Shown here piece by piece: positions 1-64,000 of a DNA stretch of 64,000 nucleotides (position 1 is its first letter; each line of letters starts with the position of its first letter). The stretch spans positions 47,396 to 111,395 of the forward strand of contig JAKCPI010027472.1 in assembly GCA_023213315.1 (NCBI GenBank). Direction: 5' to 3'. Source of the DNA: Euborellia annulipes (Eukaryota > Arthropoda > Insecta > Dermaptera > Anisolabididae). The position numbers and the translations under genes are program-made. Below the pieces are notes generated by a model. The model was not told where the DNA came from and searched no databases. It saw only the letters and a list, made by a program, of their open reading frames with translations.

Positions 1-435
1 AATTGAAAGTTGTGTTCTGTTTACAGAAAAATATTTATATTTTGATAGCTCTTCCCTATGAAGTACAAGAGTAAAGTGTGCTTGAAAAGGCAAAATAAGA
101 ATATACATTTTAAAGTGCATTTAAAAAATAATTGATTTTTCAATTTTAATCAAAATCGTTGGAGCGAATTTTGAGAAGATCGAAAAAAATTAAAAAAGTA
201 CATCAGTAAAATACTAGTACTAATTGGCCGATTTTGTTCAAAAGCTTCCTCTTAAGTGCCAGGGGAGTATCTAATTAAATATCAAATTTTACCTTCCTAA
301 CTCTTTTTGTTCCAGACAAGCCACTTTACGGGATTCACTCATTTGGACTCAAAAATCTCGACATCATCTTTTTGACAAGAATTTAACACTTTCCCTATAT
401 ATATATTTCATATATAGGTAAGAAAAAGTAAAAAG
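1..435 (-). repeat. Repeat family R1, copy 1 (partial, window edge)
   Basis: Reverse-strand copy of the roughly 650-bp AT-rich repeat best seen at 25880-26480 and 32950-33610. Shared landmarks, read on minus, are the ACTTTTTCTTACC start, the TATATA run, the GTACTAGTA(C/T)TTTACTGATGTAC block and CTTGTACTTCATAG. It is cut by the window edge. Confidence 0.75.
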
Positions 436-675
436 GTATAAAGTTTCTGCTTCTAAATCAATTCTTCATTACCACCTCCCCAAACCAGTTAAAAAAAAAA
501 AAAAACTAAACTTTGAAACATGATTAATGACCCAACTAATTAATAAAATGTTTCCACTGGCTGAATATAATTTCAGATTCATTTTATTACAACAAACGAA
601 AAATGAGATCGCAACGAAAATTTTTCCTGAGAAGTAAAAATAAATGCGGGACGAAGCAAGTATTCTATTTAAAAC
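436..675. other. No gene seen (AT-rich)
   Basis: AT-rich spacer between repeats with an A run at 490-505. The short ORFs here have no recognisable similarity and biased composition. Confidence 0.6.
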
Positions 676-1500
676 CAAGGATGGGCAGGATCGAGATCCT
701 TTTGGATTTAAGTACAGGTACGTACAGTAAGGGATATAGCGAATTGTGGCTGTTGTATAATTAGATTAATGATTAGGATACAATATTATTGGCCAATAAT
801 ATCATTAATCTTTAGGATTTAAATCCGAAAATCAGATCCGATGAAGGATTTTCGGATATGAATCGAAATCCTTTTTTTCAGGAGGATCTTGGATCTGGAT
901 CGAAATCATATTTGCTCTCTGGATCTAGGATCGGATCGCGAATTATTTTCGAAGGTTTAGCAATCCTGGATTTTTGTGATCCTCTTCAAAGAATTGCCAA
1001 CGCTTTAAAATTTAATCTTCTTCTTCTTCTGTCCTCGCCATTATTAATCCCGCGGTGCGGGGTCAACGGAAGGACCTCACTCTTTCCCTCCAACCCTATC
1101 ATAGGTTTTTACGACCGGAAGAAATATGACAGGCCGGTCCGTCCCACGGTCTGACGCCTGTTGAAAAGAGGAAGGAAGAGACAGACATTTAAAGAACTGT
1201 CCAAGCTCGGGCAGCTCGTGGTCGCCATCCACGTACCCACAAGATGTGGGCCCCTGAGCAAATTTAATAAATATTTATATCCTTTTAAAGACCTAAAAAT
1301 CAAGTCCGGATCGGATTTTCGGATCGCGGATCTGGATTTGCGGATAGGAATAGCGATGCGATCCGTTTACTAAATCGGATCGGATCCTCCGAGTTTGTCG
1401 GATCCCTAATCCTTTTGTGGCTCCCGGATCTGCGGATCGGATCGCTGATCCTTTTAAAGGATGTTTGTTGCCCATCTCTGTTTAAAACAATGAATTGGAT
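676..1500. repeat. GGATC-rich self-similar repeat, interrupted by repeat R2
   Basis: From 676-1010 and 1265-1490 the sequence is built of variants of GGATC, GATCC, CGGATC and AAAGGAT on both strands, so that it is partly self-complementary. A reverse-oriented relative lies at 28510-29005. The block 1040-1275 in the middle is a different repeat, R2, shared with 61065-61300, and appears to be nested. Confidence 0.7.
1040..1275 (+). repeat. Repeat R2, copy 1
   Basis: About 235 bp, GC-rich relative to flanks, strongly similar over its full length to 61065-61300 in the same orientation. Shared landmarks: GTGCGGGGTC, CACGGTCTGACGCCTGTTGA, AGCTCGGGCAGCTCGTGG, CCACGTACCCACAAGAT and TGGGCCCCT. No long ORF is conserved between the two, so it is a non-coding repeat, possibly a SINE or the end of a larger element. 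Confidence 0.75.
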
Positions 1501-2433
1501 TTGGGAAAAAAAACTATATTTTCTTCAATTTTTTTTTTTTTTTCATAACAATAAAAATCCTTTTTGAAAATTTTTTTTTTTTTCTTCAAATAAACCAACT
1601 TCAGCAACACCACTTAAGGAGAATGAAATGATTAATCAGAAATATTTAACAAGTTGGTTTCCAGATAATTCGGACTCTTCGGATTTTCAAAAAAAATATT
1701 TTTTTTTTTTATTTTGTTTGGCTTTGAGGGAGGGGAAGAGGTGGGTAAATTATTGATTTAAAACTTTAAGGAAAATTATAACCTCAGAATGAGATAATCA
1801 TTGATTACAGTTCTAATCCAAGACAGCTTATAATACGTAGACTGCGTCATTAGCAAGTAATTATGCATAAAGAGTCTCGAGGTCAAAATCATCACTTTGT
1901 ATGGGTTTATTTATAAAACTCTTAAAAATGGATTTCCCCTTTAAAAATTTTACATATCATTTAGTTCAGCGGTTCTTAAGCTTTCGTATTACGTAGTGCC
2001 CCCTCCCTCATCTGAAATAAAAAACATAATAGTTGATGGCAAACACGAGATGGCAGAGCTCAGACTGGCATGCCAAACTAGTCTATCCCTTTCTCCCAAC
2101 AAGTGTCAAGCTGTGCGACGAGCTCTTACTTTTTGCTTCCATTCTATATCTCTAAATGCCTGATATTAAAAAAATTTACATTTTTATTACAGCTCGTCGA
2201 CTTGGTGGATAACGCCTGGTGTTCTCGCCACCCGCATGACAACCCCAGAAGCAATTTTTTTTCCAAGGAAATTTGATATTTCAGTTAAAGGGAGGTGCAA
2301 AATATTATCATTAACTAAAAAATTTGCCACTGATTTTTACCTATATTGGAATAAAATTCATTGTCTTCTCAAAAAATCTTTTTAATATTGATAGTTTTTT
2401 TACTTTCTCTTACCTAGCCCTATATACCGGAAT
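1501..2433. other. No gene seen; possible hAT-like end at 1969
   Basis: AT-rich with T runs to 1960. From 1969 CAGCGGTTCTTAAGCTTTCG resembles the left terminus of hAT elements, followed by about 200 bp of GC-richer sequence. No matching right end was found, so any element is truncated. The rest shows nothing recognisable. Confidence 0.4.
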
Positions 2434-3128
2434 ATACGAGGTGTGTACAAAAAGAAACCGAACTTTTGATGTATCAGCTTTATTGCTTATTGTACAACGT
2501 TTTAAGCACAGGCCCTCTACTGGCAATACACCGTTCCCATTGTTCCTTCCTTTTTGGAACGCCTCCTGGAACACATTTTGTGAAACGGCGCGCAGGCTTC
2601 TCGTCTCATTGTCCTATATCCCCTCTATGGTTTGAAAACGACGTCCTTTCAACTTGTTTTTCAGTTTGCGAAACCGAAAAAAGTCTGCTGGGGCTGGGTC
2701 CGGAGAATACGGTGGATGGGGCACAATGGGAATGTGGTGTTTTGCTAGATAGCTGCAGACAAGGAGTGACGCGTGACTGGCGCATTGTCATGATGCAACA
2801 TCCAACTCTGGTTTTCCCACAATTCAGGCCTCTTCTTGCGCACATTATCCTTTTTCCTGTTTTTCCTGTTTCCCAAGCTGAAAAACACGTTGAAAGGACG
2901 ACGCGTCGATTCTAAGCCATAGAGGATATATAGGACAATGCGACGAGAAGCCTTCGCGCCGTCCAACAAAATGTGTTCCTGGAGGCGTTCCAAAAATGGA
3001 AGAAACTATGGGAACAGGGTATTGCCAGTAGAGGGGACTATTTTGAAAGGGACAGTGCTTAAAATGTTGTACAATAAGCAATAAAGCTGATACAGCAAAA
3101 GTTCGGTTTCTTTTTGTACACACCTCGT
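2434..3128. mobile_element. Mariner-derived fold-back element with decayed transposase
   Basis: Two arms of about 250 bp in inverted orientation (from 2437 rightwards and from 3128 leftwards), both starting ACGAGGTGTGTACAAAAAGA. Between and within them minus-strand frames encode pieces of a mariner (IS630/Tc1 superfamily) transposase C-terminus: WENQSWMLHHDNAPVT around 2745-2830 (the catalytic second Asp region), then in another frame a relic of the PHPPYSPDLAP-type motif and FSVSQTEKQ. Stops and frameshifts show it is dead. The duplicated inverted arms suggest it was rearranged before or after insertion. Confidence 0.8.
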
Positions 3129-3199
3129 ATATATTAATATATATACTCGTATAATGAAATGAATGAAATAAATTTTATTGTTCTGAGAACTGTTGTTCT

Positions 3200-3500
3200 C
3201 TTAACACTTTACAATAGTTAACAATCAATAATCAATGCTTTTCGTTTTTTCATATTTTCTCAAAATTCGATCTAACGTTTTTGAATAAAATTTATAAATC
3301 AATTAATTTTTTAGATGCTCTTTAAATTGTATATTCTCATTTTGACCTCAAAGTTATTTGAGTGTATTCTTGTACTTCATAGAAGACCTAGGTAACAAAA
3401 TATAAATATTTTTCTATTTATAAATTTTATATCTTGAAGTCTATTGTACCGCACTGCTGGAAACTAAATATGTGTCGACACAAAAATCTGGAGTGACCAT
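3200..3500 (+). repeat. Repeat R1, copy 2 (3' part)
   Basis: Matches the right half of R1 (compare 33250-33520): the ATTCGATCTAACG block, CTTGTACTTCATAGAAG, GTAACAAAATATAAATATTT, and ends in GTCGACACAAAAATCTGG. It then changes abruptly into unrelated sequence at about 3495. Confidence 0.7.
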
Positions 3501-3945
3501 GGCAGGCACTGGATTGGAATATTGGATCTCACCACAATAGCCCTCAGGCAACTCTACGGGGAGAGGGAGTTGCTATGACATCCCGTCCTGTGGAAGGGAC
3601 GCTAAGAAGTTTCCCTCTCAGTGATGCATTCTTCGAAAGGAGTAGGCTACACCGCCGGTGCTGAGGGAGTCCCTCCTCAAACTAGGACATCCTCCATAGC
3701 TTAGAAGAGGTTGGATAAAAGGAACCAGAAATAAGGATTAGTTCAAGAGCTAGAAACGAACGCAGAAGGAGGAGTTAGAGATAGGAAATGATGTAACTTC
3801 ACGGGGTGCCGGTAGATGGCTACGGCTAGAGGCCGGTTGGGTTTGAGGTGTGTGTCTTCGTGCACGGAAGCACCTCGGGTAAATAAAAGGGGTCGATAGG
3901 AATTTCAAATAAAAAAAAAAATAAATAAAATAAAAATCAAATAAA
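3495..3945 (+). repeat. GC-richer element ending in an A-rich tail (retroelement-like)
   Basis: About 420 bp of balanced composition followed by AAATAAAAAAAAAAATAAAT-type tail, joined directly to a truncated R1 copy. No ORF of note and no tRNA-like boxes identified. A-rich 3' tail and sharp boundary suggest a retroposed RNA or LINE/SINE 3' end. Family unknown. Confidence 0.4.
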
Positions 3946-4747
3946 ATATTTCATAATATATTTTATATATTTAATTTATTAACATATTATATGAATAACA
4001 AATTGTCATTAGATATATAATCAAAAATAAATAAATAAATAAAAATAAAATAAATAAATAAATAAAAACAATATCATAACATATTTCAGGACTACAATTT
4101 AAGACTTTAAGCACAAATTATAAAATGACTAGAAACATCACATGGTATTCAAACTTTGAAATAAATAACTATCCAGAATATTTATATGCTCTCATTCTCT
4201 CTCTCGTCTTCTCACATTTATAAAATTTTTTTGTTCTTTCTCTCCCTCACTCTCTCCTCCTTTTGAGAAATTAGTGGTGATGTCAATGAAGATGTCGATG
4301 TCCAGGATTTATTTGCGTTGTAGCATTTTTTATTAAAATAAGGAAAGTCATTATATCAAATTAAATTTTTTATTATTCTATGAAGGCACTATTTTTTTTT
4401 TTTTTTTTTTGTCGAAATCTAATAAATCCAATAAGAAAATTAGATTCGAATGAGGAAGGTGCCATTATTATTAAATATTTAATAAATAACACTTTCTAGA
4501 AAGAGATTGTTAAAAGATGTGAGGAGATTTTTTATATCTTTAAGACATCAAATATTAAAGCTTTAAATTTATAATTCGTTTTATTTACTTTTTTATCTTC
4601 TTTGTATTATATTCAATGGATGGATTCGTCCAGAATTTTTTTTTACAACTCGCTAATTATGGAATGAATTTATTCGTATTTTATTAATAATGAATAATTT
4701 GTCGCACTGGAATCACTCATTCAAAAATTCAAAAAGTTAAATATTTG
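3946..4747. other. No gene seen (AT-rich, simple repeats)
   Basis: AAATA/ATAAA simple repeats near 4025-4070, a CT-rich tract at 4185-4262 and a T run at 4391. Nothing coding. Confidence 0.6.
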
Positions 4748-4866
4748 TACAGTCGGGGCCACAAATGCCTGATATTGAGGCAACAATTCCGACGGCTAGG
4801 CATTTTAGTTGCCTAAGCTAAAGGCTCCACTCTCGAGCATATCAGGCACTTGTGGTGTCAACTGTA
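4748..4866. mobile_element. MITE family B, copy 1
   Basis: Short inverted-repeat element starting TACAGTCGGGGCCACAA and ending TTGTGGTGTCAACTGTA. A second copy, starting TACACTCGGAGCCACAAGTG, lies at 14738-14932. TA-bounded termini suggest a Tc1/mariner-type non-autonomous element. Confidence 0.65.
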
Positions 4867-5700
4867 CTGTAAATTTTAACAAAATACCAATTAAGAACAA
4901 GAGTCCTATGAGAAGGTGTTTAAAAACTTACTGAAAATAATAATTTTATTAATTAGAGTTATAAAATTTAATTAAGTATATTATAATAAAATATTTCTAA
5001 AAATTCCAAGATATTTTTTTCAGGTGATATTATTTTATTTTTATAAATTAGAATCTCTAGTTTACAAATACCTGTATGTCCTTGCTATTAAACTATCTAT
5101 TTCAAAAATCAAGTATTTTAAAATTTCCTAGTATTTTTCTTAAAAAATAGTAACTAATGAAACCTGGTTACTGTTTTATATTTTAAAAGATAAAAAATTT
5201 TAGTTATCTGTAATTTGTACAAATTTGTAATTGATAAAATCATCAATTAATACAAAACCAACGGCTTAGTGTCTTATTTAATTTATAAAAAATTTGTTTT
5301 TATTTATCAAGAAAAGTGTTTTTTTTTTTTTTATTAATAATCAGTGCATTACGATGACCAATTGTTTTTACCAATTAATTAATTAATCTTAAGTTAATGT
5401 AGATATAGGCATATATTCGAATTAATTAATGATAATATTAATATAAATTTTGTGAGTTTAAGTGAAAGCTTAAGACCAGTGCATTAGAGTGAATATTAAT
5501 TATAAAAAAAAAAAATTCCATTTAGCAAGAAGTAGATACGTATTTAAAAAAAAACCAGACGTCATAATTAAATAAATATTTAACCAACCAATATATGCGA
5601 CACCTTCTTTTAGCTTCAATTTTCATTATATTAATTAATATACATTTATAGCCTATGAAATGTTGAAAATTATAAGCAACTATCTCAAAAAAAAATTCAT
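4867..5700. other. No gene seen (AT-rich)
   Basis: Extremely AT-rich spacer without ORFs or recognisable repeats. Confidence 0.6.
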
Positions 5701-6290
5701 ATTTTTACGTATCATACAATTTTACTTTCTCGTATACGAAGTATATAAAGAGAAAGTATTGTAACCATAAAAAAAAATTCGACTTCGAGAATTTGATGAC
5801 CTTCCCTTAGTCCAAAAAAAAAAAAAAAAACATTTTTGGAGTTATGTCTATGTTTTTGAACATGATTACTGAAATTTGTGGTATATATACTCCTTACACT
5901 AAAATTGTAGATCTGTATCAATTTTTGGAGTAAATACGACAACTTGACGTGATAAGATATTTCAAAAATTTTCAATTTTTTTTGTTATATTATAATAGAT
6001 TACTATTTTATTTTAAAAAGTTTTTATTCTTTGACATTTTTTCGAATACTCAATATAGTTTTTTAAATAATCGACGAAAAAAAAAAAAAATCAAAACAAA
6101 ATCCTACAAGTGGCAAATAAAAAAAAAAAAAAATGTAAATATAAACAAATTCAAAAATGGTTTTTTAGAGTTTAGTCTTAGGCAAGTCATTCTCGAATTT
6201 TTTTTTATAAATTACAATAAAATTTTTTTATTTAAATGGGACCATGTAAAATATTTCTTACTAATTAATCGTCAATTTGAATAAAAATCC
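5701..6290 (+). repeat. AT-rich repeat starting like R1
   Basis: Begins ACTTTCTCGTATACGAAGTA, followed by AGAGAAAGTATTG, the same hairpin-forming start as other R1 copies, but the interior is diverged. The ORFs here are poly-Phe/Lys artefacts of A and T runs. Confidence 0.4.
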
Positions 6291-8460
6291 AAAATTCCCT
6301 AAATGTTTATTTTAATTTGAAGGGTAGTGTATTTAATCTTTGACCAGGCAAAAGGTATCAAAAAATTTTATTCAACAAAATAAATTTATGAAAATTACAA
6401 GAACTATTTAATATTCGGTTCACTTTAATTTCAAAAGAGAAAAATGGAGTTGTTTGACTCAAATATTTTATTTATAAATATTCGAAATAAAAAATTTTTA
6501 AAAATAATAAATCCAAAAAAAAAAAAATAAATAAATAAATTTTACCTTTATCTATTAGTCATTTTATAATTTTCTTTAAAGAAAATAAATAAAATTTTTA
6601 TTTAATATTTTGACAAAGAGTTCTTGTAATTTTTTTTTTTTATTTTTGATGAATTTACAAAATAAATAAATATTTTTGTATATATTTTTCCGGAATTTTC
6701 TTTCTTATATCAAAAAAAAAAAAAAAAATTCAAATTTTTTTTGTTTGTTTATTTTTCATAAATTCATTGAACAATTTTTCAATTGAATCTATATAAATTT
6801 ACGTATAATACGGAACATGAGGGAATTAAAGAGCTACTTGCATCTTTAAACATTAATAATATTTCATTTTAAATCTCTATTTAAATAAAGATAACATTAA
6901 AAAAAAAAAACGATTGATAAAATTAAATTTCACCTATCTATTTATATAAAAATGAAAAATTTTATATTTTCTAAACACATTCTCAATTAATCTATTTCAA
7001 ATTAAGCACACATATAGATATGGAGTAAGGTAGAAATAATTCGAATGTTTTGGGAATAAATTATAATCAAATTTCTTCAATATGTGAACACAAATCTACA
7101 ATTTAGTTTTTAGCGTGCTTTATATCTAAGAATTTCTATTTATTCGAGAAGTAAACGATAAAAGCATCGAAAAGTAAACGATATCAATTAGCATCTAACC
7201 TAAACGTATTCAGATCTGACTAATAATTTATTATATTCAAGGAAGTGGGGACAACTTCTAATCTTATCCCGAGACGCCGCCCGCCAGGGCCTAGCTGCGA
7301 AAGACGTTCCGAAGATACGTCTTTCATAGCTATACATAAATAAATAAGTTTTAAATTGAGGCAATGATTAAATAAGAAATACTTTAAACAAATTAATTTA
7401 ACTTATATCATGATTTCTATATGATGAATATAAAATTTATCTAGGGCTGCCAACATAAATCGTTTTTTTAGTTAGTTAAAAACCCCATTTTTTATTTAAT
7501 AGAATGAAATTAAAATATGATTTGAATTATTCAATGACATATCGTTCAAATTAAATAATTCCTTCTAAGAAAAAAGACAAATTAAATAAAAAAGGATTAA
7601 AATCTTGCCCCATTACGCTAAACAAAAAGAGTGTTGGCAACCATGCATTTGTCTACTTAAATATGCTATCTTTTCATTTAATAGACTTTTTCTAGTTCTA
7701 CATTTTCTTATAAACATTCGGACTAGATTGTGATAAAAAACTTGACAGGAGTATTTAAAATAAAGTGATTAGCATCTATTAAGAAAATGATGATTTACAA
7801 ATATTGATATAATAAATAAATAAATAAATAAAGTTTTAAAAAATTTTCTTTATTTTTGTTGTTTGTTATTGTGATCAACTCCATTGCCCAAATTCATTCA
7901 GGTTCCGTGTATGTCGAGAAATTTCATTTCTCATTCTAAAATGACAAGAGAGCATCTATGAATGCACAAAAAATGAAACATCAGCCTGTCAACTGTGATT
8001 TTGTGCATTCAAAGAATTGGGGGTGTCTCCTCCATTCCAGGATGATATATAACTTATATATAAGATATAGAAAATTCTGGATTTAGTAAATAATCAAGAT
8101 TATAAACTCTTAATTCTTGTACTATTGTCAATAGCCAAGTGGATAGGGGCTAAGTATTTAAATACAACTTAGAATGATTTTTTTTTTTTTCAGATTGTGA
8201 AACTCTCATTCAAAATAGTATATTTCAAAAATTAATTAAATATTGTTTAATATTTAAATAAAAAACACAGCCTTTTATTTTAAAGGGGCAACATTAAACA
8301 AGCCTATAATTATTTAAATTTGTCTTTTTTAAGGTAATAACAAAATACCAAGAGACTTTTTACTATAATTCTGTTACCCATATAAGCCAAAACTTTTTGG
8401 TCCGGTTTTTATTTTTTGATATGTGGTACGATTGGGTCCTAGAACATGAAAATAATTTTT
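6291..8460. other. No gene seen; GC-richer patch with a small hairpin at 7255-7330
   Basis: Mostly AT-rich. A short GC-rich patch (7255-7330) contains the inverted repeat AAAGACGT / ACGTCTTT. Around 7955-8010 a second short inverted repeat (GAATGCACAAAA / TTTTGTGCATTC) occurs. No coding evidence. Confidence 0.5.
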
Positions 8461-8935
8461 TTCTCAATTCCTTTTTAGGACGAATTAGGGCATGGTGCGA
8501 AAACCACCACCGGGCCATGGGATGTCAAAAGTTCCCCACCTAAATACTACGTAAGAGTGTATAGAAGAGAAAAGAAATGGAATTGGTAAATTTTGGCTTC
8601 CGGGTTACAAGAAAATACAAATGAATAATAGACTTATTATTATTAGGCTATATTATTATTATTTTGATTTATTTAGAGGATAAAGGTATTTTGTTTTTGA
8701 TTTAGGATTGAAACAACCGATCAAACCATTGACACTAAACACTCCTAACAATTGAATCCCTCTTGCTTTAGGTTTCTTACTGCTTCAAATTGAGGATCTC
8801 TACAGATGCCAGGCATTTGGATAAAAAATCTATTCTCTAAAGAAAGAAAGAATTGCCCACCAATTTTCGAACGAATACCTATGTTGGATAAACGGGTTGT
8901 TTTCATCGAAACGATCAATGCCTCCATTTTCCAAT

Positions 8936-9025
<90 letters not shown>
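8461..9025 (+). repeat. Sequence ending in an 86-base A run
   Basis: A stretch of mixed composition (8745-8939) runs directly into an uninterrupted A run at 8940-9025. This is what a recent retroposed transcript would look like, but the upstream 47 codons after ATG at 8806 match nothing I recognise. A GC-richer patch with inverted CATGG motifs lies at 8480-8525. Confidence 0.4.
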
Positions 9026-9031
<6 letters not shown>

Positions 9032-9213
9032 GAGCTGAAAAAAACAAACAAATAATTATTTCAAGTATTTTTAGAAAAATAAGATTTTAAATAAATAGAA
9101 ATGGTGTAAGGGAAATGGGTTAATTTACCTATAGAAATTTTGTTAATTTAAATGGACAAAAATTTTATTTTCTTGAAAAATGAAAGGATTGAAATATAGA
9201 AGACCAGAGATAG

Positions 9214-9387
9214 TACAGTGAGCGCCACAATTAAATCCACAACTGATTTAATGACTGAAAAGGTAAAACGTAAAATCTGAAACATATGATTTTATTTTAC
9301 CTTTTCAAATTCAAAATTATTTCACCATAAACCATATGCTTAAGGCTCTAGCTATCAGCTGGGGACTTAATTGTGCCGCTCACTATA
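9214..9387. mobile_element. MITE family A, copy 1
   Basis: Inverted repeat starting TACAGTGAGCGCCACAATTAA and ending with its near complement (TTGTGCCGCTCACTATA). Arms extend through AAAGGTAAAA and the TAAGGCTCTAGCT motif. Second copy at 30587-30801. TA termini suggest a Tc1/mariner-type MITE. Confidence 0.7.
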
Positions 9388-10992
9388 CACTACACCTCCA
9401 TTTTTGGTGTAAAATAATTTTATCATAAAGAATTTGAATACGGAATTAAATCATTATTACTGAGTGACATCACCCTCACCTCCACTGTCTCATCACCACA
9501 AATTTTGGACCCTCTTTTAAGAAATTTCTGGGACCATAATTTAAAAACAAAGTGACTTGACAAGATAATTTCGAAAAGAAAAAGTACTAGACGGAATTTG
9601 ATTCACAAATAATACATTAAGATCTTGAGATAAAATAATAAATTATAATAAAGTCTTTCATATTCAAAAATTATTATATTTTTTAGCAATTTTCCTGCTG
9701 GCCAAGAAGAAAAATAAGAAGCAATTTTCCTATAAAATCTTATCCCAAAATTAAACAAGCATCTGCTAAAATAAAATCTTCCCCCTGAATTCCTTCTCCT
9801 TTTTACTGGTTCATAGATCTTCGAGCCTTATGCAACAAATTCAGAAAAAAATATGAAATTTTGGAAGTATTTTATAGGATTAATTAATTAATTAGCAAGT
9901 TATCAAAAGGCTACCTGTGACGCATAAATGAGTTTATCAACTTTTAATGCACCATAGGAATTTGCAAAGAAATAAATTTTAGAAAAGGGCTGTCAAAATT
10001 CAATTAAAGATGATGGATAAAATAAATGTTTTGGAAATGTTTCTTAAAAATTAAAGTGTTAAAAAAGTTTTGATGCAATTATATTTGAGAGGAGTGGCTT
10101 CTTAATAATCTGGCCCGTACCATTATTGTAGGCCTACACATAATCTAGTGCTTATTGTTCTCATTTTATCATTAAATAAATTTTCCAATATAAAAACTAG
10201 CTAATGTTTATAAATTTACATATGTATATAGAAGCAGATCATTATAATTTACATAAAACAATATAAATCTACTTAAATAGAAATAGATAAATCGTCTCCG
10301 ACTCGGATAAAGCTAAAAAATATTTTCTCTTTCTCTACCAATATGGTTTGAAAAAACTAGTTTGTTAATTATCTAATTGGAAAAGTAGGCAACCCAAATA
10401 AATTCAACTGTAAATATCTTAGTGGATTACCTTTTTGTTAACCACTGCAAATTTAGTAGAAATGAGTAATATCCATTATTTATAAAAAATAAATAAGAAT
10501 TATCTTCAAATCAAATTTTTACTTTTAATGAGAGTTTCAAAATCATAAAGTATTATATTGTTAATTCAAAAACACTTTAAGAATGTGATCAAGAAGAAAA
10601 CCTAAAATAATTAGTTAATTTTTTTGCAAATTATTGTAAATATATGCGAAAATGCAAGATGTTTTAAATATTTATGAGAAAAAAAAATTAAAAAAAATTA
10701 AGATGGAAAAGTGAATTATGATTGTGTTAAGCTTAATCTAAAAATAAAAAATGAATGAAATTTTGTTATAGTTAGTGAATTAATGAAAATTTCTTCGATT
10801 TAACTGTGTTAATTTAACTTGTATAATATACTAAACTCATTCTGTGGCCTCGTTTGCCTTTAAGTAATTTAAAAATATTTGAATTCAAGATGGCTCCGAT
10901 CACAAGGCAATTAGAAGCCATCTTGGATTCATTTAACAATGGCGGCCTTATGGGGCGGTGAACAGAACAATCACACTTGCAGAGGCCTCGAG
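9388..10992. other. No gene seen (AT-rich)
   Basis: AT-rich. The only structured spot is an inverted pair, CAAGATGGCT and AGCCATCTTG, at 10886-10926. Nothing coding. Confidence 0.55.
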
Positions 10993-11232
10993 CAGTGACG
11001 TCATGAGGGGGCCAAAAAAAATTTTCAATTCCTGTGCTACTCAATTTTTATAAATATAAACATATACAGTATATACCTTTATATTTTTATTTATACCATG
11101 TTCTATACATATTTAAAAAGAGAGAGTGTGAGTTTGTTTGTATTTAAGGGATAAACTCATAATTTACTATTTTCTTCTAAAACCTTGAGGGGGGCAAATG
11201 CCCCCTCTGCCCCCCTTCAAATGACGTCCCTG
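10993..11232. mobile_element. hAT-like MITE
   Basis: Termini CAGTGACGTCAT and ATGACGTCCCTG, with G/C runs near the right end. Flanking 8-mers GCCTCGAG and ATCTCGAG match at six positions, as expected for an old hAT target duplication. The apparent CRE in the left end is part of the terminus. Confidence 0.6.
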
Positions 11233-11321
11233 ATCTCGAGCAATAACCCGAGCAGAAAAAAGTTTCACTTTCACTGTTTCACGAATTCTAAATAATATTT
11301 CTTATTTAAATTTATTTAATG

Positions 11322-12094
11322 CAGCGTTTCCCAACGTTTTATGGCTCGCGTACCACTTGGTAATTTCGATTCAAAAGAGGAGGGAAATTTTGTATTTTTT
11401 TTTTTTTTTTGTGGAATGGGTGCATAAGGTCCGAAGACCTATAATGACCAATAGTCACATGCAGCCAGGAAGAAAATAAAAACAAAAGGAGAAGCAAGCA
11501 TAAAGGGGAAACTCAACTGCGGGAACTGAGAAGATGCCTGTTGAGGTTAGACTTGAAAGTCTGAAGATTGTATTTTTTTAGGATTCTCTATTGTGTATAA
11601 AATCTACAAATATGAGATTAAAATTTTGAAAAATAACCATAGTTTATTTCAAGCAGTCAACATTTAAAATACACAAGAGGGTACAGTATTTATATTTTTA
11701 ATAAATAATTAATAACGAAAATGTGGTCTATATAAAGCTATCTTGTCTGTGTGAGAAATACCTTTTTCAAAACAAACAATAGTAATAAAAAAGGTGGAAA
11801 AAGGGTCGTTCGGCCTATTGTCTACTTTGAAAAAGGCATTTCTCACAGGGACAAGAAGGCTTTAGTGCGTGTGCCATTTGGGCTGCCTAACTACCCGGCT
11901 TTAGGCTCAATACTAATGCATTAGATGGTACAGTACATATAAACAACTTTACTGGATAATATTATTAATTAAAATAAATTTTATGAATTATAGGAAAAAA
12001 TGTTTCTATAATATTATTCTTTTAATTTTTCATGTTGATTATTTTTTGTGTGCCATCAACCAGCAAATCGTGTACCAAAAGTTGGGAAACCCTG
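11322..12094. mobile_element. hAT non-autonomous element with perfect 8-bp target duplication
   Basis: Starts CAGCGTTTCCCAAC and ends GTTGGGAAACCCTG, flanked on both sides by ATTTAATG (11314-11321 and 12095-12102). The interior (773 bp) has no transposase. It holds an inverted repeat at 11735-11860 (GTGAGAAATACC / GGCATTTCTCAC) and at 11665-11730 a piece of the intronic fold-back family (GTATTTATATTTTTAATAAA, ATGTGGTCTATA). Confidence 0.85.
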
Positions 12095-12102
12095 ATTTAA
12101 TG

Positions 12103-12845
12103 TCACATTTGTAAAATTCAAAATTTATTATCTACTTTTCAATCAGTTTCTTTGCACAAAGGATGCCTCACTATGATTAAGGCCGCCTTATTAATTTTAT
12201 CAACTCTAGAGAATGAGTCATTTAAATAACACAAAGTTAAAAACCTAAAAAAAATTGTGTATTCTATTTATTTATGATAAAATCTGTGAAAACTTTTATT
12301 CTAAAAGTAATGAAACTCTTTTTTTTTTAAGTTAGCCTTTTTGCACCTAAAATTCGTGATTTCCTAAAATTAAGATTTGATTTGTTATAATAAATAAATT
12401 TCACAACATATCTAGCTGGTAAATATATAAATATGTATTAATACATATATATTTATATATTATCCGTTTTAAATGAATTGGGACGGTTCTTATTGAAAAT
12501 ATTGTTATATATATATTCACAAAGGAATTTGAAATAATTTAATGAATATCTGACAAAATTTAAAAAAATTATTATACCCTTTAAAATTCATTATAACGGA
12601 TGATATATATATATAATAATTAATAATCTTTATAGGTAGGCTAAATACCTTTAGAATTCATTAAAAACTTTAAATAATTTAATCTAGTTTAATGATTATC
12701 GAAATGTATCGAAATAAAAAGATGATACATTTTTTTTTAATTTTTATATTATTATTTAAATGAACAAATTGACGATAATCATCGTACAAGCATATTTAGA
12801 CCCAAATATCAAGGTTAAAAAAAAAAATAAGCATTCGAAATGATT
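12103..12845. other. 3' flank of the USP2-like gene
   Basis: AT-rich, with TATATA runs around 12430-12460 and 12605-12620. No canonical minus-strand AATAAA was found close after the stop codon, so the mRNA end is not placed. Confidence 0.4.
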
Positions 12846-15800
12846 TTAAGAATTCTCATAAAATAAAACATAAGCTTCGCTCGAAACAAGGTTGGGGCTG
12901 CTTATGTTCGACACCCTGGAACAAATTAGAAAAAAATTTCAATTTTTACATGTAAAAAAAGAAATTATAATTCATATATAATTTGAGAAAATTAAAGTCA
13001 GAAAGTTGGACTTTTCATTTATTATTAAAAAAAAAAAAAAAAACCTAATAAAATTCAAAGACAATGTGGAGGAAGGCCGTAATACAGATTAAAGACGAAA
13101 TGAAAAAAGACTTCTTCGGCCCGAATTATTTATTTTTCCTCTGTCGACGTTTCGGGGACTAAAAGTCACCCATCTTCAGGACCTACATTACAAACAATAC
13201 ATATAATATGTATTGTAATTGTATATTTCCTGAGCCACCATCAGAGTTAATGCAAGGCTGCCATATATATATGTCCGCCATATATATATGCGCGTCCCTC
13301 TCAGTATAACGTCACAAGATGTCACCGAGTGGGGGGGAGATCACAACAACTTACATAACAACTGAAGGAGGCAGAGAAAATAATTTTTTAACACCTTTGT
13401 AAGTAAATTTATAATGTCTTTCTGTCTGTTGAGCGTGTTTGATGTGTGTTATATATTAAAAAAATAATAATAATAGTGATAATCCTGATTATATGTATTG
13501 TTTGTAATGTAGGTCCTGAAGATGGGTGACGTTTAGTCCCCGAAACGTCGACAGAGGAAAAATAAATAATTCGGGCCGATAGAAGTCTTGTTTCATTTCG
13601 TCTTTAATCTACTAAAATTAGTTTAAAATCTAAAAAGAACATCTTGCAATTAATTAAAAGAAGTTTACCTGGAATCGTTGTACGAGTTCCATTCTCCATT
13701 ATATGGATGTTTACACATGGCTGTGTAATGGCCGGAGAAGGGTGTCCCTGAATGATTAGCGATTCCATATAAATTATATCGGCAGGCTTCACCACGACTA
13801 GCTGCATAAGAGCTTAAGTCTAAACCCTTAATCGGAAAATCAATGGTTACATTTAATTTTCCTCTGAATCGCTCGTTGGGGCTGAAACGCTTAAGATCTG
13901 AAGATTCATTAAAGAAATATTTTAAATAATAACAGAGAAGAATTTTTATTATTATTACATTAGAATTGATATCTATGAAAACATACAATTAATATTTATT
14001 ATCAGACAAAAAAATTAGATAGTGTCGGGAGTTGAACCACGGATCTGCTGATTTATATTCGGCTTGCCCTACCACTAGACCAGACCACCTTTGTGAGAAT
14101 TTCTATTGAGAAATTCATCTACACTGCGCATCAAAAAAAAAAAAAAAAAAGGTAAACACTTTGTTTCTTCTTCAGAAGATCTTTTGTAATCTATCTTAAT
14201 GATACTGTAATGTATTTAATCATTTAATATGAAATATCTTATACATTTCTAAGTCAAATCCATATCATTTTAATATCGTATCATTGAGGTAGTTTAGAAC
14301 AAGTCTTCTTAAGAACTTAAGAAGAAACAAAATGTTACATTTTTTTGACGCGCAATGTAGAATGGTGAAATTTGTAATTTCGATATTTCTCACGATGAAA
14401 AAATTAGCGTGGTAATAAATTCAAATAGTGCTGTGTTAGTAGTAGGGCATACAAATAAAAAATTGGCAGATCCGCGGTTCGATGTCCGGTCGTCCGTACT
14501 TTTCAGTTCAGAAAAAAATAAAAATATAATTAAAAAAATGAAATTAATTTATGAATCAATTCTACTTATCAAATTAATTTTATAAAGTGTAAAGAATGTT
14601 TATAAAGGATACGTAAAACCAAAATCCTTGGAAAGCGTTGAATTGAAAAACTCTTAGTGCATTTTCTTCGGATTCTACATTTAGCGCAAGTCTGTAAAAA
14701 AGGCAAATGTTAGAAAAAAAATTAAAAACAAAAATTGTACACTCGGAGCCACAAGTGTTCGAGAATTGAGCCTAGAGGTTAGTCAACCAAACCAATATTT
14801 TAAAAATAAATAAATCATATCTAACTGAAGGAGCAAAGTGACTTTTAACAATACAAAGCATTTTGGTTGCCTAAGCTCAAGACTCCATTCTTGAGCACAT
14901 CAGGCGCATTGTGGCGCCGACAGGACAGTGTACAAAGCATTGAAAAATTTTTCAATCCCTTTTCCCATGAAATTCAACTTGAAAACGTACCGGTTTTTCA
15001 TCCCCATCTAAAATCTCTTCTTTAGTGAAATGGTCAAGACACTGTTGCAGGCGAATTTGGCCAGTTCTTGATGGTATTGGGAGAGAGAGATCCCAAAATG
15101 GGTCAAAGGTTACAGAGGTATGTCCACAATATGTACAACGCAGAGTTGACTTTAACTGACCAACAAAAATCTCGACAATTTTACTATTGTCCATGGCGAG
15201 GTATCTCTTCCAAGATTCAGTTGCTTTAGAATCATCACTAGAAAAAAAATCTCTATTCAAGGAAATGCAACTCATGAAGAATAATAAATTCGTACCTTAA
15301 AGAATCATCAATTTCAGTTACATTAGGTTTAGGGCGTTGAATTATACGATTTACATCTTCATGCAATCCTTCCAATAAATATCTCAAGAATTCTTGGGCA
15401 TCTTGTTGGTTATAACCCATGAATCGTGGTGCAAATCTTTGAATTTGGGTTTTTAGGCCAGTGGGTGTCACACATCGTGAGGAGAATCGAGAATTCGAAT
15501 TTGGTTCCCAGAGTTCGTTGATTACATTACTGAAAGCTGTGTGAATCAAAGAGAAAAAACATTTTATATTTTTTTTCCATTTTGTTAATAAGAAATAGAA
15601 AAACTAAAAAAAAGGATTCTATATATTTTTTTAAACATATATATATTGATTGTGCTGTTCCAGTTTTTTAGCCACCTAAAAATTTCTGAGAGAAATGCCA
15701 AATAATATTTTTGAAATTCAAATTTGGAAAATGATGATCCAATTTTTGGACCAACACTCCAAAAATTCCTACTTCCTTTCATTCCAAACATAGAAATTTT

Positions 15801-18793
15801 CCAATTCTAATTTTTAAAAATAAGGAATTCAAGAAACGGAAGGGGCGGCAACGGCATAACATATTTATTTAAATAATAATAAATTCATAAAATAGCCGAA
15901 AAAAAAAATAGATAGAGCCGGGAGTAGAACCAATTATTTGTACAAAGTTACGGAGAAATATGTAATCCCAATTCGCATTTTAATAGCCGAGTGCGGTACT
16001 GTGTTCTAGTGGTAGGTCATGCCAAGAACAAATTAGCATATCTACGGTTCGGTTCCTGGCGGTATCTAGTTTTTCCAGCTGTTTGAGTTAAGAGGAAATA
16101 GGAGCTAAAACTGTTCTTATATTATTGCTAAGAGATGGCGTTAAGATCGTGCTTAGCCAATCACAGAGTAGGTTGTAGAGAATGGACGTCAGTCATTTTT
16201 TAAAATAATTTATTTATTTATTTAATTACCTCTTATTAGGTTTCCCTTCATGCTAGAATTTATTGTATTAAGGTCATGTTGGTATCGGTTATCTAGTAAA
16301 TATTCAAGAAGAGGTCGAGTGTTACTCAAACACTGAACGACACAATTCATAAAGCACTGAAAAAATTTAAATTAATATAAATAAAATGGCATAAAAAAAG
16401 ATGTTGAGGGGCTTATAATTTTAAATGTTCCTATCCCTTGGAGGAGAGTTATTGTAGAGATCTTGCTTCATGGTTTTAATGGTCAGAAATTCGCTTCTCG
16501 CCTAGAGTGATGAAATTTAATTTAATTATTAATTAAATGAAAGGAGACAATTAAAAATAATTTTTAATCATGGATTATTTAGAATGAGATTATTTTGAAA
16601 AAAATCATTACCGTATTGCCGATGTTTCTCAGGCCCACTAAACCTGCATGGACTAGGTCTGGGTGGGCATGAAGATGGTTATACATTCTTCCTGGTGATC
16701 CCTAAAAATATTTTTAAAAATTATATATAAAATAACAAATATGCAAATAAAGATACATTTATATAATTATAATGATATTTAATTTTATCATACTCATGTG
16801 CTTTAAAAATCTTGCCTGCTTTCCATAAGTGAATGAATAGTATAGTATTATATTTCACTATAATAGCCAAAAAAGATTTAGTTGCCAATCTTTCTTTCAC
16901 AATTTTTGAATGAAATTAAATTTAAAATTGAGCGCTAATAATTAAACACTTATGGAAAATGTGTGACGGACATCTGTGTTAAAAAAAAAAAAAATGCAAT
17001 TGGGCAAGATTTATTATTTTTAGGTAAAAATGTTTTATAAATATGCAAAAGTCACCCTGAAAAATTAATGAAAAGACATTAAAAGATGAGTATGGAGTGT
17101 CGTTAAATAAAGTTTGAAGAAGGTATTTATAGAATGCAAATCACAAACCAGGGTCGACGTTTCGGTCACATTTAGGGCCAAGTCATGGGTCGACAAATTG
17201 ATCCTCGTTTGGTTATTTTGGATAATAGATATAACATATTTATGCTAAAGTCTGAATAAAATGGTGTATGTACCATGGAGAGAATTTAGAATTTTATTTA
17301 AAAATTCTCTGAAGAAAAGGTTCTTAGAGAAAAAAAAGAGAAAATACAATAAGTATTATTTAAAGAGTGAGTTTAAAATTTAAATAGACATGATATTCTT
17401 TTTTTTTTCTTACTCCGAGTACAAATTGGAGGATCCGTGGTTCAATTCATAAACCAAATTATTCATTTATTCATAAATCAAATGTAATAAAAAATATCAT
17501 TCGCTCTCTGTCCATGGTATGATAATAATAAAATTTGAGGCATTATTATGATTGAGCAATTGTGTATGCCCAATATAACTTGGCGAGAATTATTAAATAT
17601 TTTTTCAGACATTAACCTGGCCCTGAAGATGGTCCCATATGGGACCGAAACGTCGGCCCTGGTTTGAATAAATTGAAATATAACTAGCTGCTTGCTCATT
17701 CTTTCTACCTATTTGAATATCAATACTCAGCTATATACCTCCTTCAAATAAATCATATTTGAGGAGATAAAAACGGAGAAATAATTTTAAAAGACCATTT
17801 AGTAGAGGTAGATAGATGAATTTTGTATTTTTGGATAAACTTAAAAAATTGCGTTATTTTTTAAGCTATTAATTTCAAACAAAAATCAAAATAACATTCA
17901 TAAAATATTCTAAATTTTATACTTAGAGCATATTTGGACCTTGTTATGCAATGGTATGTCAAAGATCAAACATCGAGTTTTGAGAAAATCAACAATAAAG
18001 CTTTTTGTTTACATTGGATTATATATAATTTTTCTTGTCAATTGTGCAAGTAACATTAAATATAAATTTTTTTAGGACATATTTCATAAAAAATACTATT
18101 AATTAAAGCATTTGAAACAATATTCCGTGCTCAACTCAATTTTGAATTTTTTGGTCTTTGACACACCATTGCATAACAGGGTCCATTTAAGCTTCAAACG
18201 TGTAGAAAAAACCAATTCATCTTTCTGACTTTACAAAATGGCCTCTCAAAATTTAAACATAAATAATTTAATCCGCGTTTTCAACTCTTGAAATATGAGG
18301 TAACATTTTGGGAAAACAAAAAAAAAAAAAAAATCTGAAAAATAGTCTTTTTTTAAATGATGACCCGAATACGAAGAAGAGTCAAATTCAATGTCCCTTC
18401 CACTTTTTCGGCCTTTTATTTGAATTTTTTTTTAATTTTAAAATTTTAGTACAATAATCAGAAAAGGCCTTAGAGGAGAAAAACTTTATAACTTTCTATA
18501 CTTACTATAAATATTTCGAAATAAAGGTTACGTTATATTTTACATATTTAATGCAATTTATTCAATATGATAAGATTTTAAAATGGGATTGATTAATTTT
18601 TTCTAAAAAGAAAAATTGGAAAAAAAAAACAAAATTGTTTTATTTCGAAATATTTTATATCTGAAATGATAATATTTTATTAAATAACCTGAGGAAGGGA
18701 TGGATAAAAGGCAGGCTCTGCACGACCGTTATAAGGTGTCGGTTCATCTACTCTATCCATCAAACACATCGCAATAGGGAATGGGGGCTCTTC
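12846..18793 (-). CDS. USP2: USP2-like shared catalytic exons 5-12
   Basis: Eight exons (18689-18793, 16612-16701, 16230-16356, 15296-15536, 14991-15237, 14613-14691, 13669-13897, 12846-12915) common to all predicted isoforms. They encode residues 229-623 of the long form: a linker (EEPPFPIAMC onwards) and the whole USP fold. The nucleophile Cys is the first codon of the exon starting at 16356. FVGQLKSTLRCTYCGH and DPFWDLSLPIP mark the fingers/palm. The terminal exon is only 70 nt and encodes the last 23 residues before TAA (12846-12848). Introns of 54 bases (15238-15295) to about 2 kb separate them; several hold fold-back repeats. Confidence 0.95.
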
Positions 18794-21700
18794 CTGAAAT
18801 AAATAAATAATTATAATGTAGTTTTTAAAATTAAACAAAAATCCATCAATAAAATAAATAAAGGAACGTTAGATTCATTCATTGAATTTTTTTCAACATT
18901 TATAATTTATAAATTTATACATTATAAATATGAAATTATATATATATCATCGGGTTCATGAAGAAAATTCATATAATATTCATATGTCATTTGAGATTAA
19001 AGTTTTGTCTTTTAATAAAATTACAATTCACAGGCTTTGTCTCAAAGTGAAACATAATATAAATCAGAAGTAGGTATAATAATAATAAAAATAATTTAAT
19101 TTGTTCCTTGAGACATACAAGTATGTATGGAACTCGTTAAATACATCAAATATAACAGAATTCACTGACTTCCCCACCCCTGGTCATAATATAAATAAAT
19201 CATTTAATTGAGTTTGAGCATCTCACATTCCACCATTTTGACTTATATTTGACGAATCTCTTAAAAACTATCCCATCTCGCTTGAAATTGAAAAATTTTT
19301 TTATAAAATTTATATTAAAATAATATTTTTATTTGTCGATTAAATAAATGAAATAATAAATACAATGTATTACATAAAATAAATAAAATGATTAATTTTA
19401 ATCGCGATATTTTATTTAATAATAAAATTTATTATTAAATAAATTTTTTTTTTTTTAAGTATTTGAGAATCAAATTTTATATTCAACTATTTGATTCGCT
19501 TTTCCTCCTCTAACACAATATTCATAATTTATAAAAAAAAAATATAATATACAAAATTTTGAATTAGTATTTTCAATTAGAAAAACAAAATATAAGAGTA
19601 CCTCATTTTTTGGAGTTTGTGATTCCGTTAATTCGTTTTGACAATTACGTATAGAATCGCTTAAATGAATAAGAAAGTCTTGGTAAAATATGTCAAAAAA
19701 GTTATTAGGGCGTTTTTTTGACATGATGGCGAAAGAGTAGGTAAAATTTTGTGAAGGAAATTTTAAGGGAGCCTGGTCGTATTTGGAGAAGCAAAGAAAC
19801 AGAGAAGCCAATTGCTCTTTAGTAGAGAAGACTAACGCTTTCGAAACCCACTCTGATGGAGAATTTGAAAATTAAATAAAATTTTTTTAATATTTACAAA
19901 ATTATAATTAAAAATGTTTTAAATAAGTATTGGAAAATAGATAAAGCGTTTTTATATATTTAAGCAAAAAGCAAATTATTATTTAAACTTAAAAGAAAAA
20001 AAAATTAATTTTTACTTTTTTTTTAAAGGAAGTTTGCCATCAGCCATTTTTGACACCTATATAATTTGATTCTAATAAGCTTAAATAAAAGAAAAATATA
20101 TATATATATATATATATATAAATTTATAACAAAATAATAATATAAACAATTTTAAATATGCAATTATTTTTATTTTTAAGTTTTAGAAAAAATTTATAAA
20201 TTTAAACAATTAAATAATAATCAAATAAAAACGGGGTCTAAATGGCGTCCGATGAAAAAAAAAAAAAAAAAAAACATTTATCTGAATGAACAATATATAA
20301 TTTTATAAAATTAAATGAAAAATATACCTCTTCTGAATAATCATGTGGAGAAAAGATTCCATCATTTTCTAATATGAGATAATATTCATAATAGGGGTCG
20401 GTTATACTACGGCAGAAATCCTCGAAAAATCTTTCAAACAAACTAGGTTTTTTGTCAAGCATGATTCAGAGGCGTACCGAGGCAGTTGGGGGCCTGGGGC
20501 GGAACTAGAAGAGGGGGCCTTATATTGAATTTTTTTTTTTTTGGGGGGGGTGGTCATCTTTAAATATCCCTCTCCTCCATACACAAAAACATTTTTAAAA
20601 TACCGTATATCCCTGAACCCCAAGGGGTAATTTTCATTAAATTTTCTTTTTTTTATCTAAATTTTCCCATTTTTACTTGAGCCCCAAGGGCCCTGGGACC
20701 TCTCAAAGAGAAATTTTCATTAAATTTTCTTTTTTTTATCTAAATTTTCCCATTTTTACTTGAGCCCCAAGGACCCCGAGGCCTTTCAAAGAGAAATTTT
20801 CATTAAATTTTCTTTTTTTTTATCTAAATTTTCCCATTTTTACTTGAGCCCCAAGGGCCCCGGGGCCTCTCAAAGAGAAATTTTCAATAAATTTTGTTTT
20901 TTTTATCTAAATTTTCCCATTTTTACTTGAGCCCCAAGGGCCCCGGGGCCTCTCAAAGACAAATTTTCAATAAATTTTGTTTTTTTTATCCAAATTTTCC
21001 CATTTTTACTTGAGCCCCAAGGGCCCGGGGCCTCTCAAAGAGAAATTTTCAATAAATTTTGTTTTTTTTTTATCTAAATTTTCCCATTTTTACTTGAGCC
21101 CTGAGGGCCCCGGGGCCTCTCAAAGAGAAATTTTCATTAAATTTTGTTTTTACTTGAGCCCTGAGGGTCTCGGGGGCCTCTCAAAGGGAAATTTTTATTA
21201 AATTTTCTTTTTTTTATCTAAATTTTCCCATTTTTACTTGAGCCCTGAGGGCCCCGGAGCCTTTCAAAGGGAAATTTTCATTAAATTTTTTTTTATAAAT
21301 ATATGGGGGCCTATGCCGGCTCGGGGCCTGGGGCGGACCGCCCCCTCGCCCCCCCTCGGTACGCCACTGCATGATTAAATTTTAAATACTTAAATTTAGC
21401 CAAGATGCTAACCAAAACTTTTGTGTGTGTGTGAAAATGTTGAAGTCAAACGAAATTTGTATGAGAAGCGAATACTAAGATATAAGATACTACACCATTA
21501 TTTATTTTAGTGGCCAATTTTAGAACTAAATTTAAAAAAAAAAATCATAAATTAAATGAAAAGAAAGAAATATGATTAAAATTTAGTTTTAAAAAAATAT
21601 TACATTTTAAATAATATAGTATCCGGTACAAAAAATAAAAGTAAAAATCTGTTATAATAATATTGAAATGACTGGAAAAAATACTGGATATGAAAAAGCA

Positions 21701-24700
21701 GGCAGCCAAAAATAAAAAACACTCGATACTCTGTGATCATGATGTTTCGGGTAAAATTTATTCAATCATCTTCAGTGAACAATTTTAATGAGAGAGAGTT
21801 AAGTCAGTATAATTAATTATACATTGATTATTTTGATAATATAATATAGGTTTGAAAATTTTTTTAATACGTTTTAATATTAAAAAAAAACGTTTTTAAA
21901 TATTAAAAAAATTTTCAAAATTTTTTTAATACTTTTAACAAGACATGTGAGTGTTTTTTATTGATGAGGCCAAACATCCCATGGCCCCCGGGAATCGAAC
22001 CCAGGATCTCCGCCTTTCCGGGGCATAGGCGTGCTATCCATTGCACCAGGCCACCGGACCCTCGACCTGCACCAATAAAACTCACTTCCCCTTATATGCA
22101 GTTAGTCGCGCAAGTTACTAACTCGTAACGAAAACGAGAAAAATATTTAGCTTTTTTTAATACGTTTTAATATTAAAAAAAAAAAAACGTTTTTAAATAT
22201 TAAAAAAATTTTGAAAATTTTTTTAATACGTTTTAATATTAAATATTAAAAAAAAAAAACGTTTTTAAATATTAAAAAAATTTTCAAACCTGTATTTATC
22301 ATCATATTATCAAAATAGAATACATAGAATCATAGGCGCGGAACTGGGGGCAGTTCCCCCCGGCATCCTCTAGGGGGGACAGGGGGGCAAAATTTTTCTT
22401 TATTTCATTTATTTTAAAAATGATATATTTTTACTCTTGAAAAATAAAATCTTCTAAATTAAAAAAATTAAAAGAGTAAGAAATTCATTTTTTTCCAGAT
22501 TTTTTTCAAAAATTTTTGATAAAATCAGTAGCAAATTTTTTAAAATTTTAATTTTATTAAAATTGTGATTTTATTTAAAATTTTTAAAGTTTTATAGTAG
22601 ATTTGTTTTTGTTTTAGTTTTATACTATTTGAACATGTTAAATTATTTTAATTTTAAAAAAAATTTTTGCCCCCCTGATTAAATCGTCCCCTGCATAGAA
22701 TAGCCAAATGTCATCTATGTATAATTATACTGACTTCATTAAAACTGTTCACAAAAGATATGGTGAATAAATTTTAAATTTTTTCTTGAATAAATTTTAC
22801 CCGAAACGTCTAAACGTTCACAGAGTGTTTTTTTATTATCGGCTGCCTGCATTTTTATTTCCTTCTGAAAAATATGTTAGTGTACAGAAAAGAAAATACA
22901 TACGGAGAAAATTTTATTTTTAATTTAAAATGTTTTAGGTTTCAATAAATTTGCAATATAAAGAAAAAAAAAGTTCTTTCTAAATACCTGGTGTTGATTA
23001 TTTAATTTATTAATTATGAAAAAATAAATAAAAATAGAGATTAGGTACCTCGGGTGCAATGATTGGCCTGCGAGGCATGAAAGTGCCACCATTTTCATGG
23101 AACATATACCTCACATCTGAGGGGTCATTTAAGCTCAAGATAAAATCTTCGAAAAACTTGTCGAAATAATTCGGTAATTTATCATCCCCATCCATGTTGA
23201 ACTAAAATTTTAAATATTTTTTTTTTGTTTTTTTTTTTTATTTAGAAATATCGAACGTAAGGAAGCAGCAGCGACCTCTAATACTCAATTGTGCTGAAGT
23301 TAAATGATAAGTTGACAAACTCCTTTATTTTTGTAATTCGGACTCGTGACATATTTGTGAACTAATTAATTGTTAATTTCATTATTTTTTTTTCTGTTTG
23401 ACAGCTAATTAAAAATAATTTGTCTTAAATGTCAGTACAACCTATATTTTCAAATTTTGAATAAATTTCTATTTGTGCTGTTTTTTGGGTAAAAAAAAAT
23501 CCAGAATTTTTAGAATTATAGGTCATTGGAAGTCAATATGGCGACTATATGACATTATATAATTATATTTGTTTGTTTGTTTTTTAGTTATTTAAAAGCA
23601 CGAAAAATTTTGTAATAAAATTTTCTTTAAAATTCCAGTCGAATTAAATTTTATACATAAAATGTGTTGAATGAACTGTCAGTGTCAAGAGTTGATAAAC
23701 AAGAAATGCGATCAGTGGCGTCATTTCAACTTTTAATTTTTTTTTTGGGTGGGGGGGGGCAAAAATTTTTTTCTTAAAATTTCCTTACAAATGGGTACTC
23801 AAATTTGACCAAAATATATTTAATTTTGTACAGTTTATATACTCGTAGATATATTTTGAAATATTTTATTTAAAGAATAATATAAAATTTTTTAAAAATC
23901 AGAGCCCTTGGGGTGGGGGGGTAATGCCCCCCCCCCAAATGACGCCACTGAATTTGACTACATTTATTTAAAAATAATTTTTTATAAAATTTAATAAAAA
24001 AAAAAAAACATTTTTATTACATTTAGATATTATTATTGTGTTTTTCTATAACAAAATATAAATAAAAAAAAATTATTTTGTTAAAATTGTTTTAATATAT
24101 TCATTAATTAGATGTTTTATTATAACCTTCGACGGACTTCGCGATTAGTCAGGAATGATCCGCTCCCTTCCAAAACAAACAGGATTACGTCCATGGGCGT
24201 AACTAGGGAATTTGGCTGGGGGGGGACATGGGACCAGTCATCCTCCGGGGGGCGGGGGCCCCCTAGTTACGCCCATGGGCCGCACACGTCACAAGCTTTA
24301 AGCCGGCCCTGAAACTAGTTCGTCCTCAGTGCTTTAGGATAAAGTAGTTGTGAAAAAATTAATAACTCAAAAAGTTATAGGAATTAGAGATGAAAATAAT
24401 TTTCCTCTAATCCCTAGAAGGTTCTCTTTGAGCATATAAAATTTTTCAACCGGAATAAACTCCAGCTTCCAGCTTAGGACAAAATTGTTTATCCTAGGAC
24501 AAACTAGTTCATCCTAAAAACAGTTTGGTCTTTAGCATATATAAATAATTACTATTATAAACAAAGAGACAGTATATAATTTATTATTAATTTTACGTAT
24601 ATATCTATAATAATGTAGTGCTGCATAATTAGTAGTATTTTTCCTGTCGTAAACTGTTTTAAAATAAAATAAAATAAAAAGCAAACGTGTGGGGTCGTAG

Positions 24701-27700
24701 GACCCCCGGCAGGAACAAAGTTCCTCACGCCTTTTCTTCAACTCAGAATATAATTTAATATGAATATTATTTAAATAGACGGAAAGCCCGCCTTCGGCGT
24801 CTAGCCAGGGAGCTGCACCCGCTGGAACCTCTTGCTCGGCGAGAATTTCCCGCCTACGGTAGTTAGAAGGAAATAAAGAGAAGGAGAAGGTGGGCGTGGC
24901 CTCGCCAAGACTTCGGCTAATCTCGCCTTCCTCCGCCGTCGCTCGGGCGCTGGGAATGCATTTTTGTTTGGAACGCATTTTTGTTAGGTTACATTTTCTC
25001 CCAATTCACCCTGCGTAAGCCGCGTTAAAGAACTTCGTTCCAAAAAAATAAAGCGAAAAAGGCGTCATATCGGACAGGGCCTAGGGCGCAGTCGAACCTA
25101 AATCCGAGGCTTCTGGGGAGAGGGTGTTTAAGCCCTTTTGATTGCAGAAGTGGTTTCAACTTAGTAGTGGATAAAACAGTTACTTTATCCAAAATTTCTA
25201 CTCTAGTGCGCCCATTTGATAGAGCAAATAATATTTCACTTGAGTGACTTTTGCATATTTTTAAAATTCATAATCTTACATATATATATATATATATTCA
25301 TTTAATTAATACATATTAAAATGTTAGTCAAAAAAATTTCTAAGTTAAAATAAAAAAAAATTTCAATTTAAAAAAAAAAATTGCTCGGTTTGTTATTTCA
25401 AAGCCGGAATTAAAAAAAAAAAAAAAATTGATGTCAGGGCTTACCTCGCTTTTATTTTCGTCACTTGTTTTATTTGAAGATGAACTTTCATCAGAGCTTG
25501 ATTCATAAGAATCCTCGGTGGGTTCTAAAATTTTAGCTCTGTTTTCTTGTTTAGTATTTAATGAATTATCCAGACTCTTGTTTAATTGACTTAATGACAA
25601 ATTTTTATTGTTATTAAATTCGTCGTCTCCTGGGTGTTGAATCTATTTGCAGTTAAAATGTTAAAAAGCAGCATTAGCCTTACTTAATAAGCATTCAAAA
25701 GCGCAAGTGTTATTTAAAAAAAAAAAAAAATGAAATACAAATATATATTTTGAAAGAAGATATACAATTAAAAGAGAATCATTTGGAGAGATTTAGGCTT
25801 TCTTTTTAAATTTAATTATAATAATAAAAGATCTTGCGGTTTGGTAAAATTTTAAATTGTTTTTTTTTTTTTTTTTTTTACTTTTATTTACCTATATATA
25901 TATATATGTTAATATATAATATATAGAGAGAAAAGTAATGGATTTATGTCAACAATTCGATTTTTGATGGAAATACACATTTTGATTCCTAAAAAACCTG
26001 TCAACAAAATATCTCAAGAACGAAAATAACTAGATGGTTGAAATTTTATATTTAATTTAAATACCTCCCTGGCTCGTCACATGAATCTTTTGAACAAAAT
26101 CGGCCAAAAAGTACTAGTACTTTACTGATGTACTTGTTTAGTTTTTTTTTTCCGATTTTTTCAAAATTAATTCCAACAATTTTGATTAAAATTCATAAAT
26201 CAATTATTTTTTAGATGATCTTTAAAATGTATTAATATATTTTCAATTTTCCCTCAAAGAACACTTTACTCTTGTACTTCATAGAAAGTCCATGGTAACA
26301 AAATATAAAATTTTTCCGTGTTTATTATCAATTTTGGACACTGAATTTTAAAACTAAATATATGTGAACATTCTGGTGTGATAAGCACAGAATAGAACTT
26401 CCAATTGCCGAAAGTAAGAGAAAGTTGTGTGCTATGCGACCAGACACACCAGATTTTCATTATCCCCTCCACCCCTTCCTTCTGCTGGGCCATGGAGGCC
26501 AGGGAATTCACGCCAGTTAAGACTTTATCAACATGCCTTTGAAAATTATAATTTATAATATATTTATAGTTATAATTTCAAATCAATAAAATATATGAAC
26601 TATATCGTTTATAATTTAAACACTACATATTATACAATATATAATATTTTGGAGTTTAGGCTTTCACAGTTGTTATCATTAAAGAACTATGTTTTCGGTT
26701 TAAATGTTGTTTGTTTGTAAAAATTACAACGTTTTAGCCATTCATTCTCTAGCCTTCTTCAGGTACAATTCAGTAGGTAAGATTACAAAGGTTATTACAT
26801 CTGTGACAATAAAGATGAGATCGTCACAGATGTAATAACCTTTGTAATCTTTTCTACTGAATTGTACCTGAAGAAGGCTACAGAATGAATGGCTGAAACG
26901 TTGTAATTTTTACAAACAAACAACAGTTAAACCGAAAACAAAATTATTTTATTATCAGTATATAATAGGGTAATCAATGTTTTTTCATGTCTACTTTATT
27001 GTTTTTATTATGGCTGGTAAATTTAAAAAATTCTTCCGAGTCAGATCTGAGAAGAGGGGGAGAAAAGTATGGTAGGTAAAGTTCTAGAACGAAAATGATC
27101 CCAGTATTTTTTTTATTTTTATATTCTTTCAAAATATATAAAAATGATTGTGAATTTATGACTAGTGTGTATTTATTTTAATAGAAAATATCCAAACATT
27201 TAGTGTGTGAGTGTTTAAATATGAATATCTAAAAGCTACTTACAAATGTTCTTGTTCTAGTGGATGATGAGAGACTTGAATTTGTTGATGATAACGAGCG
27301 TGATTTTAAATAATTTTCACAAGAATATCTGGATACCAAATCCGAGACATCTTGCGCTGATGATATATTATTGTATCGTTTTACTGATGTACTGCTCGAA
27401 CTAAAATAGTAAAAGATATATTAATAAATGAATATTTTTTTCTAACAAAGATAAAATATTTTTTAAATATGATTTTTATAACTAAAAAGAATTAATTATT
27501 ATAGAAATGTTGAATTTCATGTATTTTATGAAACTGTTTCAATCGAATTAAAAAAAAAATTATGAAAGTTGATGCGAGGAAAGGGCAGAAAGATTTTGGC
27601 TTGTGGTACTTTAAAGATGAATTTCTAACAGAAAAAAGGTGGAAAATAATAAGTAGGAACCGACCGAAGTTTCGGTTTCGGCTAATTTCAAAAAAAATCT

Positions 27701-30700
27701 GATTTCGGTTTCGACACAAAATTAGCCAAAACTTCGGCTCTGCCGAAACTTGAGTTCTCGCTTCACGTTCGGCTTACTTCGGACGCTTATACAATTTAAA
27801 TAAATATATTCTTGCTACTTTAAATGTGTTATTTTATTTTATTATTTAACAAAATGAACTCTCTTTAGTGGATGTTTAAGAAAGTTTAAAAAACACCAGA
27901 TTTCTTTGGAAATTTAACAAGGTTTGGTTTGGCCGAAACTAAAATAGAAGTCGAAATTCGGTTTCGACTGAAAATCTTGTTTCGGTCGAACTCTAAGGAG
28001 CAAATCAGCAAGACGCTTAAAGCAATTTGGTATCAATTGAACAATTGTTTAAAAATAAAGACTTAAGTGCATACGAGTTTGTTTTCAGTGACGATGCCAG
28101 CTTATTTATATTAAAAGGGGGGGGGGGAGAGAAAGAGATAAGATATACAAGGATGGAGATCTAATGTTTTAAAAAATAGAGTATATAGAGTATAGTAATA
28201 ACTATTTTATTATTTATTATTGCATTTTTTATACCTAAAGTACAATATTATTAGTTGTTTTTTTTAAAATAAATTATCATAATATATTTATTTATAAATA
28301 AGAAATTATATATAATATTTAAGATATTATATATATCGCGAAACGGAAATTTATATAATTATATTCACTATTATCCTATGAAAGTCAAATAAAAAAGTAA
28401 ATTTTGTCCAAGAAAAATCGATTTTTGGTCAAAAATAATTTGAGAAAAGCTCGAAATAATTTTAATAGCTTTAATTTATTCTTAGAGAGGTAAATATATC
28501 AATATATTCAGGGGAGGGTAAAATCCTTTAAAAAGGATTAGCAATCCAATCCGCAGATCCGGACAGTTAGGACGATCCGATCCGGCTGCTGCAAAATGAT
28601 TAGCAATGCGATTCGCTAATCCGATCCGATTTAAAAAAAATATCGCTGTTTCGATCCATAAATGTACACTAAAGGGGGGCCTGAGGCCGTATGTACATTT
28701 TAAAAATAAATAAATAAGCGATCCGAAAATCCGATTCGGACTTTATTTTTAGGAGTTTGTATGAATCAAAAGGATATAAATAGGCCTATTTATTAAAAAG
28801 TAAAAAATTTTAAAGGATTGGCAATCCTTTGAAAAAGATCGCAAAAATCCAGGAATGCTAATCCTTTGTTTATCGATCCGATCCCAGATCCAGAGATCAA
28901 AAATGATTTCGATCCAGATCCAAGATCCTGCCCAAAAAAGGATTTCTAACCAGATCTGAAAATTCTGGATCGGATTGAAATCCAAAAGGATCCCAATCCA
29001 TGAATATATTGATATAATTAAAAATTCAAGTTAATATAGATATAGATTCAGTCTTATTCGCTTTTTTGACCTCTGCCAGAGACTTTGGTACAGAAACGAG
29101 GGGAATAAAATTTTAGTCAATATAAGAATTGAATTTTGTTAACGCTGGTGTTATTAACCCCAATTTAAAATAGTTACATAGAAACGCCTGTTTTTAGAGA
29201 ATAAGAAATGATAAACTGCTTGTATGGTTGCATAAATAACAGGCGCTAAGGATTTTCTTGGGAAAGTAATAAAAAAATTTGTTTTCAGTTTTTTTTCTTA
29301 AAAAAAAAATTAATAATCAATTGCGGCATATTTAATAATGATGCAATAAATAAATAAATAAATAAATAAAAATAAAAGACGAAATTGTGATAAAATAAAA
29401 TTTCTCTAATTTTTTTTTTTATCTTACTTACGACAAATTTAAAAAATTATTACACAGACACATTGCTAATGATGAAGACAAAAGTGAAGACTTACAACCT
29501 TGATAAAGCAGAATCAGTGGAGCCGATTCTTGTTCTGCTTGCTTCTCTTGTTCGAGTTGAGGAAAGACTATTTTCTGATCGAGAGGTTTCTTTTGTTACC
29601 CGACGTGATGATGTATCTACATCACTCTGGGATCGGGTGTAGGATGTAGGAGCTGACGATACCCTGAATAAATTTAATTAATTAATATGAATGAATTTGG
29701 AAAAAAAAAATTTTTTTCACTAATTTTGAATCTTAAAATGAAAATTTTCAAAACAAAACCAGTTTATAAAATATTTTTGTTTTGAAAATAGATGCGTTTA
29801 AGAATGTACCATAATATATAATTTACAATCATAAATAATTGATGTTAAAAATATAAAGAATGAACTAAAAATGTTGGGATGAATAAATAAATATTGTAGG
29901 ATATTGAGATAAAAATCAATCAGGACAGGAATTAATTATCATTATAAGCTGTTACTGCTCAATATGCAGCATCCACGTCTTTAAATAATCGTTCAATTGT
30001 CTTACAATTTTTGGTAAAATCTTCAATCTTAAGCTAAGACAAAAACAATTTTAGAGATATCTTCAGAAATTAAGAATAATTCTTCTTTTTATGTTATGAG
30101 TCAATTAATACTTTAACCGTTTAAAAAACCGAATTTAAAATTTTGAAGTTAAATATTTTTGTGTGATATCGAAATATAACCAATTTTTGAGGTAGAATTG
30201 ATTGTACAACTCTTTTTACATGGTCTAATTTTTACACGAATTTGAATTAACACAGTTCACGAATAAGAACAAAAAACTTTTTTACACGAATTTTTTGTTC
30301 AAGCACGAATCCCAAATTTTTTTATTTCTAATTATAACAGAAACTTATGGGAATTAAGAAACTGCATTGGAGGAATTTTATGTTTTACTTATGGAGTGAA
30401 TTTTCACTTATGCATGTGTACACTAATTATAATGGAGGGATGGAGATATCCCCCAAATTGGAATGCTCGAGATTCAATAAAAAACTCCCAGAATAATTTT
30501 ATTGGACCTCAAGCATTTCAATTTGGCTGATATCTCCTTCCTTTCATTAATAATCACATCACAGACACAACATTAAGCATATCATGTACAGTAAGCGCCA
30601 TAATTAAGTCCCCATCTGCGAGCTAGAGCCTTAAGTATATGGGATATATAGTGAAATTATTTTAAATTTGAAAAGGTAAAATAAAATCATCTGTACCAGA

Positions 30701-31223
30701 TTTGACATTTTACCTTTTCAGTCATTAAAATTATTTCACTATATACCATATACTTAAGGCTCTAGCTCCCAGGTGGGGACTTAATTGTGGCTCTCACTGT
30801 ACACTAATTTCAATTTTTGTGTAATAAAAATGAATGTTTTTGTTTCATTATTACTTTTTTTTGCTCGGTTTTTTTTGGGAAAATATTTTACATGGTATTC
30901 TGAAAGTATCTAAAAAGAGTTGGATGTATAAGTTTATTTATTTGTTTCATTGTAGAGTATTCGAGCTGTGATTTCAATTCTTTTTCTAGCCGCTGGCTAG
31001 GACTTGCTCTAACGAAACCAAATCCTTAAACATTATACAATTTGAATAAAATTATGCTCAACCTGATTGAGGACGTGTTATAGTATGATGAGTATGGTCG
31101 GGAACTGTAGCTGCGAGAAATAGAGCTGATGGTGGAGATTCCCGACGAGGAGGAGCTGGGGACCGGCATCTTGTAGGAGGGGACGAGCGACAACACGCCG
31201 CTGGAGCCGCTGCTATAGGGCAT
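12846..31223 (-). CDS. USP2: USP2-like ubiquitin-specific protease, long isoform (12 exons, complete)
   Basis: Cysteine deubiquitinase of the USP (peptidase C19) family, which removes ubiquitin from proteins; closest to animal USP2. Minus-strand coding exons: 31063-31223, 29496-29663, 27244-27400, 25445-25642, 18689-18793, 16612-16701, 16230-16356, 15296-15536, 14991-15237, 14613-14691, 13669-13897, 12846-12915. All junctions are GT..AG and keep frame, giving 623 aa (human USP2-69 is about 605). Residues 1-228 are Ser/Arg/Thr-rich and of low complexity. The catalytic part shows GLRNIGNT/CFMN (nucleophile Cys294), GYNQQDAQEF, zinc ligands CTYC (450-453) and CAKC (500-503), the His box HSGTPFSGHYTA (His581) and YNDS (Asn598), ending AYVLFYENS. 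The Cys-His and His-Asn spacings fit human USP2. The start is the first ATG of the 31.2-kb exon; an acceptor (GACAG) lies nine bases upstream, so a 5' UTR exon is expected. Confidence 0.95.
13141..13185 (-). ncRNA. Hammerhead-ribozyme-like motif
   Basis: Minus strand: CTGAAGA, U, then stem GGG(U)GAC / GUCCCC with a UUUUA loop, then GAAA and CGTC, followed by GACAG. This matches the hammerhead core (CUGANGA, stem II, GAAA, NUH) apart from one extra U before stem II. Stem I pairs only about three bases (GTC/GAC). Activity is not demonstrated. Confidence 0.4.
13511..13555 (+). ncRNA. Hammerhead-ribozyme-like motif
   Basis: Plus-strand partner of the motif at 13141-13185, with identical core bases and a GUUUA loop. 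It is antisense to the host gene, so only antisense transcription would make it. Confidence 0.4.
14010..14515. mobile_element. Fold-back element with tRNA-like arms (family SA)
   Basis: In a USP2 intron. The outer arms carry, in opposite orientation, a tRNA-like stretch with A-box TCTAGTGGTAGGGC and B-box GTGGTTCAACTCCCG (minus at 14025-14095, plus at 14430-14500). Inside them is a second inverted pair, CTACACTGCGCATC / GACGCGCAATGTAG (14117-14362), Tc1-like. Relatives lie at 15905-16075 and 35305-36180. Confidence 0.6.
14738..14932. mobile_element. MITE family B, copy 2
   Basis: Termini TACACTCGGAGCCACAAGTG and GCGCCGACAGGACAGTGTA; the internal GGTTGCCTAAGCTCAAGACTC block matches copy 1 at 4748-4866. 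In the USP2 intron between exons 14991-15237 and 14613-14691. Confidence 0.65.
15905..16075. repeat. tRNA-like fold-back family SA, shortened copy
   Basis: Plus-strand tRNA-like half (TTCTAGTGGTAGGTCATGCC, then GGTTCGGTTCCTGG) at 16005-16065; an internally deleted inverted half (GCCGGGAGTAGAACC) at 15915-15930. Intronic in the USP2-like gene. Confidence 0.5.
17105..17685. mobile_element. Fold-back element carrying a well-formed hammerhead-like motif
   Basis: Inverted arms at 17145-17200 and 17605-17680 share CAGGG(T/C)CGACGTTTCGG and its complement. The left copy of the core is decayed, the right copy (17614-17666) is intact. In the USP2 intron between 16701 and 18689. A partial tRNA-like SA fragment (GAGGATCCGTGGTTCAATTC) lies at 17428-17450. 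Confidence 0.6.
17614..17666 (+). ncRNA. Hammerhead ribozyme-like motif (best copy)
   Basis: CTGAAGA at 17623-17629, one U, stem II GGTCCC/GGGACC around an ATAT loop, GAAA at 17647-17650, then CGTC with the predicted cut after 17654. Stem I pairs AACC-U-GGCC with GGCC-CU-GGTT, giving eight pairs with an internal loop. Stem III is the minimal self-complementary ACGT, as in short-stem-III hammerheads of Penelope-like elements, which act as dimers. The extra U after CTGAAGA departs from the consensus. Antisense to the host gene. Confidence 0.5.
17928..18200. mobile_element. Inverted-repeat MITE
   Basis: Arms GGACC(T/C)TGTTATGCAATGGT followed by (A/G)TGTCAAAGA occur at 17937-17970 and, inverted, at 18155-18190, with an AT-rich centre. 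USP2 intron. Confidence 0.65.
18801..19600. other. USP2 intron between shared exon and alternative exon C
   Basis: AT-rich, no structured repeat seen. If exon C is a true first exon, this intron is always the first intron of that isoform. Confidence 0.5.
19602..19724 (-). CDS. USP2: USP2-like alternative first exon C (41 codons)
   Basis: ATG at 19724, donor GAG|GTACTC at 19602, phase 0. The protein begins MSKKRPNNFFDIFYQDF and ends TPKNE. It is the most divergent of the three related short exons but keeps the same layout. The frame is open upstream to 19811, but only through a non-ATG codon; alignment with exons A and B fixes the start at 19724. Joined to the shared exon at 18793 it would give about 436 aa. 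It is the exon closest to the catalytic block, about 0.8 kb from it. Confidence 0.65.
20328..20462 (-). CDS. USP2: USP2-like alternative first exon B (45 codons)
   Basis: Open from ATG at 20462 to the donor GAG|GTATAT at 20328, phase 0. The protein begins MLDKKPSLFERFFEDF and ends HDYSEE, paralogous to exons A and C. No acceptor AG occurs close upstream, so it behaves as a first exon rather than a cassette. The start codon itself lies in the 7-bp target duplication of a hAT-like element (20467-21369), so the native 5' UTR and promoter are now 0.9 kb away. Spliced to 18793 it would encode about 440 aa. Whether this exon is still used is uncertain. Confidence 0.65.
20460..21376. mobile_element. 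hAT-like element inserted at the start codon of exon B
   Basis: Element 20467-21369 with termini CAGAGGCGTACCGAGG and (complement of) CAGTGGCGTACCGAGG, flanked by CATGATT duplications (20460-20466 and 21370-21376). It is G/C-run rich at both ends and filled by an 83-bp tandem repeat. No transposase. On the minus strand the duplicated CATGATT contains the ATG of USP2 exon B. Confidence 0.8.
20620..21295. repeat. 83-bp minisatellite, eight units
   Basis: Units start at about 20679, 20762, 20846, 20929, 21012, 21096, 21156 and 21240 (spacing 83-84, one shortened to 60). Each has TTACTTGAGCCC(C/T)(A/G)AGGG, CTCTCAAAGAGAAATTTTCA and TTTTATCTAAATTTTCCCAT. It lies wholly inside the hAT-like element. 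Confidence 0.9.
21945..22075 (-). repeat. tRNA-derived SINE-like repeat SB, copy 1
   Basis: Minus strand: GGCCTGGTGCAATGGATAGC (A-box region), GGGTTCGATTCCCGGGGG (B-box), then GGGATGTTTGGCCTCATCAA and an AATAAAAAACACTC tail. Copy 2 at 63000-63125 shares the whole body. The anticodon arm does not fold as in a working tRNA, so a tRNA gene is unlikely. Confidence 0.7.
22331..22700. mobile_element. MITE-like element with G/C-run ends
   Basis: Left end AGGCGCGGAACTGGGGGCAG and GGGGGACAGGGGGGCAAAAT; right end TTTTGCCCCCCTGATT and CGTCCCCTGC. The interior is AT-rich. Same general type as 23713-23950 and 62693-62885. Confidence 0.5.
23049..23195 (-). CDS. USP2: USP2-like alternative first exon A (49 codons)
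   Basis: Open from ATG at 23195 to a donor GAG|GTACCT at 23049, phase 0. The protein begins MDGDDKLPNYFDKFFEDF and continues to IIAPE. It is clearly related to exons B (20328-20462) and C (19602-19724): all three have a Met followed by a K-x-P/N-x-F-x-x-F-[FY]-x-DF motif and a following Asp, and all end in a Glu codon split from GT in the same phase as the 25.4-kb exon. Joined to 18793 it would give a 444-aa enzyme, near the size of the short vertebrate USP2b form (about 396). A possible acceptor (TTTTAG) lies six bases before the ATG and is in frame, so use as an internal cassette exon is also possible. Confidence 0.7.
23713..23950. mobile_element. hAT-like MITE
   Basis: Termini CAGTGGCGTCATTT and AAATGACGCCACTG are perfect complements, followed inwards by G/C runs. 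No convincing 8-bp target duplication. Just upstream of USP2 alternative exon A. Confidence 0.7.
24191..24278. mobile_element. Very short palindromic MITE
   Basis: CCATGGGCGTAACTAGGG at the left, its perfect complement at the right, 88 bp in all, with a G/C-rich centre. Confidence 0.7.
24680..25135. repeat. GC-rich block of unknown origin
   Basis: About 450 bp of GC-rich sequence in a USP2 intron. The minus frame is open to 148 codons (from 24978) but shows no family signature, and its C-terminal part is just translated AT-rich intron. CAGGGCCTAGGGCGCAGTCG at 25074 resembles a hAT terminus. Probably a transposon remnant. Confidence 0.35.
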
Positions 31224-31232
31224 CAAGAACGC
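25445..31232 (-). CDS. USP2: USP2-like N-terminal exons 1-4 (Ser/Arg-rich arm)
   Basis: Four exons (31063-31232, 29496-29663, 27244-27400, 25445-25642) that encode residues 1-228 of the long form. The protein starts MPYSSGSSGV and is dominated by Ser, Thr and Arg, with repeated short SR, TRT and SSS runs. No folded domain is visible, consistent with the disordered N-terminal arm that separates USP2a from USP2b in vertebrates. Phases are 2, 2, 0 and 0, and the last exon ends GAG|GTAAGC, so it joins the shared catalytic exon at 18793 in phase 0. Exon 2 has two possible donors three bases apart (29498/29495), which would add or omit one residue. Introns are long and filled with repeats. Confidence 0.85.
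25880..26480 (+). repeat. Repeat R1, copy (nearly full)
   Basis: Starts with a CTTTTATTTACC / TATATATATA hairpin and AGAGAAAAGTAATGGATT; ends GTGTGCTATGCGACCAGACA and CACCAGATTTT. Compare 32950-33610. Intronic in the USP2-like gene. Confidence 0.75.
26690..26945. mobile_element. Near-perfect 250-bp palindrome
   Basis: Arms of about 115 bp: TTACAACGTTTTAGCCATTC, CTTCTTCAGGTACAATTCAG and ATTACAAAGGTTATTACATC on the left, with their complements on the right (26830-26945), around an AATAAAGATGAG centre. Both arms contain CTGAAGA and (G/A)AAACGTTGTA, but stem II does not form well. Confidence 0.85.
27655..28000. repeat. TTTCGG-rich self-similar repeat
   Basis: Clusters of TTTCGG, GCCGAAAC and TTCGGC in both orientations at both ends (27660-27780, 27925-27995) with an AT-rich middle. 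Same style as the GGATC-rich repeat. Likely a MITE with repeated subterminal motifs. Confidence 0.6.
28250..28385. repeat. AT-rich repeat shared with 35890-35965 and 36430-36520
   Basis: Inverted relative of the two later copies: AAGAAATTATATATAATATT, TATCGCG and GGAAATTTATATAATTA. Confidence 0.5.
28510..29005. repeat. GGATC/GATCC-rich repeat, copy 2
   Basis: Same composition and motifs as 676-1490, in the opposite orientation: CCGATCCG, GATCCGATCC, AAAAGGATCCCAAT. It has an AT-rich insert of about 100 bp in the middle. USP2 intron. Confidence 0.65.
30430..30545. mobile_element. Hairpin MITE
   Basis: GAGGGATGGAGATATCCCCC and AAATTGGAATGCTCGAGATT are matched by their complements at 30500-30545, with a short AAAAACTCCC centre. 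Directly next to MITE A copy 2. Confidence 0.65.
30587..30801. mobile_element. MITE family A, copy 2
   Basis: TACAGTAAGCGCCATAATTA at the left and TTAATTGTGGCTCTCACTGTA at the right, with the AAGGCTCTAGC arms seen in copy 1 (9214-9387). Confidence 0.75.
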
Positions 31233-31664
31233 CTGTCAAACACACATAAACGCAACACTTTATATGGAGCTTTTTAAAAAATTATATTTATTATTTTTAA
31301 AGTTTACCAAACTCCTGCTTACTGCTTAACTCCCTCAGTGATGGTTTGTAACTTAAGAGGTGATTTTGATAAAATATCCTCCACTAGGAATAAACAAACC
31401 TTTTTTTATATAACTGCCCAACACTTTTTTCATCTAATATATACGCCAATGCGACTGAGAGTCATAGAAAATTAATTAATTTTAATGTTTGAGAGAATTT
31501 TTTGAGAGTGCATACGGGTCTACATCTTTATGAGTTTTTGGTCCAAGTTTTACCCCTGCCTTGAATTTATAGTAATTTTGTGAAGGTTTTATTTAAATAA
31601 AATAATCTTTTTTTTAATAAGATTTAAAATTTCGACTGTAAGTTCTCGTTGAAACATTAAATTA

Positions 31665-31850
31665 AATATACAAATTAAACACTAGGTTATTTATTTCAAA
31701 GATTAATTACAAATTAACGTACGTATTTCGGTAATTAATTGTCATCATTAGAAGTAATTATTTGTTAGAATTATTTATTAGAATGTAATCCCTTCTGATG
31801 ATAAGTAATTCTCGAAATACGTATCAAGTGTTAATTTGCAGGCTGCTATT
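31665..31850. repeat. Inverted repeat with CTGATGA/GAAATACGTA tips
   Basis: Left arm ATTAACGTACGTATTTCGGT, right arm CGAAATACGTATCAAGTGTT. The right arm has CTGATGA 13 bases before GAAA. Intergenic, just upstream of the USP2 coding start. Confidence 0.45.
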
Positions 31851-31859
31851 TTTTAAGTC

Positions 31860-32820
31860 CTTGCATTTTGTTCTTGATAATTTTTTTCTAGTATTTTTCC
31901 TCACATTTCGTGACGGCGCCTGCCAATTCCTAGTGCGTGCGGGTCATCTCTATATATATATTTAAATTAGATGTAGACCTGGACTTGAATACATGTTTTT
32001 TAATTTACACTCATCAAGATAGTCGAAGATTTTTTAAATCTTTTATTTTTTTGTTATAGAAAATACTAAATAATAATGACATGATCGGTCCAAAGTAAGT
32101 TTGATTCTTCTCAAAATGTTGTTTACTTATAAAATATTTTTTGGAGGATTTATAAATTGTTTATAAAAAAAACTAAATAGATGCCTTACAAGATACCTGA
32201 CAATATACCAATTTAATTTTTTTAACCGAATACAATACAATAGTAAATTTTTCATTTCAATCCAAATATGGAACAACAAAAGTGAGAAAAATTTTTTAGC
32301 GACCACATGAAATTGAAATTTCTTTTTAAATGAAGCCGGGGGGGGGATTTCTAAGTTGTTGCTTGTCAAACTCGAGACGGGTTCAGAGTGACTCCATATG
32401 ACCAAGGGATTGTCTTCCGTTTCCGTTTAGGCTTACATGTGTTGTGAAGCCAAAGAGAAAGAGAGAGAGATACAAAATTTGAAATTCGAAAATCAAAATT
32501 CTAATTTAAAATAAGATTCGAAAAACAAAATTTGATATCCGATTGGATCAAAAAAAAAAACACATGCGAAGAAAGGTTCCCACTTAGCGTCTGGGTGTCT
32601 TTGCATGGGGGATTATGGTCTTGAAAAATATTATAAAAGGCCATCCCCTCTACCTGGGGAAGATTCTCTCTCTCTCTCTCGTTAGTCTCGGACAATCATA
32701 AATCTTGAAATCCATAAAGAATTCGAAAAGACACATCCATCCTTTCTAATCCCCGACAACCCCTGGAGGCAGGCGACCCACAACACATGATTAGTTTACT
32801 AGGCTAGCTTTGTTAGTATA
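31860..32820. other. No gene seen
   Basis: Mixed AT-rich DNA with a short TCTCTC tract at 32668-32680. No repeat or ORF I can name. Confidence 0.45.
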
Positions 32821-32823
32821 GGA

Positions 32824-32948
32824 CAGGGATGGCGAACCTTTTTGAGACATGGGTCAAATTTTCTTCACATTTTTTTTAGTACTACCACGTGGGTCATTAT
32901 AGAATTGATTATAAAGTATTTAATGAGAAATTTGTTGCTGTTTATTTT
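32824..32948 (+). mobile_element. hAT left-end fragment
   Basis: CAGGGATGGCGAACCTTTTT followed by GACATGGGTCA is typical of hAT termini; no right end was found, and R1 sequence follows at once. Confidence 0.5.
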
Positions 32949-32949
32949 C

Positions 32950-33610
32950 AGATTGTTTTTACTTTCTCTTACCTATATATGTAATATATATATATGAGAG
33001 AGAAAGTATTGGATTCATGTCAAAAATTTGATGTCCAGATTTTGATGGATAAAGGTCCCCTGAATCCAAAAAAGTGGTTTTCCCCACATGGTCTGTCTGT
33101 GCGTGTGTCTGTGAACAAAATATCTCAAGAATGAAAAAAGCTAGGAGGTTGGAATTTTATATTTAAGTTAGCCACCCCCTGACACGTGACACGAAGCTTT
33201 TGAACAAAATCGGCCATAGAGTACTAGTACTTTACTGATGTACTTTTTCAGTTTTTTTTTCCATTTTTTTCAAAATTCGCTCTAACGATTTTGATTATAA
33301 TTCAAAAAGCATTTATTTTTTAGATGCTCTTTCAAATGTATATTCTCATTTTGCTCTCAAAATTGTTTAAAGACCACTTTTCTCTTGAACTTCTTAGGAA
33401 AGATAGGAAAAAATGTTGCCACGGTAACAGAATATAAATATTTTTCCATGTTTATAAATTTTATATCTTTAATTCTAATATATCGGCGGATACTAAATAT
33501 ATGTCGACACAAAAAAATCTGGTGTGCCAAGTACAAAATAGAACTTTCGATTACCGAGGTTAAGAGAAAGTTGTGTACTGTGCGACAAGACACACCAGAT
33601 TTTTGCTGGC
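32950..33610 (+). repeat. Repeat R1, most complete copy
   Basis: Landmarks in order: ACTTTCTCTTACC, TATATATATGAGAGAGAAAG, TGATGTCCAGATTTTGATGG, CACATGGTCTGTCTGTGCG, AATATCTCAAGAATG, GTACTAGTACTTTACTGATG, ATGTCGACACAAAAAAATCT, GTGTACTGTGCGACAAGACA, CACCAGATTTTT. The last part forms a hairpin between AAAATCTGGTGTG and CACACCAGATTTT. Confidence 0.8.
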
Positions 33611-33814
33611 AGTGGAAATAAATGAAATGTTTAGCAATATTTAAAATAATTTAATAGTCTACTTTTATTTGAATTTCTAGAAAATTTAATATTTTTAAGT
33701 ACTAGCAGTGTCAGGATTTCTGTTTGGAGGGGGTGGGGGAGTAACTTTTTTAAACACAAATAATATATTACAATTGGAAGATTGTCGCTGGATCAGATGT
33801 ATAATAAAAGGACC

Positions 33815-33995
33815 GGACCGGAGAATAAAAGCCAGCATTTGATAGACTCATCTCACATCATCTTTAATTAGTAGATATTTGCACCGGCATCATTCTTGGC
33901 CATCATCAGTACAAAAAAAAAAAAATGATTTGGTCCTGCACCAAGATGATGTGAGAGGAGTCTATCAAATGCTGGCTTTTATTTTCCGGTCATTT
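33815..33995. mobile_element. Inverted-repeat MITE
   Basis: GACCGGAGAATAAAAGCCAG, CATTTGATAGACTCATCTCA and CATCATC form arms matched by their complements at 33930-33995, around an A run. Ends GACCGG / CCGGTC. Confidence 0.75.
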
Positions 33996-33999
33996 TCTT

Positions 34000-35300
34000 A
34001 CTAATAATATTTTTTTTTTTTAATACAAAAAAATCTGTAATTTCTGTTTTTCAGAAGGCTTTGATCGGGGTGGGGTTTAAACAGATATAGTTAAGCAAAT
34101 TAAATCCCATCACTGGTTATTTAAATAAAAGCGAAACGTTTTAAATTGAGCAGAGATTGTTCTGGACCCGTGCAGTCCTCAAATCTTAAATGTACCTGAA
34201 GAAGAAGTGAGTAAAACGTTGTATTAAATAAAAATAAATCACAGTTAACTCGAAAATATAATTTGTTTATTATTGATAACAATTGTTCAAATCCAAAATT
34301 AATCAAATATAGTTTTATTGTATGTTTATATATATACTAAGTAATATAATTTATAATTAATTTCAAATATAAACAGCCATACTTGATAATGTAGATGAGT
34401 TACAGAACGACTTGTAGGAGAATATTAAACAAAAAAGTTTCGAATTGAGAAAAAGAGTAAACAACATACCAATTATTTTGTTAATTTTCTTACAAAATAA
34501 TGAACAATTAATTTGTTTATTTAACAAATGTTAAAAATTGAAAAGTAATCAAACCAGACTAAGAAATTTCACAAAAACCAATCAGCCATATAGTCAGGTA
34601 CTAAATTGTTCTGAAAATAAAATAGAATTCAATTAGAATGAATAAAATACAAGTCAAAAGAAACATCAGCTTCTTCTTTCAGCATCTTATTTAATTGGTG
34701 AAGTTTTTGAATAAATTATAAAATAATAAGATTGTGTAAATCTTGAATTTCCTATTGTATATATTTTGTTCTTCTAATAAAAAAACCCCGAAAAATTTGA
34801 ATTTTTAGTCTACGAGTCTAACCAGAAAAAATAGAGGTAGGAGTTTCAATTCTCTAAGTGTAAGATTAATTTTAAAATTTTGTACATTGGTAAAATCAGA
34901 TTCAAAAGAGGTAAGGGTAATAAATGTCTGTGTTAAAAAATAAAATTAACTTAGGGCAGGAGGTGCAGGAGGCGTGCCCCCATTTAGATGACCTCAAAAC
35001 AAAAATATTATGTATTTTTATATTATCTTCTAAAAGTAGATGCAATTAATTTGATAGAGGTAAATATATTATTTTGTCTAGTGAATTATTTTAATACACT
35101 ATAAATTTGATTGCCTGATTTCCAGGAAAAGGATTTTTCGCAGGGGGAGGGAACCTACTCGTTTACCCCCGAACTGCTAAAACCGCAACTGGCCAGAATA
35201 GAGAGCTTATAAAACATTTAATCAAGTGAAAAGAAAGAAAATTTCAAAATCTAGGTAAAAAAAAATTTCGAATTAAACATATTGCCATATACCCGTGGAG
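34000..35300. other. No gene seen; decayed fold-back traces at 34125-34260
   Basis: AT-rich. GCGAAACGTTTTAAATTGAG (34130) and CCTGAAGAAGAAGTGAGTAA with AAACGTTGTA (34194-34220) look like degraded arms of the GAAACGTY fold-back type. Confidence 0.4.
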
Positions 35301-35304
35301 GGTA

Positions 35305-36190
35305 AAGGTGTGCAGCCGGAAGTTGAACCACGGATCCACCAATTTGTACTCGGTGTGTCCCTACCAGCTCCCCCCCCCAGACTACAGCACGGCATTCGGG
35401 TATATGAATTCAAGCTTCCAAACCCCCCCTCTTTTTATCTAATATTTGTGAAATTAAAAAAAATAAATTATTTAATTTATTAATAAAAATGAAAATTTTT
35501 ATTGGGGAAAAAAAAAAAAATCAATTATTAGTTATTAGGAGAACAAGGGGGAAGGGGAAGGGGGTAATTACCCCCCCTCGAGATTTGAAAAAATACCTTT
35601 TTTTTCGCAAAAAAATTTATTTTTAATGTAAAATTTTAAAAATTAATACTTGAAAATTTGATTTATATTTATATTCTGCCAATCAAGTACAGAATGTGCC
35701 TTTAAATTACCGAAATTATGAAAAAATAGTGTGCTGTGCGACGAGTCACACCAGATTACCCCCCCCTCCTCAGAAACACCTCTGGATCCGCCCTTGCAGG
35801 AGAAATGGACCCAAATTTCTCCGTCGAGCAGGTGCAATCTAATGTAGTTAAAATAATTGAGAAGACCTCAAATTTAATAAATAAAATAATAGATATTTAA
35901 TTATATAAATTTCCTTCGCGGCTTACATACGCGATAATATCTTAAATATTGTATATGTAATTTCTTATTTATTAATTAATTAAATTTGAGGTCTTCTCAA
36001 TTATTCTAACTGGATTGCACATGGTCGAAGGATAAATTTGTAGGGACGAATTTGGATCTATTTCTCCTGATAACTAAAATTGCTTTCTAAGTGAATTCAT
36101 ATACCAGAATGCCGTGCTGTGGTCTAGTGGTAAGGGCACACCGAGTACAAATTGGTGGATCTGTGGCTCAAGCGGCACCCCCCCCCCCCA
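35305..36190. mobile_element. Large fold-back element with tRNA-like (SA) tips
   Basis: tRNA-like ends in opposite orientation (minus 35305-35400, plus 36105-36180: GTGGTCTAGTGGTAAGGGCA and GGTGGATCTGTGGCTC). A second inverted pair, GAGAAATGGACCCAAATTTC with TTGAGAAGACCTCAAATTTA, spans 35798-35890 and 35980-36073. An R3 copy (35560-35800, minus) occupies the left half. Confidence 0.55.
35560..35800 (-). repeat. Repeat R3 copy
   Basis: Minus strand: AAGGGCGGATCCAGAGGTGT, a G run, TAATCTGGTGTGACTCGTCG, then AATTTCGGTAATTTAAAGGC. Shared with 63150-63330, 63935-64000 and the partial copy at 41820-41920. Confidence 0.65.
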
Positions 36191-36224
36191 CTCCCCGGGC
36201 ATATTAAATAATAAATATTTTTAA

Positions 36225-36420
36225 TTATAGACCACATTTTTGTATTAAATATTTATTAAGTCGGAGAAAGTGCACAGTGCTTGATAACGGCTGCATAATA
36301 AGCAGTTGAAACGTTGTAGAGTATTTATATATTATATTTTTAATAAATATTTAATACAAAAATGTGGTCTATAATTAAATATTCTCCTAATAATAATATT
36401 TCAAACCACAAAAGCTTTAA
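36225..36420. mobile_element. Intronic fold-back family F, short copy (intergenic)
   Basis: TTTTTAATTATAGACCACAT at both ends in opposite orientation, enclosing CGGCTGCATAATAAGCAGTT and GAAACGTTGTA. See 44470-44985. Confidence 0.65.
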
Positions 36421-36424
36421 TAAA

Positions 36425-37285
36425 CACATTCGTAATAAATATTTAATTATATAAATTTCCCTCGCCGCTTACATACGCGATGTACGATATATAATATCTT
36501 AAATATTGTATAAGCCACTTTCTTATTTAAATAAATATTCATTTACCACCCTCTTCATTTAGCAGTTAAAAAGTACGTATGCATAATAAAAATTTTTTAG
36601 AAAGGTTATTAAGTAATAATATGGTATAATAAACTAAATTGTTAATAAAAACTTAATAATTTTTTTAATGGAAATAACATGTCCATATAATTCATAATTA
36701 TATAAGAATCGTGATAAACTGATTAAGTGTAAATTCAGCACCGTGGAATAATTAAAATCAAATTATAAATGATATCGCCTTATTTCTAGCAACCAAATAC
36801 AAAGATCCTTGTAGTGGTTGCCTATCTGCAGGCGCAGTTAAAATTATTTTAAACAAATATATTGTATTGAATATATTTAATAAATCAAATTTGTAAATGA
36901 CCTATTCGCTTTACACAAAATTTTCTCATACCGATAAATTTTAGAAAGGTCGATGGGAAGAACGAAAAAAAAAATTGAAATAATTTCGATTTTGTTTTAG
37001 TGTATATAGCATATATTAGTGTATTTACAAATAGATCTATTATATTCAATAATAATTTAATTATGTTTTTACTATTTTGATTAAAATTGCAAATAAATTA
37101 AATAAGAATTTCTACTGAATGAATTATTATAATATTAAAAAAGTTCATTTTCTCGATAAATGTAAAATATGAAATTTTACAATAGACAAAAAAATTCTTG
37201 CATTATTTAAAATATATATGATGAGCGTCAGTTTTTTTAAATGAGATAAAGGTATATTTCTTGACTATAAGATTTTGGTACGTGT
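36425..37285. other. No gene seen (AT-rich)
   Basis: The first 100 bases repeat 35890-35965 (TTCCCTCGCCGCTTACATAC, AATATCTTAAATATTG). The remainder is AT-rich with nothing recognisable. Confidence 0.5.
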
Positions 37286-37289
37286 AAAT

Positions 37290-37503
37290 TCCTTTCTCTT
37301 ACTCTATATATGAAATATGTAGAGAGAGAAAATATTGCGATCATGTCAAAAATTCGATGTCGAGATTTCCGTAGGACGTTTGAGGTCCCCTGAGTCCAAA
37401 AAAGTGGGTCCCGCAAATTGGTCTGTCGGGATGTCTGAGTGTCTACGTGTAACGATTTTAATAAGCAAGTTGTGTGCTGTGCGCTAGTCACACCAGATTT
37501 TTT
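37290..37503 (+). repeat. Repeat R1, internally deleted copy
   Basis: Starts CTTTCTCTTACTC, continues GATGTCGAGATTTCCG and TGGTCTGTCGG, then jumps to the AAGTTGTGTGCTGTGCGCTA end and CACACCAGATTTT. Confidence 0.7.
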
Positions 37504-37754
37504 TCTTCAATAAAACCGAAACGAGGTTAGATGCATCCCGTTGGCTTTACCTTCATATTATATATATATATATATATATGTACCATGGTGACCATAAAGA
37601 ATTGCACTTTCAGGTTTCTGAAAGATTGCCTACAATAGATAGAAATATAAATGTTATCATTCAAAACCGTGTGAAACCTCACATACAATGAAAATATCTA
37701 TTTATAAATACGTTTCACGTAAAATCTAGCCCAATTCCTCTTCAAACTATAAAA

Positions 37755-38400
37755 TATGCCTACTAGTTAGGCTGAACGCATACCAATTGAGCAAAAACGT
37801 TTTTGCCTAAAACTGTTTTTTCAATGCTTTTCTATGGGTCAACGCACACCGAAGAGACAAAACACAATTGGACATGATTCGGCATCATTAAACAAAATGT
37901 TTTGCCATTAAGCATTTTGCTCGGAGCAAAACGTTTTTTCTCGATCGGTGTGCGTTGGCATCGAGCAAAACACGTTTTGCTCGTGGACAAAACGTTTTGC
38001 TCAATTGGTGTGGGTTCAGCCTTAGCAAATGACTCATCACTACAAATGCAGTGTCTGTGTGAACTTACCTTAGGTTGGCTTCTCTGGTCTTTTATTATAG
38101 ACCATAAGCCATCCCTTTTGAACATTAGATAGCCTAGATAGCCTAGTCTTTTAATATCAAATTAATTTGATCTTATATTAATAGAATTTCAACTTTTTAA
38201 TTAATTTCATCTTTTTATTTGAAAATTATTTCAAAATATGAACGAAATTTGTATCTCAATTTTAAATCAAATTCTTTAAAAGGGATAGTTTATGTATGGT
38301 CTACAATAAACCCACAGAAGCCAACCACAGAAGTTCACATAGACACTGCATATGTAGTGGTGAGTCATTTGGGCTGCCTAACTAGTAGGCAACTTTCGAA
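37755..38400. mobile_element. Fold-back element interrupted by a PIF/Harbinger-like MITE
   Basis: Outer arms: TGCCTACTAGTTA... and ACTCATCACTACAAATGCAG at the left, complements (CTGCATATGTAGTGGTGAGT, GCCTAACTAGTAGGCA) at 38340-38395. The left arm is split by 37770-38021. A trace of the same arm (TTTGGGCTGCCTAACTA) lies at 11878-11896. Confidence 0.65.
37770..38021. mobile_element. PIF/Harbinger-like MITE
   Basis: Termini GGCTGAACGCATACCAATTG and its counterpart CAATTGGTGTGGGTTCAGCC, flanked by TTA on both sides (37767-37769, 38022-38024), the 3-bp duplication typical of PIF/Harbinger. The interior repeats CAAAACGTTTTG. Confidence 0.75.
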
Positions 38401-38404
38401 TAAA

Positions 38405-38660
38405 AGAAAGTGAAATGGTCAGAGCCGGCTCTACTTGCAAAAAGCAAAAGATGCGTCGCATCGGGGCGCCATAATTTAGGCAATATTTAACCCCCTGGAC
38501 CCCCTTGCTCACCCACAGCGAGGGTTAAATATTGCATAAATTATGGCGCCCTTATGGGTGAGCAAGTTCTGCATTCAGGGGCGTAAATAAAATTTTTTCG
38601 TACGGCGGAAAAAATTTCGTGTTCCTAAAAAAAAGATGAAATGATTTTCATGGGAGGGGG
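38405..38660. mobile_element. hAT-like fragments
   Basis: CAGAGCCGGCTCTAC (38411) and CAGGGGCGTAAATAAAATTT (38577) both look like hAT left ends. Between them an inverted pair GGGGCGCCATAATTTA / AAATTATGGCGCCC. Confidence 0.45.
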
Positions 38661-39329
38661 AAAAATTTTGCAATTGCAAAATTTTAAAGTTGTAAGGCGT
38701 CAATTACTGTTCTGCATCGGTGAACCAAAATCCTAGAGCAGGTACTGGCAATGGTCGCCAAATATATATATATATATATATAGCATTTGCAAGTCAAATA
38801 CAATAATTTTTGAATAAAACTTTCTATTTTGACTGACTTGGTTCTCCAAAGAACTAATATGATCAAATAATTATACAGTAGATAGGAAAGGAGCGTGCAG
38901 CCAGGTAAAAACAGTTTCCGTTTTAATGAAATAAAGCCATCTTCAGTCCAATAGTCGGAGTATGAACTCGAATGACAGAACATTGAGTCAAATTGTGGAG
39001 TTGTCATTTGTGTGTATTATTATACATAAATTGTTTGTACAAAAATACAATGCAATGCTTATCAGACTTTTATACAATACGCCAAGTTTTAGATACAAAT
39101 TTGTTTTGATTAATAAAATAATTTTTTGTGAATTCTGACTTTTTCTGTTTCCAATATAGCCTATGCACTGCATGTATCTAGAAGTGTAGATTTTAACAGA
39201 TTAGTGAGTTTTTTCGCATGCATCGATTAACATTAATAATATAACATAAATTTTGACCCCGGTGAAGATTTGGTATCTTTTCATGTGAACGGTCACATAT
39301 ATATTATATATTGTATATATATGGGAAGA

Positions 39330-40130
39330 TATAATTTCTTGGGTTAAGTCGTGTTGGTTGTTGAGATTTACTCGACGTTTCAGCTTTCCTTTTGAAGGTA
39401 TTTTTAGAAATAGGGAGTAATTATGTAGGTGGTTTGTTTTCGATATCACAGTCTTGCTGGGGGAGTCTTTAAATAAAAACAATGCGATTTGGAGGGCTGC
39501 ATTATAAAATACTTAGTATGCAATTTTATCAGTGAGTTTTATGGGTATGGTATACAAAGTAAAAACTCGTTTGTATTATTATTTTAATTTATTCAAATTT
39601 GAGGATTTCACTAACTCATACATCAATATTAACTATAATACTGTATTTGTTGTTGATAAACGAAGCAACTGAGTAAGTTACTTATCAAAGAGGATTTTGA
39701 CTTTATAAATTTCATGTTGGGAAAGCTGCTTTCGCAAAGAAACGTGCCTCCCATCATTGAGCCCAGTGTTAGGCCTATGTTTCGCAAGTTAGGGTATCGT
39801 TCTTCAGGCAGCAATTTGAAAAAGTCCAATCCAGTTTCAGTTCTTCCTTCCACTATCATAAATTTTAGTAAAAGTCTAATAGTTTTAATGTGTCCTATCC
39901 AGGCAAAAATAGCTGTTGGGAATTTTCCAAAATAGGGATAATATGTGTACATTTAAAGACCTCATGTTGGACAGTCCTGATCTAAGACATTCACTGACTA
40001 GACATGGGGACCAGAAAACAATCCACCTTCACCATTATAAACCCTCACTCATGAAAATGTCCTCAAAAGGAGAGATTAAATCTCTACAACCAACTCAAAC
40101 ATCCAGTCTCAGGGGCCTTCAGGTATATAT
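39330..40130. mobile_element. Inverted-arm element around a hAT transposase relic
   Basis: Arms at 39345-39450 and 40010-40110 are diverged inverted copies (GAAAACAA(A/T)CCACCT, CTTCAAAAGGA, TAAATCTC(A/T)ACAACCAAC). The left arm has GCTGAAACGTCGAG on the minus strand. The transposase piece lies between. Confidence 0.5.
39629..39952 (-). pseudogene. hAT-family transposase C-terminal fragment
   Basis: A 107-codon open stretch without an obvious start. LDFFKLLPEERYPNLRNIGL, then GGTFLCESSFPNMKFIKSKSS, matches the C-terminal dimerisation region of hAT transposases and their ZBED-like domesticated relatives (CES-F-x-M-K-x-I-KSK pattern). No zinc finger or catalytic part was found nearby, so it is a relic. 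Confidence 0.65.
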
Positions 40131-40141
40131 ATATCTGAAGA

Positions 40142-40172
<31 letters not shown>

Positions 40173-40544
40173 AGAAAATTAATATTCACATGCTCAGTCG
40201 CGGATTCCTTTCAGGACATATCAGAATAAATATATATATATATAATGAAAAAGAAGGTCAAAAACATTTCTAGATTTAGTAAAATTAACAATTTATGTCT
40301 AGAAAAAGTGAAAGGGCAAGAGTATGATAGGGTTTATTTTTAATTCACTTAATAAATATTCATACTCATTCTTGTTTAATAATAAATGAACACTCATGTG
40401 ATCATTAAATTAGTTTTTCTATAACAAAAAAAATAGATTGTAGCAAAATCACGTTAGATATATATAAGTAGGTCAATCAAATTGAACAAGATTTTTGAAT
40501 AAAATTTGTGTGTTTCGAAATGGCAGACTACAACCCTAATCTAC

Positions 40545-40760
40545 CTGAAGTGGTTGCAGACAGTGAAGTGATAATCCCAAGATGAGAAGTAGTCCAACAA
40601 AGTAGAGAATGATGAAAGTGATCATTAATAGATGATGAACCATGAGAGAGAGAAGAACACCTCGTTGGGGAGGTCATCAAACACAATTCAATCAAATTCT
40701 ACGACTAATATTTCAAATTCTTCATCTCCTTGCAATTCATTCACCCATTTTTTTACTAAT
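40545..40760 (-). other. Possible distal 5' UTR exon for the USP2-like gene
   Basis: On the minus strand this stretch is of mixed composition, unlike the surrounding AT-rich repeats, and ends at a good donor-like site (CACTTCAG|GTAGAT, exon end 40545). The next known minus-strand acceptor is at 31232, just before the USP2-like start codon, so it could be a non-coding first exon with a 9.3-kb intron. On the plus strand the same bases hold only a 22-codon ORF. This is inference from splice-site appearance and position. Confidence 0.25.
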
Positions 40761-40764
40761 TAAA

Positions 40765-42250
40765 TACGACGCACAATTTTTTTTATGGTAAATTTAATTA
40801 TTTTTTATATTTATGAATAATATTTGGTATTCTATAATTAAAAAAATTAAGAATATTCTAGATAAATAAAAAATAAAAACAAATTTTATATTACCTTCGA
40901 ATAGTGAAGAATTTTAGGAGTAATATCTCATGAAATGAGAAAACACTCGATTAGAAATAGCACTCATAGCGCTAATTAAACAAATTTAATCACTAAAAAT
41001 GTTTTGATGAATAATTGTAATGGAAATTGGAAAAAAAAAAAAAAATTCGGAAGGTCCAAATTACCTAGTTACCATTTAAAGAACATGACGTCAGTGGCAT
41101 AATTATAGGCTCAGAGACAGAGGAATTGAAAACAAGAGCGCATTTTGTACAAAAAAAAATCAAAAATGAAAGAAACAAACAAATCTAAAGATACGAATCA
41201 TAAATATAAAAACCGAATTTATTTCCCCCCCCCACTGAATTTTTATTAAATCATTTACACTAAATGGGGATAGATCAAAGATGAGACGGGGAAAAGCAAA
41301 TGGGAGAAAGTTACGGAGTGAGAAAGTAGGGTAAACATTTATTTTTTATGAAAAAGTTAAAAATTCTTTTTTTTTTAGGTATCTTATATTTTATCGTGGT
41401 AAATAATGTTTTTATTTCGATATAAATTGTTAGTTCTAGAAATGTCATCAGCGAATACGCCATCTACACTCACGGAGCGCATTTTTTTAAAAACTTTTTT
41501 AGCTAATCAATAAGTTCGGGGGCCTTGAGTCAAATAAATCCAACTCTGTTTGAAAAAATCACTAATTTTATCTTAAAAGAAAATTATATTTTTAATTAAA
41601 ATGATAATTTAGTAATTTTTATGAATTATATATATATATATATGTTAAGGTGTCCCTTAATTTGATTATTTCCGAATTTTTCAATCTCACCCACAAATAA
41701 ATATTTTCTACCAATTTTGTACTTTTTCGGATAACGTTAAACGTGTGATTTAAATGTAAACAATATTTTATTTTTTTCGTGGACTTTTGAAAAATATTAT
41801 TTTAATAATAATTATTTTTAAAATTAATACTTAAAAATTTGATGTATATTTATATTCTGGCAAACAAGTACAGAATGCGCTTTTAAATTACCGAAATTAA
41901 AAAAAAATAGTGTGCTGTTTAAATCCTTTATGACAATGTCTGAAAAAAATTGAATCGTTTTTTTTTTTATATTAAAAATAAAAACTGTTTTTTAGAAGTT
42001 TTTCAATATGAAAAAAAATGTTTCAATTGTAATTTGAAAAGATCTAAAAAATAAAAATTAATCAATTCAATAGAAAAAAAAAATATTAGATATTTTTTCT
42101 GCCAATGTCATACGTACGTTTCTGAATTTGATGATATACGATGTTTTGAATTGAGCCTTAGATGTTTTATGAAAAATTTGATGCAAAATTTTTATTTTTA
42201 ACTTGTGGATAAATTCGAAAAATTTTCATTTTTTTTTCTCCAGAATGTGA
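40765..42250. other. No gene seen; R3 fragment at 41820-41920
   Basis: AT-rich with A/T runs. CAGTGGCATAATTATAGGC at 41094 resembles a hAT end. The ORFs are short and unrecognised. Confidence 0.45.
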
Positions 42251-42254
42251 ATTA

Positions 42255-42990
42255 TTTTGTGATTACGCTTGTAAGGCTTCAAAAGGAGAACGAAACGTCG
42301 AGGGCCGAAAAAACTAATTTTTTATTTCTAAGTTGTAATAGCGTGGAAAAGTTGCAAATTATATAGACAAAAAAAAAGGAAAAAAAATTTATCAAAATCG
42401 GATGACATCTTCCGATCACACATTGGACCTAAAGTTTGACAAAATATGAAAAAAAAACTTCATTTTTGAGATTGTTTTTTTTTTTTTTAATTTTTGAATT
42501 AGATGTTTTCGTAATGTAATAGTTTTTGTAACGTCTTCAAAAAGAGCCTAAAAACATTGGGTTTTAATTTGGTTTAGATCATTTGATATCTGATAAGTCC
42601 TGAAATATGCCAAAATAATGAAAAAGTTAATTACATTTTTACGAGTTTTTCTTTTATATCTTTAATATACTTTTTTTTAACGTGATAGATAGAGTATTTT
42701 TATTATTTCGAACATAATAACATTGTATTGTATTATGGTGTGATTTAAAAATTTAAAAAATAATCGCAAAAATGAAGTTTTTTTCATATTTGGTCAAACT
42801 TTAGGGACTATACGCAAGCGGAAGATGTGAACCGATTTTTATATTTTTTTTTTCCTTTTTTTGTCTATATAATTCGCAACTTTTCCGCGATATTACAACT
42901 TCGAAATAAAAAACTAAGTTTTTTTGGCACACCCTAATATATATTAATATATTATTTCCTTTTGAAGCCTTATAAGCGTAATCATGCGTA
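42255..42990. mobile_element. 0.74-kb palindromic element
   Basis: Arms of about 220-250 bp: GATTACGCTTGTAAGGCTTC, AGTTGTAATAGCGTGGAAAA, ATATAGACAAAAAAAAGGAA and GGAAGATGT-type blocks pair with their complements up to 42985. The left arm has CTTCAAAAGGAG...CGAAACGTCGAG. Intergenic. Confidence 0.7.
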
Positions 42991-43900
42991 TTTAAATTGT
43001 TTTGAAATAGAAAATCTAAATTGTTTAATTTATTAATGTTTGGATTTTTTTAATGCGTATAAGTGAAAAGCTGTAAGTGAAATTTCTCTGATGATGATGA
43101 AAAAGATAAAAAAAAAAGAAAAGTTGTTGAGGAGAAAGGCGATGAACATGTTGGAATGAATGAATGATAAGATACTTTACTATTATATTATTGTAATTAT
43201 TATATTAATAAATAATATATATTTAAATAAATTTCAATATATAATTATATACATTTTTATATATTTTTTTTTCTCTTTTAAAAATTTTTTTTGGTGAAAT
43301 TTTTATATAATTTTTTTATAATAACAAACGTATTAATAATAATTATTTTATTAATATAATATCAAAATACAATAAAAGGTATAGATTTAGGAAAAAAAAA
43401 ACTTATTAATAAGTTTTTTTTTTTTTTTGAACTGATAAATGATAAATAATACGAACGTTTATAATGTATGGTATAATATAAATATAGAATTCTGTAAAGA
43501 AATATGTAGAACAAACATAAAAAATGTAATAAGATTTTAACATATACAATAGCCAGAGCCTTTCAGAGAAGATGCGAGGCCCGGGGAAATTATTGAACAA
43601 AAAAAAAATAAAAAAACCTAGTAGAAAACCTAGTGTAGAGCATAGGAAATGCCATTGCATTGATTCTACACCTCTTAATTATAGTTTCCGTTTTGCAATT
43701 CAATATAAGTTGGTCTAAAATATTGAATTGCCAAGTTATTTGAGGCCTCGTATTACGAGACCCGAGGCAACGGCCCTGCCTCTGATAGGTCTTGGAAATA
43801 GGAAAGAAAATGTCTTATTTTTTTCCTTTTTAAATATTTTATAAGTGGACGGTAATTTCCTTATTAACAGACTCTGATTCACGCATGATTAAAAAAAATC
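42991..43900. other. UPF2 3' flank with a hAT-like element
   Basis: AT-rich to 43550. CCAGAGCCTTTCAGAGAAGA (43550) and GAGGCAACGGCCCTG (43762-43776) look like the ends of a roughly 225-bp hAT-type MITE. Confidence 0.4.
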
Positions 43901-43904
43901 TAAA

Positions 43905-43910
43905 TTTATT
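43905..43910 (-). promoter_or_regulatory. Candidate UPF2 polyadenylation signal
   Basis: AATAAA on the minus strand about 31 bases after the UPF2 stop codon. Position and exact hexamer fit a poly(A) signal; in such AT-rich DNA chance occurrence is possible. Confidence 0.45.
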
Positions 43911-43941
43911 AAAATTTGATTTTTCTTCAATAAGTACAGGA

Positions 43942-46026
43942 TTATTTCAATTTCTTGCCAAATATTAAATCAGCATCTGGAGCCCCTTTGGGGTGCTGAT
44001 ATTTGATACGCCGTTCTCTATTTAAATTCATCACGACTGGTCGATTCTAAAAACATTATAATAATACATGAATTTATAATTCACTTTACATTTAATTTTA
44101 CAATTAAAATTTTCGTTGATTACTAAGAAAGGATTGGAGAAATCAAACAGCAATAAAATATAAAAGCACCAGATATCATTTATTTCAAATATTTCGGCTT
44201 GCCTGACACCAGTGCTAGATATGATTTAGTGGAGGGTGGGTCTTGACATAATAAAAGTAGATTTCTTATAACTTTAAGTTAGTGAGTTGTTATTAGCATC
44301 ATGTCAGTAGGATTTAGAGCTGTTTCTAATTCATATTAAGAACATTATTCTTTAGTTTTTTTTAATGAACATGTTATTTCTTTCGCTTTCTAGGATATGG
44401 TTAATATAAAATAATCGACTCGTTTAAAGAATTTTAAAGACAAATTATTTATCACGAATGTGTTTACCAAAGCTTTTGTTGTTTGTATTATTATTATTTT
44501 TAGAGGAGTTTTTAATTATAGACCACATTTTGTTATTAATTAATTATTAAAAATATAAATACTGTATAACGTTTTGACTAATTATTCTGCAGTCTTTTTC
44601 AAGTACTGTGCACTTGCTCCGACTTAGGTGAACTAACCTCTATGGGATCGTTACGTGCATTTCATATACAACGACGTCAACTCCCTCTACAGCCATTTCT
44701 ACGAAGTTAGACATAAACTTCAGATGATGATTGTTTAACTTGATGGGAACGAGTGTAGATGGCGCTGAAGTTGGTGTTCAACTTCATAGGAATGGATGTA
44801 GATGGCGCCAGCGTCGTTTTATATAAAATGCTTGCGGCGGTCCCTTAGAGGTTAGTTCACATGAGTCGGAGCAAGTGCACAGTGCTTGAAAACGGCTGCA
44901 GAATAAGTAGTCGAAACTTTGTACAGTATTTATATTATTAATAAATAATTAATACCAAATGTGGTCTATAATTAAGAACTCTCATAATAAAAAAATTACT
45001 TTACTGATAGGCTGATGATTCAGGATAATGACTGAGGGTGATGTTAAATGATGTTAAAGTAATGTCGAAAATTCATTTAAATAAGATGCTGATTAAAAAA
45101 AGTGATGTCATATTTAATTTAAAAAAATAAAATAAATCTGTGACCTGGTTTAGCATTTCTTGGTAATCCTCTTCCTCAAGTCTTTCGTTTATGTCAAGTG
45201 TTAATTTCTTAAATTTCTCTTTTTCGGCTCTCTCGGCCTCTTCTTTATTTTTCAAATTCATTGCTAGATCAGATGTAATCGGGACAGCTAAATTCTTATA
45301 TTGTTTCTTATGACCTTTTCTTAACATTAGAGTAAAATTGATAGTTGACTTTTCTTCATTAGATGATTCTTTTAATTGTTCTGAAAAAATTAATTAAAAA
45401 GAAATTATAATGAAAAAGAAAAAAAAAGAAATTACCTAGAAACAAAATAATTAATTTTAGAATTAAAATTTTGACAAACCAGTTTTGTTGGATAAAGTAA
45501 AAGGATTTTTATATATAAATATCTGACTATTTTGAAAATAAATAGCTTTACTTTCGAAAAAAATTGTTAACATTTTATCATTAAATTTAGAATATTTTGA
45601 CAAGATGGAAAAATTTTTATAATACAATTTATGAAATAGAAAATGTCTTTTAAAATTTTATGACGGTTTGGGAGATAATATCACAAAATTTTTGCATCTA
45701 TGGATTCGAAACGTAAATATGATCTATAATTAAAAGCGCCCATAATAATAATAATAATACAAACCACAAAAACTTTAATAAACACAAAGTTAGTATACTT
45801 GCAAAACAGTCAGATATTTATTCCGTACCCTGTACCTACCATAGGTTTTTTTTGAATTAGATCTGATATGTAATGGCACTGATATATCTGTACATTGAGG
45901 TTTCACATGTTCTTTAATTCTTTCGTGGTAATTATCAAATACCATCCTGTCAAAAGCTAATTGAAATTCATCATCTTCCGTACAATTAACAAGACTAGGT
46001 CCTATTAAACTAGGAAGTTGATCACT
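43942..46026 (-). CDS. UPF2: UPF2 exons 19-21: UPF1-binding region and C-terminus
   Basis: Exon 19 (45840-46026) has CTEDDEFQLAFDRMVFDNY, matching the UPF1-contacting helix of other UPF2 proteins, followed by the beta-hairpin segment (DISVPLHIRS). Exon 20 (45145-45380) has LMLRKGHKKQYKNLAVPI and KKLTLDINERLEEEDYQEML. Exon 21 (43942-44046) has the tail RRIKYQHPKGAPDADLIFG then KKLK and TAA (43942-43944). Exon 19 could use a second donor four bases downstream (GGTAGGTACA), but only the first keeps frame. Confidence 0.93.
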
Positions 46027-49000
46027 CTGTAAAAAAAATATTTAATAATATAATTAAATAAAAAAAAAAAATTGTTTTCAAATTGTAATCAAATACAAAA
46101 CCTGGCTTTGGCTGTTTTCCTCTGAAGGAATAATATCTATATTTTCTTCATAATCATCATTTTCTTCATCCTCATCATCTATTAAAGAATTATCATTACA
46201 AAGATCTTCGGGCTCTTCATCTTCGTCTTCATCTTCTTCGTCCTCATTTTCTTCCTCCCCTTCTTCTCTGTCTGTAATCCCAATCATGTCTTCTTCTAAA
46301 TTGTCTAATATAATTTCATGATTCTCTTCATTTTCTTCATTTTCTTCTGTACTTATCATCTTTTCGAATGCTAACATTAATTCATCACCTTTATTTTCTA
46401 TGTGCTCATGATTAGTTCTTTCCTCCAATTGAATCTCTGGTTGTTCACTAATTTCTTTATTCTCTGAATTTCTCCTACTTTTTGACCGTTTATTTTTTTT
46501 CTCTACTTGAACTTCTATAACCTCTATTATCCCTTCTTCAAATTCATCTTTATTTTCGATCTCTTCTTCTTTACTTTCCTCTTCATCTGTGTCTTGAATA
46601 GTTCCTAGTTCTCCTGGAACTCTTACTCTTTCTAGTTCCTCGTTTTCCTTTTCTATGTTCTCGGCCATATTGTTAATATCAGGTGGTTCAGTAGGGGCTT
46701 CAAAAGAACCTGTAGAAGATAATGAATCGTTCATTTTATTAAAAGTCTTAAATTTATCTATAATAATTTTCTTTTTAGTGCAGTTTATTTGAATAAAAAA
46801 AAAAAAATAACACATTTTTACCTGAAAACTTATTATGCAAATGAAAAACTTCTACTTCTGCTTCTTCTAAATTTTCATAAAATTTTATTTTTGGATCTAC
46901 AGATTTCAAGGCATCTTCGAATAAATACTCTACAGTTACAGGAAATGGATTTTCTGGACACCATATCGGGTTGCTGTGTTTGAAAAGATAATAATGCTGA
47001 AAAAGTGAAAATAAAATATTAAATATATATATTTATATTATTAATATATTATTAATAATACCAATCAACTTACTTGGAAAAATACAATGAAATAAAGAAG
47101 TTTTTTCAATGAAGAGGAATGACTGAAATATCTCCCAGATGTTTCTAAAAGGAAGCAGACTAATCGTACTCTAAATAAGCTCTCAGGAGGATCATAAGTT
47201 GAAGGATTGTCGTAACTCAAGCTAACTCCAAACGTTATAAGAATATAAAGAAGCTTTAAAACAAAAAAAAAAATCCAATTAAAATAAACATTAATAAAAT
47301 AACGAGTAGAGATTATAGGGTGAGACAGAAATATCTGAAGGTTTTGCCAATGTAATAACTTTTTTATTTTGGAAAAAAAATTCTATGCATTTTCCTTACT
47401 AACTATTAAAGAAAAGTTTTAAACACAATTTATTTATGTATAAAAAAAAAATGTCTTTTAAATATCTTCCATTCCGAGGGCGTAGCGTCAAATAGTGCGG
47501 GCGGAAGGGGGGATGGTGGTCAATTTTATAAATTAGGGCAATAATTATAAGCATGCTTCTTGATGTTATGACTTGACTTGAGTAATGTGTGAATGTAAAT
47601 GGAAGATATTTAAGAAAAATTATTTTCCATATCTAAAATTCGTTCTTAAAATATTTTTATGATATAAATAGAAATGGCAAAATAAAGTTAATACACTTGC
47701 AAACCGTCAGATTTTTAACAAGCACTTTTAGTAAGGCTCTATAAAGATGAATATTCGCAGCCGCCATTTTTAGTCCAATTTTCGAGCTGTCACCATGATT
47801 ATAGCTTAAAAAGTATCACATTCTGGTTTTTTTTTTTTCAAGTGTTGAAGGAATTGTTATTAAATCACAACATTTTTTTGTTTACGCAAAAGAACATAAG
47901 CGTTTAAAAATTTTAGTACACCAAATGAAAATTTAGTAATGCTTTAGAATTTAGGATTATATTTTAAATTTTTTAAACGAAAAGTAATTATTACAAACTT
48001 CTGGGAAAAATAGACAAGCTTATTAAAGTTTTGGAAATCTGTATATCTTCGTTTTCCTGTTCTATTGCTACAATTGATAGCAGAACAGACCTGCATTTTT
48101 TATTTTTTAAATAACTCGCTAGTTTTTAAAAAAATAATGCAGGATACAGAAAATATATTATCATTTATAATGTTTTCAGCACAAAAAATATAAATAATTA
48201 TTTATGAACTTAACCTCATACTTATAATTTTCGGTGTCTGAATTTGTTCGTTTGAAAAAATTCTTTACAATCTGGCAACTTTTAAATATTTTTTATAACA
48301 CTTAAAAATGATTTTTTTTACAAATAATTGAAAGAAACAGAATATAAATCGCCGATTCTGACGTGTTGGAAAACACAGTTCCTGATTTCATTTGGACCCA
48401 AAATGGCAGCTGCGAATATCTCTCTATTCAGAGCTCTACTTTTAGTAGCCTGTCAAGAAAATAATTTTTAAAAGTGAAAGATTCTGTTGTGATTTTTCCT
48501 TGCTTTAATTCTTTATTTTTCATTATTTTATTGTTTTAAGCTTTTAAAATAATAAATTGTTTTCAAACCGTAATGAGATCGTTAGTCTCCAACATCCTAT
48601 AATTGTAAAGCTCGCCAATATATCTGATCATAGCAGTTCGCCTTTGATTATGCTTGGGATGATTAATTTCTAAACCAAGTTTGATGTCTTCGAAAACATT
48701 ATCTACTACCATTATTCCAATAGTTTCCTTAAAAACAAAGAACAAATTTAATAAAATCAGATAATAATAATAATAATAAAAATATTTACTTACATAATGT
48801 AGAGCAATTACAGCAGTCAAACCAGCAAGATATTTAATATGAAAATATTTCACTTCATATGCTTTTGAAAGACAATCAACAATAAAATCTTGAACTTCTG
48901 GATCATTTAAATTTAATTTAATAATGAAATTAAAGATATCATTAGAATTTGTTTTGTTGAGATCATAACGTATTGAGTTACGAATATAAGAAAAAATGGC

Positions 49001-52000
49001 TGGTTCATCTTGAATTTCTTTTTTCTGAATAACCGGGGGAAGTACAAAGAAATATGCATTTTCAATCATAGTTACATGTCGAGAATCAAGAGCCAGAACA
49101 CTTTTTTTTCTCATCATTAGTTCCTAAAATATATATATAAAGATATAATTAAAAAGAAGAGACTTTTTGAAAAATAAATATAATTACGAGAAATATGTCC
49201 ATTCGTTGACATGTTAAAGGATGACGATATAAATAAAGTCCACAACTTTCAATTAAATTTGTGCACATTTCAATATGATGATGTTCAAAATCATTTAAAA
49301 GTGACTTTATACAGTAGAGAACCTCTGGTTTAGGATAGATGTTAAATTTCACTAATTCGCCAATAAATCGAACTACTTTAACTTTCGATTCTATGTTCAT
49401 TTGATCCTGAAATAAAAAATTCAAATCTATATTAAAGTGTATTTTAAGTGAAATTTTCTTTCCTTCCTCTCTTATGGGAATATGTAAATAAAATTTGTTA
49501 TTTTCATGCATTAGACAAGTGGTAAATATTAAAGCTTTTGTGGTTTGTATTATTATGAAAGTTTTTAATTATAGACCACATTTTGTATTAATTATTTATT
49601 AAAAATATAATTCCTGTACAACGTTTCGACTGTTTATTCTGCAGCCATTTTCAAGTACTGAACACTTGCTCCGACTCAAGTGAACTAACATCTAAGAGAC
49701 CGGTACTTGCATTTTATATACAACGAAGTCAGCGCCATCTACAGTCATTCCTACGAAGTTAGAAGCTGAAGTTTATGTCTAACTTCATTGGAATTACTGT
49801 AAATGGTGCTGACGTCGTTGTATATAAAATGCACAAACTTCAGTTTCTAACTTGATAGGAATGAATGTAGATCCCTTTGAGGTTATTTCACTTGAGTCAG
49901 CGCAGTGTTCAGTACTTGAAAACGACTGCAGAATAAGCAGTCGAAACGTTGTACAGGAATTATATTTTTAATAAATAATTAATACAAAATGTGGTCTATA
50001 ATTAAAAACTCCCATAATAAGATGCAAATAGCTTCTAATCAGTCAGTCTTTTAAAATAATTACACTGAGCAGCATCATAGAAATAAATGAAAGTCCTAGA
50101 TTGATTACATGTGATTCACTTTAAAGAATTGTCGAGGCCTGGATGGAAAAAAAAAGAATTTTTATATATTCCCGAGGGCCATGTTTGCTTCCACTGATCT
50201 AGAGGTTAATATATAATACAAATGAAAAAATAGCTGGCTGGCCTATTTTTTCTTTTCCAACTTGATTAAAAAATTACAAATAATCAGAAAATTAAAATAC
50301 CTTTTTCTTTATATGGAATTTAAAGTCATTTTTTAGGAGATTACATAAATCAGTGCCTATATCAGGTTGAATGGGATGAATGGTGGCAACAAATCTTGAA
50401 TATAAAGGCAGTAGATCTAAACGAATTCTCGGAACATTGAATAATAATCTAAAATAAAAAAATACGGATTAAAAATTACAAAATATACCCAAAAGAATAA
50501 ATTTATTAAAAAATAATATTTTACTTAGTGAGTTTCTTTCTATTTTGCTTAGTATTCAAATTTAATATAAAATCTACAACCATTGAATCTATTGTAATTC
50601 TGCTTACAGCATTCGGCAAATCATTGCTAAAGCTCTCCCATAATTGTTTATTGCTTGCGTTTGATGATTTTTCAGAATCATCTGTAAAATAAAATCAACA
50701 TTAATATAGTCTCTCTCTTATAAACTTTTATTTGTGATCTCATAATAAAAAAAAAAATAGTAAACCATCGAAATCATTGTCCACGCATCGTTCATCAATT
50801 ACTAATTCCTCTATCAATTCCTGGTCCAATTCTTCTTCATTTATTACCTAAAGAATAATAATGAAATTGTTTATCATATGTTATATAAGAAAAACCAATA
50901 CTTTCTCTCTCTATATATTAACATATATATAGAGGTAAGAGAAAGTAAAAATGAAATAAAAATAACTGACGTCTTCATCATGGTTTTCTTGTTTGATTCC
51001 AATAACTCCTGGAATGTAATCTTTTAAATCAAGCAAATCTTCATAGAAATGTTTTGCATCTTCATCTTCCCAGAGATCATCACTTTTACTACAGGCATAA
51101 TAATACTCTGATTTTGAGGCGCAACACTCATTGGTTGATTCATCTAAAAAAAAATAAGAATATATATTTAACAGATAGATGATTGTACGCAGAGCATAAA
51201 ATATGAAAGAAGAGGAAAAACCCAATAGGGTTTATTAAAGCTTTTGTGGTTTGTATTATTATAATGGGAGTTTTTAATTATAGATATAGATATTATATTT
51301 TGTTATTAATTATTTATTAAAAATATAAATACAGTACAACGTTCGACTGCTTATACAGCAGTCATTTTAAAGTACTCTGCACTTGCTCCGACTCAAGTGA
51401 ACTAACCTTTAAGGGACCATTACGTGCATTTTATATACAACGAGGAAAGCGCCATCTACAGTCATTGAAGTTAGACACAAATTTTCGCGTCGTCTACACT
51501 CATTCCCATGAAGTTAGACAATATCATCAAAGCAAGTGCTTACATGTTTTTTATGTAAACACTTGCTTTGTTGTCTAATTTCATAGAAATAACTGTAGAT
51601 GGCGCTGACGTCTTTGCATATAAAATGCTCGTAATGGTCCCTTAGAGGTTAGTTCACTTAAGTCGGAGCAAGTGCACAGTACTATATATTAATATTTATT
51701 TATTATAAATAAGAAAAAGATAATAATTTTAACTACTAACCATCAAAAGTTAAATCAGGAAGATCTTCATTTAGATATTCGGCAAATGTTTCCGTATTAG
51801 TAAGTAATCTTTGGTAAGATAAAACCATTTGGTCCAATTTACTCTTTCTTTCTGCGCTAAGTTCTCCTTTTGTTTGGAGTATTTTTTTATTCTGCTTTTT
51901 GAATATGCATAACTCATTATGTTCCTTGAAATAAATAATATAAATAAATTTATTATCACACTTTTGTAATCATAAATGTTAAAATTTTTAAATATTAAAA

Positions 52001-55000
52001 AAAAAATAATAAGAATTTCAAAAATAAAAACAATTTACTTTTATAAGATGTCTTGTTAGTGAATGATAATAATCTTTTAGAAGGACTTTGACATTTTTCT
52101 GTTTGTCTTTGGGTAGAAAATGTAATCGCTCGATTTCTACATTATATTTCTCTGCTAGATTTATTATTGTTTTAGGTATAAGTCCTGAAAAAATATAAAT
52201 TATATTTAATTAGATGTCAAGAATGCCTTAAAATAATGTCCAATACAAATCACAACGTAAACGGGTAAAAACAGGCAACGCTCTAAACAATTTATAAGTT
52301 CGGTGAAGCAGGTTTCTCTCGAAACTATGTAAAAACCTGTCTTTACCTTCGGACTTTTTAAAGAATAAGTTTATTATATATTCATTTTTCACATTATGAT
52401 TTAAATTTATTTTTCGTTTTTATTTTATTTCATCTATAAAAATATAAATATATAAAAAATTTCCTTTACTGTGACACCTTAACCACTCTTATTTTTTAAA
52501 AAGAAAAGAGAAAATATTAGATTTAATTAAATTATCAGATAAATAAATAACACTAGGTTTAGTTTCAAAATGATTTTATTTTGGCTTATGCGCATTTCAA
52601 TGTTAATACGAACGAGTTTGTGACACAGCTCTGAAGATGATGTATTAACGTGGAAATGCGCATAAGCTAAAATAAATACCTTTTAAAACTTAACCTCCTG
52701 TTATTTATTTATCTATAATTAGATGATAATTTAATTAAAATTAAGAATGTTTCAACTAGTGCCAACAGTGAATTCTTTGGATTATATTAAAATATTAGAG
52801 TTTATATTTTTTAAACGGTAAATTAAAAAAATAGATGATGGAGTCATGAAAAAAAACAAGACGAATGCAGCAAAATATTCTTTTATTTTAAATAAAAGAA
52901 TATTTGGCTGCATTCGTCTTCTTTTTTCATGACTCCATCATCATTAAGCCTACAGCCACAGATCTTTTTCGTATAAAAAAATAGAATTAAAATTAAAAAA
53001 AATTTAAATGATAAAAACCGTCAACGCCTCCAAAAGCTCGTCTTAACTTTAATGGAGTCAATTTAGAAGAAAAATAAATAAAAGGTCCAACTTAATTAGA
53101 GTAGATTTAGTGAACAAAGAGATTAGCTCTAACAAATGTTGTGATCGTGGGTAGAAAATATTATTTTCTTTTATTTATCTTATTAATTTAAATTAACTTT
53201 TTTTGAGCTTTCGAGCTACTGTATATTATAAATTAATCGTCCTATTTCCTCCCTTTATGAATTTATGATTATTATTATATACCTGCATATTCAAATCCAC
53301 AATGTTTACAAAAGCTTAAAATAATAGCCATATTATGATGTTCTTCTTTATCATTATTTATTAGACAAGTCAATACATTGCCTAAAAGTGGTAAACTTTC
53401 TTTATGGGTAAATATTCCATTATTGATCAATTCACAATAGAATCGGATATCCACTCTTAATTTACTGTGATTAACATTCTAAAAAGAAAAAAAGAAAAAT
53501 TTAGAATATATTAAAATAATTATCATTTGAATGATAAACAGTGCTATTAAAATGTCTTTGAACAAACTCGGATTGTGAAAATATCAAAATTACAATTTTG
53601 AAGTGATAACTTGAACATCGATATTATTTTTTTAATTGGTATTGTAGACTGACGGAGCTTGTTTTTGGGCAGTTGTGGTTACTCATTGACTCAAAGACGC
53701 ATTTCAACTTCAGGATCTTTCCCAAAAAGTGCGACAATCTCTCTTCTCCGAACCTCAATGATAAAATACTCCTTGATTTAGAGAGGAGGCGATGATAGTT
53801 TTTAATCATTCACATAAATCTTTTATAAATTTAAGAATGAATTTATAAAATTTAGAAAAAATTAAGCGACTAGGTGAAGATATTTTTTATAAACGTCGTT
53901 TGTTCAAAGACTTTTTACATTTGACAAAAAAAAAAAATGAATACCTTATCGTCTTTTTTAATGGTTAAAATTTTTTGCCAATTTTCTAAAAGATGAGTAG
54001 AAAAATCACAATAGCGTTGAAAAACTGCAATGCACAATTGTACAGCTGGATCAATATCAGACATTTTAAGTTTGCACTCGACGATTGCGGAAGCAAATTC
54101 ACTGATATATTTAGAAAGGTTTAAAGTTTTCATCTCTTTCATTAATTGTTCAAATTGACTTGTAGTAAAGTGTCTCTAATAACAAAATAATAAAAAATTA
54201 ATTAAATATATTTTAGAATGAGTAGAAAACAAAAATATCACACAGTTATTCGAAAATCAAGGGAAGATGTCATTTATTATGAAAATGAACACTCAAATAT
54301 ATTTTATTGTTCATTTCTTGAGATTCCGACAGTATAAATGATAATCTATGACATTACAACATATGAAAAAAATCACTTTAAAAAAGAACATCAAGGGAAA
54401 GATGCCATTTGCTATGGGATAAGTGCCAGAATGTACGGAGACCATAACAACTTCCATTACTAATCTCTAAAAGTCTTAGTACCAACACCAAGTCGATGTT
54501 TGGAAGTGAGCCAGGTCGTGTATTGTGCATTAATTGAGCGTGATGAGTTAAAAAATATAATTAAATTTATTGATATGATTTTCCATACTGTGGCATCAGT
54601 TTGCAATAGGTGGCATCTTCCCCCAAGTTCTGGAGGAAGAGGTCACCTTGATTATTTTTGTACTATGGCATTCCATATATTCCTCCAAGTAGTCAAGTAA
54701 GTGTTCAATGACGAAAACTCTACACAATTATGTAGTTTTAACTACAGACAATAAATATTATAAACAAGTAAAAAAAATCAATTCCGATTTGTGTGGATGT
54801 TTTAGATTGATGGCAGCTGGGTTGAAATGCAGAAGAGAAAACAAAACATTTGAATCTTCTCTTAGAAAGTCTTTGTAAGACTATGACGAAGTTTCGGATT
54901 TCTGTCTTCTGACTTATATCAGGGCATGGTCAAATAGAAGAGAATCGTTAATCAAGCTTAAGTGAACGGTTCCAGAGATTTAGAGGGGTGAAGACAATTT

Positions 55001-58000
55001 TTGTTTGTAATTTAATTTCAATTATTTTTGTATAGATGAATTTTTGCGGAAAACCGCATAGTTTTCAAGATATTTGCGAAAAACCATCTTCCCGCAACTT
55101 TACCGGCTTATTCCCGCCAAAGGCCCCGATACTGGAAGTGCTGACTCTAGAGTATCTTTCCATCACTAAAATTCAACCTATTCTGAAAATATTAGTCTTC
55201 CGAAAACTCTTGCCCATTTTTGTCACCAGCTCTCCGACTATAAAGCACTGAGTCTTCAGTGACTGTAGGATGAATGCATCTCTTCTATTTGACTATGTGC
55301 TGATGAAAGTCGAAGAAGTGATTGAAATGTCGATAAGATGTAATAATAAAGACAAAATAAAAGTATCAAGTGTCTGTTTTTTAAAGGAGATATGGAAGCA
55401 GAGGCTGCCTCTGCTTCCTTATCTCCTATAATCAACATACACAGCCACTACTTACATCTCAACTTGTTTGTTTTTTAGCTGCCATTCATCCAAAACAACC
55501 ATATAAAACATTAAATTAAGGTGGATAATACTTATTACTTACCACTTTTTTGATAAAAGAAGTATTCTTTTTAACATTAGAGTCTAATTTTATAGTTGAT
55601 GTGTCTTCCCTTTTGTTACCTAATAGTTGTAGATTTGTATTTCGAATTTCTGTCATTTTATTGAATTTTTCAGTAATTTCATTAATAAATCCAAATAAAG
55701 TGTCCTAAAAATATTGAAAAAGAAAATAATAAAATCAAGTTTATAATTATGGGAACAATGTTATTTAGATAGACAAGAAAGAGGCAGAGGCTTAAAAGAA
55801 ACGAATAGGAAGCAAATAATAATGAATCAATCGATTGTTATTTAACTAAAATCCACTCCACCACTAACCCTTAATCCCTAGTCAAAAAAAAAAATAAATA
55901 AATAAAATAAGTAATACCTTCTCTTGAGCTTCTAAAGCGTTAATTTTTTCAGGAGATGATTCTTCATCAACTGTGCTATCATCGAATTCAGGGGATGGTG
56001 TTAAAAACCTTTCTTCATAAATTTCCTTCCCAGGGGATTCAAAATCACCATCTCTGCTTTCATTATCTAATAAAAATTAAATTTTGATATTAATTTATTT
56101 TGTTTTATAAACAAAATTACAAATGTCTTACCATGAATGTGTGAATCGGGAGTGAGATAAAGGTCTGGAAAATGAAAAAATAATAAATTGAGTTAGAGAG
56201 TTTTCTGCTACATAACATTTATTTATTTTTATTGATTTCTAAGGGGGTTTTAAGATAGAGGATAAGTAGTGGAATCATTCCACTAAATTTGTAATTATCC
56301 GTTCACTAACTTCTAAACGAGCCCAAGAAATCGCATCAGAATTATTATATCTTCCTTTTGTTTGGTGCTCCAAAAATACTACAGAGCGATAACAGGCGAG
56401 AGCTTGTTTGCTTCAAATTTATATATATATGCCATAGACACTTCATGAAATTAGACATTTCATGAACTGCAGACAGATCGTGTAATGGTCGGTCACTTAC
56501 ACGAAGTTACTAAAGTTTTTAGGCAGTTCATAAAATGTTTAATAGCCAGTTTGCCGATCTTGTTATATTTTGATCATTCCACAAAATTTGTATTGTTCAA
56601 TTATGCTATTAACAAACTCGCCTGTTATCGCTCTGAAGTATTTTTCGAGTACCAAACAAAAGGAAGATATAGATAATAATTCTATGCGAATTCTTGGGCT
56701 CGTTTAGAAGTTAGTGGACGGAGAATTACAAATTTAGTGGAATGATCAAATATTACACGATCGACAAAACGGCTATTAGATATTTCATGAACTGTCTAAA
56801 TAAAATAGACATTTCATGTAATTCTGCAACATTACACGATCTGTTTAAGGCCCCATTGCATTTCATGAACTGCCTAAAAATTTTAGTCACTTCGTGTAAC
56901 TGACCGACCATTACACGATCTGTCTGCAGTTCATGAAATGTCTAGACAGTTCACGAAATGTCTAATTTCACGAAGTGTCTACGACATATATGGGTGATTC
57001 TAGGCTATTTGAATTTTAATGGTCATTAGGAAAAATGTATGTTAAACTAATTATATTATTGTTACTGGATTCTTAAGTAATAAAAAATATCTTGTTTTAT
57101 TGGGGCCATATAGTCAATTCACGATAACTGTTTCATTTTAGATATTAATAGTTGAAAATAGTCATAAATATCTACTCCCCTGGCTGGCCCATCACTAGTT
57201 TTTATACCAGTTTTGTTCGAAGTTCATTTATTAAAATTTCAAATAAAGATTTTCATTTTCTTTTATAAAAACAATGAAATAATCACAAGTAGAAAATGCA
57301 TGGGTGGGACTTAATATTGTCCCTCACTACACATACGCCCAGGGGTAGGGAAGAAATTTTATTTCCTTATAAGGAAATATTAAATATTACAATATTTAAT
57401 ATTATAACGAAGTATTTTGTTTGTTCTAGTTAATCGTTTGTACTCACATACCATGGCGAACATAAAAAAAAAGTAAATTATACTCCCCTGATAACATATT
57501 TCCCCTGCTGCTAATAAAACTCAAGAAAATTAAAATATCTTCTGGCCTTTATCATTACAGATACAAAAATAATGTCAACTAGGGAAATAATGAATATTAA
57601 ATTGAACAGTTTTTTTTTTTTATTTGGGACACAAAAAATTCAAATAACGTAGAATCACCCATAAATGTTTTCTATAGAGAAAATTTCGCCTTAATCTTAC
57701 TTTATTTATACTTTTTAAATTGTTTTTAAGAAGTTTAAAATTTGTTCTTTCTGTTCGAATATTAATTAAATTGATGATTCATTTAATAGAGTTTAATCGA
57801 GGATTACTTCTTAAAAGTTAAGATGTTTATCTATTTAAAAAATCATCTTGGAAAATAAATTTTTTAACGTTTATAATAACATTGGTTACATGTCAACTCT
57901 TTATTTTCGTCACTAATGAATTATGTTTTAAAGGTTTTATTATATCATATTAATGTTTTTATTAAAGTTTATTTAAATAAAATTGTAAGTATATGAATAA

Positions 58001-58303
58001 CAATAACAAATGTGAATGTATATAATGTAACCTTTTCTAAAAATGGTGGGAAAATGTGTTTGTAATAATATTTTTTGTGGTAGACTTAGTTTAATATTAA
58101 AGTGTAAATGTTTTTATAGGAAGGGTTGTAATTGAGATTTGTTTACCACTTGGTGATGAGAGAGGGTCGTCATCCTTTTTTCTTCCATTCTCCTTGTCAA
58201 GATTTAATCTTTTTTCCAATTTATGTATTTTCCTTAATTTAAGTTCTTCATGTTCTCGGCGCCAACTGTGTGAGGCTTTTGATCTTTTATTATTTTCATC
58301 CAT
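43942..58303 (-). CDS. UPF2: UPF2, regulator of nonsense transcripts 2 (21 exons, complete)
   Basis: Core scaffold of nonsense-mediated mRNA decay: bridges UPF1 and UPF3 on exon-junction complexes. Minus-strand exons: 58147-58303, 56132-56164, 55918-56066, 55543-55704, 53945-54175, 53283-53478, 52039-52184, 51741-51924, 50971-51143, 50766-50847, 50525-50681, 50301-50448, 49188-49406, 48794-49123, 48569-48727, 47074-47253, 46822-46996, 46102-46757, 45840-46026, 45145-45380, 43942-44046. All joins are GT..AG and in frame, giving 1354 aa (human about 1272). Recognised by LNLSKYI, WEDEDAKHFYEDL, VRFIGELVKF, HHHIEM, EINHPKHNQRR, IGELYNYRM, LTLDINER and the tail YQHPKGAPDADLIFG. The start is the only ATG opening the first exon; an acceptor-like TTCAG six bases upstream suggests a 5' UTR exon. 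Confidence 0.96.
44470..44985. mobile_element. Fold-back family F, copy in a UPF2 intron
   Basis: Arms begin TTTTTAATTATAGACCACAT and are inverted at 44945-44980. Each arm carries GTACTTGAAAA or GTGCTTGAAAA, a stem (C/T)GGCTGCAGAATAAG(T/C)AGTCG and AAAC(G/T)TTGTA. The centre has GTAGATGGCGC and ACTTCA(T/G)-type repeats. Between UPF2 exons 20 and 21. Confidence 0.8.
45660..45835. repeat. Family F end fragment
   Basis: TATGATCTATAATTAAAAGC, CCATAATAATAATAATA and ACAAACCACAAAAACTTTAA match the outer end of family F. It abuts UPF2 exon 19. Confidence 0.55.
46102..47253 (-). CDS. UPF2: UPF2 exons 16-18: end of MIF4G-3 and long acidic region
   Basis: Exon 16 (47074-47253) carries YDPPESLFRVRLVCFLLETSG, the end of MIF4G-3; exon 17 (46822-46996) continues to the linker; exon 18 (46102-46757, 656 nt) encodes about 218 residues dominated by Glu and Asp with long E/D runs and a basic patch (KKNKRSKSRRN). 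Human UPF2 has an acidic stretch at the same place, but the one here is longer and largely accounts for the extra length of the protein. The acceptor at 46757 (ATTATAG) is fixed by phase, since the open frame itself continues upstream to 46815. Confidence 0.9.
47280..48500. other. UPF2 intron 15, 1.3 kb
   Basis: AT-rich. GAGGGCGTAGCGTCAAATAG with a G run at 47480-47515 resembles a hAT end, and GCTGCGAATATC at 48410 has an inverted partner (GATGAATATTCGCAGC) at 47750. Confidence 0.4.
48569..50847 (-). CDS. UPF2: UPF2 exons 10-15: MIF4G-2 and most of MIF4G-3
   Basis: Residues 478-842. MIF4G-2 begins near SFSNDLPNAVSRIT and continues through RIRLDLLPLYSRFVATIHP, VRFIGELVKFNIYP and FEHHHIEMCTNLIESCG. 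MIF4G-3, the UPF3-binding repeat, begins near FSYIRNSIRYDLNK and continues through NHPKHNQRR and IGELYNYRMLE. Exons 50766-50847, 50525-50681, 50301-50448, 49188-49406, 48794-49123 and 48569-48727. A 0.46-kb fold-back element sits in the intron between 49406 and 50301. Confidence 0.93.
49545..50020. mobile_element. Fold-back family F, best preserved copy (UPF2 intron)
   Basis: Arms at 49545-49740 and 49830-50020. GTACTTGAAAACGACTGCAG with AATAAGCAGTCGAAACGTTG forms a perfect 7-bp stem CGACTGC/GCAGTCG, enclosed by GTAC/GTAC. The mirror copy is at 49620-49660. Between UPF2 exons 12 and 13. Confidence 0.85.
50971..54175 (-). CDS. UPF2: UPF2 exons 5-9: MIF4G-1 and following linker
   Basis: Residues 168-477. 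The MIF4G-1 helical repeat starts near KTLNLSKYISEF and includes FYCELINNGIFTHKESL, ILSFCKHCGFEYAG and YHSLTRHLIK. Exon 8 supplies the conserved GELSAERKSKL and SYQRLL motifs, exon 9 the WEDEDAKHFYEDLLDLKDYIP block. Exon sizes are 231, 196, 146, 184 and 173 nt. In other animals this domain is structural and binds SMG1 and other decay factors; nothing here suggests loss of function. Confidence 0.9.
51240..51690. mobile_element. Fold-back family F, truncated copy (UPF2 intron)
   Basis: Left arm AAAGCTTTTGTGGTTTGTAT, ATTATAGATATAG and CAACGTTCGACTGCTTATAC; the right arm stops at GTGCACAGTACT (51688), lacking its tip. The centre has a long inverted AAGCAAGTG(C/T)TTACAT pair. Between exons 8 and 9. 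Confidence 0.75.
52555..52700. mobile_element. Fold-back MITE
   Basis: GTTTCAAAATGATTTTATTT, GGCTTATGCGCATTTC and ATTAATAC pair with the right arm (GTATTAACGTGGAAATGCGC, TAAGCTAAAATAAAT). The right arm also has CTGAAGATGATG before GGAAATGCGC. UPF2 intron 6. Confidence 0.65.
52828..52942. repeat. Nearly perfect 112-bp hairpin
   Basis: ATGATGGAGTCATGAAAAAA, AAGACGAATGCAGC(A/C)AAATA and TTCTTTTATTT then read back as the exact complement with only a few mismatches and no loop. In UPF2 intron 6, so it would be transcribed as a long hairpin. Confidence 0.85.
53545..53920. mobile_element. MITE in UPF2 intron 5
   Basis: Termini GTCTTTGAACAAACTCG and its relative CGTCGTTTGTTCAAAGAC. The interior has no transposase; the 61-codon minus ORF shows no family signature. 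Confidence 0.6.
54230..55540. repeat. Repeat cluster in UPF2 intron 4
   Basis: Direct pair GAAAATCAAGGGAAGATGTC and AACATCAAGGGAAAGATGCC (54251, 54388). Inverted tips GACGAAGTTTCGGATTTCTG (54887) and GATTGAAATGTCGATAAGAT (55320) flank GC-richer sequence. A short hairpin stands at 55383-55425. The open frames here (for example from 54500) are unrecognised. Confidence 0.45.
55383..55425. repeat. Perfect-stem hairpin
   Basis: GGAGATATGGAAGCAGAGGC is followed at once by its complement (GCCTCTGCTTCC, TATCTCC), giving a stem of about 20 bp with almost no loop. It is 60 bases from a CTGATGA/GAAATGTC motif. Confidence 0.7.
55543..58303 (-). CDS. UPF2: UPF2 exons 1-4: N-terminal region, with a 33-nt micro-exon
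   Basis: Residues 1-167. Exon 1 encodes a charged, helix-prone stretch (SHSWRREHEELKLRKIHKLEKR) that resembles the Lys/Glu-rich N-terminus of other UPF2 proteins. Exon 2 is only 33 nt (56132-56164, eleven codons by phase) with a clean TTTTCCAG acceptor and GTAAGA donor. Exon 3 is acidic and Ser/Pro-rich. Exon 4 ends in LDSNVKKNTSFIKKV, which matches the conserved segment just before MIF4G-1. The intron between exons 1 and 2 is about 2 kb and holds two large inverted-repeat elements. Confidence 0.85.
56262..57000. mobile_element. Compound fold-back element (UPF2 intron 1)
   Basis: Outer inverted pair TAGTGGAATCATTCCACTAA / TTAGTGGAATGATC with CTAACTTCTAAACGAGCCCA and AGAGCGATAACAGGCGAG. Inside and to the right, many inverted copies of TTCATGAAATGTCTA, CATTACACGATCTGTCTGCA and ACTTCGTGTAACTGACC. 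The structure is a nest of at least two palindromes. Confidence 0.65.
56990..57665. mobile_element. Inverted-repeat element (UPF2 intron 1)
   Basis: Ends GGGTGATTCTAGGCTATTTG and CAAATAACGTAGAATCACCC in inverted orientation; the interior is AT-rich. Adjoins the previous element. Confidence 0.6.
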
Positions 58304-58720
58304 ATTAATCTGAATTTTTTTTCTTCTCTAATTAACAACGAAATTATAATTATTTGATATGGAATCAGGAATCCAAAATAAAATAAACATGAAAGATGAT
58401 ATAATAATCCTGTTAAGATATCATTTTACTAATTATTTATATTATATTAATTTTCACTTCAAACTGTATGAGTCCCTGATGTATACATCAAAAACATGGA
58501 GCAAATCATAGACCACAGATCATACACACATCAAGATTGGACAGCTCCATGTTAAAAGTTGTCCACAAGTTTTAACGCCCCCTTCCGTATGTTTCTGCAA
58601 ACTAACTTTGAGCGCAAAAATTAAACAGAAATTTTCAATGACTTTACTCTCGCGTACACTGGTCATGTTATTTCCACATACCTTTTTAAGCTACTTAATT
58701 TCCGACTGTTAGGCCTACTA
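58304..58720 (-). promoter_or_regulatory. UPF2 5' flank (probable promoter / 5' UTR zone)
   Basis: Upstream of the UPF2 start, this stretch is less AT-rich than its surroundings and contains a short GGGGGCG-containing segment (near 58570) and an inverted pair around TGTATACA. No TATA box can be singled out. The nearest plus-strand candidate gene start is near 60353, so a shared or divergent regulatory zone is possible. Confidence 0.3.
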
Positions 58721-60150
58721 TTAATTTTTTTTTAAACGAAATCAAATTAAGGACAAGTAGTGAACTTAGATATTTGAAAGAATTTTTCGACGTTTTTTTT
58801 TTTTTTTTTAATGCTTGAAATTCATAAGAAAATTTTTTATGAATTATTTATTTATTTTAATTTTTTTTTATTCGTTTAAGGTCTTTTTCGGCATCGGAGG
58901 TCATTTAGACCCCGTTTCTATATGATGCGAGATGCGAACCCTTGTCCTTTGGTATCAGTAGCTAATACTCTAGCTCTGAACCAATAATAATTTATTATAA
59001 ATTGTAAAAAATTTATCTTTTGTAGGAAATCAAAATAAATAACCCCATTTGTTTTCAGGAAAGATTTTTGTAGGGCTTCTCTTGACAATGGATCGATTCT
59101 GTTCTGTGGTAAGAATATGGTCATTATTATTAAGAATAACACCAAGAAATATTATTTTAAAAAATGTTTATGAAAAATATATATTGAAAAAGACCGTAAC
59201 ACAGATTTTACAATCCTGAAATTAACTTTGCTTTTGAAAATGACAATCAAAAGAAGAGGCCAGACGGCCTGGAGACATAAGCATTCGTAGCTCAGCGCCA
59301 TCTATGAATCATCGAGTGAACTAGTTTGGAACTAAAGTGCTATGAGCAACCAAATATATCTCTACACAAAAAATCTGGTGTGACAAGCACAGTACCCAAC
59401 TTTCTCTTGCCAAAGGGTAAGAGAAAGAAAGTTGTGTGCTCTGCGACCAGTCACACCAGATTTTTATCATAATGTCTTTTAAAAAAGAGAACCTTTTTTA
59501 TACCGCGCGCGCGCGCGCCAAAAGTGGCGGCCCTGTAGGCGGCAAATATATTTGAGAAAAAAGAAAAATATGAGAAACTTAAATACAAAGGTTTATAAAA
59601 ACATTTAAAAAAAAAATAATAATATTAATTACTATTTTTATGAAAATTTTCAATATAACATATTCATTATTTTGATATCTGTATGGGGATATTCCATCCT
59701 CTGAATTTTAGAAAAATTATGAATAAATATATATATAGAGAAAAGCATGGTGTTAAAATTTAAAATAGTGTTAGAAATTATAAAAAATATTTTATACGTT
59801 TTAAAATTTATCCATTTGGGAGGTTGGATTATCTCATCGTTACCCGAACCCTCCTTCTCTCCCCCACTCCGAGAACCATAGTTACCCCTTTCCTCTCGGA
59901 TCATCCGAACACGCCATTCCTTCCCCCCCCCCCTATCCCTCCCACACCCACCAAGAAACACTTGTTAAAAAGAATCAATCCGCAGGATCTTCGACAAAAA
60001 AATAGTTCTCTTATTTTGATTTAATTTTTATAAAATAACATTTTCCTAATTATAACTCTAAATTAATATTGTAACAATCAATCATGATATTATATAATTT
60101 TTAGCTTGATTTTAGTTAAAAAAAAAAATAATATTAAATAAAATGTACCA
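58721..60150. other. No gene seen; R1 tip hairpin and CG-repeat
   Basis: R1 terminal hairpin at 59362-59465 (AAAAATCTGGTGTGACAAGC ... CACACCAGATTTTT). (GC)n of about 15 bases at 59504-59518 followed by GTGGCGGCCC. Pyrimidine-rich block at 59835-59960. No coding evidence. Confidence 0.5.
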
Positions 60151-60152
60151 AG

Positions 60153-60377
60153 AGTGGGGGGAGGCATCTTAACCGCCAATACCCGCCATCCTTTAGCGTC
60201 AGTTGGCTTCAGCTCTTTAACTCGTGTCGTTCGTTAAATACGCGTTTCAAGAAATTGGCGTCAAATCGTCTTTCGTTGTTTTTTTGCATCTTGAAAAAAC
60301 TCTTCTAACAATTCAACATCGACTTTCATCCGATTAATCGATATTTTGGTGGATGGCTCTCGTATTTCGTGTTAAAG
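60153..60377 (+). other. Candidate plus-strand promoter and first coding exon
   Basis: A CpG-containing, balanced-composition island in AT-rich DNA. It ends in ATG at 60353 (MALVFRVK in frame) followed at once by a donor-like site, TTAAAG|GTAGGA (exon end 60377, phase 1). No continuation exon was recognised within the remaining 3.6 kb, so the product is unknown. It may instead be the edge of a repeat. Confidence 0.3.
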
Positions 60378-61064
60378 GTAGGATTTCTACACCTGATTTT
60401 GATTGGAATTGATAGCCTACCGGTCGGAGATTCATTCAGATTTCTCTTCTTATTTGAAGAATTTTTGGCATTTATTTTAAATAAAACCATTATTAACACG
60501 CAGAGTTAATATCGTACAAGAAATTTAAAAAAAAAAATAAATCTTAACCACCCGAGAGACAAATTCTGGATCCTCCGCTGTATCAATTTTTGCCATATTT
60601 ATTAAAAATATATTTTTAATTTAATTAATTTAAAGTTCAAGATCTTAAATGACTCGATTTTTTTATATTTCATTTATTTAGTAGAGATTTTGAATAATAA
60701 TTAGAAGCGCTTTAAAACCGGCATATTATAAAGTAAAAAAAAAATTCCATTAATTGATGAACCTGGTCTTCCTTAATGCTACTTTTTTTTATAAGAGAAA
60801 ATAATAGTTTCGATCAGGTTTAGATTTTAAAATATTTTTTAATTTTATTTAGAGTTCTCTTCAGCTTTTAGAAATGATCATTTGATTATTTTTCTCCGAA
60901 TTTGATTTATTTAAAAAGAACATTTCCCGAAACTGGTTCAGATTCTCGGTAAAGCTTTAAAATTTTCAGTCAGTCATCGTCCCAGGGCGGGAAACGGAAT
61001 TTAGGCTATATAGGCTTTTATTTAATAATTAAAATAAATTTAATATAAAGTTGTTAAAAAAATT

Positions 61065-61300
61065 TCCCCGCAGTGCGGGGTCGGCGAACCTAACTCTTTT
61101 CCTCCATTCCCCCCTATCATGTGTTTTTGCGATCGGAAAGGATAGGACAGGTCGGCCCGTCGCACGGTCTGACGCCTGTTGAAAATATAGAATGAAGAGA
61201 CAGACATATAAAGAAAAGGACTGCCTATCCCAGCTCGGGCAGCTCGTGGTTGCCAGCCACGTACCCACAAGATATGGGCCCCTAAGCTTAATAAACTCAA
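61065..61300 (+). repeat. Repeat R2, copy 2
   Basis: Same orientation and extent as 1040-1275; conserved blocks CACGGTCTGACGCCTGTTGA, AGCTCGGGCAGCTCGTGGT and CACGTACCCACAAGATATGG. Confidence 0.75.
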
Positions 61301-61325
61301 ATAATAAAAAAATGAAAAGGGAATT

Positions 61326-61588
61326 CAGAGTTGGGTAATTTACACGATTTTGCAGTTATTTACAAAAATCTTGTAAATAACTATAATTTACGTAAATAAC
61401 ATAATTTACTTAACTCGGGTGTTCATGCTAGAATTCAAACACAAAAAAATATGAAGTAAAAGTTTTTTTTTTTTTTCAAGCAGTTGGTTTTTTATAGTTA
61501 TTTATGACGACCTAGTTATTTACAAGGTAATAATTTACTCGTAAATAACCGTGTAATTTACTCATTGGTAAATAACTTGCCAACTCTG
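61326..61588. mobile_element. hAT MITE with perfect 8-bp target duplication
   Basis: Starts CAGAGTTGG and ends CCAACTCTG, flanked by AGGGAATT on both sides (61318-61325, 61589-61596). The interior repeats TTATTTAC/GTAAATAA in both orientations. Confidence 0.9.
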
Positions 61589-61984
61589 AGGGAATTAAAA
61601 AAAATTTATTAAAACAAAATTAATTTTTATTAAATCAAACAGCCGAAAATGATAGCTAGCTACCCTGGGATTTTTCTCCGGACCCAAACGCGATATTGTT
61701 TATAAAATTTCTTATTTAACAAAATATTTTATGGAATTTTTTTTTATGAACGACTTCAAAAAGTGTTTGACAAGTAATAAAATTACCAACTTCCTATAAA
61801 TAAAATTTAAGACAAATAAATATGGACCGGGTCTAATGCCGAAAAAAGCCTTAAACAAACTGAAAACAATTTTTTAGAAATTTATTGGTTACTCTTATAT
61901 CAATTTGTTTTATCAACAATATATTCAAAATATTAGTAAACCAAATCTCATGATATAATTGTAATACAATGGATTATAATAATA

Positions 61985-62095
61985 TATTTAGGCGCGCAAT
62001 TCTGACCGCCATAGTGAAAGACGCGCGACGGACGCCGATTTGTGGCATGACGTCATTGGCGCGCGCCCGCCTCCCGCCCAAGCCAAAGTCTACCT
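61985..62095. promoter_or_regulatory. CpG-rich block with CRE and inverted CCAAT box
   Basis: GC-rich island in AT-rich DNA: GGCGCGCAATTCTGACC, ACGCGCGACGGACGCCG, ATGACGTCATTGGCGCGCGC. TGACGTCA is a full CRE palindrome and ATTGG an inverted CCAAT box. No gene was recognised on either side, so this may be a transposon fragment. Confidence 0.35.
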
Positions 62096-62335
62096 TTAGA
62101 AAGAGAAAGTATTTTTGTATTATATAAAAAATTCCATGTCGAGATTTTGATGAAAATACACGTTTTGATGTCCCTTAATTTTATATAAAGTTAACATGTT
62201 AAATTCTAATATATCAGCGGAAACTAAATATACGCCGACACACAAAATCTGGTGTACAAACACAGAACACAACTTTTAATTACCAAAGGTAAGAGAAGAT
62301 TGTGTACTGTTCAACTAACACACCAGATTTTTTGT
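62095..62335 (+). repeat. Repeat R1, internally deleted copy
   Basis: AGAAAGAGAAAGTATTTTTG, ATGTCGAGATTTTGATG, then jump to ATATCAGCGGAAACTAAATA, TGGTGTACAAACACAGAACA and CACACCAGATTTTTT. Confidence 0.7.
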
Positions 62336-62692
62336 AAATATTTCTTCTAAAAAACACACTTTAATTAAATTTCATTCTAGGAAATTTATAGTTTCAAACG
62401 AATTTGTCACTCGGATTCAATTTATTTATAGGCAGCCATAAAAGTTCAATATAAAAAAAATTCTCGTCGATATTATTTTCGTTTAAAAATATATCGAGAT
62501 AAATAAATATTGTATTTTTGATCATGAAAAATTAAACGTAGTTGAGGGTTTAAAATAAAAGAAATATTTTAGAAGAAAAATGATTTTATTTATAAAGAGC
62601 TATGAGGTTGAAATTTTATATTTAAGTTAGTTAGTTAAGGTGCTATGGTAAACTAAATATAGGGAAAGTGGATGATTATAAAAAGACATATG

Positions 62693-62885
62693 CAGGGCCG
62701 GATCTAGGGGGGGGGGGGCAGTGGGTGCCTGTGTCCCGGGCGGCAGATATCAGAGGGCGGCAATTAAATAAAGATTTACTAAAAAAAAAAGGTAAAATGA
62801 TATGAATTTTGTATAGAAAATTTTAAGGAGGGGGTGGCAAATTAAATTTTGCCCCCCCCCTAAAAAATTCCTAATTCCGGCCCTG
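62693..62885. mobile_element. hAT MITE with perfect 8-bp target duplication
   Basis: Starts CAGGGCCGGATCTAGG and ends CCGGCCCTG, flanked by GACATATG (62685-62692 and 62886-62893). Long G and C runs just inside the ends. Confidence 0.9.
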
Positions 62886-62999
62886 GACATATGCATGAAT
62901 ATCACATAGCTAAATATTTTTCGAGATCTATATATTTGAATAAGATAATAGTATTCAAAATACCTCGATTCGGACTTAACTATCATAGATATATATAGG

Positions 63000-63125
63000 G
63001 TCCTGTGGCCTGGTGCAATGGATAGCACGCCTATGCCCCGGAAAGCCAGAGATCCTGGGTTCGATTCCCGGGGGTAATGGGATGTTTGGCCTCATCAATA
63101 AAAAACACTCAGTCTTGTTAAATGA
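63000..63125 (+). repeat. tRNA-derived SINE-like repeat SB, copy 2
   Basis: GGCCTGGTGCAATGGATAGC, ATCCTGGGTTCGATTCCCGG, GGGATGTTTGGCCTCATCAA, tail AATAAAAAACACTCAG. Compare 21945-22075 (minus). Confidence 0.7.
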
Positions 63126-63149
63126 ATATCACATGTTTTAAAATCCATA

Positions 63150-63440
63150 TAGGCCAAGAGCGGATCCAGACGATTTTCTCGGGGATGGGGGGGGGGGGGG
63201 TAATCTGGTATGACTGGTCGAACAACACACAATTTTTGTCTTATTTTCGGTAATATAAAGGTGTATTCTGTACTTGTTTAACAGAATATATATACAAATC
63301 AAATTTTGAGGTATTAATTTTTAAAATTGTATATTTAAAAGAAAATTTAATTCCCAAAAAAAATTTTTCTCAAATCTAGGTTCAATTCCTGGAAACTTAA
63401 TTTTACTTTAGAAAATATAAAATTTTTGAGCTGATTACGG
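63150..63440 (+). repeat. Repeat R3 copy
   Basis: AGAGCGGATCCAGACG, a G run, TAATCTGGTATGACTGG, TTTCGGTAATATAAAGGTGT and GTACTTGTTTAACAGAATAT. See 35560-35800. Confidence 0.65.
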
Positions 63441-63930
63441 CGCTACGAATTTCGTTTTTCAGTATTTATTGTCTTTGCAGGAGTGAACAGGAGGATAGAA
63501 TAGTAAAGGAGTGTTTTGGCGCCAGATAAAATATCTGATTTGTGCTGCACTCTTGTGGAAACTTTAAAAACTATACTTATAATTCTAAAAGTCTCCACTG
63601 GATCGCAGCACTAATCAGCCTGAAATATCCTCTTAATTTATATGATAAATTTCCAATGATTATACCCGGACAAAGGGGTTTAAGAAAATTTTTTCAAACA
63701 TTTGAAAAATTTAAGATTATTTTAGGGTATTTATAAATCCTTTTTTTTTAGCTATTATATATTTTACTTTCTCTTACCCTATATGAAATATAATTTGTAT
63801 TATAGAGCTTAAATATCTTGCCATGGCTTGGGTCCCATGGGGGGGGGGGTGGTTTGGAATGCAGAAACAAAAGAGACTCTGTAAAAAAACTCTACACAAG
63901 ATTCATCAAGCAACAAGACAGTGGATCTAG
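63441..63930. other. No gene seen
   Basis: AT-rich with the start of an R1-like repeat (TTTACTTTCTCTTACCC, 63762) and a G run near 63840. Confidence 0.45.
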
Positions 63931-63934
63931 GACA

Positions 63935-64000
63935 AGGGCGGATCCAGAGGTGTTTCTCGGGGGGGGGTAATTTGGTGTGACTCGTCGCACAGCACACTTT
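63935..64000 (+). repeat. Repeat R3 copy (cut by window end)
   Basis: AAGGGCGGATCCAGAGGTGT, a G run, TAATTTGGTGTGACTCGTCG, CACAGCACAC. Confidence 0.65.

Follow-up and report, generated by a model that had tools for sequence, protein, structure and literature searches.

A probable array of paralogous alternative start exons in a USP2-type gene of Euborellia annulipes

A USP2-type gene of Euborellia annulipes probably carries a small array of alternative start exons, which resembles the UGT1 and protocadherin loci in its build and appears to be under protein-level constraint. The array was found in a 64-kb window, here meaning the whole stretch of DNA that was analyzed, and consists of three putative tandem first coding exons named A, B and C. 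Their mutual paralogy, as judged from the sequence, is clear for A and B, probable for A and C and marginal for B and C.

The gene is of the arthropod type and was modelled on the minus strand (31223-12846) with four long-form exons followed by eight shared exons encoding a complete UCH domain. The long-form exons start from the ATG of MPYSSGSSGVLSLVPSYKMPVPS... and are located at 31223-31063, 29663-29496, 27400-27244 and 25642-25445, respectively. Shared exon 2 (EEPPFPIAMCLMDRVDEPTP..., 18689..18793, 35 codons) is in phase 0 at both ends, and no convincing counterpart of it was found among the 120 USP2-type proteins listed of 2825 matches. Shared exons 3-9 (16701-16612, 16356-16230, 15536-15296, 15237-14991, 14691-14613, 13897-13669 and 12915-12846) encode the UCH catalytic domain up to the stop codon at 12846.

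The encoded protein matched Pfam UCH with an E value of 8.9e-71. In a ranking of PDB entries human USP2 was the best match (E 9.5e-121), followed by USP21 (9.3e-94) and USP15 (1.2e-92), which confirmed the USP2-type assignment of the initial annotation. By sequence comparison the catalytic domain is closest to USP2 and not to USP8, USP15 or USP21. The top named matches among the 120 listed of 2825 were insect USP2 proteins, the termite protein sharing 77% identity over 77% of the query, and on these grounds the gene is an orthologue of arthropod USP2. Among the insects included in a tree of listed matches it clustered with odonates (support 0.945), but its branch was long. The long-form N-terminus matched that of the termite USP2 long form P0002 only weakly (46% over 54 aa, E 0.003).

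The candidate start exons lie on the same strand between the last long-form exon and shared exon 2. Exons A (MDGDDKLPNYFDKFFEDF..., 23049..23195, 49 aa) and B (MLDKKPSLFERFFEDF..., 20328..20462, 45 aa) are predicted alternative first coding exons, and exon C (MSKKRPNNFFDIFYQDF..., 19602..19724, 41 aa) is a probable third member; the coordinates originally assigned to them were exact. Each starts with ATG, has an open frame and ends with GAG|GTA in phase 0, the donors being GAG|gtacct, GAG|gtatat and GAG|gtactc, respectively. None of these has a G at +5, and by eye the same holds for several donors of constitutive exons in this gene. Phase 0 is shared by the long-form exon whose end is at 25445 (GAG|GTAAGC), as the initial annotation had stated. 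Exons A, B and C join in frame to 18793-18689 and onward to the stop, giving predicted short USP2 forms of 437-445 residues (437, 441 and 445 when the stop is counted). A single constant exon fits all three candidate start exons in the same phase.

The similarity score of A and B was 95 and was reached in none of 5000 residue shuffles, the best of which scored 57. For A-C the score was 55 (reached by 1 of 5000 shuffles) and for B-C 38 (18 of 5000). When the 21 distinct ATG starts of the window with phase-0 frames of 38-55 codons ending in G|GT were compared, A-B, A-C and B-C took ranks 1, 2 and 3 among 209 non-overlapping pairs, with the next pair scoring 35. When peptide B was compared with all six frames of the window, unrelated places scored up to 42, and by this measure B-C taken alone is unexceptional. 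Within the 903-Mb E. annulipes genome exon B matched only itself and exon A. On this evidence A and B are paralogues beyond doubt. That all three frames are chance look-alikes in an AT-rich intron is scarcely credible: the peptides are small and rich in F, D and K, and the B-C score is equalled elsewhere in the window, but a chance resemblance of A and B was refuted by the shuffles, the pair ranking, the own-genome search and the neutral simulation described below.

The shared motif is K-x-P-x(2,3)-F-x-x-F-[FY]-x-D-F, to which exon C conforms with a one-residue gap. The pattern proposed initially was related, but slightly off as written. All three peptides begin with M, the only gaps in their alignment lie close to the start and within the tail, and exon C is without the ENGG-F-P tail motif. 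Exon C probably belongs to the family, as indicated mainly by its similarity to A, the first 24 residues of its peptide, its location and the phase in which it ends. The earlier claim of three paralogous exons is thus beyond doubt for A and B and probable for C, while B-C taken alone is marginal. We regard it as unlikely that A and B are the only true duplicates and that C is a start exon of separate origin that resembles them by chance. The marginal B-C score, the lack of a tail motif and the failure of exon B to recover exon C in the own-genome search would fit such an origin, but the A-C score was reached by a single shuffle and the motif stands at an equal place after the ATG. Furthermore, the 16 aligned codons of A and C differ mostly at the third position (4, 5 and 9 differences at the three codon positions).

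Between A and B, the corresponding differences were 10, 14 and 22 over 37 codons. Fisher's test of the third against the first and second positions gave p 0.008 for A-B and p 0.0008 when pooled with A-C. In neutral simulations the A-B protein score was reached in 0 of 5000 runs with either of the two base compositions used, and 8.5% and 12.4% of the runs stayed without a stop. The initial annotation had raised neutral substitution patterns, together with absence from close relatives, as an argument against the exons; as examined on A-B, the substitutions are of coding type.

An adenine at -3 and a cytosine at -1 precede the ATG in all three exons. One codon 5' of the ATG of exon B stands an in-frame TGA, with no AG in between, and this exon is therefore usable as a start exon only. 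Exon A has an in-frame TAG two codons upstream and a possible in-frame acceptor AG 6 nt 5' of the ATG at 23202 (ttttag, TTCAAC, ATG), and exon C is preceded by seven AGs, three of them in frame. Since in-frame AGs lie upstream of both, A and C (as well as B prior to the insertion described below) might also be internal, mutually exclusive exons following the exon that ends at 25445, whose phase would match; a long USP2 would then carry the helix in its interior. We consider this quite improbable, given the TGA of exon B, the common initial M with gaps confined to the vicinity of the start and the tail, and an A-rich stretch in front of the candidate acceptor of A.

The 147 nt upstream of exon C had a GC content of 0.39, compared with 0.20 in the following intron. 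Outside the three exons only AT-rich, non-collinear matches were found between their surroundings, some of which equalled the exon match in score, so no common promoter is visible. The CACGTG E-box was found at just two places, 32886 and 33183; both lie upstream of the gene model, and neither is close to exon A, B or C.

A mobile-element-like insertion (20463..21368, minus strand) directly precedes exon B; it had been overlooked in the initial annotation. Its near-terminal inverted arms (20461-20482 and 21354-21375) are 86% complementary, and 83-bp tandem units span 20629-21151. The insertion is flanked by a 7-bp duplication, AATCATG, which contains the ATG of exon B. Since 16 ATGs lie within 910 nt upstream of exon B, this exon may be inefficiently translated or even silent, except where transcripts begin within the insertion. 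It is possible, albeit less probable than the use of a full array, that use is limited to A, or to A and C, and that B is a relic, its promoter severed by the insertion and its frame still open owing to recency. The insertion ending at the duplicated ATG and the preceding ATGs would agree with this, and a frame would stay intact after a recent insertion. However, B is intact, its GT donor has the required phase, and it differs from A in a coding-type manner, although these differences partly predate the insertion.

Returning to the array of alternative starts, the start peptide would form a short amphipathic, Phe-rich N-terminal helix. The hydrophobic moment at 100 degrees was high, with 20 (A) and 4 (B) of 5000 shuffles as high, whereas exon C was not significantly amphipathic (753 of 5000); these shuffles act on a segment selected as the highest-scoring among 8 starts, a choice biased towards low counts. 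AlphaFold2, run on exon A with B and C, predicted a helix at 10-23 with a pLDDT of 84 for block 11-20, in a model built from 3 rows with a mean pLDDT of 63.7 and a pTM of 0.34.

We propose that a single ancestral start exon gave rise to A, B and C by tandem duplication and that all three were kept by protein-level constraint. Phase-0 splicing of each to shared exon 2 would produce a short USP2 with the whole catalytic domain and without the serine-rich N-terminus of the long form. The helix may attach the enzyme to a membrane or to a binding partner, and A, B and C could differ in this address or in the time and place of their expression. The insertion before its ATG may have reset the regulation of exon B. 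Splicing, promoters, helix function and targeting are here only what we infer.

The vertebrate isoforms USP2a/USP2-69 and USP2b/USP2-45 likewise combine one catalytic domain with differing N-termini. The extensions at the vertebrate N-termini are reported to bind particular proteins and to set localisation and substrate access (PMC13113990), and for mouse USP2-45 the binding of NHERF4 and clathrin was attributed to its 49 N-terminal residues (PMC4710524). The mammalian short form is described there as clock-controlled and linked to membrane proteins via its N-terminus (PMC4710524). Human USP2 has four isoforms in UniProt; duplicated, mutually related start exons were not mentioned in the sections consulted. 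The insect orthologue, Drosophila Usp2 (CG14619), is reported to act on Imd at the proteasome (PMC4140012) and to be clock-controlled (PMC4710524), and the consulted parts of both papers do not mention paralogous start exons.

At UGT1, GCNT2 and the clustered protocadherins, paralogous first exons lie in tandem and join a single constant set of exons, as proposed here, and lineage-specific exon duplication is described for such clusters (PMC1885805). However, these clusters are vertebrate and their variable exons encode large domains, whereas the exons found here comprise 41-49 codons, belong to a deubiquitinase and have putative separate promoters. Narrow word searches of the open-licence literature yielded no report of duplicated USP2 start exons.

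A protein-database search with residues 1-84 of isoform A gave 6 candidates, and one with the three N-termini aligned together with exons 2 and 3 gave 4645, selected by length and shared 5-residue words; none had E <=10 in either search. These negatives say little on the age of the exons, because the nearest database USP2 is only 77% identical over the aligned part. A pattern of the type F-x-x-F-[FY]-x-[DE]-F ahead of UCH was present in 0 of the 120 USP2-like proteins listed of 2825. Comparing the N-termini of USP2 homologues with the 64-kb window revealed nothing convincing, no solved structure similar to exon A was found, and exons A and C had no Pfam match. An integrase match of exon B in Pfam (E 0.093; 12.9 bits with a curated cut-off of 26) was taken as chance.

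If our reading is true, a deubiquitinase would have diversified its targeting by duplication of a tiny start exon and not of the gene. A single catalytic domain combined with three start peptides would then offer a clean natural experiment in substrate choice, with testable residues named by K-x-P...F-x-x-F-[FY]-x-D-F. The mobile element inserted exactly at a start codon would provide a datable case.

Short forms of USP2 in other insects (for example P0001, P0017, P0047, P0107 and P0110) likewise consist of a short start peptide and UCH without the long serine-rich part; these forms, with their unrelated start peptides, had been overlooked initially. The 120 listed proteins included 17 short forms, of which 5 had a transmembrane-like stretch (Kyte-Doolittle means of 1.65-2.78 over 19 residues). 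Exons A, B and C are far less hydrophobic, with corresponding means of 0.15, -0.11 and 0.27, respectively. We tentatively suggest, with considerable doubt, that in this lineage a short form that is partly transmembrane-anchored in other insects was replaced by duplicating amphipathic-helix start exons, and that a mobile element on the start codon controls one member. Among 16 ATG...|GT[AG] frames of at least 15 codons in the region of 16.7-32 kb no transmembrane-type start exon was found, a single frame at 21740 being weakly hydrophobic (mean 1.59). Judged by eye, this frame is located in repeat-like sequence.

The USP2-type gene proposed in the initial annotation was confirmed on the minus strand. 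Its product has a complete UCH domain, and the nearest PDB match is human USP2, followed by USP21 and USP15. The window reaches the end of its contig (47396-111395 of 111395) within an assembly of 25,949 contigs and 903 Mb. The common part of the gene runs in frame from exon 2 (18793-18689) over exon 3 (16701-16612), exon 4 (16356-16230), exon 5 (15536-15296), exon 6 (15237-14991), exon 7 (14691-14613) and exon 8 (13897-13669) to the stop in exon 9 (12915-12846), all on the minus strand. A long form was modelled from a start at 31223 on the same strand with the exons 31223-31063, 29663-29496, 27400-27244 and 25642-25445. Its first 46 residues resembled long-form USP2 from a termite, Cryptotermes, at 46% across 54 positions of the alignment (E 0.003).

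Exon 2 is symmetric, with 105 nt and phase 0 on both sides (18689-18793, minus strand), and had no convincing counterpart among the best 120 of 2825 USP2-type protein matches. The long form could skip it, as joining 25445 to 16701 preserves the frame. The same best 120 of 2825 matches were mostly from insects, with termites, Orthoptera and dragonflies leading at 66-77% identity. A tree built from the catalytic region of listed proteins placed the window sequence, on a long branch, with two dragonfly or damselfly sequences and one further sequence (support 0.945); the smallest distances from it led to dragonflies and no less to a katydid.

Three candidate first coding exons, here named A (23195-23049), B (20462-20328) and C (19724-19602), are located on the minus strand upstream of exon 2. 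As initially annotated, each opens with ATG, stays open and ends in phase 0 at GAG|GT, in all three cases GAG|GTA. Aligned from the first M, all three peptides carry K-x-P-x(2,3)-F-x-x-F-[FY]-x-D-F. Peptides A and B have a further block in common, EN-[GD]-G-x-F-x-P, which is missing from C. We consider it probable from the sequence that these predicted exons are alternative starts of USP2; the doubt mainly concerns the kinship of C and the present use of B.

Kinship was compared with a chance set of every ATG in the window, on both strands, from which a frame of 38-55 codons runs to a G|GT in phase 0. This gave 21 distinct starts including A, B and C. Among the 209 non-overlapping pairs, A-B (score 95), A-C (55) and B-C (38) ranked as the top three and the next-best pair scored 35. 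Residue shuffles matched the observed score in 0, 1 and 18 of 5000 cases, respectively. By these ranks and shuffle counts the paralogy of A and B is certain, the kinship of A and C likely and that of B and C marginal. B-C alone is not convincing, since a six-frame scan of the window found other places scoring up to 42 against peptide B. A search of the 903 Mb assembly with exon B returned itself and exon A (E 5.8e-4) as sole matches, and exon C was not recovered there.

Differences between A and B over 37 codons numbered 10, 14 and 22 at first, second and third positions; for A and C they were 4, 5 and 9 over 16 codons and 1, 1 and 2 over 3 codons. The third-position excess was significant for A-B (p 0.008) and pooled (p 0.0008). 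Unconstrained mutation of A until it carried as many differences never attained the A-B protein score of 95 (0 of 5000 runs under each of two base compositions), and only 8.5% or 12.4% of the runs, depending on composition, stayed free of stops. The GC content was 0.41 in A, 0.33 in B and 0.29 in C; two stretches of intron had 0.20 and 0.23. Judged by sequence comparison, the exon pattern is real, non-random and coding. Outside the exons blastn gave AT-rich matches only, non-collinear with the exons and a few of them equal in score to the exon match, from which we conclude that the duplication is old and that selection kept alike the coding part alone.

Exon B can only be a protein start, because an in-frame TGA lies one codon 5' of its ATG with no AG in between. 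For all three exons alike, use as a start is the simplest explanation. It is possible that there is a non-coding exon upstream, or that A or C is used internally: in A a TAG two codons upstream overlaps a possible in-frame acceptor that precedes the ATG by 6 nt, and upstream of C the frame is open for 49 codons with seven AGs, three of them in frame. "First coding exon" is the safe term for these predicted starts.

Directly upstream of exon B a mobile element-like insertion of about 0.9 kb was found (20461-21375, minus strand). Its inverted arms, close to either end (20461-20482 and 21354-21375), are 86% complementary and extend into the flanks, and 83 bp, GGCCCCGGGGCC-bearing tandem units span 20629-21151. 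A 7-bp duplication, AATCATG, flanks the insertion on both sides, the exon-side copy providing the ATG of exon B. Because of this position the formerly adjacent upstream sequence of B is lost. The 910 nt upstream of B contain 16 ATGs, and exon B may be silent or driven from within the insertion. Separately, the intron after exon C carries a short dispersed repeat (approximately 19164-19072). Scoring of 40 of 88 candidates gave at least 38 additional sites elsewhere in the assembly that match it at 81-94% identity.

That USP2 occurs with alternative N-termini is already known. One study reports that in mammals it is the short USP2-45 rather than USP2-69 that binds NHERF4 and clathrin heavy chain, a property its authors assign to the 49 N-terminal residues of USP2-45 (PMC4710524). 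According to a review, N-terminal extensions of USP2 determine location and substrate access (PMC13113990). By analogy with mammalian short USP2, the start peptides described here might dock the enzyme at a membrane or partner. An amphipathic segment, taken as the best of 8 starts, a choice that flatters the shuffle count, was strong in A (20 of 5000 shuffles as high) and B (4 of 5000) and not in C (753 of 5000). AlphaFold2 with three rows predicted a single helix, which spans residues 10-23 in A; block 11-20 has pLDDT 84, the remainder is of low confidence, and the model as a whole has mean pLDDT 63.7 and pTM 0.34.

Among the insect-led best 120 of 2825 proteins, 17 showed an identifiable start of the UCH domain preceded by fewer than 150 residues, and 5 without a UCH start motif were left unclassed. 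Thirteen of the 17 short forms begin with M. Five of the 17 carry a transmembrane-like stretch, and such a start was seen in the short USP2 of several insects (P0001, P0017, P0047, P0107 and P0110 of the list; Kyte-Doolittle 1.65-2.78 over 19 residues). We know of no description of it. A, B and C lack a transmembrane-like stretch by hydropathy, and a scan of 16.7-32 kb revealed no start exon in this gene that was convincingly of transmembrane type.

The predicted USP2 array is similar to UGT1, GCNT2 and the protocadherins, for which arrays of variable first exons spliced to constant exons are known (PMC1885805; PMC3325998). Narrow word searches of the open-licence literature brought up no paper describing start exons of USP2 that are duplicated and related. 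Protein-database searches gave no relative of the peptides of A, B and C; the closest USP2 present there is only 77% identical in the aligned part, so that start peptides, being short and fast-changing, would escape detection. The array may be limited to this lineage or be wider.

Elsewhere in the window, a frame at 39629-39952 (minus strand) looked by eye like the C-terminus of a hAT-type transposase, with no Pfam match at E 0.01. A second minus-strand gene, comprising 48563-49123 with adjacent exons as far as about 45 kb, encodes a MIF4G domain (E 2.1e-16). Together with its acidic exon (46078-46851) we take this gene, by eye, to resemble UPF2.
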